Part shown: positions 1-64,000 of the stretch, one piece after another
Numbering within the stretch: position 1 is the stretch's first letter
Layout of the letters: every line of letters starts with the position of its first letter
Origin: Tatumella sp. JGM91
Lineage (GTDB): Bacteria; Pseudomonadota; Gammaproteobacteria; Enterobacterales; Enterobacteriaceae
Assembly: GCF_018257575.1 (NCBI RefSeq)
Contig: NZ_JAERJP010000001.1
Span: 62,001 to 126,000, forward strand
Direction: 5' to 3'
DNA length: 64,000 nucleotides
The notes under the pieces: model-generated
What the model was told of the DNA's origin: nothing
Databases searched by the model: none
The model's input: the letters and a program-made list of their open reading frames with translations, nothing else
Position numbers and translations under genes: made by a program

Positions 1-543
1 GTGCGTCAGGGGATAAAATACGGTACTGCCATCGCGGCCACGGGCTCCGACCAGTGAGACTTCGCCGGAAAAATTAATGCCCTGCTCAACGATACATTCG
101 CCATAGCAGTCTGCGGGTAAGCTCAGGCATTCGGGCTGACGCAAACGCCATTGTCCGCGGCCATCATAACCGCCGGTACGGCGTTTAACGATAGCCAGCT
201 CACCCACCCGGTTATAAATTTCCGGCCACTGTTGCGCATTGCTCAGTAACTGCCAGGGAGCGGTTGCCAGTCCCAACTGGTCGAGTAATTGCTTCTGGGT
301 CAGGCGATCAGCAAGGCGCGGAAAAATATCCCGGTTAACAAAGGCCGGGTGGTTCGCCAGTTCACGGGTCAGGGCCGTTTCCGGCCAGCGTTCTATCTCT
401 GCGGTGATCACACTCTGACGGATGGGCAGTGCTTCCGGCTCGGCATCGGTGCCGACCGGATAAACCGCGATCCCCAGCGGTTCGCCGGCCTGACGCAGCA
501 TGCGTCCCAGTTGACCGTTACCCAGTACGCAAACTGACTTCAT
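1..543 (-). CDS. purK: N5-carboxyaminoimidazole ribonucleotide synthase (partial, 3' end outside window)
   Basis: PurK carries out the ATP-dependent carboxylation of AIR to N5-CAIR in cytosolic purine synthesis. The reverse-strand reading begins [20 protein letters not shown], the typical PurK N-terminus with its nucleotide-binding glycine motif. About 180 codons are visible, and the gene runs off the left edge of the window. The ATG overlaps the stop codon of purE in an ATGA arrangement, so the two genes are translationally coupled as the purEK operon, presumably under the PurR box upstream of purE. The identification is firm; only the C-terminal half is missing. Confidence 0.95.
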
Positions 544-1049
544 GCATCCTCCCGCGGGTCCGGATTGTTCAGTACAGCTTCACTTTGTGCCGTGCGCCAG
601 TCTGACAGACGTTGTGCCAGCGACGGATCGTTAACCGCCAGAATCTGGGCGGCCAGCAGGGCGGCGTTTGCTGCACCGGCTTTCCCAATCGCCAGGGTGC
701 CGACCGGAATACCGCGTGGCATCTGGACAATAGAGTACAGGCTGTCAACACCGCTCAGAGCGGCACTCTGAACAGGGACACCCAGCACCGGCAGCAGGGT
801 TTTTGCCGCCAGCATGCCCGGTAAATGGGCCGCGCCACCGGCTCCGGCGATGATCACATGAAAACCCTGTTGACGGGCATTCTCAGCAAAACTGAATAAT
901 TTGTCCGGCGTACGGTGCGCGGAAACCACTTCCACGTGGTGATCAACATTCAGTTCATTAAGGATTTCTGCAGCATACTGCATCGTAGCCCAGTCACTTT
1001 TAGAACCCATAATAATAGCGATACGGGCCGGGGCAGTATTCGACGACAT
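540..1049 (-). CDS. purE: N5-carboxyaminoimidazole ribonucleotide mutase
   Basis: PurE converts N5-CAIR to CAIR in de novo purine synthesis. The 169-residue protein starts [20 protein letters not shown]. It has the SDW substrate-binding motif, the SAHRTPD catalytic-histidine motif and the [11 protein letters not shown] loop of class I PurE. The open frame continues 42 codons upstream, but the ATG at 1049 is preceded by an AGGAG ribosome-binding site and gives the normal family length. The stop codon overlaps the purK start. A good PurR operator match lies about 90 bp upstream, so purine repression is expected. Confidence 0.96.
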
Positions 1050-1141
1050 GCGGTCAACTCCTGTGAGCAGATAGAAAACCTGGACAGAGGTACAGGCTAT
1101 ACACATTGAGAAGGGCGTGAGAATAGCATGAGACGGCCGGA

Positions 1142-1157
1142 AGGAAAACGGTTGCGT
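1142..1157 (-). promoter_or_regulatory. PurR operator of purEK
   Basis: On the minus strand the 16-mer reads ACGCAACCGTTTTCCT, which matches the PurR box consensus (ACGCAAACGTTTTCGT type) at nearly every position. It lies upstream of purE, where the enterobacterial purEK operator sits. The match is seen in sequence; repression by PurR with hypoxanthine or guanine is inferred from the known regulon. Confidence 0.8.
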
Positions 1158-1187
1158 CACGACACAACCGGACAATCAGCGCGAAAT

Positions 1188-1904
1188 TTACCAGCGGAAG
1201 GCAATTAAACTCACACCGCTGGCATCCAGCTGGATCATTGACCCCTGATGGTGCCAGGCACCCAGTACGGCGCGTTCGGCGGGCTGGTGGTTTATCTGCA
1301 GAAAGTGTATTTCCGGACGATGGGTATGGCCGTGGATCAACACAGAGGCCCGGTAACGTTCCATCACCTGTTCAACCGCCTGCTGATTAACATCCATAAT
1401 TTGCAGACTTTTTGACTGGTTGGCCTGCTGGCTGTCATTGCGTAACCGCGCCGCAATGTTCTGCCTCAGGCATAACGGCAGCATCAGGAAAACCCGTTGC
1501 AGCCAGGGTTGATGCACTTTTTGGCGAAAACGCTGATACCCCTGATCATCAGTACAGAGTGTATCGCCGTGCATAATCAATACCCGCTGGCCGTAGCATT
1601 CCAGCAGTGTTTCTTCCGCAAGCAACGTCATGCCACTGCGGCTGGCGTATGCCTTACCCAGAAGAAAGTCACGGTTACCGTGAATAAAGAAGACCGGAAC
1701 CGGCAGGGCAGACAGCGCCTCAGCAACCTGCCGGTGTAACGGGGCCGGGTCATCATCACCGATCCAGCTTTCAAACAGGTCACCGAGAATATACAGAGCG
1801 TCGCAGTCTGTCGCTTCGCGTTGTAAAAAACGCATAAAACCGGCAGTGATTGCCGGTTCTTCCTGACACAGATGCAAATCTGCAATAAAAAGCGTTCGCG
1901 GCAT
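1188..1904 (-). CDS. lpxH: UDP-2,3-diacylglucosamine diphosphatase
   Basis: LpxH hydrolyses UDP-2,3-diacylglucosamine to lipid X and UMP in lipid A synthesis at the cytoplasmic face of the inner membrane. The 238-residue product has the calcineurin-type metallophosphatase motifs in order: DLHL near residue 9, GDLFE near 42, GNRD near 76 and HGHTHRPE near 195. Length and motifs are normal for the family. Its start overlaps the ppiB stop by one base (TAATG), so it is probably co-transcribed with ppiB, as in E. coli. Confidence 0.96.
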
Positions 1905-2398
1905 TACTCGCTGACGATCACTTTATTAATGACGACGTCATCTTTTGGTACGTCCTGGTGCATACCACTGCGTCCGGTGGAAACGGCTTTAATCTTTTCA
2001 ACCACATCCATCCCTTCAACGACTTCTGCGAACACACAGTAGCCCCAGCCTTGCAGGCTTTCGTCACGGAAGTTCAGAAAATCGTTATCAGCAACGTTAA
2101 TAAAGAACTGTGCAGTAGCAGAGTGCGGCGCAGAGGTACGGGCCATTGCCAGCGTACCACGGGTGTTTTTCAGGCCGTTGTTTGCTTCGTTACGGATTTC
2201 TTCTTTCGTGGATTTCTGTTTCATTCCCGGTTCAAAACCGCCGCCCTGAACCATAAAGCCGTTAATCACGCGATGGAAAATAGTATTATCGTAGAAACCT
2301 TCACGGCAGTACTCCAGGAAGTTTTTCACGGTAGCCGGTGCTTTATCGTCAAAAGTTTTAATAACGATATCACCAAAATTCGTCTGGAAAGTGACCAT
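1904..2398 (-). CDS. ppiB: Peptidyl-prolyl cis-trans isomerase B (cyclophilin)
   Basis: PpiB is a cytosolic cyclophilin that isomerises Xaa-Pro bonds. The 164-residue protein begins [20 protein letters not shown]. It contains the catalytic [13 protein letters not shown] segment near residues 41-53 and the [13 protein letters not shown] segment typical of the enterobacterial enzyme, and it has no signal peptide. It is divergent from cysS, with about 210 bp between them, and probably heads the ppiB-lpxH unit. No anomaly is seen. Confidence 0.96.
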
Positions 2399-2610
2399 AA
2401 TTTCATCCTGTCATGGTTATTGTCAGTATTTTAACTCTTCCTGCCTAACGGGGAAGGGTAATCGCAGAGGCTCCTTATATCATAAATTTCAGGCTTACGG
2501 CAGTATGGCGGAGGTTGATCACGGCTGATGACTTGCTTTACGTCGCAGTCACGTGAAAAATACGGCACAATAACCACAGTTATCGCACACGTTTAAACGG
2601 ATACAGTTAA

Positions 2611-3996
2611 ATGCTAAAAATTTATAACACGCAGAGCAGACAAAAAGAGGAATTCAAACCTATACATGCAGGTAAAGCAGGCATGTACGTGTGCGGTATT
2701 ACCGTTTATGACCTGTGCCATATCGGACATGGCCGGACGTTTGTCGCTTTTGATGTCGTTTCCCGTTATTTACGCTACCTGGGCTATCAGCTGAAATATG
2801 TAAGAAACATTACCGATATCGATGACAAAATCATTAAGCGGGCCAATGAAAACGGTGAAACCATTGGCGCGCTGACTCAGCGGATGATTGCGGAAATGCA
2901 TGCTGATTTTGCCGCGCTGGGCATTTTACCGCCGGACGCTGAACCGCGGGCAACTCAGCATATCGGCGAAATCATTACACTGGTGGAAAAACTGTTGCAG
3001 CGTGGCCATGCCTATGTGGCCAGCAACGGGGATGTGATGTTCGATGTACAAAGTGACCGCCATTATGGTGAGCTTTCGCGACAGGACCTGGAGCAACTGC
3101 AGGCCGGTGCGCGGGTGGAAGTTACCGATGTAAAGAAAAATCCGATGGACTTTGTGCTGTGGAAAATGTCGAAAGCTGACGAACCGGGCTGGCCGTCGCC
3201 GTGGGGCAACGGACGTCCCGGCTGGCATATTGAATGTTCAGCCATGAACTGCAAACAGCTGGGTGAACACTTTGATATTCACGGTGGCGGTTCGGATTTA
3301 ATGTTCCCGCACCATGAAAACGAAATTGCCCAGTCAACCTGTGCCCACGGCGGTGAGTATGTGAATTACTGGATGCACTCAGGGATGGTGATGATTGACC
3401 GTGAGAAAATGTCAAAATCACTGGGTAACTTCTTCACGGTCCGTGATGTACTGAAGCATTACGATGCAGAAACTGTACGTTACTTCCTGATGTCCGGACA
3501 TTACCGCAGTCAGCTGAATTACAGCGAAGATAACCTGAAACAAGCCCGTGCTGCCCTGGAACGTTTGTATACCGCACTGCGCAATACAGATCCTCAGGCC
3601 GTGGCTGCCGACGGTGCAGAGTTTGAACAGCGTTTCCGTGATGCGATGGATGATGACTTTAATACACCGGAAGCTTATTCGGTGCTGTTTGATATGGGAC
3701 GTGAGGTTAATCGCCTCAAAGCTGAGGACAGCGCGGTTGCGGATGCTCTGGCAGCAAAATTACGCCAGCTGGCCAGCGTATTAGGTATTCTGCAGCAGGA
3801 TCCGGAAACCTTTCTGCAAAGTGCTGCCGGCAGCAGCGATGATGAGGTTGCTGAAATTGAAGCCCTGATCAAAATGCGTAAAGATGCCCGCGAAAGCAAA
3901 AACTGGGCGCAGGCAGACGTTGCCCGTGACAAGCTGAATGCGCTGGGGATTATTCTGGAAGACGGCCCGCAGGGAACCAGCTGGCGCCGTAAATAA
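2611..3996 (+). CDS. cysS: Cysteinyl-tRNA synthetase
   Basis: CysRS charges tRNA-Cys in the cytosol. The 461-residue protein matches the usual length and is a class I synthetase. The zinc ligand Cys28 sits in [15 protein letters not shown] is at residues 37-40, the zinc-site CS/GG..HH segment follows, and KMSKS is near residue 268. It is transcribed alone, divergently from ppiB, and ends just before a strong intrinsic terminator shared with the convergent ybcJ-folD genes. Confidence 0.97.
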
Positions 3997-4014
3997 TCTG
4001 CAGGCCTAATCAGC

Positions 4015-4054
4015 AAAAAACGGGCGACAGGGGTAACCGGTCGCCCGTTTTTTT
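4015..4054. terminator. Bidirectional intrinsic terminator between cysS and ybcJ
   Basis: An 8-bp GC-rich stem (cgggcgac at 4021-4028 with gtcgcccg at 4040-4047) is followed by a T-run on the plus strand. It is preceded by an A-run, which gives a T-run on the minus strand. It sits between convergent cysS and ybcJ and can stop both transcripts. Confidence 0.88.
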
Positions 4055-4065
4055 GGGTGGTATAA

Positions 4066-4278
4066 TTACGGGATAACGCTGATCGACTGACCGGCAAAAA
4101 CGACGGTCTGTCCGCTGACAATTTTACAGCGTTTACGGGTTTCGATCTGACCATCCACGGCTACCAGACCATCCGCAATACATGCTTTTGCCTGGGCACC
4201 GCTTTCGGCCCAGCCTTCCAGTTTCAGTAAGTCGCAAAGTTCAACATGGGGAAATTTACCCAGTGAGAAGGTTGCCAT
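4066..4278 (-). CDS. ybcJ: S4-like RNA-binding protein YbcJ
   Basis: This small (70-residue) S4/Hsp15-type RNA-binding protein reads [20 protein letters not shown] and then GWAESGAQAKACIADGLVAV, the S4 alpha-L fold with basic residues in the ETRKRCKI segment. The exact cellular role of YbcJ is unknown. The frame is open farther upstream, but the ATG at 4278 overlaps the folD stop codon (TAATG) and gives the normal size, so it is taken as the start. It is coupled to folD as in other enterobacteria. Confidence 0.9.
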   Translation of the reverse strand: MATFSLGKFPHVELCDLLKLEGWAESGAQAKACIADGLVAVDGQIETRKRCKIVSGQTVVFAGQSISVIP

Positions 4279-5144
4279 TATTCTGTTTCTCCGTCGTGAT
4301 ATTCTTCGCAAGCCTGCAAAGTATTCTGTATTAAGGTTGCTACTGTCATCGGGCCAACCCCACCCGGTACCGGGGTGATCCATGAGGCACGTCCGGCAGC
4401 GGTTTCAAACTCGACATCACCCACCACACGACCATCTTCCAGACGATTAATACCGACATCAATCACAATCGCACCTGGCTTAATCCAGTCGCCGGGAATA
4501 AACCCGGGTTTACCTACGGCGACCACCAGCAGATCAGCATTTTCAACATGCTGGCGGAGATTACGGGTAAACCGGTGAGTGACAGTGGTGGTACATCCGG
4601 CCAGTAACAATTCGAGACTCATCGGACGGCCAACAATATTCGAGGCCCCGATGACCACGGCGTTTAAACCGAAAGTGTCAATGGAATACCGTTCCAGCAG
4701 GGTGATAATTCCGCGCGGGGTGCAGGGACGCAGCAGCGGCGCCCGCTGACATAAACGTCCTACGTTATAAGGATGAAAGCCATCGACGTCTTTATCGGCA
4801 GCAATCCGCTCCAGCACTTTAATATTATCGATACCTTCCGGCAGCGGCAACTGCACCAGTATGCCGTCGATTTGATGATCGTTATTCAGCTGATCGATTA
4901 ATGTCAGCACTTCCTGTTCAGTCGTGGTGGCCGGAAGGTCATAAGAACGGGAGACAAAACCGACTTCCTCACAGGCTTTACGTTTACTGCCAACATATAT
5001 TTGTGACGCCGGGTTGTCGCCGACCAGAATTACGGCCAGGCCGGGGGCACGTTTACCCGCCGCCAGGCGCTGTTTCACTTTTTCTGCAACTTCAAGCCGG
5101 ACCTGCTGCGCAATCGTTTTACCATCAATAATCTGTGCTGACAT
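4278..5144 (-). CDS. folD: Methylenetetrahydrofolate dehydrogenase/cyclohydrolase
   Basis: FolD is a bifunctional enzyme interconverting 5,10-methylene-THF and 10-formyl-THF with NADP. The 288-residue form starting [16 protein letters not shown] matches E. coli in length. An upstream in-frame ATG at 5174 would add ten residues and is less likely. The catalytic YxxxK motif ([11 protein letters not shown]) and the Rossmann-like [10 protein letters not shown] and GVGPMT segments are present. It lies next to a tRNA-Arg gene, as in E. coli, where that tRNA hosts prophage DLP12. Confidence 0.96.
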
Positions 5145-5279
5145 CAGAGAAAAAATCCACGGAGTTAGAGTCATAGGGTGAGGTATCTATTCTGTCAGAA
5201 GCAACGCGTGCTGTCAGGCAAAGAATCGCTGATTGTTGTTTAAAGCTTCAGCAGTAAAACAGAAAGTCGCGTAAAAACA

Positions 5280-5307
5280 TTGACTCATCTGCCGGTGACC
5301 GTATAAT
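5280..5307 (+). promoter_or_regulatory. Promoter of tRNA-Arg(TCT)
   Basis: A TTGACT -35 (5280-5285) and a perfect TATAAT -10 (5302-5307) are separated by 16 bp. The promoter ends 15 bp before the tRNA 5' end. Spacing and position fit a sigma-70 stable-RNA promoter. Confidence 0.8.
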
Positions 5308-5322
5308 TCGTCGGAAATCAGG

Positions 5323-5399
5323 GCGCCCTTAGCTCAGTTGGATAGAGCACCGGCCTTCTAAGCCGTAGGTCATAGGTTCGAATCCTATAGGGCGTACCA
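5323..5399 (+). tRNA. argU: tRNA-Arg(TCT)
   Basis: A 77-nt cloverleaf includes an encoded CCA. It starts GCGCCCTTAGCTCAG, has anticodon TCT in the loop ctTCTaa, and has a TTCGAATCC T-arm. The first acceptor base pair is G-U because the 3' strand reads GGGCGT. It decodes AGA. The gene is the integration target of the element that follows: its last bases (5380-5393) recur at 21280-21293. The 5' part, the promoter and the 3' end are all intact, so the tRNA should be functional after integration. Confidence 0.96.
5380..5393 (+). repeat. attL core at tRNA-Arg 3' end
   Basis: The 14-mer gaatcctatagggc in the T-arm/acceptor part of the tRNA is repeated exactly at 21280-21293. One copy lies directly before a tyrosine integrase gene and the other about 15.9 kb away, the signature of attL/attR flanking an integrated element. 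Confidence 0.85.
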
Positions 5400-5511
5400 T
5401 TTCCCCTTCCACTACAGTCCTGTAACGTCCACTAACCCCAGTAAATACGCACTTCAAAGCCATTATTACGTCTACTAACGTCCATCTAAATCCATTGTAA
5501 TCCACGATCAA

Positions 5512-5562
5512 GTGGGGGTATATTTGGGGGTATTATCAGGTTCAATGGAAAAGATACCCCCA
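5512..5562. repeat. Left-end G5 repeats (putative integrase arm sites)
   Basis: Two direct gtgggggta/ttgggggta motifs at 5512-5532 and one inverted copy (tacccccaa, 5554-5562) precede the integrase start. A matching pair of ttgggggt motifs lies at 21201-21219 just inside the right attachment site. Their symmetric location near both ends suggests arm-type integrase or excisionase sites; the function is inferred. Confidence 0.55.
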
Positions 5563-5564
5563 AA

Positions 5565-6761
5565 ATGAAACTCAATGCCCGCCAGGTAGAGACTGCAAAG
5601 CCTAAAGAAAAGCCGTATAAGCTATCTGACGGCGGTGGCCTGTATCTATTGGTTAATCCCAATGGTTCACGTTACTGGCGGTTAAAGTATCGTGTAACCG
5701 GTAAAGAAAAACTGCTGTCCGTGGGGGTATATCCTGATGTGACGTTATCCGATGCCCGCAGCAGGCGCGAGGATGCCAAAAGGGTTCTGGCTGCTGGTGG
5801 TGATCCGGGACAGGAAAAACAGGCAGAGAAGCAGGCAAAGGCGCTGGCGGTCAAAAATAACTTTGAGTCGGTAGCTATCGAGTGGCATGAACACAAAGCG
5901 CCTAACTGGTCACAGGGCTATGCTGAGGACATTCTGGAGTATCTGACAAAAGATATTTTCCCGTTTATCGGTAAGAGGGCGATTAACGAGATTAAGCCTG
6001 CTGAGATGCTGTCCGTGTTGCGGAAGATGGAACAGCGCGGCGTTCTGGATAAACTGAAAAAGACCCGGCAGGCTTGCCGCCAGATTTTTACCCACGCAGT
6101 GATTACCGGCAGGGCAGAGAGTAACCCAGTCACAGATTTGGCCGGGGCACTGAAAGCACCGAAGCAAAAACACTTCCCGCACCTGAGCGTTGAACAGATA
6201 CCTGGCTTCCTGAATGCTCTGAATGATTACTCCGGAAGCATGATTACCCGCACTGCCACAAAGTTATTGATGATCACCGGCCTCAGAACCATTGAGCTGA
6301 GAACGTCCGAATGGTCAGACATCGACTTTGAAAAAGGCATCTGGCAGATACCCGCCGAGCGTATGAAAATGCGCCGCCCGCATATTGTCCCTATCTCCCG
6401 CCAGGCAAGGGAATTGCTGGAAGAAATCCACCAGCTAACCGGACGGGGCAGATATGTCTTTCATGGACGGAATGACGCTGGCAAGCCAATGAGTGAGGCC
6501 AGTATTAATCAGGTGATCAAGCGTATTGGCTATGATGGTAAAGCCACAGGCCACGGATTCCGGCATACATTGAGTACCATACTTCACGAACAGGGCTATA
6601 ACTCTGCCTGGATAGAAACCCAATTGGCGCATGTCGATAAAAACTCTATCCGGGGCACTTACAACCACGCTCAATATCTGGAAGGACGCAGAGAAATGCT
6701 CCAGGCATATGCTGATTATCTGGACGCACTGGAGAGCGGGGCAAATGTGGTACATGGGTAG
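5565..6761 (+). CDS. int: P4-type tyrosine integrase
   Basis: This site-specific recombinase is expected to integrate and excise the element at tRNA-Arg. The 398-residue protein has the N-terminal arm-binding DUF4102-type domain (KLSDGGGLYLLVNPNGSRYW, residues 19-38), a SAM-like core-binding domain (about 100-200) and the catalytic domain with Arg241 (TGLRTIEL), His330 and Arg333 (GHGFRH), His356 (LAHVD) and Tyr366 (TYNHAQY). All catalytic residues are intact. It starts 166 bp after the tRNA, reading into the element, with G5 repeats in its leader. Confidence 0.95.
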   Translation: MKLNARQVETAKPKEKPYKLSDGGGLYLLVNPNGSRYWRLKYRVTGKEKLLSVGVYPDVTLSDARSRREDAKRVLAAGGDPGQEKQAEKQAKALAVKNNFESVAIEWHEHKAPNWSQGYAEDILEYLTKDIFPFIGKRAINEIKPAEMLSVLRKMEQRGVLDKLKKTRQACRQIFTHAVITGRAESNPVTDLAGALKAPKQKHFPHLSVEQIPGFLNALNDYSGSMITRTATKLLMITGLRTIELRTSEWSDIDFEKGIWQIPAERMKMRRPHIVPISRQARELLEEIHQLTGRGRYVFHGRNDAGKPMSEASINQVIKRIGYDGKATGHGFRHTLSTILHEQGYNSAWIETQLAHVDKNSIRGTYNHAQYLEGRREMLQAYADYLDALESGANVVHG

Positions 6762-6861
6762 TTTGCGTTAAGTTAATTTGCGCCCGATTGGGCTTTGGCG
6801 TGCTATTATGGAACGATATTAATTCTAAGATTAGCCCATAACTTTAAATGGATTTTAATAA

Positions 6862-7551
6862 ATGAAAGAAAGCACTGCTTTTGATTATTTTGCATCACCT
6901 GTGCCCATTAGAAGCAAGGGCGGGTCTTCAACGCTACAGGTAAAGTTAAGGCAAGAAATATCGCCATTACTTAGCGATAATGACGTGATTAATTTGTTCA
7001 AATCAAATTATGCTGAGCAAGAGCTGAAATTAAAAAACCCCGCCAATATCAGCTTTTATAATTCTGTAACTATGAATGACATACTCTCATATAACACTGG
7101 TCATATACACAGTGATTGTTTGATCAGGCTTCATAACTTCTCAGTCAGAATTTGTGATTACCTGAATGTCTCTAAAAATGTATTCCAAAGAGCCGCTATA
7201 TTGGCAACCTTGTCATTTATTAAGGGCGAACTAGATGTTGCTCGGGCTATTCTTGATACATTCAACACTGCCAATATCGGGGCTGTAGTCATTTCTGATA
7301 AATGTTCAGCAAACGGAAGGCAAGGGGGAAGAAACCAACATCCGAGAACAGGCGAGGCTATCGAGCTAGCGGAAAAGAGGCATAAAGAAGTTCCATATGA
7401 GAGCAATGAACAAATAGCAATTTATGTTGTAGGTAAGCTTAAAGAGGCAAACCCGAAAGAGGTTCCGTCACTTTCTACCGTGAAAAGGGCGATAAATACA
7501 AGCCAAAGCATATCTAAATCTAGGTTAAAAGCCTCTAAAAGTCGGTCATAA
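6862..7551 (+). CDS. Uncharacterised satellite protein, possibly DNA-binding
   Basis: This 229-residue protein starts MKESTAFDYFASPVPIRSKG, and I do not recognise its family. There is no signal peptide or TM segment. The C-terminal third is basic and includes a segment resembling a helix-turn-helix (SNEQIAIYVVGKLKEANPKE followed by SLSTVKRAI), so a regulator acting on DNA is possible. The gene is AT-richer than the integrase and lies between int and alpA, where satellite regulators often sit. Its stop codon falls inside the first copy of a 20-bp direct repeat. Confidence 0.65.
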   Translation: MKESTAFDYFASPVPIRSKGGSSTLQVKLRQEISPLLSDNDVINLFKSNYAEQELKLKNPANISFYNSVTMNDILSYNTGHIHSDCLIRLHNFSVRICDYLNVSKNVFQRAAILATLSFIKGELDVARAILDTFNTANIGAVVISDKCSANGRQGGRNQHPRTGEAIELAEKRHKEVPYESNEQIAIYVVGKLKEANPKEVPSLSTVKRAINTSQSISKSRLKASKSRS

Positions 7552-7605
7552 GCCGCTTTTGAATGCCATAAGCCGGTTATGACTTTCATAAGCCGCTTTT
7601 GAATG
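7546..7605 (+). repeat. Pair of 20-bp direct repeats upstream of alpA
   Basis: The sequence tcataagccgcttttgaatg occurs at 7546-7565 and again at 7586-7605, exactly 40 bp apart. A partial palindromic copy (cataagccggttatg, about 7567-7581) lies between them. The block lies in the intergenic region before alpA and could be a regulator-binding cluster. Confidence 0.7.
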
Positions 7606-7685
7606 TATTTATTTGATAAATAAAAAAATAGTATTTCACTTGTTCCGTAATCATCCACTGATACACAAAATGAACAGGTGAATCC

Positions 7686-7895
7686 ATGCAAGACAAGAAA
7701 GAACGTTTAATCGACTTTAAAGAAGCTCTTAACCGCACTCGTACCAAAAAATCATGGGCTTACGAGCTTATCAAGCAGAACCGCTTCCCAAAGCCTATCA
7801 AAATTGGCGCACGTTCTATTGCTTTTGTGGAAAGTGAAATCGATGCGTGGATTAACGAGCGTATCGCAGAACGTGATGGCGTGGGGGCTAACTAA
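7686..7895 (+). CDS. AlpA-family transcriptional regulator
   Basis: AlpA-type proteins are small MerR-like winged-helix DNA binders that activate or repress integrase/excision functions in P4-like elements. This 69-residue protein has the helix-turn-helix part (RTKKSWAYELIKQNRFPKPI, about residues 19-38) and the usual end, where IGARSIAFVESEIDAWI is the family hallmark. The stop overlaps the ATG of the next gene (TAATG). A direct-repeat block upstream may be its control region or target. Confidence 0.88.
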   Translation: MQDKKERLIDFKEALNRTRTKKSWAYELIKQNRFPKPIKIGARSIAFVESEIDAWINERIAERDGVGAN

Positions 7896-8362
7896 TGGCG
7901 AAAAAAAACCACCCGGCACAGGTGGCTGATTCAGATATTCGCGGGATTGATTCTACACCCGCACCACTGAATATCAAGCCGCCATATAAAGCCGAAACAT
8001 TCGGCCTCTATATGCTGACACATCCTAACGGGATCACCGCACTTAATACTAACGCCCGCACGTTTGCTGATTTTGATAAGAACGGCACTGGTAAGCAGTT
8101 TTATACCACCTGCCTACACACTGATGTTGCCAAACTCCGTAATCAATATGGCGTTGATGTGTCCGGCGAGCCGGTTAAATACGTTTCCCGCCACGGGTAC
8201 AGAACCACTTTCACCAGCTACCGAATTGCTGACCGTAAGGCCGCAGCCCGTGCCGTTGTGTTGGTCAATCGCTGGCGTACAGATCGCGGTGAAAGTCACT
8301 TGCCGCCAGAATATGCACAGCAGCTTATTAACCAGTTCCCGGACACCAACCCTACCGAATAA
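7895..8362 (+). CDS. Conserved hypothetical satellite protein
   Basis: This 155-residue protein is coupled to alpA by a one-base overlap. It starts MAKKNHPAQVADSDIRGIDS. The C-terminal half (SRHGYRTTFTSYRIADRKAA, then VVLVNRWRTDRGE) is basic and helical. No signal peptide or membrane segment is present. Proteins of this kind are found next to alpA in P4-like elements as far as I recall, but their role is not known to me. Its operon position suggests an early regulatory or replication function. Confidence 0.75.
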   Translation: MAKKNHPAQVADSDIRGIDSTPAPLNIKPPYKAETFGLYMLTHPNGITALNTNARTFADFDKNGTGKQFYTTCLHTDVAKLRNQYGVDVSGEPVKYVSRHGYRTTFTSYRIADRKAAARAVVLVNRWRTDRGESHLPPEYAQQLINQFPDTNPTE

Positions 8363-8375
8363 CGGAGCCTGACAG

Positions 8376-8963
8376 ATGAAAATCGAAAAAAGCGGATTCA
8401 GTTCCGAGGCCGCCCCTCAGCCTGAGCATGGATTTAGCAATATTAACTGTGCAAGTGAAGACCATATTTCAGTTATCAGGTTTGAAGGTAAAACCATCCG
8501 TATTGTGAATATCAGCGGTGAGCCGTGGTTTATTGCTAAAGATATTTGTGACGCGCTGGAAATTGCAGATCACTTAGTTTCCTTACGCCGCCTGGATGAC
8601 GATGAAAAGGGGGGGTATTTAATACCTACCCCTGGCGGCAACCAACACATGCGGACAGTTCAGGAGTCAGGTTTCTACAAACTGATTTCTCGCAGCCGCA
8701 AAGCAACGATTCCCGGCACATTCGCCCACGGGTTCACCAACTGGGTATTTCGTGAAGTGATCCCTTCTATCCGCAAGACTGGCTCCTATGGTGTCCCGTT
8801 CGCGTTCCTGAATGACCACAGCAAACGCCAGGTAGCCTATGACAAAAAGGCCAGTAAACGCGGTAAAGATCTGCAAGCCTGCAAAGGTGAGAAAGCCCGC
8901 TTAATCGCCGAAGAAGCTGAATTATGGCGCAAGTACCAGCCGCAATTGCCGGAGGTTCACTGA
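8376..8963 (+). CDS. Bro-N domain antirepressor-like protein
   Basis: This 195-residue protein has a Bro-N domain at about residues 35-130. The start of the domain (VNISGEPWFIAKDICDALEI) and the later ESGFYKLISRSRK segment are diagnostic. FAHGFTNWVFREVIPSIRKTG marks its end. Bro-N proteins in phages act as antirepressors or DNA-binding regulators. The C-terminal region is short, lysine/arginine-rich and helical and is not a recognisable Ant or KilA-C domain. The gene lies in the alpA operon, with 13 bp to the previous gene and a TGATG overlap with the next. Confidence 0.87.
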   Translation: MKIEKSGFSSEAAPQPEHGFSNINCASEDHISVIRFEGKTIRIVNISGEPWFIAKDICDALEIADHLVSLRRLDDDEKGGYLIPTPGGNQHMRTVQESGFYKLISRSRKATIPGTFAHGFTNWVFREVIPSIRKTGSYGVPFAFLNDHSKRQVAYDKKASKRGKDLQACKGEKARLIAEEAELWRKYQPQLPEVH

Positions 8964-9145
8964 TGCCCCCACAGAAGCCAAAGCGCCGCTTTAAAAGCCC
9001 GCACGGGCGCACCGTCACAGTGCTGGGAATGAGTGCCGGCTGTGTCGTGTTTATGCGCGATGACTACCCGCACCCATGCCAGAAGCCACTGGAGAAGTTC
9101 AAAGCTGAGTATGTGGAGGTGACAGATGATCGCCGCCCAGAGTAA
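8963..9145 (+). CDS. DUF4222-like small protein
   Basis: This 60-residue basic protein reads MPPQKPKRRFKSPHGRTVTV followed by VVFMRDDYPHPCQKPLEKF, which resembles the DUF4222 family of small phage/satellite proteins of unknown role. The frame is open 13 codons upstream, but the ATG at 8963 has a GGAGG ribosome-binding site and overlaps the Bro-N stop (TGATG), so it is chosen. The assignment to DUF4222 is from memory of the family pattern. Confidence 0.75.
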   Translation: MPPQKPKRRFKSPHGRTVTVLGMSAGCVVFMRDDYPHPCQKPLEKFKAEYVEVTDDRRPE

Positions 9146-9151
9146 TGCCCC

Positions 9152-9264
9152 TTCACTGGCTGGCCTGTTAGTAAATGTTAGTGTCGAAAACCTAACAAAA
9201 CCTCACATTTCACTGGCTGGATTCTTAACAAATCTTAACCTTGAGCACTTAGTAAAACTTAGTG
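9152..9264 (+). repeat. Repeat cluster before the RHH/Icd switch
   Basis: The 12-mer ttcactggctgg occurs at 9152-9163 and 9209-9220. A 16-base unit of form TTAGTAAANNTTAGTG occurs at 9168-9183 and 9249-9264, with a looser copy (TTAACAAATCTTAACC) at 9225-9240. The region lies between the DUF4222-like gene and the 3' end of the reverse-strand RHH gene. It has no convincing coding content of its own, although a plus-strand frame is open through it. Confidence 0.6.
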
Positions 9265-9365
9265 TTCATCAGACAAATATTTGCCCGATGTTCAGCCAAC
9301 TGACATACCTCAAATCACAGGGATGTAAAGCCGACCTTAAAACTCCCGATCACCAAAAGCTGAAC

Positions 9366-9401
9366 GAAAAAAAGGACAGCACTGCGAATGCCATCCTTTC
9401 G
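9366..9401 (-). terminator. Intrinsic terminator of the RHH gene
   Basis: On the minus strand an imperfect hairpin (AAAGGA with TCCTTT and an inner GCA/TGC stem) is followed by seven T residues. It sits just beyond the stop codon at 9419. Its polarity supports a real gene on the reverse strand here. Confidence 0.7.
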
Positions 9402-9418
9402 ACTACAGCCAATGAGTA

Positions 9419-9610
9419 TCAGCCCTTTGGTTCAATGCCTAACCGCTCAAGTTCTTTGCGACCAAGCGTTTTCAGCCAGTTCCCGAGACTCATGTTCTCT
9501 GCCGTTGCTGCTGCCTCAAATTGTGCCTTGAGTTCAGGTGATAAACGTACATTGAACATCGGTGAGCGGCCAGCTCCTTTAGGGACTTTATCCCTTTCGA
9601 TGATTGACAT
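9419..9610 (-). CDS. Ribbon-helix-helix (Arc/HicB-like) DNA-binding protein
   Basis: This 63-residue protein reads MSIIERDKVPKGAGRSPMFN and then VRLSPELKAQFEAAATAENM, ending in a short basic tail. This is a one-domain ribbon-helix-helix repressor pattern (the beta strand FNVRLS and two helices). The open frame is longer, but only this part has a protein-like pattern. The start at 9610 sits next to an 11-bp inverted repeat, and an oriented terminator follows the stop. It is probably an autoregulated repressor controlling the divergent Icd-like gene. Confidence 0.8.
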   Translation of the reverse strand: MSIIERDKVPKGAGRSPMFNVRLSPELKAQFEAAATAENMSLGNWLKTLGRKELERLGIEPKG

Positions 9611-9653
9611 GTATAGACCTATTGCAATATTATCGATCCCATTAGGTCTATAC
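9611..9653. promoter_or_regulatory. 11-bp perfect inverted repeat, putative RHH operator
   Basis: gtatagaccta (9611-9621) and taggtctatac (9643-9653) are perfect inverted repeats with a 21-bp spacer. The left arm touches the RHH start codon, and the block is in the divergent region before the Icd-like gene. This is the expected layout of a repressor operator; binding is inferred. Confidence 0.7.
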
Positions 9654-9755
9654 CTTATCACGGTAAGGCGTAATAAAGAAACGCCCACGAACGGTATTAC
9701 CAGTACCGAACGAGGGCTAACAACCACCGATAGCGAAAGTATCGAGGAAGCTGTA

Positions 9756-9986
9756 ATGCAGAATACCACACACCCGCAAGGGCGGCATTCACTCACCCAA
9801 AATTCAGGCAATGAACCGGCGTCATTCGTCTGGATTATCGCCGCAGTTCGCCGTGACTGCCCGACAGTTAAGGCCACAATCCACCATATCGCCGCTGCTA
9901 CAGAGTGTGAAGCCCGCCGGATGCTGGCAAAAGATCACGTTTGCTTCTTTGCCGGCCGTATTCGCCAGGGGGTTAGCAATGCGTAG
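9756..9986 (+). CDS. Icd-like (host cell division inhibitor) / Ash-family protein
   Basis: The 76-residue protein ends with FVWIIAAVRRDCPTVKATIH, then ECEARRMLAKDHVCFFAGRI. This matches the Icd-like/Ash pattern of P4-like satellites, whose founding member blocks host division. I chose ATG 9756 because it is preceded by a GAGGAAG ribosome-binding site and follows the divergent operator region. The frame stays open back to 9126, crossing the RHH gene, so a longer product cannot be excluded. The host effect here is inferred from the family only. Confidence 0.72.
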   Translation: MQNTTHPQGRHSLTQNSGNEPASFVWIIAAVRRDCPTVKATIHHIAAATECEARRMLAKDHVCFFAGRIRQGVSNA

Positions 9987-10158
9987 TCACTTTGATGTGC
10001 GCGGCTATGCCGTCAATAAGCGCGGACTGACCGTGGGGATTACCTACCAAATCGTTTCCTCTGACGTTAAACACGCTACGGCCCACGCAATGAGCCGGGC
10101 GCAGCAGGAAGGATTTACTCATATCCGCATTAACTTCACGCGGGAGATCGCGAAATGA
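9979..10158 (+). CDS. Small hypothetical protein
   Basis: This 59-residue protein starts MRSHFDVRGYAVNKRGLTVG and is mixed alpha/beta with a basic end. I do not recognise the family. The chosen ATG overlaps the end of the Icd-like gene, and its stop overlaps the next start (ATGATG), so it sits in a tightly packed operon leading to the primase. A longer frame starts upstream at 9811 but lies entirely inside the Icd-like gene in another frame, so the shorter form is preferred. Confidence 0.65.
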   Translation: MRSHFDVRGYAVNKRGLTVGITYQIVSSDVKHATAHAMSRAQQEGFTHIRINFTREIAK

Positions 10159-10415
10159 TGGAGCAGCACCCCGAATACAGCAATGCGATTGCCATGCTAT
10201 CCAGAGAGGAAGCGTATTCCGAAAGTTTTACGACTAATGAACGAATCTCTGAACGGCTTGAGAGGTTCCGTACCGGTTTAGTTCATATCATCACCGAAAT
10301 TTTACCGGAGCATGATACTCAAAAAGAATATCACTGGCTTTCAGCACTGCTTCATTTACTGGAAATGACACAAATTGATTTAGCCAAAGAAATCCGCCGG
10401 GAGTGTGAACAGTGA
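10155..10415 (+). CDS. Small helical hypothetical protein
   Basis: This 86-residue acidic, mostly helical protein (MMEQHPEYSNAIAMLSREEA, with LHLLEMTQIDLAKEIRRECE at the end) has no known family to me and no membrane segment. It overlaps the preceding gene by four bases and the next by four (GTGA), so it is translationally coupled within the replication operon. The role is unknown. Confidence 0.68.
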   Translation: MMEQHPEYSNAIAMLSREEAYSESFTTNERISERLERFRTGLVHIITEILPEHDTQKEYHWLSALLHLLEMTQIDLAKEIRRECEQ

Positions 10416-11014
10416 GTAAATTGGAAGTGATAGAAGCAACCGCAGATGGCGTTATTTTCATGACTCGCCGCGCCGATGGTAGCCACCAGCACCAGAAGTT
10501 GATCGGCTATAAGGCCGCTATCAGGACGCTGGATGATGGCGCTTATGACGATGATCTGCCAAATGGCCTACGCCTGGTAGCGACAGTATTTGAGGCTGAG
10601 GTAATGGGCTATTTCACCCCGACTGGCGGGCAACAGGTGATGCTGTGGCGTTGGATTGTGGCGGCCCTGTTTATCATCGAGCAGCTGGAACAGAACGGCG
10701 CTGGCGAAGTTGAACTAGAGGACGGCACGACACAGACGTTTGCTCGGTACTTTGGCAAACACGGCGGCATATCTGTTTACCCTGTCACTGAGCGCGTGGC
10801 CCTGGCTAATAACATTGAATCACTGGCCTGTGAGTTACACGCCCACGAAGGCTCGGAGCAAAAGGCAGTCCTCATATACCAGCAAATGCTGACTACAGAC
10901 AGCGGAGCCTATGCCCTATCTGCCTGGGGCCGTGAGTGTATGGCAATACTTCACGACAGCTTTATTGAGCAGATCAACACCGAGGGGCTACCTGCTGCCC
11001 CGGTATGGCACTAA
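10412..11014 (+). CDS. Hypothetical protein upstream of the primase
   Basis: This 200-residue soluble protein has a GTG start (GTGAGTAAA) overlapping the stop of the previous gene. Its sequence (MSKLEVIEATADGVIFMTRR, later ARYFGKHGGISVYPVTERVA) shows no motif I can name. Its location, immediately before the primase/helicase gene, in the same operon and ending 12 bp before it, suggests an accessory replication or regulatory role. That is inference from position only. Confidence 0.72.
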   Translation: MSKLEVIEATADGVIFMTRRADGSHQHQKLIGYKAAIRTLDDGAYDDDLPNGLRLVATVFEAEVMGYFTPTGGQQVMLWRWIVAALFIIEQLEQNGAGEVELEDGTTQTFARYFGKHGGISVYPVTERVALANNIESLACELHAHEGSEQKAVLIYQQMLTTDSGAYALSAWGRECMAILHDSFIEQINTEGLPAAPVWH

Positions 11015-11026
11015 GGAGGGATAACG

Positions 11027-13783
11027 ATGCGTAACATTGACCTTATCCGGGAAGTGACTACCGAAGCAGCGAATAACTGGCCTTACATTATGCAGAGCCT
11101 CAATATCGCCGTGCCGGATAACCCGCGAAAACATGCGCCTTGCCCCAACTGCGGGGGTAATGACCGATTCCGGTTCGATGACAACGGGCGCGGCAGCTTT
11201 ATCTGTAACCAGTGCGGTGCGGGTGATGGCCTCGACCTGATCCGCAAAGTTCACCAGTGCGACACCACAGAGGCGGCAAAGCTGGTGGCTGATGTGCTGG
11301 GTATTGATTACCGGACAGCCGAAACAGACCAAAAATCAGCCGACCAGAGACGTGACCAACTGGAGCAGCGGCGCCAAAGCCAGGCTGAGGAATACCGGCA
11401 GCGCCAGGATGAAGCAGAGGCAGAACGGCGGGCACAATTCGATGCCAGGTATCAGCAATTGGAGGCGGCAGCAACGGACGGCGAGAGCCAGTATCTGATC
11501 GCTAAGTATCTGGATGGAGTGATCACCCGATGCCTGCCTGATGGCTCAATCCTCCTGCCATTAACGGACGCTATCGGGAATATCACCGCAGCACAGACTA
11601 TCTCACAGATAGGCAGTAAAAAGCTGGTGGCCGGCTCCGCGAAGAAAGGCGCATATCACACCATAAACGCACCACAGCAGCCACAGGCCGTTATCCTTGC
11701 CGAAGGTTACGCCACAGCGTTGAGCGTCTCCCTGATGCGCCCAGAAGCGCTGGCAGTGGCAGCCATTGACGCAGGCAACCTGTTACCGGTGGCTAAGGTA
11801 ATGCGCGGGAAATACCCACAGGCACAAATCATCATTGCCGCCGATAACGACCACCAGCAGGACGGGAGCGCGAACACGGGGATCACCGCCGCAGAGTCTG
11901 CCGCCATTGCCGTGGCTGGCCTTGTCACAAGCCCACCGACTGACCACAAGGCTGACTGGGACGACTACCGGCAGCAATACGGGCTAGAGGCGTCTACAGC
12001 AGCATTTAACGAAGGATTGTACCAACCACAGGGGGAAGCGATGAACGCAACGCTACAGGTGACTCACGGCGGCAAAGAGAGCCAGCAAAACGACCCGCTT
12101 AAACCGCAGGTTAAAAGCCGGAAGGATGGCATTTATTGGATTGAGCCAAAGACTGACAAAGATACCGGCGAGATTATCAGCAAGGAAAGCTGGCTATCCT
12201 CCCCGTTAGATGTGATCGGCACTGGCCGCGATGATAAAGACCAGTACCTGATATTACGCTGGGTTCCCTATGGTGAAACGTCACCGGTAACAGCGCCGCT
12301 ACCACTGGCTGATGTGGGGGAGCGTGAAGGATGGCGCACGTTAAAAGCAGGTGGCGTGAATATCACTACCAAAAGCGGGTTACGGGCAATTCTGGCCGAT
12401 TGGCTGCAAATGAGCGGCAACCGCGAAATATGGCGGGTGAGTCATGCGACTGGCTGGCAGTGTGGGGCCTATATCATGCCTGATGGCGACATCATTGGAT
12501 CACCAGATCGCCCCGTATTATTCAGCGGCCGCAGTAGCGCCGCATCCGGCTACAAAGTGACAGGCACAGCCTATAGCTGGCGGGGTTCCGTGGCCAGACT
12601 TGCTGAGGGTAACTATTCCATGATGACCGGGATCGCCGCAGCACTGGCGGCACCACTTATCGGGCTATCCGGGGCTGACGGGTTCGGCATCCATTTTTAC
12701 CAGCAATCCAGCGCCGGTAAGACAACAACGGCAAACGCCGCCGCGAGTTTATACGGTGATCCTGATTTACTGAAACTGACCTGGTACGGCACCGCGCTGG
12801 GGTTAGCCAATGAAGCTGCCGCGCATAATGACGGATTAATGCCGCTGGATGAAGTCGGACAAGGAGCCGACCCGGTGAGCGTCTCACAGTCTGCCTATGC
12901 CCTGTTTAACGGCGTGGGGAAACTGCAAGGTGCGAAGGAAGGAGGAAACCGGGATCTGAAACGCTGGCGCACCGTGGCGATCAGTACCGGTGAGATGGAC
13001 ATGGAAACCTTCATCGCTACCAGTGGCAGAAAGACCAAAGCCGGGCAGCTTGTGCGCCTGTTGAATATCCCGCTGACTAAGGCTGTTAACTTTCACGGCA
13101 ACGGTAACGGTAAGCACCACGCTGACGCCCTGAAGGATGCCTGGCAGAGTAACCACGGAGCGGCGGGCCGGGCCTGGATAAAATGGCTTGCAGATAATCA
13201 GGGGGAAGCCGTTGAAATCGTCCGGGAGTGTGAAGAACGCTGGCGTGGCATAATCCCAGCTGACTACGGCGAACAGGTTCACAGGGTAGCGTCCCGATTC
13301 GCCATTCTGGAAGCCGCACTACTGGCAGGCCGGGTGATCACCGGATGGAACGCGCAGATATGCCGTGATGCGATACAGCACAGCTATAACGCCTGGGTGA
13401 AGGAATTCGGGACGGGTAATAAAGAACACCAGCAGATAATCCAGCAGACGGAGGCTTTTCTTAATGCTTACGGACTGAGCCGGTTCGCTCCGCTGCCGTA
13501 TGAGCCGCGAGACTTGCCGATCAACAACCTGGCAGGCTACCGGCAGAACGGAAGCCACGAAAGCGACCCGGTAGTGTTTTACACGTTCCCGGCTACGTTT
13601 GAAAAGGAGATCGCCACTGGTTTTAACCCGAAACTGTTTGCTGATGTGCTGAAGCAAAGCGGAATGCTGACACCGCCAGCCAGTGGCCGAGGTTATCAGC
13701 GGAAATCACCGAGGATTGAGGGGCGGCAGATTAACGTATTTGTCCTGAGCTTCATGCCGGAGGAAAACGACCAGCCAGAGTAA
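11027..13783 (+). CDS. P4 alpha-type primase/helicase (zinc finger, Toprim, DUF927)
   Basis: This is the replication protein of the element, 918 residues. The N-terminal P4-type primase zinc finger uses Cys39, Cys42, Cys60 and Cys63. A Q/R/E-rich linker (about 105-150) precedes a Toprim domain with the acidic pair at ILAEGYATA (about 223-231) and AADND (about 270-274). A DUF927/P-loop helicase domain follows, with QSSAGKTTTANAA near residue 560 and PLDEVGQG as the Walker B region near 605. A strong AAGGAGG ribosome-binding site precedes ATG 11027. It probably primes and unwinds at the iteron region just downstream. Confidence 0.92.
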   Translation: MRNIDLIREVTTEAANNWPYIMQSLNIAVPDNPRKHAPCPNCGGNDRFRFDDNGRGSFICNQCGAGDGLDLIRKVHQCDTTEAAKLVADVLGIDYRTAETDQKSADQRRDQLEQRRQSQAEEYRQRQDEAEAERRAQFDARYQQLEAAATDGESQYLIAKYLDGVITRCLPDGSILLPLTDAIGNITAAQTISQIGSKKLVAGSAKKGAYHTINAPQQPQAVILAEGYATALSVSLMRPEALAVAAIDAGNLLPVAKVMRGKYPQAQIIIAADNDHQQDGSANTGITAAESAAIAVAGLVTSPPTDHKADWDDYRQQYGLEASTAAFNEGLYQPQGEAMNATLQVTHGGKESQQNDPLKPQVKSRKDGIYWIEPKTDKDTGEIISKESWLSSPLDVIGTGRDDKDQYLILRWVPYGETSPVTAPLPLADVGEREGWRTLKAGGVNITTKSGLRAILADWLQMSGNREIWRVSHATGWQCGAYIMPDGDIIGSPDRPVLFSGRSSAASGYKVTGTAYSWRGSVARLAEGNYSMMTGIAAALAAPLIGLSGADGFGIHFYQQSSAGKTTTANAAASLYGDPDLLKLTWYGTALGLANEAAAHNDGLMPLDEVGQGADPVSVSQSAYALFNGVGKLQGAKEGGNRDLKRWRTVAISTGEMDMETFIATSGRKTKAGQLVRLLNIPLTKAVNFHGNGNGKHHADALKDAWQSNHGAAGRAWIKWLADNQGEAVEIVRECEERWRGIIPADYGEQVHRVASRFAILEAALLAGRVITGWNAQICRDAIQHSYNAWVKEFGTGNKEHQQIIQQTEAFLNAYGLSRFAPLPYEPRDLPINNLAGYRQNGSHESDPVVFYTFPATFEKEIATGFNPKLFADVLKQSGMLTPPASGRGYQRKSPRIEGRQINVFVLSFMPEENDQPE

Positions 13784-13813
13784 ATACTTTTTTTCACATA
13801 CGAGGTTTTAGTG

Positions 13814-14070
13814 TTGGTTCAGTTGGTTCAGTCGGTTCAATTTGTAAAGTGTATTGATTTATAAGGATTTTAAATCATATTTTGAACCAACACTGAACCA
13901 ACAATTGGCTATTTTGAACCAACACAGACGACAGGATGATTTTTCGTTGGCAGGTACTGAACCAACAATCACCCCCACTGAACCAACACAAAATTAAAAA
14001 TGTTGGTTCACTAAAACCCAGTACTGGCGCGGCCTGCAAGCCCGTGAACCAACTGAACCAACTGAACCAA
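13814..14070. repeat. Iteron array 1 (TTGGTTCA), putative replication origin
   Basis: The 330-bp gene-free stretch between primase and ssb holds twelve copies of TTGGTTCA or its complement, eleven of them exact. Forward copies start at 13814, 13823, 13832 (one mismatch) and 14003. Inverted copies start at 13883, 13894, 13915, 13958, 13979, 14045, 14054 and 14063. The first three and last three form tight 9-bp-spaced triplets in opposite orientation, a 27-bp inverted repeat with one mismatch around a 204-bp AT-rich centre. P4 alpha binds iterons at its ori and crr, so an origin is the natural reading. Confidence 0.8.
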
Positions 14071-14113
14071 CATACTTTCAGTTGTTTATAGAAAAAATTG
14101 AGGTGAGTAAATT

Positions 14114-14545
14114 ATGACCGCACAGATTTCAGCGTACGGGCGGCTGGTGGCAGATCCACAGACCCGCACCACGGCAAACAGTAAAAGCATGGCAATGGCA
14201 CGACTGGCGGTGACGCTACCCTGCCATACCGCACAGAACAACGAAGCTACCTACTGGCTGGGCGTAGTCGCTTTTGGCGCTCAGGCTGACACACTGGCGA
14301 AACACCATAAGGGTGACATGATAAGCATTGCTGGGAATATGCAGCTTAACCAGTGGTCAGGACAGGATTGCGTACAGAAGGAACAGCCACAGGTTATCGC
14401 TGACAGCATTATCAGTGCCAGAACGTCACGACCAGGCAGCAGAAAGACCACCAGCAATCCGCAGCAGTCAGGCCAACCACACAGCGCCGTGCCAGGATGG
14501 GAACACTATCAGCAACCACCTTTTGATGATGAAGAAAGGTTTTAA
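14114..14545 (+). CDS. ssb: Single-stranded DNA-binding protein
   Basis: This 143-residue SSB homologue has an OB-fold of about 100 residues (MTAQISAYGRLVADPQTRTT, WLGVVAFGAQADTLAKHHKG). A polar Q/S/P-rich linker follows, and the acidic C-terminal tip ends PFDDEERF, the protein-interaction tail of SSBs. It is a mobile-element paralogue rather than the chromosomal ssb. It follows the iteron array and probably supports element replication with the primase/helicase. Confidence 0.9.
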   Translation: MTAQISAYGRLVADPQTRTTANSKSMAMARLAVTLPCHTAQNNEATYWLGVVAFGAQADTLAKHHKGDMISIAGNMQLNQWSGQDCVQKEQPQVIADSIISARTSRPGSRKTTSNPQQSGQPHSAVPGWEHYQQPPFDDEERF

Positions 14546-14704
14546 TCATGAGCAAGCAGAAAATCGCCATCCTAAGCCTTTAAAGTGAACTGACCTCACT
14601 AGCGAGTAGAACATTGTGATATAAACGTCAGGTACTGCTTTTGTATAATCAGACGTTGTATAAGGTGAGCATTCTGGGTCTGACCAAACGATGGTCGCTA
14701 CTCT

Positions 14705-14735
14705 CCCCGTGGTTTTTGATATACCCACCACGGGG
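14705..14735 (+). terminator. Hairpin after ssb
   Basis: A perfect 9-bp stem (ccccgtggt with accacgggg, 13-nt loop) lies between ssb and the two-TM cargo gene. The following sequence is only moderately T-rich (gccttgagttcttt), so this may be a weak terminator or an mRNA 3' structure. Confidence 0.5.
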
Positions 14736-14762
14736 GCCTTGAGTTCTTTATAATACAAGAAA

Positions 14763-15470
14763 ATGGAAATAACCATGTTTGAACAATTACCGCCAAGTAT
14801 CTACATCGCTATGGGTGCGCTCGCAGCAGCATTAGTTACAGGATTATTTTCATTCCTAAACATGATTGTGACAAAGGAAAACAAAGTATCTGAGTTTAGG
14901 CAGGAATGGATAAATACATTAAGAGAGGAAATTTCAATTTTTACGGCATCGGCACAAAGGATGTCTTATGACTTGAGTGAGTGTAGAGGGAAAAATATTG
15001 ATAAAGCAGTAGAAACCCTAAATGAAAGTAGGGAGAAGACGGTTCAGTCCTTAACGAAGCTCACACTCATGTTAAATCATGAAGATATAAAAAAAGAAGG
15101 AACCCAAGAATTTGAGTTAATGCGAGTAATAAAAGACGCAAGAGCAGTAAAGGTAGCGAGAGGTTTTAGGGTTAGGGCGAAAGATAAGGGCTGTTGGGCT
15201 CAGGATGAGGAAATAATCAGAGCTTCAGACGCAATAAGAGATGCTGCTGGACCATTACTTAAAGATAACTGGGAAATCGTTAAGAAGGGAGAGAGAGTCT
15301 ATAGGTATACACGGAATGCAGCGCTCGTATTCCTCGTTGTCACATTCATAGCTCTTGCTTGCTTCTCATATAATTCACTAGCACATACAAACAAGAATGT
15401 TCAGGCAGAGTCCCAACATCAACTTATAACCCCTCCAGCGAATGTAACGATCACCATTAAAACCGATTAA
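14763..15470 (+). CDS. Two-TM hypothetical cargo protein
   Basis: This 235-residue protein starts MEITMFEQLPPSIYIAMGAL; an alternative ATG four codons in is equally possible. A membrane segment covers residues 13-33 and a second (AALVFLVVTFIALACF) about 183-200. Between them lies a charged, helical cytoplasmic region (FRQEWINTLREEISIFTASA onwards), and there is a short outer tail. No family is recognised. Base use is AT-rich and unlike the replication genes, which marks it as cargo acquired separately. A membrane-acting defence or exclusion role is possible but not shown. Confidence 0.75.
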   Translation: MEITMFEQLPPSIYIAMGALAAALVTGLFSFLNMIVTKENKVSEFRQEWINTLREEISIFTASAQRMSYDLSECRGKNIDKAVETLNESREKTVQSLTKLTLMLNHEDIKKEGTQEFELMRVIKDARAVKVARGFRVRAKDKGCWAQDEEIIRASDAIRDAAGPLLKDNWEIVKKGERVYRYTRNAALVFLVVTFIALACFSYNSLAHTNKNVQAESQHQLITPPANVTITIKTD

Positions 15471-15793
15471 TGAAGGCGTAGCCTAACTCGATACAAGAGA
15501 AAAATTTAACATCAGCCCCTCTTATGCGTACTGCTTAAACGGCCTCATAGCGATTTTGAGGCCAGTACCACACTCCGCCATACCTTGCCCTGCGAAAACG
15601 TCCAGACTCGATTTCATAGCTTCATCGACCACAGTAAACAGAAGCCGGTTATTTCCGTTTTTTTGTGCCTGACGATAAATAACGTTGATCTGACCGATCA
15701 CATAATCGTTTCATGAATCGGTACAAATATATTAACTGTTGCAAATATTGAAACTATAATAGCTGTATAAATAGCCAATGTGGACAAATAACC
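15471..15793. other. Intergenic stretch between cargo and small ORF
   Basis: About 320 bp without a firm gene. A reverse frame 15522-15701 (GTG start, 59 codons, ending IAMRPFKQYA) is open and protein-like (GNNRLLFTVVDEAMKSSLDV), but it lacks a ribosome-binding site and may be the remnant of a larger gene. The right part is AT-rich and probably contains the promoter for the 58-residue gene that follows. Confidence 0.5.
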
Positions 15794-15970
15794 ATGAGTA
15801 CAGCAAGCCTGAAGCCGGTACTACTCAGTCGAGAACAAATCGCCGTACTTCGAAAAATCCAGGAACAGGAGCGCAGCAAATCCCCGCTGAACATCGCGCC
15901 AACAATCCACGTTATTGCCCGTCAGTTGATGGATAACGCGCTGAAGCAGTTACAGGTGAATAATGCCTGA
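15794..15970 (+). CDS. Small hypothetical phage/satellite protein (58 aa)
   Basis: ATG 15794 begins a 58-codon frame reading MSTASLKPVLLSREQIAVLR and ending ARQLMDNALKQLQVNNA. It has a compositional pattern (amphipathic helices, S-REQ start) seen in small phage proteins, but I cannot name a family. Base use is GC-richer than the neighbouring cargo and similar to the replication genes. It is followed by about 180 bp before the RHH gene. Coding status is likely but not certain. Confidence 0.55.
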   Translation: MSTASLKPVLLSREQIAVLRKIQEQERSKSPLNIAPTIHVIARQLMDNALKQLQVNNA

Positions 15971-16101
15971 TAGCAGGAAAGAGTAGAGAAGGAACTTAAC
16001 CCAATGACAGCCTGATGATTTAGCCACCAGTACGCGCGCGAGGCAGCAGAGGACAAAAAAGTCCTCTGGTACAAAATCAGAGGGTTATCCGCATAGGCTA
16101 G

Positions 16102-16117
16102 AGGCAGGATCCTGCCT
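16102..16117. promoter_or_regulatory. 16-bp perfect palindrome upstream of RHH gene
   Basis: AGGCAGGATCCTGCCT is a perfect palindrome that ends 33 bp before the start of the next gene, an RHH protein. This is the usual place for an autoregulatory operator. The function is inferred. Confidence 0.6.
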
Positions 16118-16150
16118 ATGATGATTTACAGAGCCCACAAAAGGGGAACC

Positions 16151-16366
16151 ATGTCAGCCAGTGAGAAGAAGAACACGAACCGGTATTTTAATGGTGTAGA
16201 AACTACACGTTTAATCGTGACGGTAGAGAGTTCGCTGGTGGCGCAGGTTGATGACCTGATAGGCACTCACCGTTATGGTGATATCTCTCACCCATGCCGC
16301 CGGAACCGTGCTGAGTTCGTCAGGCAAGCCATAGCCGAGAAGCTGGTGCGGGATAGTAACCAGTAA
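16151..16366 (+). CDS. Ribbon-helix-helix (CopG-like) regulator
   Basis: The 71-residue protein begins MSASEKKNTNRYFNGVETTR and continues RLIVTVESSLVAQVDDLIGT, then NRAEFVRQAIAEKL, the beta-strand/helix/helix pattern of CopG/MetJ-type DNA binders. ATG 16151 has an AAGGGGA ribosome-binding site and is preferred over an ATG eleven codons upstream that would overlap the palindrome. A role in regulation or in repeat binding on the element is probable. The gene precedes the HGGxSTG-type gene by 44 bp. Confidence 0.78.
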   Translation: MSASEKKNTNRYFNGVETTRLIVTVESSLVAQVDDLIGTHRYGDISHPCRRNRAEFVRQAIAEKLVRDSNQ

Positions 16367-16410
16367 CCACCAAACGTAACCACACAGTAGTTACCACAGA
16401 GGCCGAATAG

Positions 16411-16761
16411 ATGGACAGCAGAGCCGAGAAGGTTAAAAGACTACAGCAGCACTACCAGCGCAGAGATGATGCCCTTAAAAAATGGGCCGCCAATGGATAC
16501 AGATACCACGATACACCGGCACATGATCCAATGCCTGACGACCTGGCAGACTTACGGTGCGAAGCAAAGACCAGGGCAGGCACACCCTGTAAGCGTAAAG
16601 ACATATACCAGAATGGACGGTGCAAGTTTCACGGGGGCCTAAGTAGTGGCGCCAAGACAGCAGAGGGTAAAGCGCGGCAGTTAGCTGGGTATCGCCACTG
16701 GCAGGAAAAACAGGGAATGCGCAAGGATAAAATTGCGCAGAAAAATGCGCACAACGAATAG
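16411..16761 (+). CDS. HGGxSTG-type domain protein
   Basis: This 116-residue basic protein has a central cysteine/histidine segment, CEAKTRAGTPCKRKDIYQNG, then RCKFHGGLSSGAKTAEGKAR. It is a variant of the HGGxSTG motif found in many small phage and satellite proteins, with Cys and His residues that could bind zinc. The family's job is unclear. TGCGCA motifs begin inside the last codons and continue past the stop, leading to the second iteron array. Confidence 0.82.
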   Translation: MDSRAEKVKRLQQHYQRRDDALKKWAANGYRYHDTPAHDPMPDDLADLRCEAKTRAGTPCKRKDIYQNGRCKFHGGLSSGAKTAEGKARQLAGYRHWQEKQGMRKDKIAQKNAHNE

Positions 16762-16901
16762 TGAAATTGCGCAGAAATTGCCTTACCCCATGATGTATGG
16801 CGAGGCATGAAATTAAGCCTGTCATTAATTGTTAGTTTTCAGCAGGATAGCTGGTAGCTTCCTACCCCATGAATGGTTGATAAAAGTTGACGTTATCTAA
16901 C

Positions 16902-16986
16902 GGTTCGCAGCAAAGTTCGCATCTCTGGTTCGCAGTAGGTACGCAGTGTGGTACGCACCATAAGTACGCATTTTGAGTGCGTATCC
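16902..16986 (+). repeat. Iteron array 2 (GGTWCGCA)
   Basis: Six direct copies of (G/A)GT(T/A)CGCA start at 16902, 16914, 16927, 16938, 16950 and 16963, spaced 11-13 bp, about one helical turn. An inverted copy (tgcgtatcc) is at 16978-16986. Four TGCGCA motifs lie just to the left (16718, 16734, 16746, 16768). The array is in a gene-free stretch before the next small gene and is a second candidate replication or partition site, with a motif unlike array 1. Confidence 0.75.
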
Positions 16987-17048
16987 TGATAATTTTCGGG
17001 CACGTTAGAGGCCGCCAAAATCACAATAAACGGAACAAGGAGCGACCA

Positions 17049-17237
17049 ATGTTAGACCGTGAATCACTGGAAATGACCGTACTACAGATGGCCCGCATAC
17101 AGGGCGAAAAGCTGGACAGGCACACGCTGTACACCGTCAGGAATGAGATTAGAAACGCCCTGGCAGCAAAAGAACGATACCGCCGGACGCTGGAGGCACC
17201 ACCCTACCAGTGGAAGAAACCACGTCCGCCAAGGTAA
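17049..17237 (+). CDS. Small basic hypothetical protein
   Basis: This 62-residue basic protein starts MLDRESLEMTVLQMARIQGE and ends PPYQWKKPRPPR; I do not recognise it. ATG 17049 is preceded by AAGGAG, so it is chosen over a start 24 codons upstream that would run into the iteron array. It is helical in the middle with a proline/arginine-rich tail. It lies between iteron array 2 and the AT-rich cargo region. Confidence 0.65.
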   Translation: MLDRESLEMTVLQMARIQGEKLDRHTLYTVRNEIRNALAAKERYRRTLEAPPYQWKKPRPPR

Positions 17238-17472
17238 TCGAGACAGTTAAATCTGAAACCAACCCTGGAAAAATTTCTATACAAATATTTCTTAGGAGTA
17301 TTATTAAAAGCTAAGTAGACCTATGCACTCTTACACTTGCTATTGCAAATTAACAATAATTACAAATTTTGTGTATAAAAATATTTATCAAAATGATAAG
17401 TTAACGCGCCTTCAATGAAATGCTCAGAAAACATACAAAGATGTTTTTTTCAAAAGAATTTGAGATATTATT

Positions 17473-18272
17473 GTGACTACAACTATTTATGACGGTCTAA
17501 AACGTGTAGTGGGTAGTGATTCACGGTGGTCATGCTTTGCGCACGTAGCTAATGGTGAGTTTGAAACGTGCTCTTATCCCGAGGCTTCGCATATCGTTTA
17601 CGTAGACGATACTGGTTTCGGAAAATCCTGTTGCGCGAAGATGTAGTCCTGTGCTTAGCTGGAAATGGTGAGTTAATTGAGCAGTGGAAGACTTGGTGGC
17701 GAGCATCAACTCTAGTTAAAAACTATCCGCCGTTTACCAGTAATAATGGTGATAGTGTTGCTCTGTATGCTGTTGATTTATTAACCAATAAGTTGTGGCT
17801 TTTATCAAATCAGATTGATGCCACTTATGTGGATTCAAACAGCAAAGAGGTTCGGGCGCTCTTCTCTGGATCAGGTGGCGCGCTAGCATTTACAGCTTGG
17901 CGCAGAACACTTGACGTAAAACAATCTATAATTGAGGCTATATCTAACGATTTCTGTAGCGGTGGTAGTGTTAGATTCATAGACTATCATTCACAGCTTC
18001 AGGATTTAGAAGATTCATTCCACACCATAAAAGATGTTCAGAATGAGTTAGTCAATAGGGGGTATGTCATGGACATTAAAAGCTTAAAGAACCCGATTCC
18101 CATAACTGACCAAGCATTTGGTAAAATGCGAGATTCCCTAGCCGCTAATGTAGCAGCTATTGGAGCACCATTGGGTCACCAATCAGTAACATTATGGGAT
18201 GAACCAGCCTTAGCACGGTTGGATGCGTTAGTAGACATGATGGCTGAAAGGGAAAGCCATAAGCCATTTTAA
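17473..18272 (+). pseudogene. Proteasome/HslV-like Ntn hydrolase with a -1 frameshift
   Basis: The upstream frame starts at GTG 17473 and reads (M)TTTIYDGLKRVVGSDSRWS, giving an N-terminal Thr after Met removal and an Asp16 comparable to proteasome Asp17. It continues to VDDTGFGK and then hits a stop at 17644. One base back, the frame continues ILLREDVVLCLAGNGELIEQ and later RALFSGSGGALAFTAW, like the HslV/beta-subunit GSGG region, to a stop at 18270-18272. Joined, the protein has about 266 residues with an extra C-terminal helical part. The break falls at Lys51 (AAA) in the A-run 17622-17625. The cause may be a lost base, a sequencing error or slippage. No ATPase partner is adjacent. Confidence 0.75.
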
Positions 18273-18527
18273 CTGTCAAGGTACTTGTCAATCCTTTAAT
18301 CCTAATTTTAAAGGATTGATGAAATTTCGTTAATAATTATTTATTAATCTTCCCATTTTCCCTATACCCGTTACGAAAGTAAATCCAATAGATCTGGCAG
18401 TATTTTAACCTTAAGGTGTAAAATCCGCTCCTTATCTATGGGGGAGCCAGTAAAGGTAACAAATCCATAATGTGGCTCGGAACGAACATTATTACGATGC
18501 TTTATCGATACTGGTATGAAGTTAGTG

Positions 18528-18959
18528 TCACATTGAGGCTGCCTCCGCTATTTTCGTAGCGGTTCCTTTCTGTCGCTTCCATGCGCTGTAAATATCCTTA
18601 TTCCACGCCTTACCTGCCCTGGTCTGATAGCCGGCCTCATTAAGCCGTTCCGCGATAATGCGGCCGTTGTCGAATCCCTGCCTGATGGTATTTGCCACCA
18701 CTTGAAGCACTGCCGCCTCATTGTATTGCTGCGGGGGTATGCCCTGTTTACCACCAGCCAGCGCAGCCGCCGCCGTTTCCATGCGTTCAACCAGAGCCAA
18801 AAACCGGTGATCGGGATTACTTTCTGGCTGGCCCAACTTCTGACGTACAGCGTCAATCAGCCATGCTGTTTTGTCATTGCCGGACTCACTCACGGCAGAG
18901 GTGAAGGACTCAACTAGGTAAGCGGGGACGCGAAAGGTAACAGATAGGGATTTGCTCAT
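18528..18959 (-). CDS. RHH protein with recombinase-like C-terminal segment
   Basis: This 143-residue protein begins MSKSLSVTFRVPAYLVESFT, an RHH-like N-terminus. A linker follows, then a C-terminal segment (GRIIAERLNEAGYQTRAGKA, WNKDIYSAWKRQKG) that resembles the DNA-reading part of large serine recombinases. No catalytic domain is present. The ATG at 18959 has a GGTGA ribosome-binding site; a start five codons earlier has none. Two tandem gcgtaagaca repeats lie about 40 bp upstream. It is probably a DNA-binding regulator of the element. Confidence 0.75.
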   Translation of the reverse strand: MSKSLSVTFRVPAYLVESFTSAVSESGNDKTAWLIDAVRQKLGQPESNPDHRFLALVERMETAAAALAGGKQGIPPQQYNEAAVLQVVANTIRQGFDNGRIIAERLNEAGYQTRAGKAWNKDIYSAWKRQKGTATKIAEAASM

Positions 18960-18974
18960 TATGATCACCAACAT

Positions 18975-19289
18975 TAGGGAGATTGAGCAATATTTTACCA
19001 GCGTAAGACAGCGTAAGACAGCGGGCTATTTCCATAGCTTAGGGAGTCAATTTGGTTAGCGCACAAAGCTGGTGGCTTCGAAATGAAGGCACCTATCACA
19101 ACCAAGTGAATCCGCATATGGCTGCGTGTTTTCAGTCGGTATACGATAAATGGGTATTGGTGTAAATTGAACAGCCGTTCTCAGTGTCGAAAAGTCGCCT
19201 ACTGCTCCCAACATACAGGCAGCAATAGGCGAGAAGCATGCATACGGTGATAGCGAAGCCCTAAACGCGTCTGCGAGGATAGGTACTTG
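18975..19289. other. Intergenic region with tandem 10-mer repeats
   Basis: About 315 bp. Two exact tandem copies of gcgtaagaca (19001-19020) lie upstream of the reverse RHH gene, with a TAAAAT -10-like element on the minus strand between them and the gene, so they may be its operator. The rest shows nothing recognisable. Confidence 0.5.
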
Positions 19290-20795
19290 TTAAAATAGAG
19301 ACCCAGGTAAGCTAGTATGAACACTCTCTCCTGAGATACTTTCAAGGAATTGCTGTGGAAGAATCCTCTCAAATACATCCAGTACGGTACGCATGACACT
19401 TAAATGCTGGTCCCAATCACCCCCTTCCACACGCCTCCAAGCACTTGGCATGTACCTCACTAATATTGATAATGAATACAATATTGCAAGAGAGGTGACT
19501 CTATACTCGGACACGCCCCCCAATACTGGCAAGATTAATGTGGGGCTACTTAGATAAGGGCTGTGATGCATCAATAATGCATCGCGCCAAGACTTCAGCC
19601 CCTGATGATCGATGCGCGCCCGAAACACTTCACCATCGCGGGAAGTTTCAACCTTTGTTAACTCAGCAAGCGGCCAATCCTGCAAAGCAATTCGTGCCTC
19701 GGATATTTTATTAGATAGATCTTTAAGAAAAATGTAACTGGTTGAAGTATTAGTAGCCCTTTTTGCGTGTCGGGAGGTGACATCAATATACGGAATAAGC
19801 CAAGCAGGCTCATCGTCGTACACCTGCGTGAAGAGATCCCCCAATTCGGGAATCGCAGATAGTAAGGCAGACATGCCGGCAAATGACTGTAGAGGATACT
19901 TAACCGAATTATCTAAATCACCCACAGACCTTGCTTTAGCCTTAGGATAAAAACCAGTGTCATACCCCAGAAAACTAACCCAATTAGGGTAAAATCCAGT
20001 GGCTAGAACACCAACCTTCAGGTCTCCAAAATGACCAGTTACTGACGACAGGGTGAACAGCCCATGCCCCTGTTTTGTCATGCCTTCCAACTGGTCAAGA
20101 TCGGAGGGCCCATTAGGTGCGGCTAACATCTCCGCAAATGCAAGGCTCAAGGTTCCGTAGTACAAGCTAAGAACTCGCTTATTCAAGCTTTCGTACGGTG
20201 CCCCTTTGTAATAATCAGCAGCATTACCCAATGCAAACGCGATGCCGGACGCTTTAGAAAGGACATCTTCATCTGCTAGCTGAACTCCTTGTCTCTCGGC
20301 TCGCCTTAAAACCAGCTTTTTAGCTATCTCAGAGCTGGAGAACTGATTCAGACGAGCCCAAATGCCAGCCAAAGGATTTTCTGAAACAATTCTGATTACC
20401 GAGTCAGGAGAACTTGAGATTTTTTTACTCAGTTTAGGAGGTGCTAATTCAGTATTCCACTCGACCAGCAGAGGGAAAAAATCATCCAGTGAAGAAACGG
20501 GAGTTGTAACTCCTTTAGCGTAGTTTTCAACATGGTAAAGCTGCCCATTTGTGAAAATATGACTAACCCTTCTTTCCAACTGCTTATAATATCGATTATC
20601 TGTTGCTGACGTATACATTAGTGCGACTGAGTGATTTTTCGTACCTTTTGTGGCTTCTATCACTAAGTACTCGCCAGCTTCGGACTCTTCTACGACAGAA
20701 GCAATCCACCCATGAGACAAGAGGGGGCCTAGCATTTGTTGCTTGGCGGCATTATGCAAAATCCCCATACGTAACTCGATACCAACCCCTCCCAT
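19290..20795 (-). CDS. YaaC-like cargo protein with unknown N-terminal domain
   Basis: This is a 501-residue soluble protein. ATG 20795 is chosen because AGGAG lies seven bases upstream; a GTG two codons earlier is too close to it. Residues about 140-480 resemble the YaaC family (GIWARLNQFSSSEIAKKLVL, LYYGTLSLAFAEMLAA, GHGLFTL). The N-terminal 120 residues (LLSHGWIASVVEESEAGEYL, VIEATKGTKNHSVALMY) form a separate alpha/beta domain that could be nuclease-like. This is speculative. It is AT-richer than the replication genes and is alone on its strand next to the right att, a typical cargo slot. Confidence 0.75.
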   Translation of the reverse strand: MGGVGIELRMGILHNAAKQQMLGPLLSHGWIASVVEESEAGEYLVIEATKGTKNHSVALMYTSATDNRYYKQLERRVSHIFTNGQLYHVENYAKGVTTPVSSLDDFFPLLVEWNTELAPPKLSKKISSSPDSVIRIVSENPLAGIWARLNQFSSSEIAKKLVLRRAERQGVQLADEDVLSKASGIAFALGNAADYYKGAPYESLNKRVLSLYYGTLSLAFAEMLAAPNGPSDLDQLEGMTKQGHGLFTLSSVTGHFGDLKVGVLATGFYPNWVSFLGYDTGFYPKAKARSVGDLDNSVKYPLQSFAGMSALLSAIPELGDLFTQVYDDEPAWLIPYIDVTSRHAKRATNTSTSYIFLKDLSNKISEARIALQDWPLAELTKVETSRDGEVFRARIDHQGLKSWRDALLMHHSPYLSSPTLILPVLGGVSEYRVTSLAILYSLSILVRYMPSAWRRVEGGDWDQHLSVMRTVLDVFERILPQQFLESISGESVHTSLPGSLF

Positions 20796-21279
20796 TATCA
20801 CACTCCTTTTCGTTGAAAATATTCATCATGTGGATCATGGTCACATGAAATGCGGATAGTCAAAACTAACCAGGCACGTGACAACCAAAAGATAACCGGT
20901 GGGGACTTATCACCCTGAAATTAATGTAAAGAGTGTTTAGTGTTGTCCGCTTCTGGCACATAGCTGCCCCGCACAAATGTACGGCCTTACGTCTTCTTAT
21001 CTATACAGTAGCATTTTATGGTGATGACCGAATAAAATACAAAAGAGCAGCCATTCGCATTGCGGGGACCCCTTATTGTAGGTGACAAGTATCATACAAT
21101 AAGAGTGCTGATGATATGAGCATGGACAAGGAGTGAGCAGGGCGCTTAACCAGCCTACTATCGGTCAAATATCCACCACAGAAAAGGCACAGAAAATTAT
21201 TTGGGGGTACATTTGGGGGTGTTTGTGATTTATAAATAATAAAAAAAACAATTAATACATTGGTTTGGGTGTTTTTATT
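20796..21279. other. Right-end non-coding region of the element
   Basis: About 480 bp without a convincing gene, on the element side of the right attachment repeat. It holds the paired ttgggggt motifs at 21201-21219. The rest is unremarkable AT-rich sequence with only short shadow frames. Confidence 0.6.
21201..21219 (+). repeat. Right-end G5 repeats (putative integrase arm sites)
   Basis: ttgggggta at 21201-21209 and ttgggggt at 21212-21219 match the pair near the integrase start (5512-5532), including spacing of about one helical turn. They lie about 60 bp inside the right att core. Confidence 0.55.
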
Positions 21280-21293
21280 GAATCCTATAGGGC
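21280..21293 (+). repeat. attR core
   Basis: An exact copy of the 14-bp tRNA-Arg segment gaatcctatagggc marks the right boundary of the integrated element. Only this short part of the tRNA is duplicated. Confidence 0.85.
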
Positions 21294-21297
21294 TCTG

Positions 21298-21431
21298 ATT
21301 TTTCCTGATTACGCCCGTTATACAGGGTCGCTTCCGATATGGCTTCCATCTGCGCAACGGCTGCCACAGTCATATTGTAAGGCAGTAACAGTTTCGCCAG
21401 TGTTGCACTTTACGCTCCGGGAAAATACGTT
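21298..21431 (-). pseudogene. Relic of an IS3-type transposase OrfA helix-turn-helix
   Basis: On the minus strand one frame reads ATLAKLLLPYNMTVAAVAQM then EAISEATLYNGRNQ, close to the OrfA signature in which a conserved ISEATLYNWR motif follows MTVAEVA. There is a stop codon just upstream in the same frame, and no OrfB is visible. Only this 45-residue relic remains, directly outside the right attachment site, so it belonged to the host chromosome side before or after integration. Confidence 0.7.
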
Positions 21432-21503
21432 TTGGATATCACTCCATGCCACCCAATGTATTTTCAGAGGCGTTAACAACTATTCTGAAATAAAGGCTGA
21501 GGG

Positions 21504-21530
21504 CAACTGCATATTATAAATATGCAGTTG
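21504..21530 (-). terminator. Hairpin after the dehydrogenase operon
   Basis: A perfect 10-bp stem (caactgcata with tatgcagttg, 7-nt loop) begins 8 bases after the stop codon of the cytochrome subunit gene. It lacks a T-run on the minus strand, so it may protect the mRNA end rather than act as a strong terminator. Confidence 0.45.
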
Positions 21531-21537
21531 CTGAGGG

Positions 21538-22947
21538 TTATTGTCTGCGTTTTTTTACAGAGAAGATGATCAGTGAAAATACGGCCACTACCGCCAGTCC
21601 TCCGAGGCCGATAAAATAGTTTATATAGCTAACGATGAAAGGGGTATCACCGCCATTGCGCCAGCCGGTGACTTGTTGTGCAGTGATTTTGTCATCAATT
21701 GCGGAGAACTGATAACGGACAAAGCGGGTAACAGAGGCTATTTGTGAATCTGTGAGTTGTTTACCAAAAGCCGGCATAGAGACATCACCGTCGCTGCTTT
21801 TACGGTTAAGTCCTTCGACGATGGTCATCACCAGGTTTTGTGCTGTCGGCGAAGATACTGCAGAATTACTGGTCAACGAAGGGTAAAAATGATCGGCAGT
21901 CCCCTGGCCATTTATGCCATGACAGCTGGCACACGCGGCGTTATAAAGTTCTGACCCATCTGTTGTTGTGTTGTCTGCGAGGGATGCCTGGTCCCCCTGT
22001 CCGCTTATAACCTTATTTATATCCGTGAGCGGGGGACGTATTGCGGAATGATATGCAGGTGCAGTACTAATGACAGGGACTTGCTTAATCCAGGTGGCAA
22101 TGGCGTTCAGATCACTGTCACTAAGGTATCGGAAACTATTCTCAACAGTTTCGGCCATCGGCCCTGCAGCACTGGCCTTACCTGCGATATGTCCGGTTTT
22201 GAGATAAACCACTATTTCCTGCTGACTCCAGCTACCGATACCGCTGTCCTTATCGGGGGTAATATTTGGTGCATACCACCCGCCGAGAGGGCTGCCGGAC
22301 AAGTTTTTACTTTTATCTTCAGCCATCATCAGATTACGTGGCGTGTGGCATGTACTGCAATGCCCGAGTACTTCCACAAGGTATTTCCCGCGGTTAACCT
22401 GAGGCGGCGAATTAGTGATTTCCCGGAACGGTTGGTTACTGCTGAATAAAAGGTTCCATCCCCACATTAACTGACGGATATTAAAAGGGAAACTGAGGCT
22501 GGTTTTTTCTTCCGGAGCACTATCAACAGGATTCACACCATACATAAAATAACTATAGAGCGCATGCAGGTCGGTATCGGTCATTGCATGGTATGCGGTA
22601 TATGGCATTGCCGGATAAAGATGACTGCCGTCAGCCGCGATCCCCCGGCGAACCGCATTGGCGAATTCTTTTTCAGTATAGTTACCGATCCCAAAGCTTT
22701 CAGAAGGCGTAATGTTACTGGCGATAATCCGCCCCATTGGCGAATCAATAGCGTTACCGCCAGCGTAAGGTTTTCCGTGAGCAGTTGCCTGACGGTGACA
22801 TGCGCCACAGTCAGCAGCGACCGCGATATATTTACCTTTTGTGATTAATTGCTCAGTCGTATTATTTGCAGAACAGACGGATAAAGGTATCAGTAAACTG
22901 AAAGACAGAACGCCTGCCGTTAAAATAGTCTTTTTTATGTTTATCAT
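21538..22947 (-). CDS. Membrane dehydrogenase cytochrome c subunit (triheme)
   Basis: This subunit passes electrons from the FAD subunit to ubiquinone in periplasmic sugar/polyol oxidation. The 469-residue protein has a signal peptide, three CXXCH heme c sites (CGACH at 47-51, CSTCH near 197, CASCH near 338) and one C-terminal membrane anchor (IGLGGLAVVAVFSLIIFSVK) with a basic end. It is the last gene of a small-large-cytochrome operon, 9 bp after the large subunit. The family includes gluconate, sorbitol and 2-ketogluconate dehydrogenase cytochromes; the substrate is not deducible here. Confidence 0.93.
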   Translation of the reverse strand: MINIKKTILTAGVLSFSLLIPLSVCSANNTTEQLITKGKYIAVAADCGACHRQATAHGKPYAGGNAIDSPMGRIIASNITPSESFGIGNYTEKEFANAVRRGIAADGSHLYPAMPYTAYHAMTDTDLHALYSYFMYGVNPVDSAPEEKTSLSFPFNIRQLMWGWNLLFSSNQPFREITNSPPQVNRGKYLVEVLGHCSTCHTPRNLMMAEDKSKNLSGSPLGGWYAPNITPDKDSGIGSWSQQEIVVYLKTGHIAGKASAAGPMAETVENSFRYLSDSDLNAIATWIKQVPVISTAPAYHSAIRPPLTDINKVISGQGDQASLADNTTTDGSELYNAACASCHGINGQGTADHFYPSLTSNSAVSSPTAQNLVMTIVEGLNRKSSDGDVSMPAFGKQLTDSQIASVTRFVRYQFSAIDDKITAQQVTGWRNGGDTPFIVSYINYFIGLGGLAVVAVFSLIIFSVKKRRQ

Positions 22948-22956
22948 ATTTTGTAC

Positions 22957-24546
22957 TCAGATTTCACGGTCAATAATTTCGGCTGCGCGGATACTGAGAG
23001 CAACACCAGTCAGGGTGGGGTTAATCACGCCTGAAGCCGGAATAACCCCGGTTGTTGCCAGGAAAAGATTACTGTGATCCCAGGTTCTGCATTCATGATT
23101 TACTACTGAGTTTTCAGGATGGTCGCCCATAATAACTGAGCCCATCAGGTGGTCACGGTTTTGCCATCCGGTATTATCTTCCACCACTTCACCCCCCATC
23201 AGGCTGACAAACTTTTGATAATCCTTAACCACGACCTCACGGCCGGCCTTTACATAGTTATCAACTTCATAGTGAACGGTAAGCATAGGGATCCCAAGGG
23301 CATCCTTACGCGTTTTACTGGGTCTGACTGTGTTAGTCGCGTGTGGCAGGATCTCGAATACTGTTGAAATATCTACCCAGCGGGCCGCCTGGTGTCTGAT
23401 TTGCTCATCCAGTTTATGACCGACAATCCCCTGAGAGATTAAACGCTGAGCGACAGCCATATTCGGAACATTATTCGAGATAGCATGCTTGATTGCAGAG
23501 TGTGTTTTACGGAATTCACCGTCACGATAATTAAAAATACCGCCTTGCTGAACGGCTCCGCGGCCAGGCCATACAGGTTCATCAGCCAGGAACTGCAGTC
23601 CCATCCCCGTGTGATCCATCAGATTACGACCGACCTGATCAGAACTATTAGCGACGTCAGAAATAAGCAACAGCTTTGGTGTTTCAAGGCCATGTGCCGC
23701 GACGATAAAATATTTGGCGGTGAGTCTTTTATCCTGACCGGTTGAACTGCGCACATGGACAGCCACTATTTTACCTTCCTGGCCTTTTTCTAGTTTCCAG
23801 GCGGTAGCATCTGTATGAAGTTGCGCGCCAGCCTGTTCAGCATGCAGTGCGTGCAGCTCCCCGCTATACATCGAGCCGATTGGACAGACAGGCATACAAT
23901 TATTATTGCCGCTGCAGGCAGGACGGCCGTCATAGGGTCTGGTAGCGCGACCGTTTGGCTCATGAATAAAGTGGTAGCCGGCAGGACTCAGGCGGGCTTT
24001 CAGACGCTGGAACAGGTAGGTTTCAGCTTCGGGTTCCATCGGGTAAGGTTTAGATCGCGGAGGAAAGGGGTTACCGCCCTGGCCACTCTGGTCATCGGAG
24101 TCACTGCCACAGACTCCCAGCGCTTGCTCTGCTTTCTGATAATAAGGTTCAAGTTCACTGTATTCGATGGGCCAGTCCCGGCCTACACCATAAAGAGAGT
24201 TAAGTTTCATATCATTGGGCAAATATCGCCAGCATGCTGAGGCCCAGTGCCAGGTGGTTCCGCCTACGAGTTTGAGCATACCCGGACGGAAATCAAATGA
24301 CCCTGTATTTTCGATATATTGTTCATTATAAGAGTGATGCGCCCAGGGCATATCAGGGTAGGGTGAGTTATAATTTCCTTTTTTTGATGAATTTCTGAAG
24401 TTTTCTACGATTTTCCAGCGCGGGATCCGTTCTCCGGCTTCGAGAATAATCACAGAATGACCTTTCTGCGCGAGGATATAAGCAGCATTACTGCCCAGGG
24501 CACCGGAACCGATAACAATAACATCGGCATCATATTGGGTATTCAT
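22957..24546 (-). CDS. FAD-dependent membrane dehydrogenase large subunit (GMC family)
   Basis: This is the catalytic subunit of a periplasm-facing polyol/sugar-acid dehydrogenase. The 529-residue GMC oxidoreductase has the FAD-binding GSGALGS at residues 13-19 with LEAGERIPRW following, a GGTTWHW segment, and a C-terminal active-site region (DHLMGSVIMG and then VNPTLTGVALSIRAAEII). It has no signal peptide and is presumably exported with the Tat-signal small subunit. The closest types I know are gluconate 2-dehydrogenase and 2-keto-D-gluconate dehydrogenase. The small-subunit type points to sorbitol or 2-ketogluconate. Confidence 0.92.
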   Translation of the reverse strand: MNTQYDADVIVIGSGALGSNAAYILAQKGHSVIILEAGERIPRWKIVENFRNSSKKGNYNSPYPDMPWAHHSYNEQYIENTGSFDFRPGMLKLVGGTTWHWASACWRYLPNDMKLNSLYGVGRDWPIEYSELEPYYQKAEQALGVCGSDSDDQSGQGGNPFPPRSKPYPMEPEAETYLFQRLKARLSPAGYHFIHEPNGRATRPYDGRPACSGNNNCMPVCPIGSMYSGELHALHAEQAGAQLHTDATAWKLEKGQEGKIVAVHVRSSTGQDKRLTAKYFIVAAHGLETPKLLLISDVANSSDQVGRNLMDHTGMGLQFLADEPVWPGRGAVQQGGIFNYRDGEFRKTHSAIKHAISNNVPNMAVAQRLISQGIVGHKLDEQIRHQAARWVDISTVFEILPHATNTVRPSKTRKDALGIPMLTVHYEVDNYVKAGREVVVKDYQKFVSLMGGEVVEDNTGWQNRDHLMGSVIMGDHPENSVVNHECRTWDHSNLFLATTGVIPASGVINPTLTGVALSIRAAEIIDREI

Positions 24547-24576
24547 TTTTATCTCACATTAAAATCAATATATTTA

Positions 24577-25098
24577 TTAGTCAGTTAAAATCGTGACTGG
24601 CGGTCTGACCCAGTAGTTGGTCTGTCCTCTTGAATAAGTCGGAATAACCGTTGCGTCTGAGGTCGGGGCATACATCATTGCATCGGTATATGTCACAAAC
24701 CGGGTATTATCTGTGGCTCTTAATGGCAGCGGAGTGCCGGTAAAACCCAGGTACCATGCAGAGATGATTTTTTTTACCGTATCCCCGGTTTCCGTCACCG
24801 ACATAATCCGGTGACCATTTAATTGATCAGCCCGGGTAATGTTCGCGGCATTCATCGCCTGTATCAGGCGGGTAAGTTTTACGGGGAAATCAGAGTCTTC
24901 TTTTGCCAGACAGGTTAAGGCCCGCTGGCTCAGTAACTGACTCAGCTGAGTTCGTCCGGTTAACAGCAGGGAAAGTTTATAAAAAACAGTGTTATCACTG
25001 TTTTGTGACGGGAGCAGTGCCCGGGAAAGGGCCGGGGTAAAGGCGGCGAAACCGGTGAGGTACAATCCGGTTTTAAGCAGATTTCTACGGGAAAGCAT
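24577..25098 (-). CDS. Membrane dehydrogenase small subunit (Tat signal, FAD-SLDH type)
   Basis: The 173-residue protein starts MLSRRNLLKTGLYLTGFAAF, a twin-arginine signal (SRRNLLK) that would export the folded small-large complex. The mature part (FYKLSLLLTGRTQLSQLLSQ, ISAWYLGFTG, VIPTYSRGQTNYWVRPP) resembles the FAD-sorbitol dehydrogenase small-subunit family rather than the gluconate-2-dehydrogenase subunit 3 family. 2-Keto-D-gluconate dehydrogenases (KgdS) share it. It leads the operon. Confidence 0.85.
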   Translation of the reverse strand: MLSRRNLLKTGLYLTGFAAFTPALSRALLPSQNSDNTVFYKLSLLLTGRTQLSQLLSQRALTCLAKEDSDFPVKLTRLIQAMNAANITRADQLNGHRIMSVTETGDTVKKIISAWYLGFTGTPLPLRATDNTRFVTYTDAMMYAPTSDATVIPTYSRGQTNYWVRPPVTILTD

Positions 25099-25834
25099 AT
25101 ATATATTAGCCCTTGCAATGTTACGGGATGTTGTTATTAATCACGCGTTACTTTGTAATGAAATAACCATTTTTTTGTTGGCTAATTGATGCCTTTTATT
25201 ATCCTGGTTATTTTTAACGGATGCCGCCAACAGGTATTTTCCAGGTTACTTAAATAATACTTAATAATCATTATTCCGGTTGTGGCGGACGATTTTCTGG
25301 GGCAGTGATTTGAAACAGTGTCAGGTAATATTATTTTATTAATTAAAGGTTGAACCGGGGGAGGGGAAGGGTGAGCAGCGGTCTGGCAGTGATCACCACC
25401 TCAGGTTTTATTTGATTTATTTAATCTGTTAATAATTATCAGGGTGTAATTGATTTTATTGTTTAACAATTTATCATTAACAATTAAATTTAATTTTTTG
25501 ATTATAAGAAATAACACCGGTGCTGTATTCGCGGATAACAGCTATGCTGTGGCAGCAGTGATTAATTTATTCGACAGTGACTCTATTGCCGGAAGAGTCA
25601 TCCGGTAATTATTGTTTTTATCCGGTATTGTTCGGGTCTCTTATGCTTCACATAAAATAATCAATGTTTTTAATGAATAGCAGAACGTCCTGAAAAACCG
25701 CCAGCTTCTGTTGTCTGCGGATAACGTGGCGGGATAAACAAAGCACAGAATAAACCCGCAATGGTGGTTCCGTGATTGTCATCAAATTATCCCGCCGCCT
25801 GTTTGTCAGAAGCCCGGCCAGTCGGTGGCGGGGA
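25099..25834. other. AT-rich intergenic region upstream of the dehydrogenase operon
   Basis: About 735 bp with no supported gene. It must carry the promoter of the dehydrogenase operon. A 13-bp palindrome aataatcattatt (25263-25275) resembles the core of a Fur box, but in such AT-rich DNA this is weak evidence. Confidence 0.6.
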
Positions 25835-26344
25835 TTATAATTTACCGCGCAGATCTTTGCGGACGGCTTCGATAGTCCAGATCCAAAATGCAGTGCCGAC
25901 AAATTCAGAAATCAGCGCCTGACTTCCGGCTATCCACAACCAGCCAGATAAGCCGAGCAGCGGTACTATCAGACCATGGGCGAATACAGACACGCCCACA
26001 CCAAAAGCGACCCCGTGAAACAGCCGGGCTTTCGGGAGATATTCGACCAGTACCGAGTAGACAATGGCGATAACCACAGAAAATAAAATATGCACGCCAT
26101 TGCCGCCCCAGTTAATGCTGTATCCCATCCATTGATAGGTCAGGGTATCAATATGGACACCCAGTTTTTCCAGTAATACCAGCGGCGGTGGGAGGGTAGC
26201 TGCCGTTCTTGGCGGGATCATTGTTTCAAAACCAGACTTAACCAGTGCGGAAATAACCCCCGCAACGATACCAATCAGCACAGATGAAAAAACACGGCGT
26301 TCCTGTCGGGGTCTTACGTAAAATAAATTTAACATTAAGGTCAC
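25835..26344 (-). CDS. YagU-like inner membrane protein (DUF1440)
   Basis: This 169-residue inner membrane protein has about four hydrophobic segments (VLIGIVAGVISALVKSGFE, HILFSVVIAIVYSVLVEYLP, GVAFGVGVSVFAHGLIVPLL, AFWIWTIEAVRKDLR). The layout and the ending IWTIEAVRKDLRGKL match YagU/DUF1440, whose E. coli member is linked to acid resistance. It is shorter than YagU by about 35 residues, mainly in the first loop. It is transcribed alone, away from the SDR gene. Confidence 0.85.
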   Translation of the reverse strand: MTLMLNLFYVRPRQERRVFSSVLIGIVAGVISALVKSGFETMIPPRTAATLPPPLVLLEKLGVHIDTLTYQWMGYSINWGGNGVHILFSVVIAIVYSVLVEYLPKARLFHGVAFGVGVSVFAHGLIVPLLGLSGWLWIAGSQALISEFVGTAFWIWTIEAVRKDLRGKL

Positions 26345-26623
26345 CTTATATTAGCAATATATTAGTTAACGTTTTGATATATATGCTTATGTAATAAAAG
26401 TAACAGAAGCCACTTAAGCAATTACTTAAGTTTAGTACTATAAAATAAAACTGCACGATTACCTCTGCAGTTAATCTTTCCTCGGATAATGGCAGGACGC
26501 CGGATACAGCGACGATGACCCGGCAAGCAGGCGGAAGGGGGGAATCAGAAGCCACTGAACAGGGGCAGAGACCCGGCAGGTGAATCTTTTGCTAGCAGCC
26601 GCATTGCTGCGGCTGTGAAAGTA

Positions 26624-26737
26624 CTATCGCCGAAAGGTCCGGCGCTGTCTGCCCCGTTCTCTCCATGCGGAGAAACCAAAGTAAACGGCAACGCCGGCCA
26701 GAATAATGGCCAGCAGAAGAAGCAAGTCATTTCCCAA
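26624..26737 (-). CDS. Possible small single-TM protein (37 aa)
   Basis: A TTG-initiated frame reads LGNDLLLLLAIILAGVAVYF and then GFSAWRERGRQRRTFRR: a clean hydrophobic helix followed by a strongly basic tail, as in small inner membrane proteins. AGG lies eight bases before the TTG. Another frame over the same DNA encodes a less protein-like 61-residue product. Evidence is limited to composition, so the call is tentative. Confidence 0.35.
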   Translation of the reverse strand: MGNDLLLLLAIILAGVAVYFGFSAWRERGRQRRTFRR

Positions 26738-27110
26738 AATTAATACCTGAAGTCATTATGTTTAGTGTGGAAATAGTTTAATGATAAGTGATAATTTTTT
26801 TAAACATATCGAGGGAAAAATGAGTAAGGACAATAATTTACATCAGTTATTTCACTGTTGTTTAACCTGTGTTGAAGCTGCCTGCCACTTGTGATGATAA
26901 ATCCGTCGGTTTTGATCGGCTCTTGGGCAGACTCGCAGGTTCATCTTCAATAATGCCAATTGATGACAGAATTTACTCCGGATCGTCCTGTTACGGGGCA
27001 GGCGCCGGGGTAAATGGCCCGAAAAAAGGCTCATTTCGGGCTGGCAGCCGGCCGGCATACTCGCAGAGTACCGTCACGGGAGCAACGGAGGACTGCAGGT
27101 GAAGGGAAGA
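26738..27110. other. Intergenic region
   Basis: About 370 bp between a possible small gene and the SDR gene, with overlapping short frames on both strands. None has a recognisable pattern or ribosome-binding site. Nothing further seen. Confidence 0.5.
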
Positions 27111-27941
27111 TTAGCCGGTCTTCAGGTCACCATAACGTACTGAGGCAGTTACACCACCGTCAATCAGGATATCGCTGCCGCTGATATAACTCCCATTAGG
27201 GCCAAACATAAATTCTGCCAGAGCAGCAATTTCATCAGGAGTACCTCCGCGACCGGCGGGTGACTTCTCTAACATATTTCGGTAGTACTCGCCCCGTTCG
27301 GCGCTATTCAGTTCGTCATAAGCCAGTGGAGTAAAAATAATTCCTGCACTGATGCAGTTTATCCGTGCGCCGCGTTTACCCCACTTTGCTGCTTCAGCCA
27401 TTACACGTAAAGCATTCCCCCGTTTTGCGATCTGATAGGCGTACAGGCTGTCATCAATTGCTTTTATCCACGGCAGTTCTGTCAGTTCTTCCGGCGACAG
27501 GGTTGCCAGCTGATCGGCAGTCTGTTGTGACAGTGCATCACAATCCAAACGATGGCTGGATTGTGAACCCAGAACGACACATGATCCGCCTGTGGCAATC
27601 ACTTTTCCAAATTCTTCAAACACCACGGCACTGCCGTATAAATCAACATGTAGCAGATCCTGAGCTTTTGCCTGTGAAGGAGAAAGTCCGGCGGTCAGAA
27701 TTACCCCTTTAATTTCGCCGGCAGCGACCGATGCAGCGACTAACTGTTGTATAGACTCTCTGGAACGCACATCAGTATGTATTGCACTGGCATCAAAACC
27801 CGCTCTTTTCAGCTGCGCTGAGACTGACTGTGCATTTTCCCGATTGATATCTGCGAGCAGGATTTTTTTTCCGCTACTGACTCGTCTTGCGATAGCCTGT
27901 GCAATTGAACCACTGCCAATTACCACAATAACTTCAGCCAT
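27111..27941 (-). CDS. SDR-family NAD(P)-dependent oxidoreductase
   Basis: This 276-residue classical short-chain dehydrogenase has a slightly altered nucleotide motif GSGSIAQAIARRV (residues 8-20), LADIN after strand 2, an NNAG-position variant (TAGLSPSQ) and a catalytic Tyr-Lys pair in YAYQIAKRG. It ends with SGSDILIDGG. The serine before the tyrosine lies in VLGSQSSH. The substrate is unknown. It is divergent from the zinc alcohol dehydrogenase gene across 461 bp, so a shared carbonyl/alcohol pathway is possible but unproven. Confidence 0.9.
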   Translation of the reverse strand: MAEVIVVIGSGSIAQAIARRVSSGKKILLADINRENAQSVSAQLKRAGFDASAIHTDVRSRESIQQLVAASVAAGEIKGVILTAGLSPSQAKAQDLLHVDLYGSAVVFEEFGKVIATGGSCVVLGSQSSHRLDCDALSQQTADQLATLSPEELTELPWIKAIDDSLYAYQIAKRGNALRVMAEAAKWGKRGARINCISAGIIFTPLAYDELNSAERGEYYRNMLEKSPAGRGGTPDEIAALAEFMFGPNGSYISGSDILIDGGVTASVRYGDLKTG

Positions 27942-28402
27942 AAGTTACCTCTTTCGTTTTTACTTATATGGAGAGTGAATCGCTGTATTTTGCCGATGAT
28001 ACTGCGCGATACCGTAAACAATGTTTGATAGCCGGTCTTTCATTCCCTGGTTTTATAATCCTCCGCGATCTGTAAAAGGGACAGGGGCAGTATTGTTTTA
28101 CAGGTATATTTAAAAAATTAATTTTCGCCTTTTGGGTTATATGGCTAATTATATTTTTCGGAATTCAGGGTGAGAAATTTTACGTGTAAAACTGCGGTGT
28201 TAGATACCAGTCTATCGCTCACTGCATCAGCTTTTCTGGGCGATGAATAAATACAATATCAGCCATCAGCGTCAGGGGTAAACAATAAATACATAATATA
28301 TTTATGAGTGAAGCTAATAAGGCTAATCTATTTGCAGGTATACCCAACAGAAACAGGGGTTGCTAATTTAAAAAGTAATAACCTGATGATGCCGGAGATA
28401 TT
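27942..28402. other. Divergent intergenic region between SDR and alcohol dehydrogenase genes
   Basis: About 460 bp of AT-rich DNA with no gene. It should contain both promoters. I see no clear operator palindrome or named regulator site. Confidence 0.6.
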
Positions 28403-29452
28403 ATGATTAAGTCTGTGAAAGCCGTTGGTGCTAAAGCTGAAAAAAGTCCGCTTAGAGAGTTTTCAATCAGGCGTCGTGGTTTACTCGCTGATGATGTAGA
28501 AATTGAAATCATGTATTGTGGTATCTGCCATTCTGATCTTCATCAGATTGATAATGATTTTGGTGCATCAGTTTTTCCGATGGTTCCCGGACATGAAATT
28601 GTAGGCCGGGTGATTTCTGTTGGTGCCAGCGTAACTCACTTTAAACCCGGAGATTATGCTGCTGTGGGTTGTATCGTGGATTCCTGCGGTAGTTGCCCTG
28701 CTTGTGAACGTGATCTGCAGCAGTTTTGTGAACACGGTACTGTTTTGTCCTTTAATACACCCGATAAATATCTGGGAGGGATGACATATGGTGGTTTTGC
28801 TCAGACCTATGTCTGTAAAGAAAGCTATACCCTGAAAATGCCCCATTTTGAGGATATGGCTGCAGCAGCACCACTGTTATGTGCTGGTATTACAGTATAT
28901 TCGCCACTTAAGCACTGGCAGGCAGGTCCCGGAAAAGTCGTGGGTATACTGGGGATTGGCGGGCTGGGGCATGTGGCGATTCGTATCGCTAAAGCATTAG
29001 CTGCAGAAGTCGTTGTTTTAACAACCTCAGAGCAAAAGGTTGCTGATGCGAAACGGCTTGGTGCTGATGATGCCGTGCTTACGACTGATACTGAGCAGAT
29101 GAAGCGATATGCGGGTAAAATTGATTTAATTATTGATACTGTTTCAGCAAGTCATGATGTTAACCAATATCTTAAACTACTCGCGATTGATGGTAGTGTG
29201 GTACTGGTAGGTTTACCCGCTGAACCTATAGAGATAGCAGCCTTTAATGTTGTCAAAGGACGCCGCAGCTTTGCAGGATCTAATATTGGCGGTATCCATG
29301 AAACACAGGAGATGCTGGATTTTTGTGCGAAGCATAATATCACTGCTGATATTGAACTGGTGAATGTGGCCCGGATTAATGACGCTTTTTCACGTCTTAA
29401 AAAAGGGGATGTGAAATATCGTTTTGTTGTGGATATGTCTACACTGAAATAA
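28403..29452 (+). CDS. Zinc-dependent alcohol dehydrogenase (cinnamyl-alcohol/YahK type)
   Basis: This 349-residue medium-chain dehydrogenase is probably a cytosolic NADP(H)-dependent aldehyde reductase. The catalytic zinc ligands are Cys39 (YCGICHSDLH) and His64-Glu65 (PGHEI), plus a Cys in LLCAGIT. The structural zinc cysteines are at about 95, 98, 101 and 109 (DSCGSCPACERDLQQFC). The Rossmann motif GIGGLGHVAIRIAKAL follows. Length is normal. A second gene of the same subfamily lies at 34646-35707. An imperfectly placed hairpin without T-run (29510-29533) follows. Confidence 0.92.
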   Translation: MIKSVKAVGAKAEKSPLREFSIRRRGLLADDVEIEIMYCGICHSDLHQIDNDFGASVFPMVPGHEIVGRVISVGASVTHFKPGDYAAVGCIVDSCGSCPACERDLQQFCEHGTVLSFNTPDKYLGGMTYGGFAQTYVCKESYTLKMPHFEDMAAAAPLLCAGITVYSPLKHWQAGPGKVVGILGIGGLGHVAIRIAKALAAEVVVLTTSEQKVADAKRLGADDAVLTTDTEQMKRYAGKIDLIIDTVSASHDVNQYLKLLAIDGSVVLVGLPAEPIEIAAFNVVKGRRSFAGSNIGGIHETQEMLDFCAKHNITADIELVNVARINDAFSRLKKGDVKYRFVVDMSTLK

Positions 29453-29700
29453 ACGGAATATTCTGTCAGAGTGCCTGTCAGTCATTCTGTGTAACGGCTA
29501 CCATATTAAAGGTGCTCATTCAGGTGAGCACCTGACCCGGCAATAAAATGACTTTTCGCCCACCGTCCGTTCCGGAGCGGTATATTCCCTTCCAGTGCCA
29601 GTTAATAAGCCTGCTATAGTTATGGATGAAGTACTGTCGGTGGTTTGTATTTTATCGGCAATATTGTATGAGTAAAACGATATCCTGCGGAGGAGATACG

Positions 29701-30531
29701 GTGTTTTCTGAAAATACATTGTTTATTAACACTATTTTACTTGGCGGGTCGACCGGACAGAAATTGCAGGCGGCGGCAGATGCTGGTTTTATGCAAGTCG
29801 AATTATGGCAACAGGATATCCGGAAAGCGGAGGGGGATGCCGATCAGGTAAAACAGAAACTGACAGAACTTAACCTGTCACTGACCGACTATCAGGTACT
29901 GCTGGATTTTGACGGGGCCGCGGAGTCGCAGCGTGATAATAAGCGCAGGGAGGCACTGGACATCCTGGATACTGCGGTACGTCTTGGTGCTGGTACTGTA
30001 CTGGTGCCAGCGAATACCGATGCTGCATGTCAGCAGCAGCAGATCCTGCCGGATTTATGCTGGCTGGTGGCACAGGCAGAGCAACGGGGTCTGCGTATTG
30101 CGTATGAAGCAATGAGCTGGAGTACTTTTATTAATACGCTTCCCCGGGCAATGGCTATTTTGCGGGAAATTGATTCACCAGCCCTGGGGCTGGTGATTGA
30201 TGCATTCCATATTTTCGCGTTACAAAGAACATCTGCTGATCTGCAGGGTATCCCGATGGATAAAATATTTCTGGTCCAGCTATCCGATGCCGAAAATATA
30301 CCGGAACGGCAACATCTGACCAGTATTGCCCGTCATGAACGATTGTTACCGGGTGAGGGTGTGTTCCCCCTGAAAACGCTGATCGACTATCTTTCCGCAC
30401 AGGATTATCAGGGACCGATAGGATTAGAAGTCTTTAATGATCATCTGAAATCTCAGGATCCGCAGCAGGTTGCCAGAGCGGCTTTTCGTTCGTTAATCGC
30501 TGTTCTCGACAGTAACCATCCGGCCACATAA
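29701..30531 (+). CDS. Sugar phosphate isomerase/epimerase (xylose isomerase-like TIM barrel)
   Basis: This 276-residue AP-endonuclease-2-type TIM barrel has ADAGFMQVELW near the start, RLGAGTVLVPAN in strand 3, IAYEAMSWSTF with a metal-binding Glu, LGLVIDAFHIF with Asp and His, LVQLSDAEN, and a final GLEVFNDHL Glu. Such proteins isomerise sugars or inositols, or act as hydroxypyruvate isomerases or dehydroshikimate dehydratases. The substrate is not clear. GTG 29701 is chosen because GGAGGAG lies seven bases before it; the frame is open 25 codons farther upstream. Confidence 0.88.
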   Translation: MFSENTLFINTILLGGSTGQKLQAAADAGFMQVELWQQDIRKAEGDADQVKQKLTELNLSLTDYQVLLDFDGAAESQRDNKRREALDILDTAVRLGAGTVLVPANTDAACQQQQILPDLCWLVAQAEQRGLRIAYEAMSWSTFINTLPRAMAILREIDSPALGLVIDAFHIFALQRTSADLQGIPMDKIFLVQLSDAENIPERQHLTSIARHERLLPGEGVFPLKTLIDYLSAQDYQGPIGLEVFNDHLKSQDPQQVARAAFRSLIAVLDSNHPAT

Positions 30532-30547
30532 GCCGGACAGTTTTTTT
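30519..30547 (+). terminator. Intrinsic terminator after the TIM-barrel gene
   Basis: A six-base stem (tccggc with gccgga, loop cacataa) overlaps the stop codon and is followed shortly by seven T residues. Confidence 0.75.
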
Positions 30548-30897
30548 ATAGTTTTCTGTGCTGAGTTCAGCATCTCCGGCCGGAGTCTGGTTATAGCCAG
30601 CACAGGCTTGTTTTACCTGATTCCTGAGTGTGTGATTGTCAGCATTATATCTCTGTCCGTCAGCCCCCCGGTAATCCTGTACATCGTGTCGCCCTGGTCA
30701 GCAGAATTAAAAAAGTCGTTTTCTCTGAAGGCCGCCATTATGTCAGGGTAATCTGCGATGGCTGTTGTCTTATTCTGAGCGGGCAGGCGGGAAGTCTTGT
30801 GACTGACCCGCCCTGTGCCGGGCGGGTGATTGCTGAAGCAGTATCCTGATGTTGTAGCCGTGGCTGAATTGCGGTAACTATCTGCGGGAGCGACAGA
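30548..30897. other. Intergenic region with a GC hairpin
   Basis: About 350 bp. A perfect 8-bp stem (acccgccc 30806-30813 with gggcgggt 30820-30827) has no T-run. A 73-codon plus-strand frame (30628-30849) has no ribosome-binding site or recognisable pattern and was not called. Confidence 0.5.
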
Positions 30898-31197
30898 TTA
30901 ATGCTCAGGGCCTTGTATCAGCGGTTTGGCAGGCAGTGGTAATATTTCAATACGCACCTGATACTTACCGGCGTCAGCCTGCGGCAGCTGCGCGACGAGA
31001 TTTTTCAGCGTGTCGACCGGCGCTGATGTAGTTTCGGTGACTGCATATACGGGCATGGGCAGAGGTGGTCGCTCGCTGTGCATGCCCGGCGCAGGGAAGG
31101 GCCCATGGTCATCAGGCGGGGATGCCGTGGCTGCCGCAGACAATGCTGATACCAGTAACAGGGGGACAGAAAGGTAAATCGTCAGCTTTTTCATCAT
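30898..31197 (-). CDS. Small exported proline-rich protein
   Basis: The 99-residue product has a clear signal peptide (MMKKLTIYLSVPLLLVSALS, cleavage near AATA-SPP). A short proline/histidine-rich mature part and a basic-hydrophobic end (YQVRIEILPLPAKPLIQGPE) follow. AGGAG lies upstream of the ATGATG pair, so translation starts at 31197 or 31194 rather than at the longer frame's start at 31254. No family is recognised. It is divergent from the TonB receptor gene. Confidence 0.68.
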   Translation of the reverse strand: MMKKLTIYLSVPLLLVSALSAAATASPPDDHGPFPAPGMHSERPPLPMPVYAVTETTSAPVDTLKNLVAQLPQADAGKYQVRIEILPLPAKPLIQGPEH

Positions 31198-31455
31198 ATT
31201 TCTCCTGAATGTAAGATCCGTTACAGCATCCGTGACACGGGTCTTTAGCTTCAATCCTTTTTGCGTATCCCTTACCTGTTTTTCGATATCCCGACAATTG
31301 TGACTGCCGTCTGATAAACATTCTGAAACGTTTTTTTTTATTTATTCGTTATATAAAAAACTACATAACGTTATATTTTTCTTCTTCCCCCGCGGACCGG
31401 CAGCCTCCGGCCAGCCCGGAATCAATTAAAAAAAATAACAATCTTTCAATGGATA

Positions 31456-33570
31456 ATGCCGATGGTTCAGGAATGTAAAGGGCGCAACAGCTTGTTATAT
31501 TTATCTCTGCTGGCGAGTTTTTCATCTGTGGCAGTACCGGTGTCTCCGCAAACGCTGGTGGTACAGGCAAAATCAGCGAATACCGATGCCACTCAGCAGC
31601 AGGCAACTCTTGGTAACCCGGGAAACACCAGTATTAAATATACCCCATGGTCGGTGCAGGCCTTGTCAGCGTCGATGATGAATGCGCAGCAGTTAAAAAG
31701 TGTATCTCAGTTATATCGTTATATGCCTTCGGTGCAGGGAGAGGGTGCCAGACCCCAGACCCGTGGTATGCAGGGCAGTGTGGTACAGAACAGCATGATT
31801 GACGGGTTAAATGTCGTCTCGACGACCGATTACTCAGCAGAACAGTTTGATCATATTGAAGTCCTTAACGGTCTGGCCGGGTCTTTATACGGTCCCGCAA
31901 ACCCGGCAGGATTATTTAACTTTGTTTCAAAACGCGGAACCGACACGCCTTATCACTCATTAACCGCAGGCGGTGGCAGCGGCCTGACGCACAAACTGGC
32001 CGGAGATTTTAGTGGCCCGCTGGGCAGCTCTGACAGAGTTCGCTACCGGGCTAATCTTCTTGATGATGAAGGTAATGGTTATGTGAAAGGCAGCAAAATT
32101 CGTCGCCAGCTGTTCAGCCTGGCTCTGGATGCAAATCTGACGGATCATACTCTGCTGGAAAGTAATTTCAGTGACTACCATTATTACGATAAAGGATTAG
32201 CAGGTAAATTTGCGCTGACAAAAGGTGTGTCATTTCCTTCGCCCCTGAATCCGCGTACGGCGCATCTTGGTCAGTCATATGCCGGGGATAACAACCATAC
32301 CCTGACCGCTGGCATGCATCTGAAACATGATTTTGACGGTAACTGGCTGGGAGAAATTGGTGTGCTGCGTCAGATAGCCGATCGTGAGTCTACAGCGGTC
32401 ACTAATACTCTGACAGATAATGCCGGGCATTATACCACCACCACGTCCAGTAATACGGCCAGCCGTTTTACAATTAACAGTTATCTGGCAAACCTGAGCG
32501 GCGAAATTGATACCGGCGTGCTGAGACATAAGGTTTCTGCCGGTATCCGTGGGTTCTCGTGGAAAAATTATAATCCGGTTAACGGCAGCACTCAGACACT
32601 GGGAAGCGCTTCCCTGTCTGATCCTCAGTCCTTCACCGAACCTGACTACCCGGATTTTACCAAACGCTATCACTCTGCCAGTACCACTCAGACAGCGTTA
32701 TTACTTAGTGATACGCTGATTTTTTCGCCACAGTGGAGCACTGTTCTGGCAGGCAGTGAAAGCCAGCTGGCAACCTCTAATTATAATAAAAGTGGTCTCC
32801 GGACCAGTGACTCTTCTGACCATGGTTTCAGTGGTTCAGCCAGTGTGCTGTATAAACCCGTTGATCTCCTGACACTGTATCTGACTTATGCGGACAGTCT
32901 GCAACAGGGTGATACGGCCCCGGCCGGGGCATCCAATGCCGGAAATATTCTGGCGCCTTATCGAAGCAAGCAGGCCGAGGCTGGCAGTAAACTGGCTGTC
33001 GGAAGAATGTTACTTACGGCGGCGGTATTTCAGATTAAGCGGCCCTTTGCATATACCAATAGCAGCGGTGTTTATGCACTGGACGGCGAGCAGCGCAACC
33101 GTGGCCTTGAACTGATGGCGACAGGCGATGCGACGGACAATCTGCATATTTACGGTGGTATGAGCTGGCTGGATCCTCGCCTGAGAAATACCGCCAGTAC
33201 CGCCACTGATAATAAGCAGGTTGTCGGACTGTCACGTTACACGGCCAGCTTATTCGCGTCTTATGATTTGCCGGCCCTGGCGGGCACAGAAGTACATACG
33301 GGCCTGCGTTATATGGGAAGACGAAGTACCGATAATACCAATGCTACATGGACCGGCAGTTATACCACCGCTGATGCAGGTGCTTCGTGGAAAACCCGGT
33401 TATTTGCTCAGTCAACAACTTTCCGGCTGGATGTGACTAACCTGACCAACCGCCATTACTGGACGAATATTGTGCCCGGCGGGCTGAATGGTTATACGGG
33501 CGTGGGGTATGCCAGTGCGCAGCCTGGTGAACCGCGGATGGCCGAAGTATCAATGCAGGTGGTATTTTGA
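31456..33570 (+). CDS. TonB-dependent siderophore receptor
   Basis: This 704-residue outer-membrane receptor would import a ferric siderophore or similar ligand. A signal-like N-terminus (LLYLSLLASFSSVAVPVSPQ) is followed by a TonB-box-like LVVQA. The plug domain contains TPWSVQALSASMMNAQQLKS, RGMQGSVVQNSMIDG and GPANPAGLFNFVSKR, then the 22-strand barrel ends in ...SMQVVF with the terminal Phe. Plug pattern and length fit the FhuA/FoxA-like hydroxamate group; the ligand is unknown. Its last four bases overlap the start of the binding-protein gene. No clear Fur box was found upstream. Confidence 0.92.
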   Translation: MPMVQECKGRNSLLYLSLLASFSSVAVPVSPQTLVVQAKSANTDATQQQATLGNPGNTSIKYTPWSVQALSASMMNAQQLKSVSQLYRYMPSVQGEGARPQTRGMQGSVVQNSMIDGLNVVSTTDYSAEQFDHIEVLNGLAGSLYGPANPAGLFNFVSKRGTDTPYHSLTAGGGSGLTHKLAGDFSGPLGSSDRVRYRANLLDDEGNGYVKGSKIRRQLFSLALDANLTDHTLLESNFSDYHYYDKGLAGKFALTKGVSFPSPLNPRTAHLGQSYAGDNNHTLTAGMHLKHDFDGNWLGEIGVLRQIADRESTAVTNTLTDNAGHYTTTTSSNTASRFTINSYLANLSGEIDTGVLRHKVSAGIRGFSWKNYNPVNGSTQTLGSASLSDPQSFTEPDYPDFTKRYHSASTTQTALLLSDTLIFSPQWSTVLAGSESQLATSNYNKSGLRTSDSSDHGFSGSASVLYKPVDLLTLYLTYADSLQQGDTAPAGASNAGNILAPYRSKQAEAGSKLAVGRMLLTAAVFQIKRPFAYTNSSGVYALDGEQRNRGLELMATGDATDNLHIYGGMSWLDPRLRNTASTATDNKQVVGLSRYTASLFASYDLPALAGTEVHTGLRYMGRRSTDNTNATWTGSYTTADAGASWKTRLFAQSTTFRLDVTNLTNRHYWTNIVPGGLNGYTGVGYASAQPGEPRMAEVSMQVVF

Positions 33571-34601
33571 TAACGCTCAGAGCGCCGGGAAAACGCCCGG
33601 CTTTGGCAACCCTGTTGCTTAGTCTGTTGGCTGTCAGCCCTTACGGAGCCACACAGACGGTGACTGATGATACGGGCCGGCAGGTGACTGTTGCTGATCA
33701 TGCGACACGTATTGCAGATGGCTGGTTTGCTCATCATTCATTACTGATGACCTTAGGTGCCGGAGGTCGTATTGTGGCAACCGTTAATCATCCACAGGAT
33801 CGTCCGTGGATGTTTAAAATCCAGCCTTCACTGTTTCAGGCATTACAGACGCCGGGTCATGAGTTTTCCAGTGAGGCATTAGTATTACGCCATGCAGATG
33901 TGGTTTTTGTACCAAAGAATGATCCGGCGGCGGCGGGTTACCGTCAGGCGGGGATTCCGGTTTTAATGATGAATTTTGACGATTTTCCTTCCATGGAGCG
34001 TTCATTACTGACGACAGCACAGGTGGTGGGCACCAGACAAGCCCGTCAGCGTGCCGAAGCGTATAACCGGTATCTGGAGCAGCAAATTGCTGTTATCCGC
34101 AGTAAAACGGACCGGCTGACGCTGCAGCAACGTCCGACCGTATTACATATTCAGTCATTGCATCCGCTGAAGGTTGATGGCCGGAATACTCTGATTGATA
34201 CCTGGATTACCCTGGCGGGAGGCCGGAATGTCGCCGGGAATATTGAGGGTAATATGAAACAGATTACGCCCGAACAGGTACTGGCATGGCAACCGGATTA
34301 TATTATCCTTGATGCCGCCGCGGGTACCCTGCAACAGTCACCGTATCAGTCCCTGTTCAGCCAGCTACGGGCGGTTAAACAGCAGCATGTTGTCCGTAAT
34401 CCGTCAGGTGTCTTTCCCTGGGATCGCTATGGTACCGAAACCGCGTTGCAGATCCAGTGGGCAGCGCAACTGCTGCATCCGGATTTGTTCCCCGGTATCA
34501 ATATGGTAAGGCAAACGCGTGACTTTTATCAGCGCTTCTTTGACTATCCGCTGACTGCTGCTCAGGCTGAACGTATTCTGAATGCGCAGCCTCCGGAGTA
34601 A
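33567..34601 (+). CDS. Periplasmic ABC-type iron/siderophore-binding protein
   Basis: This 344-residue protein has a signal peptide (PALATLLLSLLAVSPYGATQ) and a TroA/BtuF-like fold: TVTDDTGRQVTVADHATRIA at the start, EALVLRHADVVFVPKN, the long linking helix (RQRAEAYNRYLEQQIAVIRS) and TPEQVLAWQPDYIILD. Translation starts at TTG 33567, overlapping the receptor stop, with AGGTGG upstream, so the two are coupled. Unusually, no permease or ATPase gene follows; the next gene is convergent. The protein would need a transporter encoded elsewhere. Confidence 0.88.
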   Translation: MITLRAPGKRPALATLLLSLLAVSPYGATQTVTDDTGRQVTVADHATRIADGWFAHHSLLMTLGAGGRIVATVNHPQDRPWMFKIQPSLFQALQTPGHEFSSEALVLRHADVVFVPKNDPAAAGYRQAGIPVLMMNFDDFPSMERSLLTTAQVVGTRQARQRAEAYNRYLEQQIAVIRSKTDRLTLQQRPTVLHIQSLHPLKVDGRNTLIDTWITLAGGRNVAGNIEGNMKQITPEQVLAWQPDYIILDAAAGTLQQSPYQSLFSQLRAVKQQHVVRNPSGVFPWDRYGTETALQIQWAAQLLHPDLFPGINMVRQTRDFYQRFFDYPLTAAQAERILNAQPPE

Positions 34602-34608
34602 AGGGCGG

Positions 34609-34638
34609 TCCGCTCAGCCAGAATAATGGCTGAGCGGA
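34609..34638. terminator. Convergent-gene hairpin terminator
   Basis: A perfect 12-bp stem (34609-34620 with 34627-34638, 6-nt loop) lies between the convergent binding-protein and alcohol dehydrogenase genes. T-tracts are poor on both sides, so efficiency is uncertain. Confidence 0.55.
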
Positions 34639-34645
34639 TCGCTTA

Positions 34646-35707
34646 TCAGGCAGAGAAATCCCAGTGAGTGCGCTGCATATCAATCACAAAGCGATATTTG
34701 ATTTGCCCCGCCAGCATGCGGCTGAAAGCTTCTTCTATCCCTTCGCCGCCAATCACTTCCACATCGGCAATAATGTTATGTTTTCCACAAAAATCAAGCA
34801 TTTGCTGGGTTTCGGCAATGCTGCCAATCGATGTTCCGCTGACACTCAGCCGGCGGAAAACCATCGGCGTTACCTCCGGGCCCGGGTGAGGATTATCCGG
34901 AATGCCAACCAGTACCAGCCGGCCATTGGTCTTCAGGGTGCTCAGGTACGGGTCCAGTGAATGAGGAGCCGCGACACAATCCAGAATCAAATCCAACTGC
35001 TGTGCACAATCTGCCATCTGCTGCGCATCGCCTGAGATGACCACACGGCGGGCCCCCAGCCGCAGAGCATCTTCACCTTTCGCCGGAGATGTGGTGAATA
35101 ATGTCACTTCTGCCCCCAGGGCACTGGCGAGTTTTACCGCCATATGGCCCAGTCCCCCCAGCCCGATAATCCCGACTTTCTGGCCGGGTTGCAGGTTGTA
35201 ATGCATCAGTGGTGACCAGACCGTAACACCGGCACAGAGCAAGGGGGCTACCCCATGTAGTGGCAGATTATCCGGTACTGACACCACAAAATTCTGGTCA
35301 ACGATAATTTGTTGTGCATAGCCACCCAGAGTGGTTTTCCCCGTATAACGATCGGTACCGTTATATGTCGGGGTAAATCCTTGTTCACAATACTGCTCTT
35401 CATGCTGCTGGCAGAACTGACAGTCACCACAGGAATCCACCATCACCCCGACACCGACAATATCTCCGGGCTGATAACGGCTGACGGCAGCCCCGGTTTC
35501 CCGGACACGACCGACAATTTCGTGGCCCGGCACCAGCGGATAGTGACTAACCCCCCATTCGTTACGCGCCATATGCAGATCCGAATGACAGACCCCGCAA
35601 TAAAGAATATCGATACTGACATCGCCAGCCTGCAACGGACGAAGGGAGAACTGGCCGCTGGTCAGCGGAGTATCAGGGTGACGGGCAATAAGACCTTTAA
35701 CTTGCAT
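34646..35707 (-). CDS. Zinc-dependent alcohol dehydrogenase (AdhA/CAD-like)
   Basis: The 353-residue enzyme begins MQVKGLIARHPDTPLTSGQF. Catalytic Cys37 (YCGVCHSDLH) and His62-Glu63 (PGHEI), the structural zinc motif DSCGDCQFCQQHEEQYC and the cofactor motif GLGGLGHMAVKLASAL are all intact. A frame 20 codons longer exists, but ATG 35707 has an AAAGG site and normal length. It is divergent from an HxlR regulator with an inverted repeat between them, so it is probably the regulated target. It is a paralogue of the enzyme at 28403-29452. The natural substrate is unknown, most likely an aldehyde. Confidence 0.92.
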   Translation of the reverse strand: MQVKGLIARHPDTPLTSGQFSLRPLQAGDVSIDILYCGVCHSDLHMARNEWGVSHYPLVPGHEIVGRVRETGAAVSRYQPGDIVGVGVMVDSCGDCQFCQQHEEQYCEQGFTPTYNGTDRYTGKTTLGGYAQQIIVDQNFVVSVPDNLPLHGVAPLLCAGVTVWSPLMHYNLQPGQKVGIIGLGGLGHMAVKLASALGAEVTLFTTSPAKGEDALRLGARRVVISGDAQQMADCAQQLDLILDCVAAPHSLDPYLSTLKTNGRLVLVGIPDNPHPGPEVTPMVFRRLSVSGTSIGSIAETQQMLDFCGKHNIIADVEVIGGEGIEEAFSRMLAGQIKYRFVIDMQRTHWDFSA

Positions 35708-35790
35708 ATAATACCTTTTTTTCGGGGCAGCAACCGGGAGCCCTTTGGCAGAGGAAATAAGCTGCACACTATAGATAAAGGGTTCTTTTA

Positions 35791-35807
35791 ATGGTAGTAG
35801 TTACCAT
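35791..35807. promoter_or_regulatory. Inverted repeat in the adh-hxlR divergent promoter
   Basis: atggta (35791-35796) and taccat (35802-35807) form a perfect inverted repeat with a 5-bp spacer. A related tggtgacc follows immediately. It lies between the divergent regulator and alcohol dehydrogenase starts and is a likely HxlR operator. Confidence 0.6.
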
Positions 35808-35840
35808 TTGGTGACCAGGCGCAGTGACGGAGTGAAGCGT

Positions 35841-36239
35841 ATGCCTCAATGGGCAGGTGATAAAGTATTTTTCTATGCAGACTCAGGCCCGAGGCGGCTG
35901 ATGGATCTGTTTTCTGTAAAATGGAGCAGTATGGTGTTACATGCCCTGTGGCACTGGCCACAGCCAGCGGCGAGGACCGGAGAGCTACAGCGCAGTCTGC
36001 AGGGGATTTCTAAAAAAATGTTATTTCAGACGCTGAAAGAGCTTGAAGTTCGCGGGTTGATTCACCGCCAGGTTTTTGAGGTGATACCTCCTAAAGTCGA
36101 GTATTCATTAACGCCGCTGGGCAGAACTCTGGCTGAGCCTATAGAACAGCTTTATCTGTGGGGTCTTGAGAATCAGCAGGCGCTGGATGAAATGTCGGAA
36201 AACCTGCAACGTCACCATGACAATACTGTCGGCCAATAG
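35841..36239 (+). CDS. HxlR-family transcriptional regulator
   Basis: This 132-residue winged-helix regulator of the HxlR/DUF24 type reads FSVKWSSMVLHALWHWPQPA, then GELQRSLQGISKKMLFQTLK and ELEVRGLIHRQVFEVIPPKV EYSLTPLG, the diagnostic DUF24 sequence. It lacks the N-terminal cysteine seen in aldehyde- or redox-sensing members such as HypR and YodB. ATG 35841 has a GGAG site and leaves the inverted repeat free. TTG or GTG starts at 35808-35811 would abut the repeat and are less likely. It probably controls the divergent alcohol dehydrogenase. Confidence 0.9.
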   Translation: MPQWAGDKVFFYADSGPRRLMDLFSVKWSSMVLHALWHWPQPAARTGELQRSLQGISKKMLFQTLKELEVRGLIHRQVFEVIPPKVEYSLTPLGRTLAEPIEQLYLWGLENQQALDEMSENLQRHHDNTVGQ

Positions 36240-36255
36240 CCGGTGAAGTTAAAAG

Positions 36256-36278
36256 GCTGCCTGACGGATGCAGGCAGC
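36256..36278. terminator. Hairpin between convergent hxlR-like and doxX genes
   Basis: An 8-bp perfect stem (gctgcctg with caggcagc) is followed on the minus strand by a short T-run (CTTTTAAC). It lies between convergent genes and probably serves the DoxX gene. Confidence 0.5.
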
Positions 36279-36357
36279 GAAATATAACAAGTGTTTCAGG
36301 CAGTAATACTGCCCGCGCTGACAGTCCGGCGGGCAGCTGTGAGACTACAGACCGGAC

Positions 36358-36777
36358 TTATTGACGGGAAAGGCTGTATTTACCCGCACCCAGTAACATG
36401 ATAAATATGCCACCGAAGAAATAGAGTGCTTCGGTTTCCAGCGCCCATGCGCCGACATCAGTGGTTTTGAAGAAGTTGCCACCGGCAACCAGTGCCACGG
36501 CGAAGACCAGGTTGATGGCATAAACCAGGCCGGCCAGCCGGGTCCAGACCCCCAGAATAATCAATACCGGTGCAATAACTTCCCCGATATAGGCACCGTA
36601 AGCCACAAAGCCAGGCAGGCCATGGGCAGACAGCATCGGTTTGATCCATTCAACACCGTTCATCAGTTTAAAGCTGCCGTGGAACAGCATCAGGAAACCA
36701 AACACCAGGCGTAACAATAATTTTGCGAAGTCAGGATGATCAACTACACGATCAAAACCAGCAATCAGCTTATTCAT
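36358..36777 (-). CDS. DoxX-family inner membrane protein
   Basis: The 139-residue protein has four membrane segments (LLLRLVFGFLMLFHGSFKLM, YGAYIGEVIAPVLIILGVW, LVYAINLVFAVALVAGGNF, ALYFFGGIFIMLLGAGKYSL) and the DoxX pattern of RLVFGFLMLFHG followed by GEVIAPVLIILG. DoxX/YphA-type proteins are linked to redox or thiosulfate metabolism in some species, but the role here is unknown. It is a single gene, convergent with the HxlR regulator. Confidence 0.9.
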   Translation of the reverse strand: MNKLIAGFDRVVDHPDFAKLLLRLVFGFLMLFHGSFKLMNGVEWIKPMLSAHGLPGFVAYGAYIGEVIAPVLIILGVWTRLAGLVYAINLVFAVALVAGGNFFKTTDVGAWALETEALYFFGGIFIMLLGAGKYSLSRQ

Positions 36778-37019
36778 AAAAAAATCCCCTTTGAAAAAAC
36801 GTAAAGTACGTGAAAAAGACGCAAAACATCACCGGTATTTTTTGAATAAAAACATCAAAAAATTAGAGCGATAGTTATAAAATTAGCACTTAGTATGAAA
36901 ATTATCCTGTCATAATCGGGTAAGGACCATTGCGGGCCTGAAGGGGGGGGCCGGAGTAACGAAGGTGTGTGCTGGCAGCGTATCAGGGGCCCTCAGACCC
37001 CTGACGGGAGAGTCGCTTA

Positions 37020-37973
37020 TTACTGACTGACGGTATCCAGTAACGTCAGTTGCTGCGGGGTCAGGGAAAGCTGAAGTGCTCTGGCAAAACTTTCAACCTG
37101 GGGGACGCTGGTTGCACTGGCAATCGGGGCGGTGACACCTTCACGGGCAATTAACCATGCCAGGGCAACTTCCGCAGAGGTCGCCTGCTGTGCTTCTGCA
37201 ACTTCTGCCAATGCCCCGACAATTCTGAATCCGCGCGGATTAAGATATTTGCTGATGCCGGCTCCGCGTTTGCTTTGCTGTAAATCGCTCTCTTTACGGT
37301 ATTTTCCGGTAAGAAACCCGGAAGCCAGACTGTAATAGGTGACTACGCCGATATTCTTTTTAATACAAAGGTCACGCAGCGGACCGTCAAAGCTGTTACG
37401 GTCATATAAGTTATATTCCGGCTGCAGCACCTGATAAGCAGGAAGCGCATGCTGTGCTGCCACGTTCAGGGCGTCTGTCAGCTGTGTTGCATCGAGATTT
37501 GAGGCACCGATAGCACGGATTTTACCTTCGGCCAGCAGTGTTTTATATGCTTCCAGCGTTTCTTCATAAGGTGTGGCGGGATCCGGCCAGTGGGAGAAAT
37601 AAAGGTCAATATAATCTGTATTTAAGCGGCGCAGTGAGTCCTCAACAGCCCGGATAATCCATTTACGGGAGAGGCCTTTGTGGCCTTCAATACCTAAATC
37701 GGCACCAACCTTAGTGAATAATTTTATCTGTTCGCGACGCCCCGGGCGGGACTTCAGCCAGCGTCCGATTATGGTTTCAGATTCCCCGCCCTGGTTACCC
37801 TCTGCCCAGAGAGAGTAAACATCAGCAGTGTCAATACTGTCAAAACCGTGATCAACAAAAGCATCCAGTATTCTGAAACTGGCAGGCTCATCAATCGTCC
37901 AGCCAAAGACATTACCGCCAAACACCAGCGGGGTGATGGATAAATCTGTCTGACCAAGAAGCCGTTTAGTCAT
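37020..37973 (-). CDS. Aldo/keto reductase
   Basis: This 317-residue cytosolic NADPH-dependent carbonyl reductase begins MTKRLLGQTDLSITPLVFGG. Catalytic residues are visible: the Asp/Tyr pair in SIDTADVYSLW, Lys in LFTKVGAD, and His in IDLYFSHWPDP. The cofactor-binding C-terminal region contains ASATSVPQVESF. ATG 37973 with an AGGAGA site gives the family length; the frame extends 19 codons upstream without a better signal. It is closest to the AKR11/YajO-like group; the substrate is unknown. Confidence 0.92.
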   Translation of the reverse strand: MTKRLLGQTDLSITPLVFGGNVFGWTIDEPASFRILDAFVDHGFDSIDTADVYSLWAEGNQGGESETIIGRWLKSRPGRREQIKLFTKVGADLGIEGHKGLSRKWIIRAVEDSLRRLNTDYIDLYFSHWPDPATPYEETLEAYKTLLAEGKIRAIGASNLDATQLTDALNVAAQHALPAYQVLQPEYNLYDRNSFDGPLRDLCIKKNIGVVTYYSLASGFLTGKYRKESDLQQSKRGAGISKYLNPRGFRIVGALAEVAEAQQATSAEVALAWLIAREGVTAPIASATSVPQVESFARALQLSLTPQQLTLLDTVSQ

Positions 37974-38249
37974 TTCTGATGCTCTCCTGAGAGTAAAATA
38001 AAGACAGGGAAGCCCTGTGCAGCCTGCCATCGGGTGAAACTGTGATACTCACAGCGGCAAAGGGCGTCTGTGTACAGCGGAATATACCTCAGCGGACTGT
38101 CAGGGTAGAATTATCCCTGCGCGGTGCCCGCGGGTTGTGCCGCGAATACAGATAATCTTTTTAAGCATAGCAAAAACCGTCGGACAGCCGGTGCAGCATT
38201 TGTGCCGGTAATTCACGGGGTCCCGTAACCTCACAGACAGGAAGCAAGT

Positions 38250-38576
38250 ATGTTAATAGTCAAAACCGGGTTGTTGTTTATATTGACAGCCCTGGCCGAA
38301 ATTGCCGGATGTTATCTGCCTTATCTGGTGCTGCGTGAACAGCGAAGTCACTGGCTGTTAGTGCCCGGGGTAGCAAGTCTGGTGATTTTTGCCTGGTTAC
38401 TGACATTCCATCCGGCTGCGGCAGGGCGGACTTATGCCGCTTATGGTGGCGTGTATATTTGTGTGGCACTGGCGTGGCTGGCGCTGGTGGATGGTGTTGC
38501 ACTGACGCGCTGGGATATTACCGGAGGTATAGTGGCACTGGCAGGTATGGTTATTATTGTCTGTCAGCCGTCCTGA
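38250..38576 (+). CDS. ynfA: YnfA family (UPF0060) inner membrane protein
   Basis: The 108-residue, four-helix membrane protein has the YnfA hallmark sequences [37 protein letters not shown] and [13 protein letters not shown]. YnfA is related to small multidrug resistance transporters, and E. coli/Shigella YnfA has been reported to export toxic cations. Length is standard. It is a single gene at the right end of the accessory region. Confidence 0.93.
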
Positions 38577-38901
38577 AATAACCGGCCGGTGACCGGCTGT
38601 ATGAGCGCGGGCCAGTTAACTCCCGGGGTTTTTTCTCTGAGAGCAGGATTTTTTTTGAAATTTATCTAAAATAATACTTATGTCTTTGTCAGCGAAGGTT
38701 ATTTAAGAAATGTCGCCTGTTATTAATCACAGCAGCGATGTTTTACTTTCCGGCGAAGATACAGTCAGCAGAGTGAGGATGCTGGTTATTCAGGGTATTT
38801 CTGGCAGGACGTTATACCCTGACTGCCCGGAAACTGGCGGAGTCAGGCCGGTTTACCGGTATTTAGCAATTTTTAACTGGCAGGTTAATGTAGTGTATAC
38901 G
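38577..38901. other. Region upstream of pagP
   Basis: About 325 bp between ynfA and pagP. The pagP frame is open backward for 64 codons (to 38710), but that part has no signal peptide and no family match. It should hold the pagP promoter; I did not find a convincing PhoP box. Confidence 0.5.
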
Positions 38902-39465
38902 ATGAAATCTAAACAATGGGCCATCATGCTGGCCGGAGTACTGAGCGCCCCTGTCACTCAGGCTGCAGATATCGGACAGCAAATATCCCAAACCTGGGAT
39001 ACTTTCACCGGTAATGTGGCCGAAACATGGAACTCACCACAGACGGTGGATTTGTATGTGCCGGCAATTACCTGGCACAACCGCCTGGCCTATGACCGCG
39101 AGCATATTGACCGTTATAACGAAAGGCCGTGGGGGGCAGGGGGAGGGATCTCCCGTTACGATGAAAAAGGCAACTGGCAGGGCATTTATCTGATGGCATT
39201 TAAAGATTCCTTTAATAAATGGGAACCCATCGGTGGTTATGGCTGGGAAGCAACCTGGCGGCCGTTCAGTGATCAGCGTTTTCATGTGGGAGCAGGGTAT
39301 ACCGCCGGAGTCACTTTGCGTGATAACTGGAATTATCTGCCTATCCCTCTGGTCCTGCCACTGGCTTCCATCGGCTACGGTCCGGCAAATTTTCAGATGA
39401 CCTATATCCCGGGAACCCATAACAACGGAAACGTTTACTTCGCATGGTTACGTATCCAGTTTTAA
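38902..39465 (+). CDS. pagP: Lipid A palmitoyltransferase PagP
   Basis: This outer-membrane enzyme moves palmitate from phospholipid to lipid A. The 187-residue precursor starts [20 protein letters not shown], a signal peptide cleaved near TQAA-D. The eight-strand barrel follows, with the catalytic His in [15 protein letters not shown] and the conserved [27 protein letters not shown] and [18 protein letters not shown] segments. Length matches E. coli. The start lacks a strong ribosome-binding site. It lies next to cspE, as in E. coli. Confidence 0.95.
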
Positions 39466-39614
39466 GCATAATCCTTGTGCAAAAAATGCCCTGTTGTGAT
39501 GAAATTTAGATATTTATCACTTTTTCTTAAAATGGTGCTGGACAAATTGCACCGCAATTGATGTACTAGGTGCCGACACAGTTTAGTGTCCATTTTTCAT
39601 GTAAAGGTAATAAG

Positions 39615-39824
39615 ATGTCCAAGATTAAAGGTAACGTTAAGTGGTTTAATGAATCTAAAGGATTCGGTTTCATTACTCCTGAAGATGGCAGCAAAGATGT
39701 ATTCGTACACTTCTCTGCTATCGTGAGCAATGGCTTCAAAACTCTGGCTGAAGGTCAGCGTGTAGAGTTTGAAATTACTGACGGTGCTAAAGGCCCATCT
39801 GCTGCTAACGTTATCAGCCTGTAA
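39615..39824 (+). CDS. cspE: Cold-shock-like protein CspE
   Basis: This 69-residue RNA chaperone with one OB-fold cold-shock domain starts [20 protein letters not shown], with RNP-1 (KGFGFI) and RNP-2 (VFVHF) intact and the ending [11 protein letters not shown] 39615 (after AAAGGTAATAAG) gives the normal length; the frame is open 15 codons upstream. The pagP-cspE-tatE context indicates cspE rather than another csp paralogue. A strong terminator follows. Confidence 0.96.
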
Positions 39825-39842
39825 TTTTCAGTCAGAATCTCT

Positions 39843-39868
39843 AAAACCCGCCTTATGGCGGGTTTTTT
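39843..39868 (+). terminator. Intrinsic terminator of cspE
   Basis: A perfect 9-bp stem (aaacccgcc with ggcgggttt, loop ttat) with a T6 tract lies 20 bp after the stop codon. Confidence 0.9.
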
Positions 39869-40078
39869 ATTGCCTGTTATTTTTTTGTTAACCAATATCC
39901 GTATTTTTTTTCACCTGCTGAAAGTGCCTGCTGCCCGTTATCGCTGGCCAGCTCCGGGATGGCGTATTTCCGGCTGATTAGTGCTATTCGTAGTCTGTTA
40001 CAGAATTGTTTTGTGTTATACTCGGCTTTGCGTATTAATGTAGATGTAACGATCTTCGCTGAGGTTTAAAGGTATATT

Positions 40079-40297
40079 ATGGAAGGTATCAGTATTGCAA
40101 AACTGCTGATCATTGGTGCTCTTATCGTATTGCTTTTTGGCACCAATAAATTACGCTCATTAGGCGGTGACCTGGGTAGCGCAATTAAGGGCTTTAAAAA
40201 AGCCATGAAAGATGATGATTCAGCCGCGGCTAAACCAGCTGCAACTAAGAGTGAAGCGGAAGAGATTCCTGCTGAACGTGTTACTCATAAAGAGTAA
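40079..40297 (+). CDS. tatE: Sec-independent translocase protein TatE
   Basis: This 72-residue TatA-family subunit of the twin-arginine translocase has a short N-terminal membrane helix ([20 protein letters not shown]), a hinge, an amphipathic helix ([20 protein letters not shown]) and an acidic tail. The cspE-tatE-lipA position identifies it as tatE, the auxiliary paralogue, rather than tatA of the tatABC operon. It could help export the Tat-signal dehydrogenase small subunit in this window, but so would the main Tat system. Confidence 0.93.
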
Positions 40298-40340
40298 TGA
40301 TGTGCCCCTGCAATAAATATACGTATTTATTGTCAGTAAA

Positions 40341-40372
40341 AACCAGATAGTCAGACTGTCTGGTTTTTTGTT
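40341..40372 (+). terminator. Intrinsic terminator of tatE
   Basis: The inverted repeat aaccaga...tctggtt, with further inner pairing, is followed by TTTTTTGTTTTTT. It lies between convergent tatE and lipA. Confidence 0.8.
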
Positions 40373-40455
40373 TTTTGGTGAAAGCCAGCCGCAGGGCAGG
40401 AGATAAACCCGGCCTGAAAGAGACAGTCCTGCAGACCGTCTCTGACGATTTCCGG

Positions 40456-41421
40456 TTATTTAACTTCGATACCTTTGGCCTGCATATCGGCATGATACGA
40501 GGAACGTACGAACGGGCCACAGGCCGCATGGGTGAACCCCATTGCCATCGCTTCCTGTTTCATTTCATCAAACTCCGCCGGGCTGACATAGCGCTGAACC
40601 GGCAGGTGATGGCGGCTTGGCTGCAAATACTGTCCCAGGGTCAGCATGGTGACACCGTGACGGCGTAAATCGCGCATCACCTCGATAATTTCAGCGTTAG
40701 TTTCACCCAGACCCACCATCAGCCCCGACTTGGTCGGAATATCAGGGTGCGATTGCTTAAATTTTTCCAGCAGGGTCAGGGACCATTGGTAATCCGCTCC
40801 CGGTCTTACCTGGCGGTAGATTCGTGGTACGTTCTCCAGGTTATGGTTGAAAACATCCGGCGGCGTGCGGGTCAGAATATCCAGTGCACGATCCATACGA
40901 CCTCGGAAATCCGGTACCAGTGTTTCTATTTTGATCGCCGGACTTTTTTCACGGATAGCCGTGATACAGTCAGCAAAGTGTTGTGCTCCGCCATCACGCA
41001 GATCATCCCGGTCAACGGAGGTGATAACGACGTAGCGTAGTCCCATATCAGCAATGGCCTGTGCCAGCTTGCCCGGTTCTGCGGCGTCCGGGGCCAGCGG
41101 ACGCCCGTGGGCGACATCACAAAACGGGCAGCGGCGGGTACAGATAGCACCGAGGATCATAAAGGTTGCCGTGCCGTGATTAAAACATTCGGCCAGGTTC
41201 GGGCAGGAGGCTTCTTCACAGACAGAATGCAGGCCATTTTTGCGCATAGCGGCTTTAATTCCCTGAATCCGGCTGGAGTCTGCAGGAAGCTTGATTCTCA
41301 TCCATTCAGGTTTACGCAGCAACTCCTGGCGTTCACTGACGACTGTTTTTACCGGGATCAATGCCATTTTATCGGCATCACGATATTTGACACCGCGTTC
41401 TATCTGGACAGGTTTACTCAT
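40456..41421 (-). CDS. lipA: Lipoyl synthase
   Basis: This radical-SAM enzyme inserts two sulfurs into octanoyl-protein to make lipoyl groups. The 321-residue protein has the auxiliary cluster cysteines in [12 protein letters not shown] and the radical-SAM motif CTRRCPFC near residues 94-101. HDIxT-type segments are normal, and the C-terminal RSSYHAD serine ligand is present. The gene follows lipB on the same strand with about 140 bp between them, the usual lipB-lipA order. Confidence 0.97.
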
Positions 41422-41560
41422 TTCTGCGGGTTCCGTTTGCTGATTGTCTACAGGCAGCCTGTATTCAACTAATTTTGTAACAATGAAAAAAGTATATCAT
41501 TTTACCTGCTGACGGGCAGCTTTCCGGTTCTGTAAAAGTTACATATTTGTAAATTAAAAA

Positions 41561-42217
41561 TCAGTCAGGCAGTGTCTGCTGGTGTTGATAACGAATATCT
41601 GTGTACGGGAGTTGTTCCGTAAAATGTTTAATCAGTCGCTGAGGGGTTTCCGGCATCAGGCGGCTGTCTGTCAGGTCTGCCAGCCTGGTCATTTCCATCC
41701 CCGGATACCCGCAGGGGTTGATCCGCAGAAAAGGAGAGAGGTCCATATCCACGTTTAAAGCCAGCCCGTGGAATGAACAGCCTTTACGGATCCGTAGTCC
41801 CAGAGAACAGATTTTTTTAGCATCGACATAGACGCCCGGTGCATCATCGCGGGCCCTGCCTGAGACAGAGAAGTCGGCCAGGGTCGCGATCACTGTTTGC
41901 TCAATTGCCGTGACCAGCTGACGTACACCCAGCTTACGACGGCGGATATCAACCAGTACATAGAGGATCTGTTGCCCGGGACCATGGAAAGTCACTTGTC
42001 CTCCGCGGTCACTTTGCATGACCGGAATATCGCCGGGGTCGAGCAGGTGTTCGGGTTTACCGGCCTGGCCCTGAGTAAATACCGCAGGGTGTTGTACCAG
42101 CCAGAGTTCGTCGGCAGTATCGGCAGTACGCTGATCAGTAAACTGATGCATCGCCTGAGAAACCGTATGCCAGTCACGTAATCCTAACTGACGGATAATA
42201 AGAGATTGATCAGACAA
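41561..42217 (-). CDS. lipB: Octanoyltransferase LipB
   Basis: LipB moves octanoate from ACP to lipoyl domains. The 218-residue cytosolic protein has [20 protein letters not shown], the conserved lysine/cysteine region [20 protein letters not shown] and [12 protein letters not shown] with the catalytic cysteine. It starts [20 protein letters not shown]. It lies between ybeD and lipA, and together with LipA completes endogenous lipoate synthesis. Confidence 0.96.
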
Positions 42218-42300
42218 GGGGAATATCCGGTAGCCGCTGAAAAACGCAGTATAGCGCCGGGCGGGCAGGCTGAATACCTGCCGGTACCCGGCAGCCAGAG

Positions 42301-42564
42301 TTACAGCACCATACGAACAATTTCGATGTTGCCCAGCTCTTCATAAAGAGCCTCAACCTGTTCGATATGGGTGGCATTAATGGTAATAGAAACTGAGTGA
42401 TAATTGCCTTTGCTGCTCGGTTTTACATCGGGTGAGTAATCTCCCGGTGCATGGCGTTGTACCACTTCAATCACCTGATCAACCAGCCCGGGCTGTGCCA
42501 GACCCATCACTTTATAGGTAAACGGGGTTGGAAATTCGAGCAATTCATTCAGTTTGGTTTTCAT
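42301..42564 (-). CDS. ybeD: UPF0250 protein YbeD
   Basis: The 87-residue ferredoxin-like/ACT-related protein starts [20 protein letters not shown] and ends [10 protein letters not shown], matching YbeD, which is conserved between dacA and lipB. The molecular function is unknown. It follows dacA but is separated from it by a terminator, so it is probably transcribed from its own promoter or by readthrough. Confidence 0.95.
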
Positions 42565-42574
42565 AGTGACTCCG

Positions 42575-42605
42575 TAAAAAAGATGCCCCCGAAGATTCAG
42601 GGGCA
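42575..42605 (-). terminator. Intrinsic terminator after dacA
   Basis: On the minus strand, TGCCCC pairs with GGGGCA and is followed by TCTTTTTT, between dacA and ybeD. Confidence 0.8.
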
Positions 42606-42656
42606 GAGTAATGCTTTACTATGTGGGGATGATTAAGAATATTTCAACCCTGACAG

Positions 42657-43868
42657 CTATCCCATCCAGTGATGAAATTTCAGTTTAATATAATCGATAA
42701 TCCGGCTAAAGAAACCACCTTCTTTAACATCATTCAGCACCACCAGTGGCTGCCGGGCAATGATTTTTCCGTCCAGCTGGAAGTTGATAGTCCCAATCTG
42801 CTGGTTTTTCTGCAGCGGTGCATGCAGTTCGGTATTGCTCAGAATATAACTGGCTTTCAAATCTTTTGCCCTGCCGCGGGGAACCGTCAGATACACGTCT
42901 TTATCCACCCCCAGCTGCACATTGTCCGTGTCACCAAACCATACGGGCTCAGAGGCAAAGTCTTTACCGGCTTTCAGAGGAGAAACGGTTTCAAAAAAGC
43001 GGAAGCCCCAGGTCAGTAATTTCTTACTTTCCGTTTCGCGGCCTTTATAAGTATGCCCACCGAGCACTGCAGAAATCAGCCGCATTTTTCCTTCGGTCGC
43101 AGAGGCTACCAGATTATAACCGGCGGCATTAGTATGGCCGGTTTTAATGCCATCAACGTTCAGGCTGGTATCCCACAACAGACCGTTACGGTTAGTCTGG
43201 CGAATATTATTAAAGGTGAACTCTTTTTCTTTGTAGATTGCGTATTCGTCAGGCACGTCGCGGATTAAGGCCTGACCGATCAGTGCCATATCCCGTGCTG
43301 AACTATACTGGCCATCAGCATCCAGCCCATGGACGGTTTTGAAGTGAGTGTTTTTTAATCCCAGAGCGCTGACATAGTTATTCATCAGACCGACAAAGGC
43401 GTCCTGACTACCGGCGACATAATCGGCCATTGCAACGCAGGCATCATTCCCGGATTGCAGTACAATCCCCCGTGTCAGTTTAGACACCGGGACCCGATCT
43501 CCGGGTTTAAGAAACATTAATGAAGACCCTTTGAATACCGGATTGCCGGTTGCCCAGGCATCCTGGCCGACAGTCACCATATCATCCTGATGGATTTTAC
43601 CGGCTTTGAGCGCCTGGCCAATCACATAACTGGTCATCATTTTGGTGAGGCTTGCCGGGTCGCGGCGGTTATCTGCATTTTTTTCTGCCAGTACTGTGCC
43701 TGAATTATAATCAATCAGGATGTAGGCTTCGGCATCAATATCAGGGACGCCGGGGATCATGGTTTGCAGATTGACATCATCAGCCATTGCAGAATGACTG
43801 ATAATCAATGCAACCAGAGAGGCAGAACTGAATTTGGTCAGGAAGTGCAAAGGGGAATTTCTCTTCAT
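42657..43868 (-). CDS. dacA: D-alanyl-D-alanine carboxypeptidase PBP5
   Basis: PBP5 trims the terminal D-Ala of peptidoglycan stem peptides. The 403-residue precursor (same length as E. coli) has a signal peptide ending AMA-DDVNLQ, the SLTK nucleophile at Ser73, SGND (SxN) and KTGHT. The C-terminal amphipathic anchor is [16 protein letters not shown] 43868 is chosen to match this length; the frame is open 14 codons upstream. It follows rlpA in the cell-wall gene cluster. Confidence 0.95.
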
Positions 43869-43919
43869 CTTTAGAGTAACTTCATCCATGGGACAGGTAT
43901 TATTTGTCACAAACTATAA

Positions 43920-43946
43920 CAGGATGCCCTTGTAACAGGCATCCTG
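43920..43946 (-). terminator. Hairpin between rlpA and dacA
   Basis: A perfect 9-bp stem (caggatgcc with ggcatcctg, loop cttgtaaca) lies between rlpA and dacA. The minus-strand tail TTATAGTTT is weakly T-rich, so it is a probable but not strong terminator. Confidence 0.55.
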
Positions 43947-43988
43947 CTTTACTTAAGTTTATGCTTTAGCGCAAAACAGAAGGGAAAA

Positions 43989-45107
43989 TTACGGCGCAGT
44001 AGTAATAAATGAGTTTATTTTTTCACCTGATAATCGCTGCTGTAACGCGGCGGCTTCCTTGCGATCGGCATAACCTCCCAGTTGTACACGGTAGGTGTTC
44101 CCGTTAACGACTTCAGTATGTGCGTTAACGCCAAAACGCTGGCTCAGCTTCTGCTCTAACTGTCTGGCACGCTGTGCATCATTGAGTGCCGCGACCTGGA
44201 CGACAAAGCCGTGACTTTTACTCGCGGAGGACGCCGGTGTTTTTGCGGCCGGGGCTGCAATAGCTGCTGCTGCCGGCGCGGGTGGGGTTGCCGCCGGGGT
44301 TGCAGGCTCCAGTACGCCGCTGGCTAACGGCTGTGGCGCACCAAGAAAACCGTTACTGTGTAGCGGGGCACCCATACTGTTACTACTTTGCAAGCTGCTA
44401 TTGGCTATCGGCATAACATGAGAGGTACCAGTAACTGACGGGGCCGTGGCTGGTAAAGCGGTACTGTTACTGCTTTGTATAGCCGGTGTCGGGGCCATAT
44501 CAGTGCTGTCCAGGTTTGGTCTGGCCGGTAAGTCATAACTTTGTATAGCCACTCTGGTCCCGTTGGTTCCCGGTCCGGATAAGGTACCATCGGGAGCGAC
44601 AGTAATAGCATCTACACGAACCTGTGTATTATTGGAAATATTCAGTCGCCCTGCGGATGCAGAAGACAAATCGATGATTCTTCCTGCAACAAAAGGACCG
44701 CGGTCATTAATCCGTACCACCAGCTGACGACCATCCGCCAGATTGGTGACACGTGCATAGCTCGGAATGGGCAGGTAAGGGGACGCTGCGGTATAGGCAT
44801 TCGGGTCGAATTTCTCACCGGAAGCCGTGGTATTGCCTGCAGACTCCTGACCATAAGAACTTGCCAATCCGATCTGGCTGAAGTTTGACGTATCCGTGAC
44901 GACACGGTAGCTGACACCGTTGACTGTATAATTCTGATTCGCTGAAGCGATCAGCGGCTCATATTTAGGCGGGATACCGGGAATTTCCACCACCGGCCCG
45001 GTCCAGGCGGGCTGAGCAGGGGCGGTATATTGCTGTTGCTGGTCGACGGAACATCCCGCCAATACTAACGATGTCAGTCCAATACAGATCAGCCATTCCT
45101 TACGCAT
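43989..45107 (-). CDS. rlpA: Septal ring lytic transglycosylase lipoprotein RlpA
   Basis: RlpA is an outer-membrane lipoprotein acting on denuded septal peptidoglycan. The 372-residue precursor has a lipobox LVLAGC (Cys19), a DPBB domain (about 75-165; ASSYGQESAGNTTASGEKFD, VRINDRGPFVAGRIIDLS), a long Ser/Ala/Pro linker and a C-terminal SPOR domain (HGFVVQVAALNDAQRARQLE onward). The linker carries imperfect ATP/APA-rich repeats. It follows rodA with 10 bp between them. Confidence 0.95.
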   Translation of the reverse strand: MRKEWLICIGLTSLVLAGCSVDQQQQYTAPAQPAWTGPVVEIPGIPPKYEPLIASANQNYTVNGVSYRVVTDTSNFSQIGLASSYGQESAGNTTASGEKFDPNAYTAASPYLPIPSYARVTNLADGRQLVVRINDRGPFVAGRIIDLSSASAGRLNISNNTQVRVDAITVAPDGTLSGPGTNGTRVAIQSYDLPARPNLDSTDMAPTPAIQSSNSTALPATAPSVTGTSHVMPIANSSLQSSNSMGAPLHSNGFLGAPQPLASGVLEPATPAATPPAPAAAAIAAPAAKTPASSASKSHGFVVQVAALNDAQRARQLEQKLSQRFGVNAHTEVVNGNTYRVQLGGYADRKEAAALQQRLSGEKINSFITTAP

Positions 45108-45117
45108 GTATCGCCTC

Positions 45118-46236
45118 TTAAACGCTTTTTGATAACATTTTTCGATGAGTATGGATCGACATCACAATGCCGAATCCAGCCATTAATACGATCAGTGCTG
45201 AGCCACCATAACTGATCAACGGTAGCGGAACTCCTACCACCGGTAAAATACCGCTTACCATACCAATATTAACAAATACATAGACAAATAATATCAGCAT
45301 AATACCGCCGGCCAGCACACGGCCAAAGGTTGTCTGGGCTTTGGCCGCAATTACCAGTCCGCGCATAATTAATAGCAGATACAGCGCCAGTAACGCCAGT
45401 ACGCCAACCAGACCCAGTTCTTCTGCCAGTACCGCAAAGATAAAGTCAGTATGGCGTTCCGGCAAAAACTCCAGCTGTGACTGGGTACCATGCAGCCAGC
45501 CTTTACCTTCAAATCCGCCGGATCCGATAGCAATTTTAGACTGAATAATATGATAACCGGCACCGAGGGGATCACTTTCCGGGTTAAGCAACATCATTAC
45601 ACGGTCACGCTGGTATCCATGCATCAGGAAAAACCACAGGATCGGAATAAAAGCGGCCACCAGCACCACGGCAATACCGATAAGTTTCCAGCTCATACCG
45701 GATAAGAACAGGACAAATAGTCCTGAAGCAGCAATCAGGATAGCGGTCCCCAGGTCAGGCTGTGCGGCCACCAGCAGGGTAGGCAGGAAGATTAATATTA
45801 ATGCAATAGCGGTATTTTTCAGGGTCGGCGGGCAGACATCACGGTTAATAAACCGCGCGACCATTAACGGTACTGCTATTTTCGCAATTTCAGAGGGCTG
45901 AAAACGCACAAAGCCGAGATCCAGCCAGCGCTGGGCACCTTTACTGATATGACCGAAAGCATCCACGGCCACCAGCAGTACAATACTGAGTATATACAGA
46001 TAGGGTGCCCAGCTTTCATAAACCCGTGGCGGTACCTGGGCCAGTACCAGCATCAGGGTGACACCCATCGCAATCTGGCCCAGCTTACGTTCCATCATGC
46101 CCGGATCCTGACCGCTGGCACTCCAGATAACAAATCCGCTATAGGTGAGCAGGGCAAAAATTATCAGTACAAACAGAGGGTCAATATGGATGCGGGTCCA
46201 TATTGACCGTTTCTGAGGACTACGACTCAGGGACAT
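45118..46236 (-). CDS. mrdB: Peptidoglycan polymerase RodA (SEDS family)
   Basis: RodA polymerises glycan strands in the elongasome with PBP2. The 372-residue protein has ten membrane segments and the SEDS signatures [18 protein letters not shown], with the catalytic Asp region at [19 protein letters not shown], and [15 protein letters not shown] near the end. It lies 2 bp after mrdA and 10 bp before rlpA, in the mrdA-mrdB-rlpA operon that determines rod shape. Confidence 0.97.
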
Positions 46237-46238
46237 AT

Positions 46239-48143
46239 TTACTCACCTTCATAACCAGGAGGAAGCGGTGCGGCCTGAGGGAGCTCAGTATTGTTGTCTC
46301 CCAGCATAATGTGATCAAGGATCTGCCGCATAATGGTGCCGACTGCGGCACCTGCACCGCCATTTTCTAAAATCATTGTGACTGCAACCCGCGGATTATC
46401 ATACGGAGCAAACGCGGTCATCAGCTTATGGTCCCGCAGACGTTCGGTTATCCGGTGCGCGTTATAAGTTTCATTCTCTTTCAGGCCAAACACCTGGGCG
46501 GTTCCGGATTTGGCGGCAACTTTATAAGGCGTACCTTCAAAGCTTTTACGGGCCGTACCATTTGGCCGGTTTGCCACACCGTACATGCCGTCTTTGGCGA
46601 TTTCCCAGTATCCGGAATTGACTTCTCCGATAGTGGTGGCCGCGGGTGGCTGGTAGGACACAATATCCGCGCCCTGGCTTTCGGCCAGCAGAAAATGAGG
46701 TACCTTAACCACACCGTCATTAATCAGGGTCATCAGGGCTTTATTCATTTGCAACGGTGTGGCTGTCCAGTATCCCTGGCCAATACCGACCGGAATGGTA
46801 TCGCCCTGATACCAGGGCTTTTTAAACCGCCGCAGTTTCCACTCTCGTGTCGGCATATTACCGGCACTTTCCTGAGGCAGGTCAACACCGGTACGCGAGC
46901 CATAGCCGAACTTCTGCATCCATTCGGCTAACCGGTCGATCCCCATATCATAAGCGACCTGATAGAAAAAAGTATCTGCAGATTCTTCAAGAGATTTCGT
47001 GACGTTAAGCCGCCCGTGCCCCCATTTCTTCCAGTCACGGTAGCGTTTCTCTGTGCCGGGCAATTGCCACCAGCCCGGATCGACTAATGAAGTATTACGA
47101 TTAATCACACCTGCACTTAATGCTGAAACAGCAACATACGGTTTTACCGTCGACGCGGGCGGGTAAGCGGCCTGAATGGCCCGATTATATAATGGCCGAT
47201 CGGGGTCGGTCAGCAAACCTTTATAATCCGTTGACGAGATGCCGTTAACAAACAGATTCGCATCGTAGCCCGGCGTTGAGACCATTGCCAGAATATCTCC
47301 GTTACGCGGGTCAGTGACTACCACCGCGGCCCGGCTGCCCTGCAGCAGGCTCTCAATATATTGTTGCAGTTTCAGGTCGATGGTCAGGTAAATATCACGT
47401 CCGGCACGCGGCGCCTCCTGGTGCAACTGCCGAATAACTCTGCCGCGGTTATTCACTTCGACTTCCTGGTAGCCGGCTTTACCATGCAGAGTATCTTCGT
47501 AATAGCTTTCTATACCGAGCTTGCCGATATCATGGGTCGCCGCGTAGTTGCCGGTTTTTCCTTCCTGCTCAAGTCTTGCCACGTCACGGTCATTAATTTT
47601 CGAAACATAGCCGACAATGTGCGTCAGGGTTGCACCGTAAGGATAATAACGGCGCTGATAACCTTTAACTTCAACCCCCGGATAACGGTACTGATTTACC
47701 GAAAAACGGGCGATCTGCAATTCATTTAAATTACTTTTCAGCGGAACAGAAGTGAACCGGCGTGATCGTTTACGTTCTTTTTCGAAGGCGTCCAGATCTT
47801 CCTGGCTCAGATCCAGTATTGACTGCAATTCCTGCAGGGTTGTTGACAGACTGGCAACTTTTTCCGGCACCAGCTCGGCCTGATAAATCGTACGGTTAAT
47901 TGCCAGCGGGATTTTATTACGATCATAAATAATCCCGCGGCTCGGTGCGACTGGCACCAGTTTAATCCGGTTCTGGTTTGAACGGGTGCTGTAGTCGTCG
48001 AAGTGAAGGATCTGCAGATGCCAGAGATTAAACACCAGAATGCTGCTCAGCAGCAGAATGCCGAAAAAAGCGACTAACGCTCGTCTGGCGAACAGTTTTT
48101 GCTCGGCTGTATAATCTCTGAACGCACTACTGGTTAAGTTCAT
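46239..48143 (-). CDS. mrdA: Peptidoglycan transpeptidase PBP2
   Basis: PBP2 cross-links lateral wall peptidoglycan with RodA. The 634-residue class B PBP has one N-terminal membrane helix ([20 protein letters not shown], about residues 22-41) and a pedestal domain. The transpeptidase domain has Ser331 in [13 protein letters not shown] as SxN and KSGTAQVFG as KTG. Length matches E. coli (633). The start overlaps nothing; rlmH ends 34 bp upstream. Confidence 0.97.
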
Positions 48144-48177
48144 CCGCGGCCTGTCAGTCCGGAAGTTGCCTTATCTG

Positions 48178-48648
48178 CTATTCGCGATGATAAGGGTGGT
48201 TAGTGGTAATACTCCATGCCCGGTAAAGGCTTTCGGCAACCAGCACACGAACCAGCGGGTGGGGGAGCGTCAGAGCAGATAATGACCAGCTTTGTTCAGC
48301 CGCAGCTTTACAGGCGGGGGCCAGCCCTTCAGGTCCGCCGATTAACAGGCTGACATCACGGCCATCCAGCTTCCAGCGTTCAAGCTGTTGTGCCAGCTGA
48401 GGTGTTTCCCAGGGCTTACCCGGAATATCCAGAGTGACGATGCGGTTACCTTTGCCGACAGCTGCCAGCATAGCTTCGCCTTCCTTTTCCAGAATACGTT
48501 TGATATCGGCATTTTTTCCCCGTTTACCGGCAGGGACTTCGATCAACTCAAACGGCATATCTTTCGGAAAACGGCGCAGGTAGTCCATAAACCCCGTCTG
48601 CACCCAGTCGGGCATTTTGGTGCCGACTGCGACAAGTTGCAGTTTCAC
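48178..48648 (-). CDS. rlmH: 23S rRNA pseudouridine1915-N3 methyltransferase
   Basis: RlmH is a SPOUT methyltransferase acting on the assembled 70S ribosome. The 156-residue protein starts [20 protein letters not shown] and has the SAM-binding knot [20 protein letters not shown] and [20 protein letters not shown]. It is one residue longer than the E. coli protein. It lies 3 bp after rsfS, in a ribosome-maturation pair. Confidence 0.97.
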
Positions 48649-48651
48649 GTG

Positions 48652-48969
48652 TCAGCCCCAGAGTTTTTCCAGCTCATACAGCTGACGGCTTTCTTCCTGC
48701 ATTATATGAACGATAACTTCGCCGAGATCTACTACTACCCATTCACCGTCGTCTTTACCGTCGGTACCCAGCGGGCTGACGCCTGCGGCGCGTGATTCCT
48801 GTGCCAGGTGGTCTGCAATTGAGACGACATGACGGTTAGATGTACCGGTACAAATGACCATACAGTCAGTGATACTGGATTTACCACGGACATCGATAGC
48901 GATAATATTTTGTGCTTTGAGGTCATCGACTTTATCGATAACGAAAGATTGGAGTGTCTGGCCTTGCAA
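48652..48969 (-). CDS. rsfS: Ribosomal silencing factor RsfS
   Basis: RsfS binds ribosomal protein L14 and blocks subunit joining in starvation. I chose the TTG start at 48969, after AGGGGAACCT, because it yields (M)[20 protein letters not shown] and 105 residues, the E. coli length. An ATG 29 codons upstream gives a longer frame with no homology. [20 protein letters not shown] and the terminal YELEKLWG are typical. It lies between nadD and rlmH. Confidence 0.94.
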
Positions 48970-49063
48970 AAGGTTCCCCTCGTGATGTGCTGGAAATAAC
49001 AGAGTGACCGTCATAATATCCCGGCCGGTCGAATTTGAAGCGGCGGAGTATATCACGCCCTAA

Positions 49064-49708
49064 TCAATCGCGATATAAGCCAGCCTGCCGGATGTAGTTA
49101 ATCACTGATAGAGGCAGCAGGTCGCTGCATGACTGGCCGGTATGCAGGCGCTGACGGATAACCGTGGCCGACACCGGGTAATACGGTGTATCAGCCAGAC
49201 AGATAAGCCCGGCAGGATACTGTTGCAGCCGCCGCGGGTCATCGGTCAGATGTTTACTGATCCAGTGTTGCAGCTCTGCAGACTCCGGCTGCCGACAGTA
49301 GCCGGGGCGACGGCAGACCAGCAGATGACAAAGGGACATCAGTTCCTGCCAGCGGTGCCATTTATTCAGGCTGAGGAGAGAGTCCTGACCAATAATAAAC
49401 GCCAGGGGTTGCTGGCTGCCGCGTTCGGCACGGATAGTCTGCAGGGTTGTCACTGTCCAGGAAGGGGTGTCGCGGTGTAATTCCCGATCATCGATATCGA
49501 ATAAGGGTAGATCGGCAATAGCACAACGCAGCATCGCCAGACGCTGTGCCGGACTGGCGACCGGCTGAGGACGATGAGGCGGCAGATTATTCGGTAACAG
49601 GGTAACTTTATGCAACCCGGTCAGACGTGCCAGAGCTTCAGCAGAACGCAGGTGACCGAAATGAACCGGATCAAATGTGCCGCCAAAGACCGCATGTAAC
49701 TCAGACAT
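49064..49708 (-). CDS. nadD: Nicotinate-nucleotide adenylyltransferase
   Basis: NadD makes nicotinic acid adenine dinucleotide from NaMN and ATP in NAD synthesis. The 214-residue protein has [13 protein letters not shown] (residues 9-21, the HxGH nucleotidyltransferase motif), LPNNLPPHR, and the C-terminal ISATxIR-like [10 protein letters not shown]. It overlaps holA by eight bases, indicating coupling, as in E. coli. Confidence 0.96.
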
Positions 49709-50732
49709 CGCTCACCACCACCGGTGACTTCCCGAAGGTCAGTTGCAGTGTAAGAGAGGCCAGCGGTGACCATACATCGCTGCCGTAATCCTGTTTTATG
49801 GTCAGTTCAATCGATGCCAGCTGCTTTATTGCCAGGTGCACCGCCTGGTTATCCAGTCGTTCCAATGCCGCGGTAAATAATGGCCTGCGGTTTTGCCAGA
49901 CACGCAGTTTGTCCATTAACTGACGGACGTTGTGCGACCCCTGTTGACGTTGCAGTTGCAGCAGGGTCATCAGTTCCCGCTGCAGGGTACGCACTAAAAT
50001 AACCGGTTCGGCAGCCTCTTGTTGCAGCTGCTGCAGAATATGCAATGCCCGTTTACTTTTACCGGCCAGAATCGCATCTGCCCAGTGGTAGGGTGAAAAA
50101 TGTGCAGCGTCGTTGACCGCTTGTTCTACTCTCGGTAACGTCAGCTGGCCTTCCGGCCACAATAAAGATAAGCGTTCCAGTGCCTGAGATAAGGCCAGCA
50201 GGTTACCTTCATAGCAGTAACAGAGTAAGCCGATAGCCTGCTGGTCAATGGCAATACCCAGGCTCTTACAGCGCTGACTTACCCAGCGGGGTAATTGTGC
50301 CTGTTCCGGAGTGGTGCAGGGTACCATCACAGCATTCAGGGATAACCCTTTAAACCAGCCGCTGTTTTCCTGGGCTTTAGTCAGTTTGTGCAGATGCACA
50401 ATCAGTAACAGATCACTGTGTAACAGTTCCGCAAGACGGATCAGCCGCGGGGTTATCTGGGCTGAGGGACCGTTTTCCGGCATCAGCAATGTCAGGGTCT
50501 GACGCCGGGTGAACAGGCTGAGGGATTGACAGACGGTAAACAGGGCATCCCAGTCGGTGTGGTTATCAATGGTAAAAGTTAAATGCTCGAGGAATTGTTG
50601 CTGGCGGGCGGCAGCAATAATGGCATCATGACTTTCCTGGCGTAACAGCGGGTCGTTACCACTCAGGAAATAACTGCCGCGCAACCCTTCAGCGAGTTGC
50701 GCGGCCAGTTGTTCAGGGTAAAGCCTGACCAT
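49701..50732 (-). CDS. holA: DNA polymerase III delta subunit
   Basis: HolA is the clamp-loader wrench that opens the beta clamp. The 343-residue protein begins [20 protein letters not shown] and [18 protein letters not shown], with the beta-binding LSLF region ([13 protein letters not shown]) and the AAA+-like fold lacking a functional P-loop, as usual. It is coupled to lptE (one-base overlap) and nadD. Length equals the E. coli protein. Confidence 0.96.
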
Positions 50733-51328
50733 CAGCGGGATGTCGTCACGCCTGCAGTGTCACTTTGCTGGCCCGAATGCGAGGTAATCGTCTCCGGGGC
50801 CGGTAAAGTGTCTGCGGTGTTTAACTGTGCGGCATGTACTGCCAGTAACTGACGAACCAGTTGCTGGGAAGCCCGTACCCGCATTTCCTGATAAATAATA
50901 TCCTGCTCAGCATCTTTGGCCAGCGGTACGCCAGGGTTATCAAAGAATGTACGGTATACCGTAGTACTGAGCGGATAAATACCTTTACCCGGCAGCAGAA
51001 CCTGCGCAGTGACAGTCATATACAGCTGATATTCGGCTGCAGTGCCGTCGAGGAATACGGACGCCGTATTACGACCGGAGCTTTCGGCTTCCAGGCGTAA
51101 TGACGGAGTGGTATTACGGCGGTCTGCACTGTCATCCACCAGCGTAATATCATTAAGCCGTAATTGCTGACGTACGGTCCTGGCCAGCGGCCCGTATGGG
51201 TCATTGCTGGTTAATATCATGGTTTGCATTTCCTTCGGGATCCGGGTCGTTCCGCTGGTATGAAAACCACAACCTGCGGTGGCCAGTACGGCCACCGCAA
51301 TCATCAGTGCTGAGAAAAGTTTGCGCAC
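50732..51328 (-). CDS. lptE: LPS assembly lipoprotein LptE
   Basis: LptE is the outer-membrane lipoprotein plug of the LptD translocon for LPS. The 198-residue precursor has a signal peptide and lipobox LATAGC (Cys20), followed by GFHTSGTTRIPKEMQTMILT, the usual LptE start. The C-terminal tail is Thr/Ser-rich and variable. It lies 14 bp after leuS and one base overlaps holA. Confidence 0.95.
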   Translation of the reverse strand: MRKLFSALMIAVAVLATAGCGFHTSGTTRIPKEMQTMILTSNDPYGPLARTVRQQLRLNDITLVDDSADRRNTTPSLRLEAESSGRNTASVFLDGTAAEYQLYMTVTAQVLLPGKGIYPLSTTVYRTFFDNPGVPLAKDAEQDIIYQEMRVRASQQLVRQLLAVHAAQLNTADTLPAPETITSHSGQQSDTAGVTTSR

Positions 51329-51342
51329 ATCGCCTCCTGAAC

Positions 51343-53925
51343 TTAACCTGCGACCAGGTTAAGCAGTTTACCCGGAACGTAAATAACTTTACGTACAGTA
51401 ACGCCTTCCAGGTATTTTGCCACAAGGTGTTCCTGAGCGGCCAGAGCCTGCACCTGCTCCTGAGTGGAGTTAACCGGAACCGTAATTTTTCCGCGGACCT
51501 TGCCATTCACCTGAACCACAATCAGTACTGAGTCTTCGACCATGGCACTTTCGTCTGCCACCGGCCATTGCGCGGTGTCGATAGTCTGTTTGTGCCCCAG
51601 GGTCTGCCACAGTTCAAAACAGGCGTGCGGGGTGAACGGATACAGTAAACGAACCACGGCATCTAACGCTTCCTGCATCAGAGCACGATCCTGATCGGTG
51701 TCCTGTGGTGCTTTCAGCAGTTTGTTCATCAGTTCCATCACAGCGGCGATGGCCGTGTTGAAGGTCTGACGACGGCCAATATCATCAGAGACTTTTGCCA
51801 CCGTTTTATGAACATCACGGCGCAGTGCTTTCTGGTCGTCATTCAGCTGCCCGGCGTCTAACACCGGAGCGGGGCCCTTGCTGCTATGGTCATAGACCAG
51901 TTTCCAGACACGTTTCAGGAAACGGTTAGCACCTTCAACGCCGGATTCCTGCCATTCCAGAGTCATTTCTGCCGGAGAGGCGAACATCATAAACAGACGG
52001 ACGGTATCTGCGCCGTAACGTTCTACCATTAACTGCGGGTCAATACCGTTATTTTTAGATTTTGACATCTTACTCATACCGGCATAAATCACTTCACGGC
52101 CATCTTTGTCGGTGGCACTGGTAATCCGGCCTTTCTCGTCACGTACGACAGAAACATCGACCGGAGAAACCCAGTTACGCTCACCGTTGCTGCCTGTGTA
52201 GTAGAAGGCATCGGCCAGTACCATACCCTGACATAACAGGCGTTTGGCAGGCTCGTTTGAGTTTACCAGTCCGGCGTCACGTAACAGTTTATGGAAGAAG
52301 CGGAAATACATCAGGTGCATAATGGCATGTTCGATACCACCCACATACTGATCGACCGGCAGCCAGTAGTTGGCGGCGGCCGGGTCAAGCATTCCCTGGT
52401 CATAATGCGTACAGGTATAGCGCGCGTAATACCAGGATGACTCCATAAAGGTATCGAAAGTATCGGTTTCGCGCAGTGCCGGCTGACCATTCACCGTGGT
52501 TTTGGCCCATTCAGGGTCGGCTTTGATCGGACTGGTGATGCCGTTCATTGCCACATCTTCCGGAAGAATGACAGGTAACTGATCTTCCGGCGTCGGGACG
52601 ACAGTACCGTCTTCCAGAGTTACCATTGGGATCGGGGCACCCCAGTAACGCTGACGGGACACGCCCCAGTCGCGCAGACGGTAGTTTACTTTACGCTCAC
52701 CGACACCTTTGGCCGCCAGCGCATCAGCAATAGCGTTGAAACCGTCCTGATGAGACAGTCCATCGAACGGTCCGGAATTAAACAGCGTTCCCTTACCGGT
52801 CATTGCCGCGTCACTGATATCCGGTTCGCTGCCATCCTCATTGAGGATCACGGGTTTTATGGCCAGACCATATTTGCTGGCGAACTCCCAGTCACGCTGG
52901 TCATGGCCGGGAACGGCCATAACCGCACCTGTGCCGTATTCCATCAGGACAAAGTTAGCCACCCACAGGGGTAATTTATCACCGGTCAGGGGATGGATAA
53001 CAAACATGCCCGTTGGCTGACCTTTTTTCTCCATGGTTGCCATATCAGCTTCAGCAACTTTGGTATTACTGCATTCGTCGATAAACGCGCTCAGTTGCGG
53101 GTTACCGATGGCCGCCTGGCGTGCCAGCGGATGTCCGGCGGCAACAGCGACATAGGTCGCCCCCATAAAAGTGTCCGGGCGGGTGGTGTAGACCGTCAGT
53201 TTCTGGTCGCTGTCGGCCACATTAAAGGTGATTTCCACCCCTTCCGAGCGGCCAATCCAGTTACGCTGCATGGTTTTAACCTGCTCAGGCCAGCCTTCCA
53301 GCGTATCCAGGTCATTCAGTAACTCTTCCGCATAGTCAGTAATTTTGATAAACCACTGGGGGATCTCTTTACGCTCAACTTTGGTATCACAACGCCAGCA
53401 GCAGCCTTCGATAACCTGTTCGTTGGCCAGTACGGTCTGATCGTTAGGACACCAGTTGACGGCGGAAGTCTTTTTGTAGACCAGGCCTTTTTCGAACAGT
53501 TGCGTAAAGAACCATTGCTCCCAGCGATAGTATTCCGGCTGACAGGTGGCCAGCTCACGGCTCCAGTCGTAGCCAAAACCCAGCAGTTTCAGCTGGTTTT
53601 TCATATACTCGATGTTTTCGTAGGTCCAGGGTGCAGGCGCGGTATTATTTTTGACAGCGGCACCTTCGGCAGGCAGACCAAATGCATCCCAGCCAATAGG
53701 CTGCAGAACATTTTTACCCAGCAGACGCTGATAGCGGGCAATAACATCACCAATGGTGTAGTTACGCACATGGCCCATATGTAGACGGCCAGAAGGATAG
53801 GGGAGCATTGACAGGCAGTAGTACTTTTCTTTCCCTTCCTGTTCAGTGACTTTAAAGGTTTCCTGATCGTGCCAGTATTGCTGGACTTTAGATTCTATCT
53901 CTTCCGGGCGGTATTGCTCTTGCAT
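51343..53925 (-). CDS. leuS: Leucyl-tRNA synthetase
   Basis: LeuRS charges tRNA-Leu and edits mischarged products. The 860-residue form starting [20 protein letters not shown] matches E. coli in length. Class I motifs are the HMGH in [14 protein letters not shown] and MSKSK in KMSKSKNNG; the CP1 editing domain ([20 protein letters not shown]) and zinc cysteines (CCWRCDTKV) are present. The frame is open another 84 codons upstream but lacks homology, so that part is treated as chance. It leads the leuS-lptE-holA-nadD operon. Confidence 0.97.
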
Positions 53926-54149
53926 GGCAGCCTGTGGTCCTTGTTGAATTGCGCGAAGCTTACTGCAGTGTTTTTTATACGATCCCCATAGCATACCCAT
54001 AAGGTCAGCGCGCAACAACACCCGCATTACACCCTGGCGGTATTTATCATCGAAACAGGCAGCGGTGAGTGACAGAAATCGTCGTTTCAGCCCGTGTGGC
54101 CGGCGATATTTCCGGCGCCGCCGGGCCGCAAAGCTGCCCTCCAGACTGC

Positions 54150-54186
54150 CCGGAAAACAAAGGAGACGCCGGTGCATAGCACCGGC
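54150..54186 (-). terminator. Probable terminator after lnt
   Basis: A perfect 8-bp stem (gccggtgc with gcaccggc, 3-nt loop) lies 9 bp beyond the lnt stop. On the minus strand it is followed by a T-rich but interrupted tail (CTCCTTTGTTTTCC). Confidence 0.5.
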
Positions 54187-54194
54187 AAAACAGA

Positions 54195-55727
54195 TTAGCG
54201 GCGACGGCGGGCTATCAGTGAGGCAACTATCGCTACGGCAGAGAGTAACCAGACCGTCAGGTTACCACTGCGGGCATAAGGTGTGAGCCCGCGCGCAGGC
54301 GTGACCTCAGCCTGTAATACACCCTCACTGAACTGCGGAAGCTGCTGCACAATATCACCCTGCGGATTCACAATAGCGGTTACCCCGTTATTAGTATCTC
54401 GCAGCAGCGGCCGGCCAAGTTCCAGAGCCCGCATCCGCGCCATCTGCAGGTGCTGCCAGGGGCCAATCGAGTGGCCAAACCAGGCATCGTTAGACACAGT
54501 CAGCAGAAAGTCAGTATCCGGCCGGAAATTATCGCGAACGTGCTCGCCCAGCACAATCTCATAGCAGATAGCCGTCGTCAGATGATAACCGTCGAGGTTT
54601 AACGGTGGCTGACGATACTGGCCACGGCTGAAAGATGACATAGGTAAATCAAAAAACGGAGCCAGCGGCCGCAGCAGATCTTCCATTGGCACAAATTCAC
54701 CAAAAGGAACCAGGTGATTTTTCTGGTAACGATTCAGGCTTTGGTAACTGTAGGGCTGCTGCGGATTACCCAGAACCACGACAGTGTTGTAATCATGGTA
54801 GCGATTACCCTGCAATCTGGAATCGACAATACCGGTTGCGAGGGTACTGCCATTATTGCGCAGAATGTCATCCAGCTGTGTCAGAAAAGGCTGCTCGTTG
54901 CTTTCAAGATCAGTAATCGCCGATTCCGGCCAGATAATGATTCTGGCGTTGCCTAATACCGGGCGGGTAAGGCGCAGATAGGTATCCAGGGTGGTCTGTA
55001 GCTGCCGTGAGTCCCATTTCATTGACTGGGGAATGTTCCCCTGAACCAGCGCCACTGATACTTTGCGCTCAGTGACCGGCTGATACCAGTGCAGATAACG
55101 TAATGGCCAGCTGACCAGCATAATCAAAACCGCGGCTATCACTGCACGTAAATGACGCTGTAGCAGACTGTAGGTGATCAGGCCCGCAATCAGCATCAGG
55201 ACAAAGGTAATACTTTCGACCCCGGCAAGGGGAGCCAGACCTTTCAGTGGTCCGTTGATCTGGCTGTAGCCAAATTGCAGCCACGGAAACCCCGTCAGTA
55301 CCCAGCCGCGTAAGAACTCGGTGAACTGCCATAGTGCCGGGGCGGCTAGAAACAGTCGCCACGGGGTGGCGGCCGGCCAGAACCGGTTGAGTAATCCACT
55401 GAATAACATCGGGAAAAGGGACAACCAGCCCGCCAGCAAGACCACCAGAAATACATTTACCGGGCCAGGCATACCACCGAAAGTGGCAATACTGACGTAT
55501 ACCCAGTTGACGCCTGAGCCGAATAGCCCCATTCCCCAGAAAAAACCAATCGCTATCGCCTGCGGGGTGGAGCGTTTCAGAGTTAACGCCTGTAAACCTG
55601 TCAGGGAGATCAGGGCGGCAGGCCAGAAATCAAAAGGAGAGAATGCCAGGGTGCCGACGGCACCCGTAAGTAAAGCCAGCAACAGACGTATTTTCTGCTG
55701 CCGGAATAACTGATTCAGGGCCGTCAT
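54195..55727 (-). CDS. lnt: Apolipoprotein N-acyltransferase
   Basis: Lnt adds the third acyl chain to lipoproteins at the periplasmic face of the inner membrane. The 510-residue protein has N-terminal membrane helices (about 1-200) and a nitrilase-type domain with the Glu in IIWPESAI, Lys in [12 protein letters not shown] and Cys in [12 protein letters not shown] final membrane helix ([15 protein letters not shown]) ends RRRR. It lies 6 bp after corC. Its product acts on LptE and RlpA in this window among many others. Confidence 0.96.
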
Positions 55728-55733
55728 AGGCTG

Positions 55734-56615
55734 TTATTCGTCTTCAAGTTGAGGAGGAGTGGCATCATCCGGGATTTTAACGTGTACCTGGAGGATGCGA
55801 CGTCTGTCGGCCATTGCCACTTTGAACTGATAACCGTCAATCGTAATATTTTCGCCCCTGGCCGGCAGATGCCCGAAACTTTGCATCACCAGGCCACCGA
55901 TAGTATCGACTTCTTCATCACTAAACCCGGTACCAAACAACTCATTAAAGTCTTCAATAGTTGTCAGGGCCCGCAGGGAATAAGTATGGCGACTCAGCTG
56001 CCGGATATCGCTGGCATCCTCTTCGTCATATTCATCCTCGATTTCGCCGACAATCAGTTCAAGAATATCTTCAATGGTGACCAGTCCGGAAACGCCGCCA
56101 AATTCATCAATCACTATCGCCATATGGTAACGCTGGGAGCGAAACTCTTTGAGCATACGGTCGACACGTTTACTTTCCGGGACGACAACCACCGGACGTA
56201 ATACCTCAGCGATACTGAATGGTGCCGAACTGCTGCGCATAAACGGCAACAGGTCCTTCGCCATCAGGATACCTTCCACATGATCTTTATCTTCACTGAT
56301 CACCGGAAACCGTGAGTGGGCAGACTCAATGATAACATCGAGACATTCTTCGAGACTCTGGTCCTGTTTGAGGGTGATCATCTGAGAGCGTGGGATCATA
56401 ATATCTCTTACCCGCTGCTCGGCAATTTCCATCACGCCTTCCATCATATCGCGGGTGTCCTGATCAATCAGGTCTTTCTGCTCTGAGTCGCGGATCAGCT
56501 CCAGCAACTCGTCACGGTTCTGGGGTTCACCGTGAAACAGTTGGTTGATCAGTAAAGAAAAAAATCCCTTTTTACTGGCGGGGGTATCGCTGTTTTGTGA
56601 ATGGTCATCGCTCAT
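55734..56615 (-). CDS. ybeX: CorC/YbeX CBS-domain protein
   Basis: The 293-residue cytosolic protein has a pair of CBS domains (about 68-190: [20 protein letters not shown] and [20 protein letters not shown]) and a C-terminal CorC/HlyC transporter-associated domain ([20 protein letters not shown]). It is named CorC for its proposed part in Co/Mg efflux. Its close link to ybeY suggests ribosome or RNA metabolism as well. It is coupled to lnt (6 bp) and follows ybeY by 86 bp. Confidence 0.95.
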
Positions 56616-56701
56616 GGCGTATTTATTTAGTTCTCTCTGTGGGGGAATAAATGCTGTCAGGGGGCGTCACTGACAGCAGGGTGACCGGCAGAAACCGGTG
56701 A

Positions 56702-57181
56702 TTAATCCATATCTTTCTCGGAAATGTACGGGTCAGGATAGCCCATAGCAAGCATTATCTCTGTTTCAATGCCTTCCATCTCTTCGGCTTCATCATCAAT
56801 GATGTGGTCGTAGCCTAACAAATGCAGGGTACCATGCACTACCATATGTGCCCAGTGAGCTTCGGCCAGTTTCTGCTGATCCGCAGCTTCACGTTCGACG
56901 ACCTGCCGGCAGATAATCAGGTCCCCAAGCAGGGGTAAATCCTCGATGCCCGGCGGTGCCTCAAACGGAAAGGACAGCACGTTAGTCGGTTTGTCCATAC
57001 CGCGGTAGGTCAGATTCAGTTCGTGGCTTTCTGCTTCATCTACCAGCCGGATAGTCACCTCACTCTCGGGCTGAAACAGGCTGACGGTTGCCGTCAGCCA
57101 GCGGAGAAAGGAAGCTTCATCCGGGAGTCCGCGGGTATTTTCACAGGCATTCTGCAAATCAAGTGTTACGTTACTGCTCAT
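56702..57181 (-). CDS. ybeY: Endoribonuclease YbeY
   Basis: YbeY is a single-strand endoribonuclease for 16S rRNA 3' processing and ribosome quality control. The 159-residue protein has the zinc-binding signature [11 protein letters not shown] near residues 115-125 and the [16 protein letters not shown] segment. Its start overlaps the ybeZ stop by four bases (ATGA), so the two are coupled. Confidence 0.96.
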
Positions 57182-58272
57182 ACATTCTCCTGCGGGGGGG
57201 AAAGCGCTTCTTTTTTACGCTCTTCAGCCTGCCGCTCACGGCGTTTCTGGTCAGCTTCTTCCCAGGCTTCATAGGCGACCACTATCCGTGCTACCACGGG
57301 ATGGCGCACCACATCTTCACTGTGGAAGAAATTAAAACTGAGCTCTTTCACGCCGGATAAGACTTCAATGGCGTGTTTCAGGCCAGAGCGTGCATTACGG
57401 GGGAGATCGATCTGTGTGACATCCCCGGTGATCACCGCTTTGGAGTTAAAACCAATACGGGTCAGAAACATTTTCATCTGTTCAATAGTGGTGTTCTGAC
57501 TTTCATCCAGAATGATAAACGCATCATTTAATGTACGACCACGCATATACGCCAGCGGAGCCACTTCAATTACATTACGTTCAATCAGTTTCTCAACACG
57601 CTCAAAGCCCAGCATTTCAAACAGCGCGTCATACAATGGCCGTAAATAAGGGTCAACTTTCTGACTCAGGTCACCCGGCAAAAACCCCAGCTTCTCTCCG
57701 GCTTCAACCGCCGGACGGGTCAGCAGGATGCGCCGGACTTCCTGGCGTTCCAGAGCATCGACTGCCGCAGCCACTGCCAGATAGGTTTTGCCGGTACCGG
57801 CAGGGCCAATACCAAAGGTAATATCATGGTCGAGAATATGGGCAATATAGCTCGCCTGGTTCGGGGTGCGTGGTTTGATCACCCCGCGCTTAGTCTGAAT
57901 ATTAACCGCCTTACCGTAATCCGGCACACTGTCGGCGGTCTGTTCCAATACACGACTTTCTTTGATTGCCAGATGAATAGCTTCCGGATCAATCTCTTTG
58001 CTTTTACCGCGTACCGGTGCTGTCTCCACATACAGATTTTTCAGTATATGTTCCGCAGCATCCACGCACAGGGGTTTGCCGGACAGAGTAAAACGGTTAT
58101 CGCGGCGATTAATCTCTATCCCGAGGCGACGTTCCAGATGTTTCAGATTATCGTCAACAGGGCCGGTCAGACTGAGCAGACGCTGATTATCTGCTGGTTC
58201 GAGGGCTATTTCGCGGGTTTCGATATTCAAAGTAATCCTATGGGTCGCTGAGGGCCGGTTAATCAACAACAC
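57178..58272 (-). CDS. ybeZ: PhoH-like ATPase YbeZ
   Basis: This 364-residue PhoH family ATPase is thought to work with YbeY in RNA processing. An N-terminal KH-like part ([20 protein letters not shown]) precedes the P-loop [11 protein letters not shown] (about 157-167) and Walker [14 protein letters not shown]. The C-terminal tail is charged ([20 protein letters not shown]). The start at 58272 is the longest; a shorter start at [12 protein letters not shown]-like residues is not available as ATG, so the extended form is kept. It lies 155 bp after miaB. Confidence 0.95.
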
Positions 58273-58427
58273 ACTATGCTGCCTGTTTTACAGGGGGATA
58301 GCCGCTAGTGATGCTGTTTGTCAGAAATTAAATGGTATATCAGGATATCGGGGCGGAATCAGAAAAATCCAGCCCCCGGAGGCAGGCTTTTTGCGGCAGC
58401 GGAAGGCTGCCGCAGCGGATAACGGGA

Positions 58428-59852
58428 TCAGGGCTGCCAGATACCGACACCGGTCTCGTTTTCTTTACGGGTGCGGGCAATGACCGAAGCCGGAGACTCA
58501 GTGACGCGCAGTTCCATCTCTTTTTCCGTACGGACGGCGACACCACGCAATGAGTTAGGATAGACATCGACTATTTCAACATCGACGAATTTACCAATCA
58601 TATCCGGGGTGCCTTCGAAATTGACCACGCGGTTATTTTCGGTACGACCGGAAAGTTCCATCAGATTTTTACGTGAAGTGCCTTCCACCAGTACCCGCTG
58701 TACTGTCCCCAGCATACGCCGGCTCCAGGCCATTGCCTGCTGGTTAATCCGTTCCTGAAGGATCCATAAACGCTGTTTTTTCTCTTCTTCGCTGACGTCG
58801 TCAGGCAAATCCGCCGCCGGAGTACCGGGCCTGGCAGAATAGATAAAACTGAAGCTCATATCAAAATTAACATCAGCAATCAGTTTCATGGTCTTTTCGA
58901 AGTCTTCCTGAGTTTCACCCGGGAAACCGATGATAAAGTCAGAACTGATTTGGATATCCGGCCGTGCTTCACGCAGTTTACGGATAATCGCTTTGAATTC
59001 CAGCGCGGTGTGTGCGCGCTTCATTAGCGTCAGGATCCGATCGGCACCGCTTTGCACTGGTAAATGCAGGAAGCTGACCAGCTCCGGAGTATCGCGATAG
59101 ACATCGATAATATCATCGGTAAACTCAATCGGATGACTGGTGGTAAAGCGGATACGGTCAATGCCGTCAATCGCAGCGACCAGACGTAACAGGTCGGCAA
59201 AACTACAGACCGAGCCATCGAAATTTTCGCCCCGGTAAGCATTGACGTTCTGACCCAGCAGGTTAACTTCACGCACCCCCTGAGCAGCCAGCTGGGCGAT
59301 TTCGAACAGAATATCATCGCTGGGACGGCTGACTTCTTCACCACGTGTATAAGGGACCACGCAGAAAGTACAGTATTTATTACAGCCTTCCATTATGGAA
59401 ACAAAGGCGGTAGGGCCATCGGCACGAGGTTCCGGCAAACGGTCAAATTTCTCGATTTCCGGGAAGCTGATATCAACTACCGGGCTTTTGTTACCCCGGA
59501 CACTGTTGATCATTTCCGGCAGACGATGCAGTGTCTGCGGACCGAACACGATATCCACATAATGTGCGCGCTGGCGGATATGGTCGCCTTCCTGTGATGC
59601 AACACAACCGCCGACACCGATAATCAGTTCCGGATTTTTTTCTTTTAAAATTCTCCAGCGTCCCAGCTGGTGGAATACTTTTTCCTGGGCCTTTTCACGG
59701 ATAGAGCAGGTATTAAGCAATAATACGTCCGCCTCTTCCGCATTCTCGGTCAGAGTAAAGCCGTGGGTTGTATTCAGGAGGTCTGACATTTTAGATGAAT
59801 CGTACTCGTTCATCTGGCAGCCCCAGGTCTTTATGTGCAATTTTTTTGTCAT
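58428..59852 (-). CDS. miaB: tRNA-2-methylthio-N6-dimethylallyladenosine synthase
   Basis: MiaB methylthiolates i6A37 in tRNAs. The 474-residue form (ATG 59852, [20 protein letters not shown]) equals E. coli in length; the frame extends 14 codons upstream. The first three cluster cysteines are in [18 protein letters not shown] and GGCVASQ. The radical-SAM motif is CNKYCTFC, and a C-terminal TRAM domain (about 377-440) is present. It is divergent from ubiF. Confidence 0.97.
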
Positions 59853-60024
59853 CAAACTGGCCATTAATTCAGTGCAAGGATGTGCAGGCGGCATATTGTA
59901 ATGCTTTGCTGCTGTTGTGACCAGTGCGGAGGCTTTTCTGATCGTGACTTGATTTTCCGGTACACTGTGGCGATTAACGTAGCCCGGATGATGGCGGGTA
60001 ATCAGTCATGGGAAGGATAGTCAC

Positions 60025-61197
60025 ATGCAGGAAGATCAATTTGATGTAGTGATCACCGGCGGGGGTATGGTCGGTGCGGCTCTGGCCTGTGGTTTAGCAC
60101 GGCATCAGTTCAGGGTGGCGGTGATAGACCACCAGTTACCGCGTCCCTTTGATCCCGCAAGCCTGCCGGATGTCCGTATTTCGGCAATAGGGGCGGCTTC
60201 GGTAGGGTTACTTAAAGAGCTTGAAGTCTGGGACGCCGTGCAGGCGATGCGCTGTACTCCGTACCGTCGTCTGGAAACCTGGGAATGGCAGAATGCCCAC
60301 GCGGTGTTTGATGCGGCGTCACTCGGTTTGCCTGAGCTGGGTTATATGGTGGAGAACAGTGTCCTGCAATCAGCCTTGTGGCATAAAATGCAGTCGCAGG
60401 ACATAACCCTGCTGTGTCCGGCCAGCGTGACATCCGCCAGCTACAACGGCCAATACTGGCAGCTGACTCTGCAGAGCGGTCAGCAGCTTACCACCCGGTT
60501 ATGGGTGGGGGCCGACGGCGCTAACTCAAAGGTTCGCCAGCTGGCAGGCATCGGGGTTAATGGCTGGGATTATTCACAATCCTGTATGCTGATTTCGGCA
60601 GAATGTGAAAATCCGCCCGGTGACAGTACCTGGCAACAATTTACGCCGCAGGGACCACGGGCATTCCTGCCATTACATGACAATTATGCTTCACTGGTCT
60701 GGTATGACAGCCCGGCCCGCATCCGGCAATTATCCAGGCTGCCGCTCAGTCAGCTTAATCAGCAGGTCGCCAGCCATTTTCCTGACCGCCTCGGTAAAGT
60801 CACAGTACTGGGCTGCGGTGCATTCCCTCTGACTCGTCGACATGCCACCGGTTATGTGCGTCCCGGGCTGGCACTGGTCGGTGATGCAGCTCATACGATT
60901 AATCCGCTGGCAGGGCAGGGGGTTAATCTCGGGTATCGTGATGTTGACGGATTAATTGATGTTCTGGCGGAAGCACGAAAAGCGGGGTGTGACTGGTGGC
61001 AGTCAGAGGTGCTGAACCGTTATCAGCGTAAACGCTACAAAGATAATTTACTGATGCAAAGCGGAATGGATCTTTTCTATCTGGCATTCAGTAACCGGAG
61101 CCATCCGTTAATGCTGGCGAGAAACCTTGCCCTGATGGCTGCCCAGCGTGGTGGCTGGCTGAAAAAGAAAGCCCTCAGCTATGCGCTGGGGTTATAG
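60025..61197 (+). CDS. ubiF: 3-demethoxyubiquinol 3-hydroxylase (FAD)
   Basis: UbiF performs the C6-position hydroxylation in ubiquinone synthesis as part of the Ubi complex. The 390-residue flavoprotein monooxygenase has GGGMVGAALACGL (residues 12-24), GADGANSKVRQLAG (the DG motif) and ALVGDAAHTINPLAGQGVNL, the GD motif of the UbiH/F/I family. It is divergent from miaB and followed by a terminator and the convergent tRNA cluster, exactly the E. coli arrangement. Confidence 0.95.
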   Translation: MQEDQFDVVITGGGMVGAALACGLARHQFRVAVIDHQLPRPFDPASLPDVRISAIGAASVGLLKELEVWDAVQAMRCTPYRRLETWEWQNAHAVFDAASLGLPELGYMVENSVLQSALWHKMQSQDITLLCPASVTSASYNGQYWQLTLQSGQQLTTRLWVGADGANSKVRQLAGIGVNGWDYSQSCMLISAECENPPGDSTWQQFTPQGPRAFLPLHDNYASLVWYDSPARIRQLSRLPLSQLNQQVASHFPDRLGKVTVLGCGAFPLTRRHATGYVRPGLALVGDAAHTINPLAGQGVNLGYRDVDGLIDVLAEARKAGCDWWQSEVLNRYQRKRYKDNLLMQSGMDLFYLAFSNRSHPLMLARNLALMAAQRGGWLKKKALSYALGL

Positions 61198-61235
61198 CCC
61201 CGGATCAATTCAGAGAGTGTTCTGTCGAGAGATAA

Positions 61236-61257
61236 AGCGGTCTGCGGACCGTTTTTT
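61236..61257 (+). terminator. Intrinsic terminator of ubiF
   Basis: A cggtc/gaccg stem with tgcg loop is followed by six T residues, about 40 bp after the ubiF stop. Confidence 0.85.
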
Positions 61258-61285
61258 ATGGGCTGACAGTAAGTAAAAAACACAA

Positions 61286-61314
61286 AAGAAAAAAGCTCAC
61301 CGGAGTGAGCTTTC
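61286..61314 (-). terminator. Intrinsic terminator of the tRNA operon
   Basis: On the minus strand a 9-bp stem (AAAGCTCAC with GTGAGCTTT, loop TCCG) is followed by TTTTTTCTTTT, just downstream of the last tRNA. Confidence 0.88.
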
Positions 61315-61319
61315 AAAAT

Positions 61320-61394
61320 TGGCTGGGGTGCAGGGATTCGAACCCCGGAATGCTGGTATCAGAAACCAGTGCCTTACCGCTTGGCGACACCCCA
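61320..61394 (-). tRNA. tRNA-Gln(CTG)
   Basis: A 75-nt cloverleaf with encoded CCA. On the minus strand it starts TGGGGTGTCGCCAAGCGGTA and has loop TTCTGAT (anticodon CTG). It is the last gene of the tRNA operon, just before the terminator. It is a single copy outside the duplicated unit. Confidence 0.95.
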
Positions 61395-61402
61395 ATTTTA
61401 TT

Positions 61403-61479
61403 TGGTGGCTACGACGGGATTCGAACCTGTGACCCCATCATTATGAGTGATGTGCTCTAACCAACTGAGCTACGTAGCC
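61403..61479 (-). tRNA. tRNA-Met(CAT), elongator, copy 1
   Basis: A 77-nt cloverleaf with encoded CCA. It begins GGCTACGTAGCTCAGTTGGT, has anticodon CAT, and matches the elongator metT/metU type. It is identical to the copies at 61685 and 61967. Confidence 0.96.
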
Positions 61480-61497
61480 GTTTACTGCTTTTCAATG

Positions 61498-61572
61498 TGG
61501 CTGGGATACCTGGATTCGAACCAGGGAATGCCGGTATCAAAAACCGGTGCCTTACCGCTTGGCGATATCCCA
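61498..61572 (-). tRNA. tRNA-Gln(TTG), copy 1
   Basis: A 75-nt gene with encoded CCA. It starts TGGGATATCGCCAAGCGGTA and has loop TTTTGAT with anticodon TTG. Identical to the copy at 61780-61854. Confidence 0.96.
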
Positions 61573-61593
61573 ACTGCTAAACTCTGAAGATAA

Positions 61594-61678
61594 TGGTGCG
61601 GGAGGCGAGACTTGAACTCGCACACCTTGCGGCGCCAGAACCTAAATCTGGTGCGTCTACCAATTTCGCCACTCCCGC
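61594..61678 (-). tRNA. tRNA-Leu(TAG), copy 1
   Basis: An 85-nt type II tRNA with long variable arm and encoded CCA. It starts GCGGGAGTGGCGAAATTGGT, with anticodon TAG between CAGATT and GTTCTG. It resembles leuW. Confidence 0.96.
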
Positions 61679-61684
61679 AAAACA

Positions 61685-61761
61685 TGGTGGCTACGACGGG
61701 ATTCGAACCTGTGACCCCATCATTATGAGTGATGTGCTCTAACCAACTGAGCTACGTAGCC
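61685..61761 (-). tRNA. tRNA-Met(CAT), elongator, copy 2
   Basis: A 77-nt exact repeat of the gene at 61403-61479, lying in the second unit of the tandem duplication. The CCA is encoded. Confidence 0.96.
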
Positions 61762-61779
61762 GTTTACTGCTTTTCAATG

Positions 61780-61854
61780 TGGCTGGGATACCTGGATTCG
61801 AACCAGGGAATGCCGGTATCAAAAACCGGTGCCTTACCGCTTGGCGATATCCCA
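61780..61854 (-). tRNA. tRNA-Gln(TTG), copy 2
   Basis: A 75-nt exact repeat of the gene at 61498-61572, anticodon TTG, with encoded CCA. Confidence 0.96.
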
Positions 61855-61875
61855 CCTGCTAAACTCTGAAGATAA

Positions 61876-61960
61876 TGGTGCGGGAGGCGAGACTTGAACT
61901 CGCACACCTTGCGGCGCCAGAACCTAAATCTGGTGCGTCTACCAATTTCGCCACTCCCGC
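61876..61960 (-). tRNA. tRNA-Leu(TAG), copy 2
   Basis: An 85-nt exact repeat of the gene at 61594-61678, anticodon TAG, with encoded CCA. Confidence 0.96.
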
Positions 61961-61966
61961 AAAACA

Positions 61967-62043
61967 TGGTGGCTACGACGGGATTCGAACCTGTGACCCC
62001 ATCATTATGAGTGATGTGCTCTAACCAACTGAGCTACGTAGCC
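61967..62043 (-). tRNA. tRNA-Met(CAT), elongator, copy 3
   Basis: The first gene of the operon, a 77-nt tRNA identical to the two other Met copies. Its 5' end is about 44 bp downstream of the -10 box of the operon promoter. Confidence 0.96.
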
Positions 62044-62086
62044 ATACGTATGTTTTTGCGTTACCTTCATCGGCGTTGCGGGGCGC

Positions 62087-62115
62087 ATTATGCGGAGTTG
62101 ACCCATGATCGTCAA
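62087..62115 (-). promoter_or_regulatory. Stable-RNA promoter of the tRNA operon
   Basis: On the minus strand TTGACG (-35) and CATAAT (-10) are separated by 17 bp and followed by a GC-rich discriminator (GCGCCCCGC), the hallmark of stringently controlled tRNA/rRNA promoters. Confidence 0.88.
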
Positions 62116-62326
62116 CAAGTTTTTTGCCGTTTTTTACCTGAAAGGGTTTGTTTGAATGGTGAATAACCATAATGGTGAATTGTTGGTCGTTTTGTGCTGT
62201 TGCTTTACCCGATCCTGCGGATCAGACCGAACTGCGGGGGATATAAGGAGAAACTGACCGTGCCATCATGGCTAAGCTGCGCTCCGGTCCGCTGACGGGA
62301 CTGCAGTAAATCACCGGACGGTGCCC

Positions 62327-62353
62327 ATAAAAAAGGCCGCGAAAACGCGGCCC
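62327..62353 (-). terminator. Intrinsic terminator of asnB
   Basis: A perfect ggccgcg/cgcggcc stem with AAAA loop has a T6 tract on the minus strand, about 25 bp after the asnB stop. Confidence 0.9.
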
Positions 62354-62374
62354 GATAAACAGGGGAATAATAAA

Positions 62375-64000
62375 TCAGTAGGCTGACTGGTGGACGCCTA
62401 CGGCACGTCCTGACGGGTCATCCATGGTTTTGAAAGCGTCGTCCCATTCAATGGCTTTCGCCGAGGAGCAGGCGACCGAAGGACCGCCAGGCACACATTC
62501 TGCGGCCGTCGCAACAGGGAACAACTCTTCAAATATCTCACGGTACAAAAAGGCTTCTTTCGACGCGGGTGTATTGTACGGGAAACGGAAGTGCGCCATC
62601 TCAAGTTGCTGATCAGTGATCTGGCTGGCCGCGACTGCTTTCAGTGTATCGATCCAGCTATAGCCGACACCATCAGAAAACTGCTCTTTCTGACGCCATG
62701 CCACGCTTTCCGGCAGATAGGAAGAGAAGCATTCACGCAGAATGTGTTTTTCCATTTTTCCGTTACTGCCACACATTTTATCTGCCGGGTTAATACGCAT
62801 GGCCACATCGAGGAATTTTTTATCCAGAAAAGGCACACGGGCTTCTACTCCCCATGCGGACATGGCTTTGTTCGCTCTGGCGCAATCGTACATATGCAGT
62901 GCTGCCAGTTTACGGACGTTTTCCTCGTGGAATTCTCGGGCATCAGGCGCTTTGTGGAAATACAGATAACCACCAAACACTTCGTCCGCACCTTCACCTG
63001 ACAGCACCATTTTAATGCCCATCGCTTTGATCTTACGCGACATCAGGTACATCGGGGTGGATGCCCTGATGGTGGTAACATCGTAAGTTTCGATGTGATA
63101 AATCACATCACGGATAGCATCCAGCCCTTCCTGCTCGGTGAAGTGAATTTCATGGTGTACAGTCCCCAGCGAATCAGCCACTTCTTTGGCTGCTTTCAGG
63201 TCCGGTGCGCCTTTCAGGCCAACGGCGAAAGAGTGCAGCTGAGGCCACCAGGCATCACTTTTATCCTGATCTTCAATACGTCTGGCCGCAAAACGCTTGG
63301 TAACAGCCGAAATAATCGACGAATCCAGGCCGCCTGATAATAAGACTCCGTAAGGTACATCTGACATCAGATGGCTTTTCACTGACTCTTCCAGCGCTTC
63401 TTTCAGTGCAGCCGCATCAGTCTTGTTATTAGCAACATTGTCATATTCCATCCAGTCACGCTGGTAGTACTGACGAATTTCTCCGTCGGTGCTGGACATA
63501 TAGCTTCCCGGCGGGAATTCGCTGATAGTACGACACACCGGTACCAGTGCTTTCATCTCAGAGGCAGCAAACAGGTTACCGTGCTCATCATAACCAATAT
63601 ACAGCGGGATAATCCCGATATGATCGCGGCCGATCAGCCAGCTGTTTTTTTCTTTATCGTAAAGAATGAAGGCAAACATCCCCTGTAAATCGTCGAGGAA
63701 ATCGATACCTTTTTCCTGATACAGGGCCAGAATAACTTCACAGTCTGAGTCTGTCTGGAACTGATAGCGGTCACTCAGTTCTGCACGCAGTGCGCGATGG
63801 TTATAGATTTCGCCGTTGACCGCCAGAACGTGGGTACCGGCTGCGTTGTACAGTGGTTGTGCTCCGTTATTGACGTCAACAATTGATAAGCGTTCATGGG
63901 CCAGAATCGCATTATCATCAGCATAAATACCTGACCAGTCCGGGCCACGGTGACGCATCAGACGCGAAAGTTCCAGCGCTTTTTTACGCAATTCAACGGG
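62375..64000 (-). CDS. asnB: Asparagine synthetase B, glutamine-hydrolysing (partial, 5' end outside window)
   Basis: AsnB makes asparagine from aspartate, glutamine and ATP. About 541 residues are visible, from PVELRKKALELSRLMRHRGP to the stop. The first residues, including catalytic Cys2, lie beyond the right edge. The glutaminase part has RHRGPDWSG and NGEIYNHRALR; the synthetase part has the ATP pyrophosphatase motif LSGGLDSSII and GEGADEVFGGY. The reading frame continues to base 64000. Position next to the tRNA cluster matches E. coli. Confidence 0.96.
   Translation of the reverse strand, partial: PVELRKKALELSRLMRHRGPDWSGIYADDNAILAHERLSIVDVNNGAQPLYNAAGTHVLAVNGEIYNHRALRAELSDRYQFQTDSDCEVILALYQEKGIDFLDDLQGMFAFILYDKEKNSWLIGRDHIGIIPLYIGYDEHGNLFAASEMKALVPVCRTISEFPPGSYMSSTDGEIRQYYQRDWMEYDNVANNKTDAAALKEALEESVKSHLMSDVPYGVLLSGGLDSSIISAVTKRFAARRIEDQDKSDAWWPQLHSFAVGLKGAPDLKAAKEVADSLGTVHHEIHFTEQEGLDAIRDVIYHIETYDVTTIRASTPMYLMSRKIKAMGIKMVLSGEGADEVFGGYLYFHKAPDAREFHEENVRKLAALHMYDCARANKAMSAWGVEARVPFLDKKFLDVAMRINPADKMCGSNGKMEKHILRECFSSYLPESVAWRQKEQFSDGVGYSWIDTLKAVAASQITDQQLEMAHFRFPYNTPASKEAFLYREIFEELFPVATAAECVPGGPSVACSSAKAIEWDDAFKTMDDPSGRAVGVHQSAY

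Follow-up and report, generated by a model that had tools for sequence, protein, structure and literature searches.

How a gene for a proteasome-like hydrolase comes to be carried by a satellite element, and to change its reading frame at the very codon of the catalytic lysine, is the question raised by positions 17473-18272 (forward strand) of the window, by which we mean the whole 64,000-nucleotide stretch of Tatumella sp. JGM91 DNA analysed here. Our results suggest that the locus is quite probably a loss-of-function copy of a known, RPC-type family whose unbroken members would act as ATPase-free threonine hydrolases. Two overlapping frames jointly encode one protein of 266 residues and 29.6 kDa that is broken by a single base (Table 1). 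The first frame opens with GTG at 17473, continues with ACT ACA ACT ATT (Thr-Thr-Thr-Ile) and runs up to the motif GFGK, where GGA (17620-17622) and AAA (17623-17625) are followed by TCC. The downstream frame stays open until its stop codon at 18270-18272; the first start codon listed for it is the GTG at 17568, which would give a product of 234 residues, and the residues just after this GTG are not family sequence.

Table 1. Coordinates of the proteasome-like gene and of the satellite around it (positions in the window).
Feature	Position	Strand	Basis
tRNA-Arg (tct), probable satellite attachment site	5323..5399	+	tRNA search
Probable satellite extent	5380..21293		14 tRNA bases (5380-5393) repeated at 21280-21293
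Tyrosine integrase of the satellite	5565..6761	+	profile searches
Bro-N antirepressor-like gene	8376..8963	+	profile searches
P4-alpha-type primase (zinc ribbon, Toprim, DUF927)	11027..13783	+	domain matches; 70% identity with the primase of the E. coli satellite
Single-strand DNA-binding protein (SSB)	14114..14545	+	profile match
Proteasome-like gene, N-terminal part, first frame	17473..17625	+	GTG start, Thr2 nucleophile position, DSRWS (Asp16), up to the Lys51 codon; motifs common to relatives
Four-A run with frame break at the Lys51 codon	17622..17625	+	equivalent of catalytic Lys33; Lys42 in the modelled relative
In-frame TAG closing the first frame (57-aa product)	17644..17646	+	sequence
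Remaining proteasome-like core and C-terminal extension, one base back	17625..18272	+	listed as ORF 17568-18272
Terminator-like stem 3' of the proteasome-like gene	18285..18322	+	consensus match only; 2 found in region against 0.9 expected
Gene adjoining the proteasome-like gene	18528..18974	-	62% identical to its counterpart in the E. coli satellite

The initial annotation had read this locus as a proteasome/HslV-like Ntn hydrolase gene with a frame break at the catalytic lysine codon. The sequence confirms the break, and the junction had been placed correctly, as judged from the family motif GFGK[IML] in close relatives. The joined reading also carries the Ntn-type similarity that had been expected of it: while profile searches with the 57-residue upstream part alone gave no convincing match, the downstream ORF alone matches phrog_1040 (peptidase HslV family) with 29.9 bits (E 7.8e-07), and the joined reading of 266 residues raises this to 40.2 bits (E 5.8e-10) with a match that extends to residue 1, which argues that the joining of the two frames is more than chance. 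In addition, the window protein keeps 27 of the 29 columns that are invariant in 30 unbroken relatives, namely every one of the 11 as far as the break and 16 of the 18 that follow it. The threonine, aspartate, lysine and oxyanion glycine are all present in the window copy but divided over two frames; because this separates the nucleophile end from the remaining active site, ordinary translation of this copy would give no active enzyme. We rejected the view that the locus holds two separate genes, since a single protein of the relatives aligns with both parts, and likewise an internal start for the downstream part, which would lose the nucleophile and is the start of no relative. Homologues that begin downstream of the break, which would have spoken against a broken gene, are absent among the extracted relatives, the two apparent cases reflecting the end of a contig (locus L124) and the place where a BLAST match starts (L077). 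The search for promoter-like sites on the forward strand upstream of the gene found none.

To which family does the broken protein belong? A survey from 2021 describes PPH, a proteasome homologue of phages and their hosts, and RPC, a class with a C-terminal extension (PMC8665760). In that survey, RPC proteins from proteobacterial carriers combine a PPH-like core with an extension that has no known structure, place a threonine directly after the initiator methionine, and follow the first sheet with a single helix in place of two (PMC8665760). The same survey reports that no AAA+ partner co-occurs with these homologues, and that a genomic context pointing to a specific function was not found for PPH or RPC (PMC8665760). 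The window protein and its relatives fit RPC, whose reference protein is WP_140207863, by these described features. A PPH-type core is indicated by the phrog_1040 match of the joined reading and by the fold predicted for a relative, in which the core ends near residue 172 of 256 and leaves an additional C-terminal part of about 85-90 residues. The triad described as Thr1/Asp17/Lys33, the oxyanion glycine and the lack of a propeptide are found in the relatives as T2, D16, K42 and G55. The second helix, H2, is missing: in the relative's model, as read from its list of elements, helix 57-68 stands alone between strands 49-56 and 87-92. The difference from RPC is that the window copy is broken.

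Other members of the superfamily fit less well. PPH shares the MTT start, the aspartate, the lysine, the GSG and SGG motifs and the phage location, but has about 140 residues, lacks this kind of extension and is 15-23% identical to the window protein; in a tree the extended proteins stand apart from 11 PPH rows with support of 100/99, although the tool warns of long branches. HslV has the same superfamily and fold, and phrog_1040 also matches true HslV. However, PF00227 is unmatched by the joined reading and three relatives at the limits used, and the host genome has its ordinary HslV gene elsewhere (G000:C7:65436-65942), as a separate gene and the sole one in the search of its own genome. Moreover, none of the 12 other satellite ORFs scanned holds an HslU- or Clp-like ATPase. 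This agrees, for the ORFs scanned, with the earlier remark that the gene comes without an ATPase gene. Its description as solitary and unusual was too strong, given that the 2021 survey reports the lack of an AAA+ partner for these homologues in general and that other prophages and satellites carry the gene. As for the 20S proteasome beta subunits, BPH and Anbu, they share the fold of residues 1-172 of the model, yet their identities in the rows listed are 12-23% and the extra C-terminal part has no PDB match. Separately, two loci of Klebsiella phage KP13-16 (L068 and L071) encode a 304-residue PPH-type protein with a different C-terminal extension of its own and an overlapping gene annotated as a protein phosphatase. 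Literature at the level of abstracts offered no function for RPC, and one may still be in print. PPH and RPC are known, uncharacterised viral relatives of the proteasome, to which the window copy adds a further member.

The assignment of the fold draws on the unbroken relatives. An AlphaFold2 model built on an alignment of 30 of them, with the Serratia protein first, reached a pLDDT of 91.4 and a pTM of 0.88. Foldseek placed 20S proteasome beta subunits first (E 2e-5) and also listed one chain each of BPH (9.5e-4) and HslV (3e-3), with modest TM-scores, and VIA-align gave Z scores of up to 11.6 over about 145 residues for proteasome beta subunits and 11.2 for Anbu. The VIA-align rows often start at residue 2 of the model and residue 1 of the chain, which is the place of the catalytic threonine. 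As modelled, the unbroken relative has a proteasome beta fold, and the fold that the initial annotation proposed is supported by the same comparisons. All 30 relatives share T2, D16, K42 and G55 without exception; K42 corresponds to K51 of the window protein, whose codon lies at the break. Modelled alone, the C-terminal extension forms three helices with moderate confidence (pLDDT 77.6); a structure search with this part against the PDB gave no match below E 2.5. By sequence, a phmmer search of the PDB had no match better than E 0.25. A search of a viral structure library listed phage Ntn proteins, the best at E 3.5e-08, with proteins of 253-279 residues among the matches.

Together with the invariant residues, the model suggests how the unbroken proteins might work. 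Removal of the initiator methionine would leave Thr2 as the N-terminal nucleophile, Asp16 and Lys42 would activate it, and the glycine after the lysine would provide the oxyanion hole. We infer that the enzyme cuts a peptide or amide bond without a dedicated ATPase, and its helical C-terminal extension may confer specificity or assembly. Expression would come from the prophage or satellite in its dormant state, the likeliest benefit being the exclusion of other phages, with expression, substrate and benefit all presumed.

Relatives of the gene are numerous. Scanning viral contigs with two hand-written DNA motifs, DDTGFxKI and GNGxLIxxWKxW, gave 54 loci, of which 38 match the joined reading by tblastn at E <= 1e-3; the best (E 9e-53, 38.6% identity) aligns over residues 1-264 and spans the break. 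In the genome collection 93 stretches matched the scan, two of them relatives, from Serratia bockelmannii and Pantoea septica, both unbroken. A further relative, first met by blastn, occurs in E. coli as a whole gene in 43 of 5,426 complete genomes, with at least 99% identity throughout, and is annotated as the unbroken hypothetical protein WP_000214207.1 in the four genomes that were opened. One of the 43, NZ_CP048647.1 (E. coli GW-AmxH19), is the sole genome with the RPC gene at two places. Unbroken relatives have 246-265 residues, and all 14 that were profiled match phrog_1040. The alignment of 30 relatives was drawn from 40 sequences (the 38 viral and two genome loci), leaving out four that are identical to others (L111, L109, L122 and L110), three that are broken (L119, L108 and L102), two cut by contig ends (L097 and L124), and L077, whose gene is unbroken but whose extracted piece lacks its start.

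Searches that began from the window gene itself were less productive. Phage sequences searched by tblastn with either the joined protein or the downstream ORF returned no relatives, and neither did the plasmid tblastn searches (one gave five matches at E 5 to 9), blastn against E. coli, or pattern scans built on the single window protein. Comparison of the downstream ORF or the joined protein with sets of 60, 394, 369 and 198 genomes recovered only the gene's own genome, the remaining matches lying at about E 5e-4 or worse and being taken as chance, and the closer relative L091, used as a query against phages and plasmids, gave nothing. In the genomes of the order, phrog_1040 matched mostly ordinary-looking HslV, with two prophage PPH copies among the matches. 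Weak local matches in the searches concerned DUF6323, BnzA, LeoB and arcC.

What caused the break? We believe that a recent loss-of-function mutation at the lysine codon is the likeliest cause. The break looks recent, and the copy constrained until recently, because so many of the invariant columns are kept; an older decay is also conceivable, because the window protein lies on a long branch of the tree (1.85) and starts with GTG where the extracted relatives start with ATG. In all 38 viral-contig relatives the catalytic lysine and the next codon are in one frame. Since the DDTGFxKI scan presupposes an intact junction and could not detect similar breaks, whereas the GNGxLIxxWKxW motif lies after the junction, the fair set consists of the 24 loci found with the latter; each of these is a relative, and each is intact at the lysine. 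Of the 38, three are broken elsewhere, L108 by a stop and L119 and L102 by frameshifts. In L108 (1-180) this stop is an in-frame TAA three codons past the catalytic lysine, and L119 (3152-3921) is near-identical to the Serratia copy L126 (10001-10768), from which it differs by a few substitutions and one base in another A-run.

Instead of a mutation, the break could be a base-calling or assembly error in the four- to five-base A-run, with the gene whole in the living strain. A single-base change in a homopolymer within a draft assembly of 50 contigs would fit such an error, as would the pair L119 and L126, which likewise differs by one A-run base, be it through error or mutation; nevertheless, the A-run is short and, of the 25 host ORFs in the window that can be compared, 24 are whole across 20.3 kb, and we consider an error unlikely, though worth bearing in mind. 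The 25 derive from 106 ORFs of one same-genus genome, 32 of which had matches in the window and seven of which were passed over (<60% identity); among those matching at >=60% identity, 24 keep a single frame in alignments that cover >=90% of them and the other is cut off by the window edge, so that indel errors appear to be infrequent in this assembly. In a second relative genome 12 of 99 ORFs match the window: eight are whole, two were passed over and two are partial, one at the window edge and the other antisense within the integrase. The initial annotation had also offered ribosomal slippage with products of two lengths, one short and one long. In this reading a -1 slip on the lysine codon, programmed or useful at a low level, would produce a long protein besides the 57-residue one; in its favour, Lys-tRNA could re-pair with AAA one base back (GGA AAA), and the downstream part retains 16 of 18 invariant columns. 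As a rule, -1 frameshifting takes place on a slippery heptamer of the form X_XXY_YYZ. The site TTC GGA AAA TCC is no canonical heptamer, and the 80 nt after it fold no better than shuffled sequences (z -0.25; the fold is as good or better in 76 of 200 shuffles, pseudoknot-free folds being compared). Furthermore, the relatives are single-frame, and comparison of their A-runs at the junction revealed varying lengths and no conserved run. On these grounds slippage is very improbable, and a real mutation or an assembly error is far likelier. Phase variation in the A-run was rejected as well, four bases being few by general knowledge. The window copy is thus most likely a disabled (or mis-assembled) member of RPC, because unbroken relatives exist in many prophages and satellites.

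The element that carries this copy shows P4-like traits in the part of its ORFs that was scanned, with an integrase, an alpha-type primase, an SSB and an antirepressor, and the earlier view that the gene is carried by a satellite finds support in the integrase beside tRNA-Arg and in the P4-type primase. Its right end is probable because, by our own arithmetic, about 0.01 such 14-base matches would be expected by chance. Weak matches within the satellite include an 'endolysin' PHROG (8e-5) and a small terminase (0.022). A 235-residue membrane-type ORF at 14763-15470 (+) has weak matches to LeoB/LeoBC defence (E 7e-4) and to that 'endolysin' PHROG (8e-5). Inside the probable right end, a YaaC-like gene at 19290-20801 (-) (PF14175, E 2.3e-17) may be a second cargo. 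Elsewhere in the window, at 61498-62043 (-), a unit of tRNA-Gln(ttg), tRNA-Leu(tag) and tRNA-Met is tandemly repeated with a period of 282 bases.

The E. coli gene for WP_000214207.1 likewise resides in a satellite, located between yicC and dinD. This element has the same order of backbone genes, with integrase, antirepressor, DUF927 primase and an RPC-type cargo, and both its primase (70%) and the gene beside RPC (62%) resemble those of the window. In contrast, its RPC protein is 33% identical to that of the window, is unbroken and groups with prophage copies, its integrase is 28% identical, and it occupies another integration site. Both satellites therefore seem to have acquired RPC separately, because the E. 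coli protein groups with the prophage copies and away from the window protein; since the window row lies on a long branch, this reading of the sequences is tentative. The E. coli element is also unusual for the P4 type in that two more genes lie next to its primase (L131:16695-20140), one for a 'phage DNA ejection protein' and another large one.

Could the genomic position of the family point to a function? Lysogens often express the genes that lie behind a prophage repressor, rexAB of lambda being the model case. In 13 of 34 loci a CI/LexA-type repressor gene on the same strand ends <=900 bases upstream of RPC, which suggests expression from the dormant element. The 34, out of 44, are loci with an ORF reaching at least 700 bases upstream, and they include the window, three near-identical E. 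coli loci and several related prophages; because loci are related, the 13 are not independent. At L075 the repressor-like gene and RPC are separated by a predicted ORF on the opposite strand, and at L073 the repressor match is a fragment at the contig edge. Peptidase_S24 was found in the three upstream repressor-like genes scanned, two of which also have HTH_3. The other 21 of the 34, to which the window and the three loci from E. coli belong, have no repressor-like gene in that position; the E. coli satellites have a PerC-type regulator 170 bases before RPC, and the window has neither this regulator nor a repressor there. In four prophage loci (L088, L102, L105 and L115) a gene near RPC looks UmuC-like by eye.

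Taken together, we favour the interpretation that RPC is an accessory gene of dormant elements that may encode an ATPase-free hydrolase with an N-terminal threonine and a defined target, possibly serving phage exclusion or control of the element. A fuller version, which must be called doubtful, holds that RPC would be a lysogeny gene behind a prophage repressor or a satellite cargo, made in the dormant state and cutting, without an ATPase, one defined target, be it a protein of an incoming phage, a repressor or a host factor, and that it is costly and therefore repeatedly broken, the window being a disabled carrier; broken copies amount to three of the 38 viral-contig relatives plus the window. 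Alternatively, the unbroken enzyme might be a switch protease that targets the CI/LexA-type repressor encoded nearby, or the SOS control of the host, instead of excluding phages. The repressor-like genes just upstream, with their Peptidase_S24 and HTH_3 domains, are in line with this idea, as is the fact that dinD adjoins the satellite with the RPC gene in E. coli, but most of the loci have no such repressor, including the window and the E. coli loci with their PerC-type regulator, which makes a role as a switch protease improbable. An accessory function of the dormant element, most likely directed against other phages, is thus the reading that we retain.

In its own right the break is of small importance, except as a hint that at least one host can do without the cargo or pays a cost for it. 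The locus is also less odd than first thought, and the part to retain is where the family lies in its genomes. The repressor-proximal position in 13 of 34 loci, together with the presence of RPC as cargo of two related satellites with a DUF927 primase, provides a testable lead on the function of RPC, and the natural unbroken copy in 43 complete E. coli genomes makes laboratory work straightforward.
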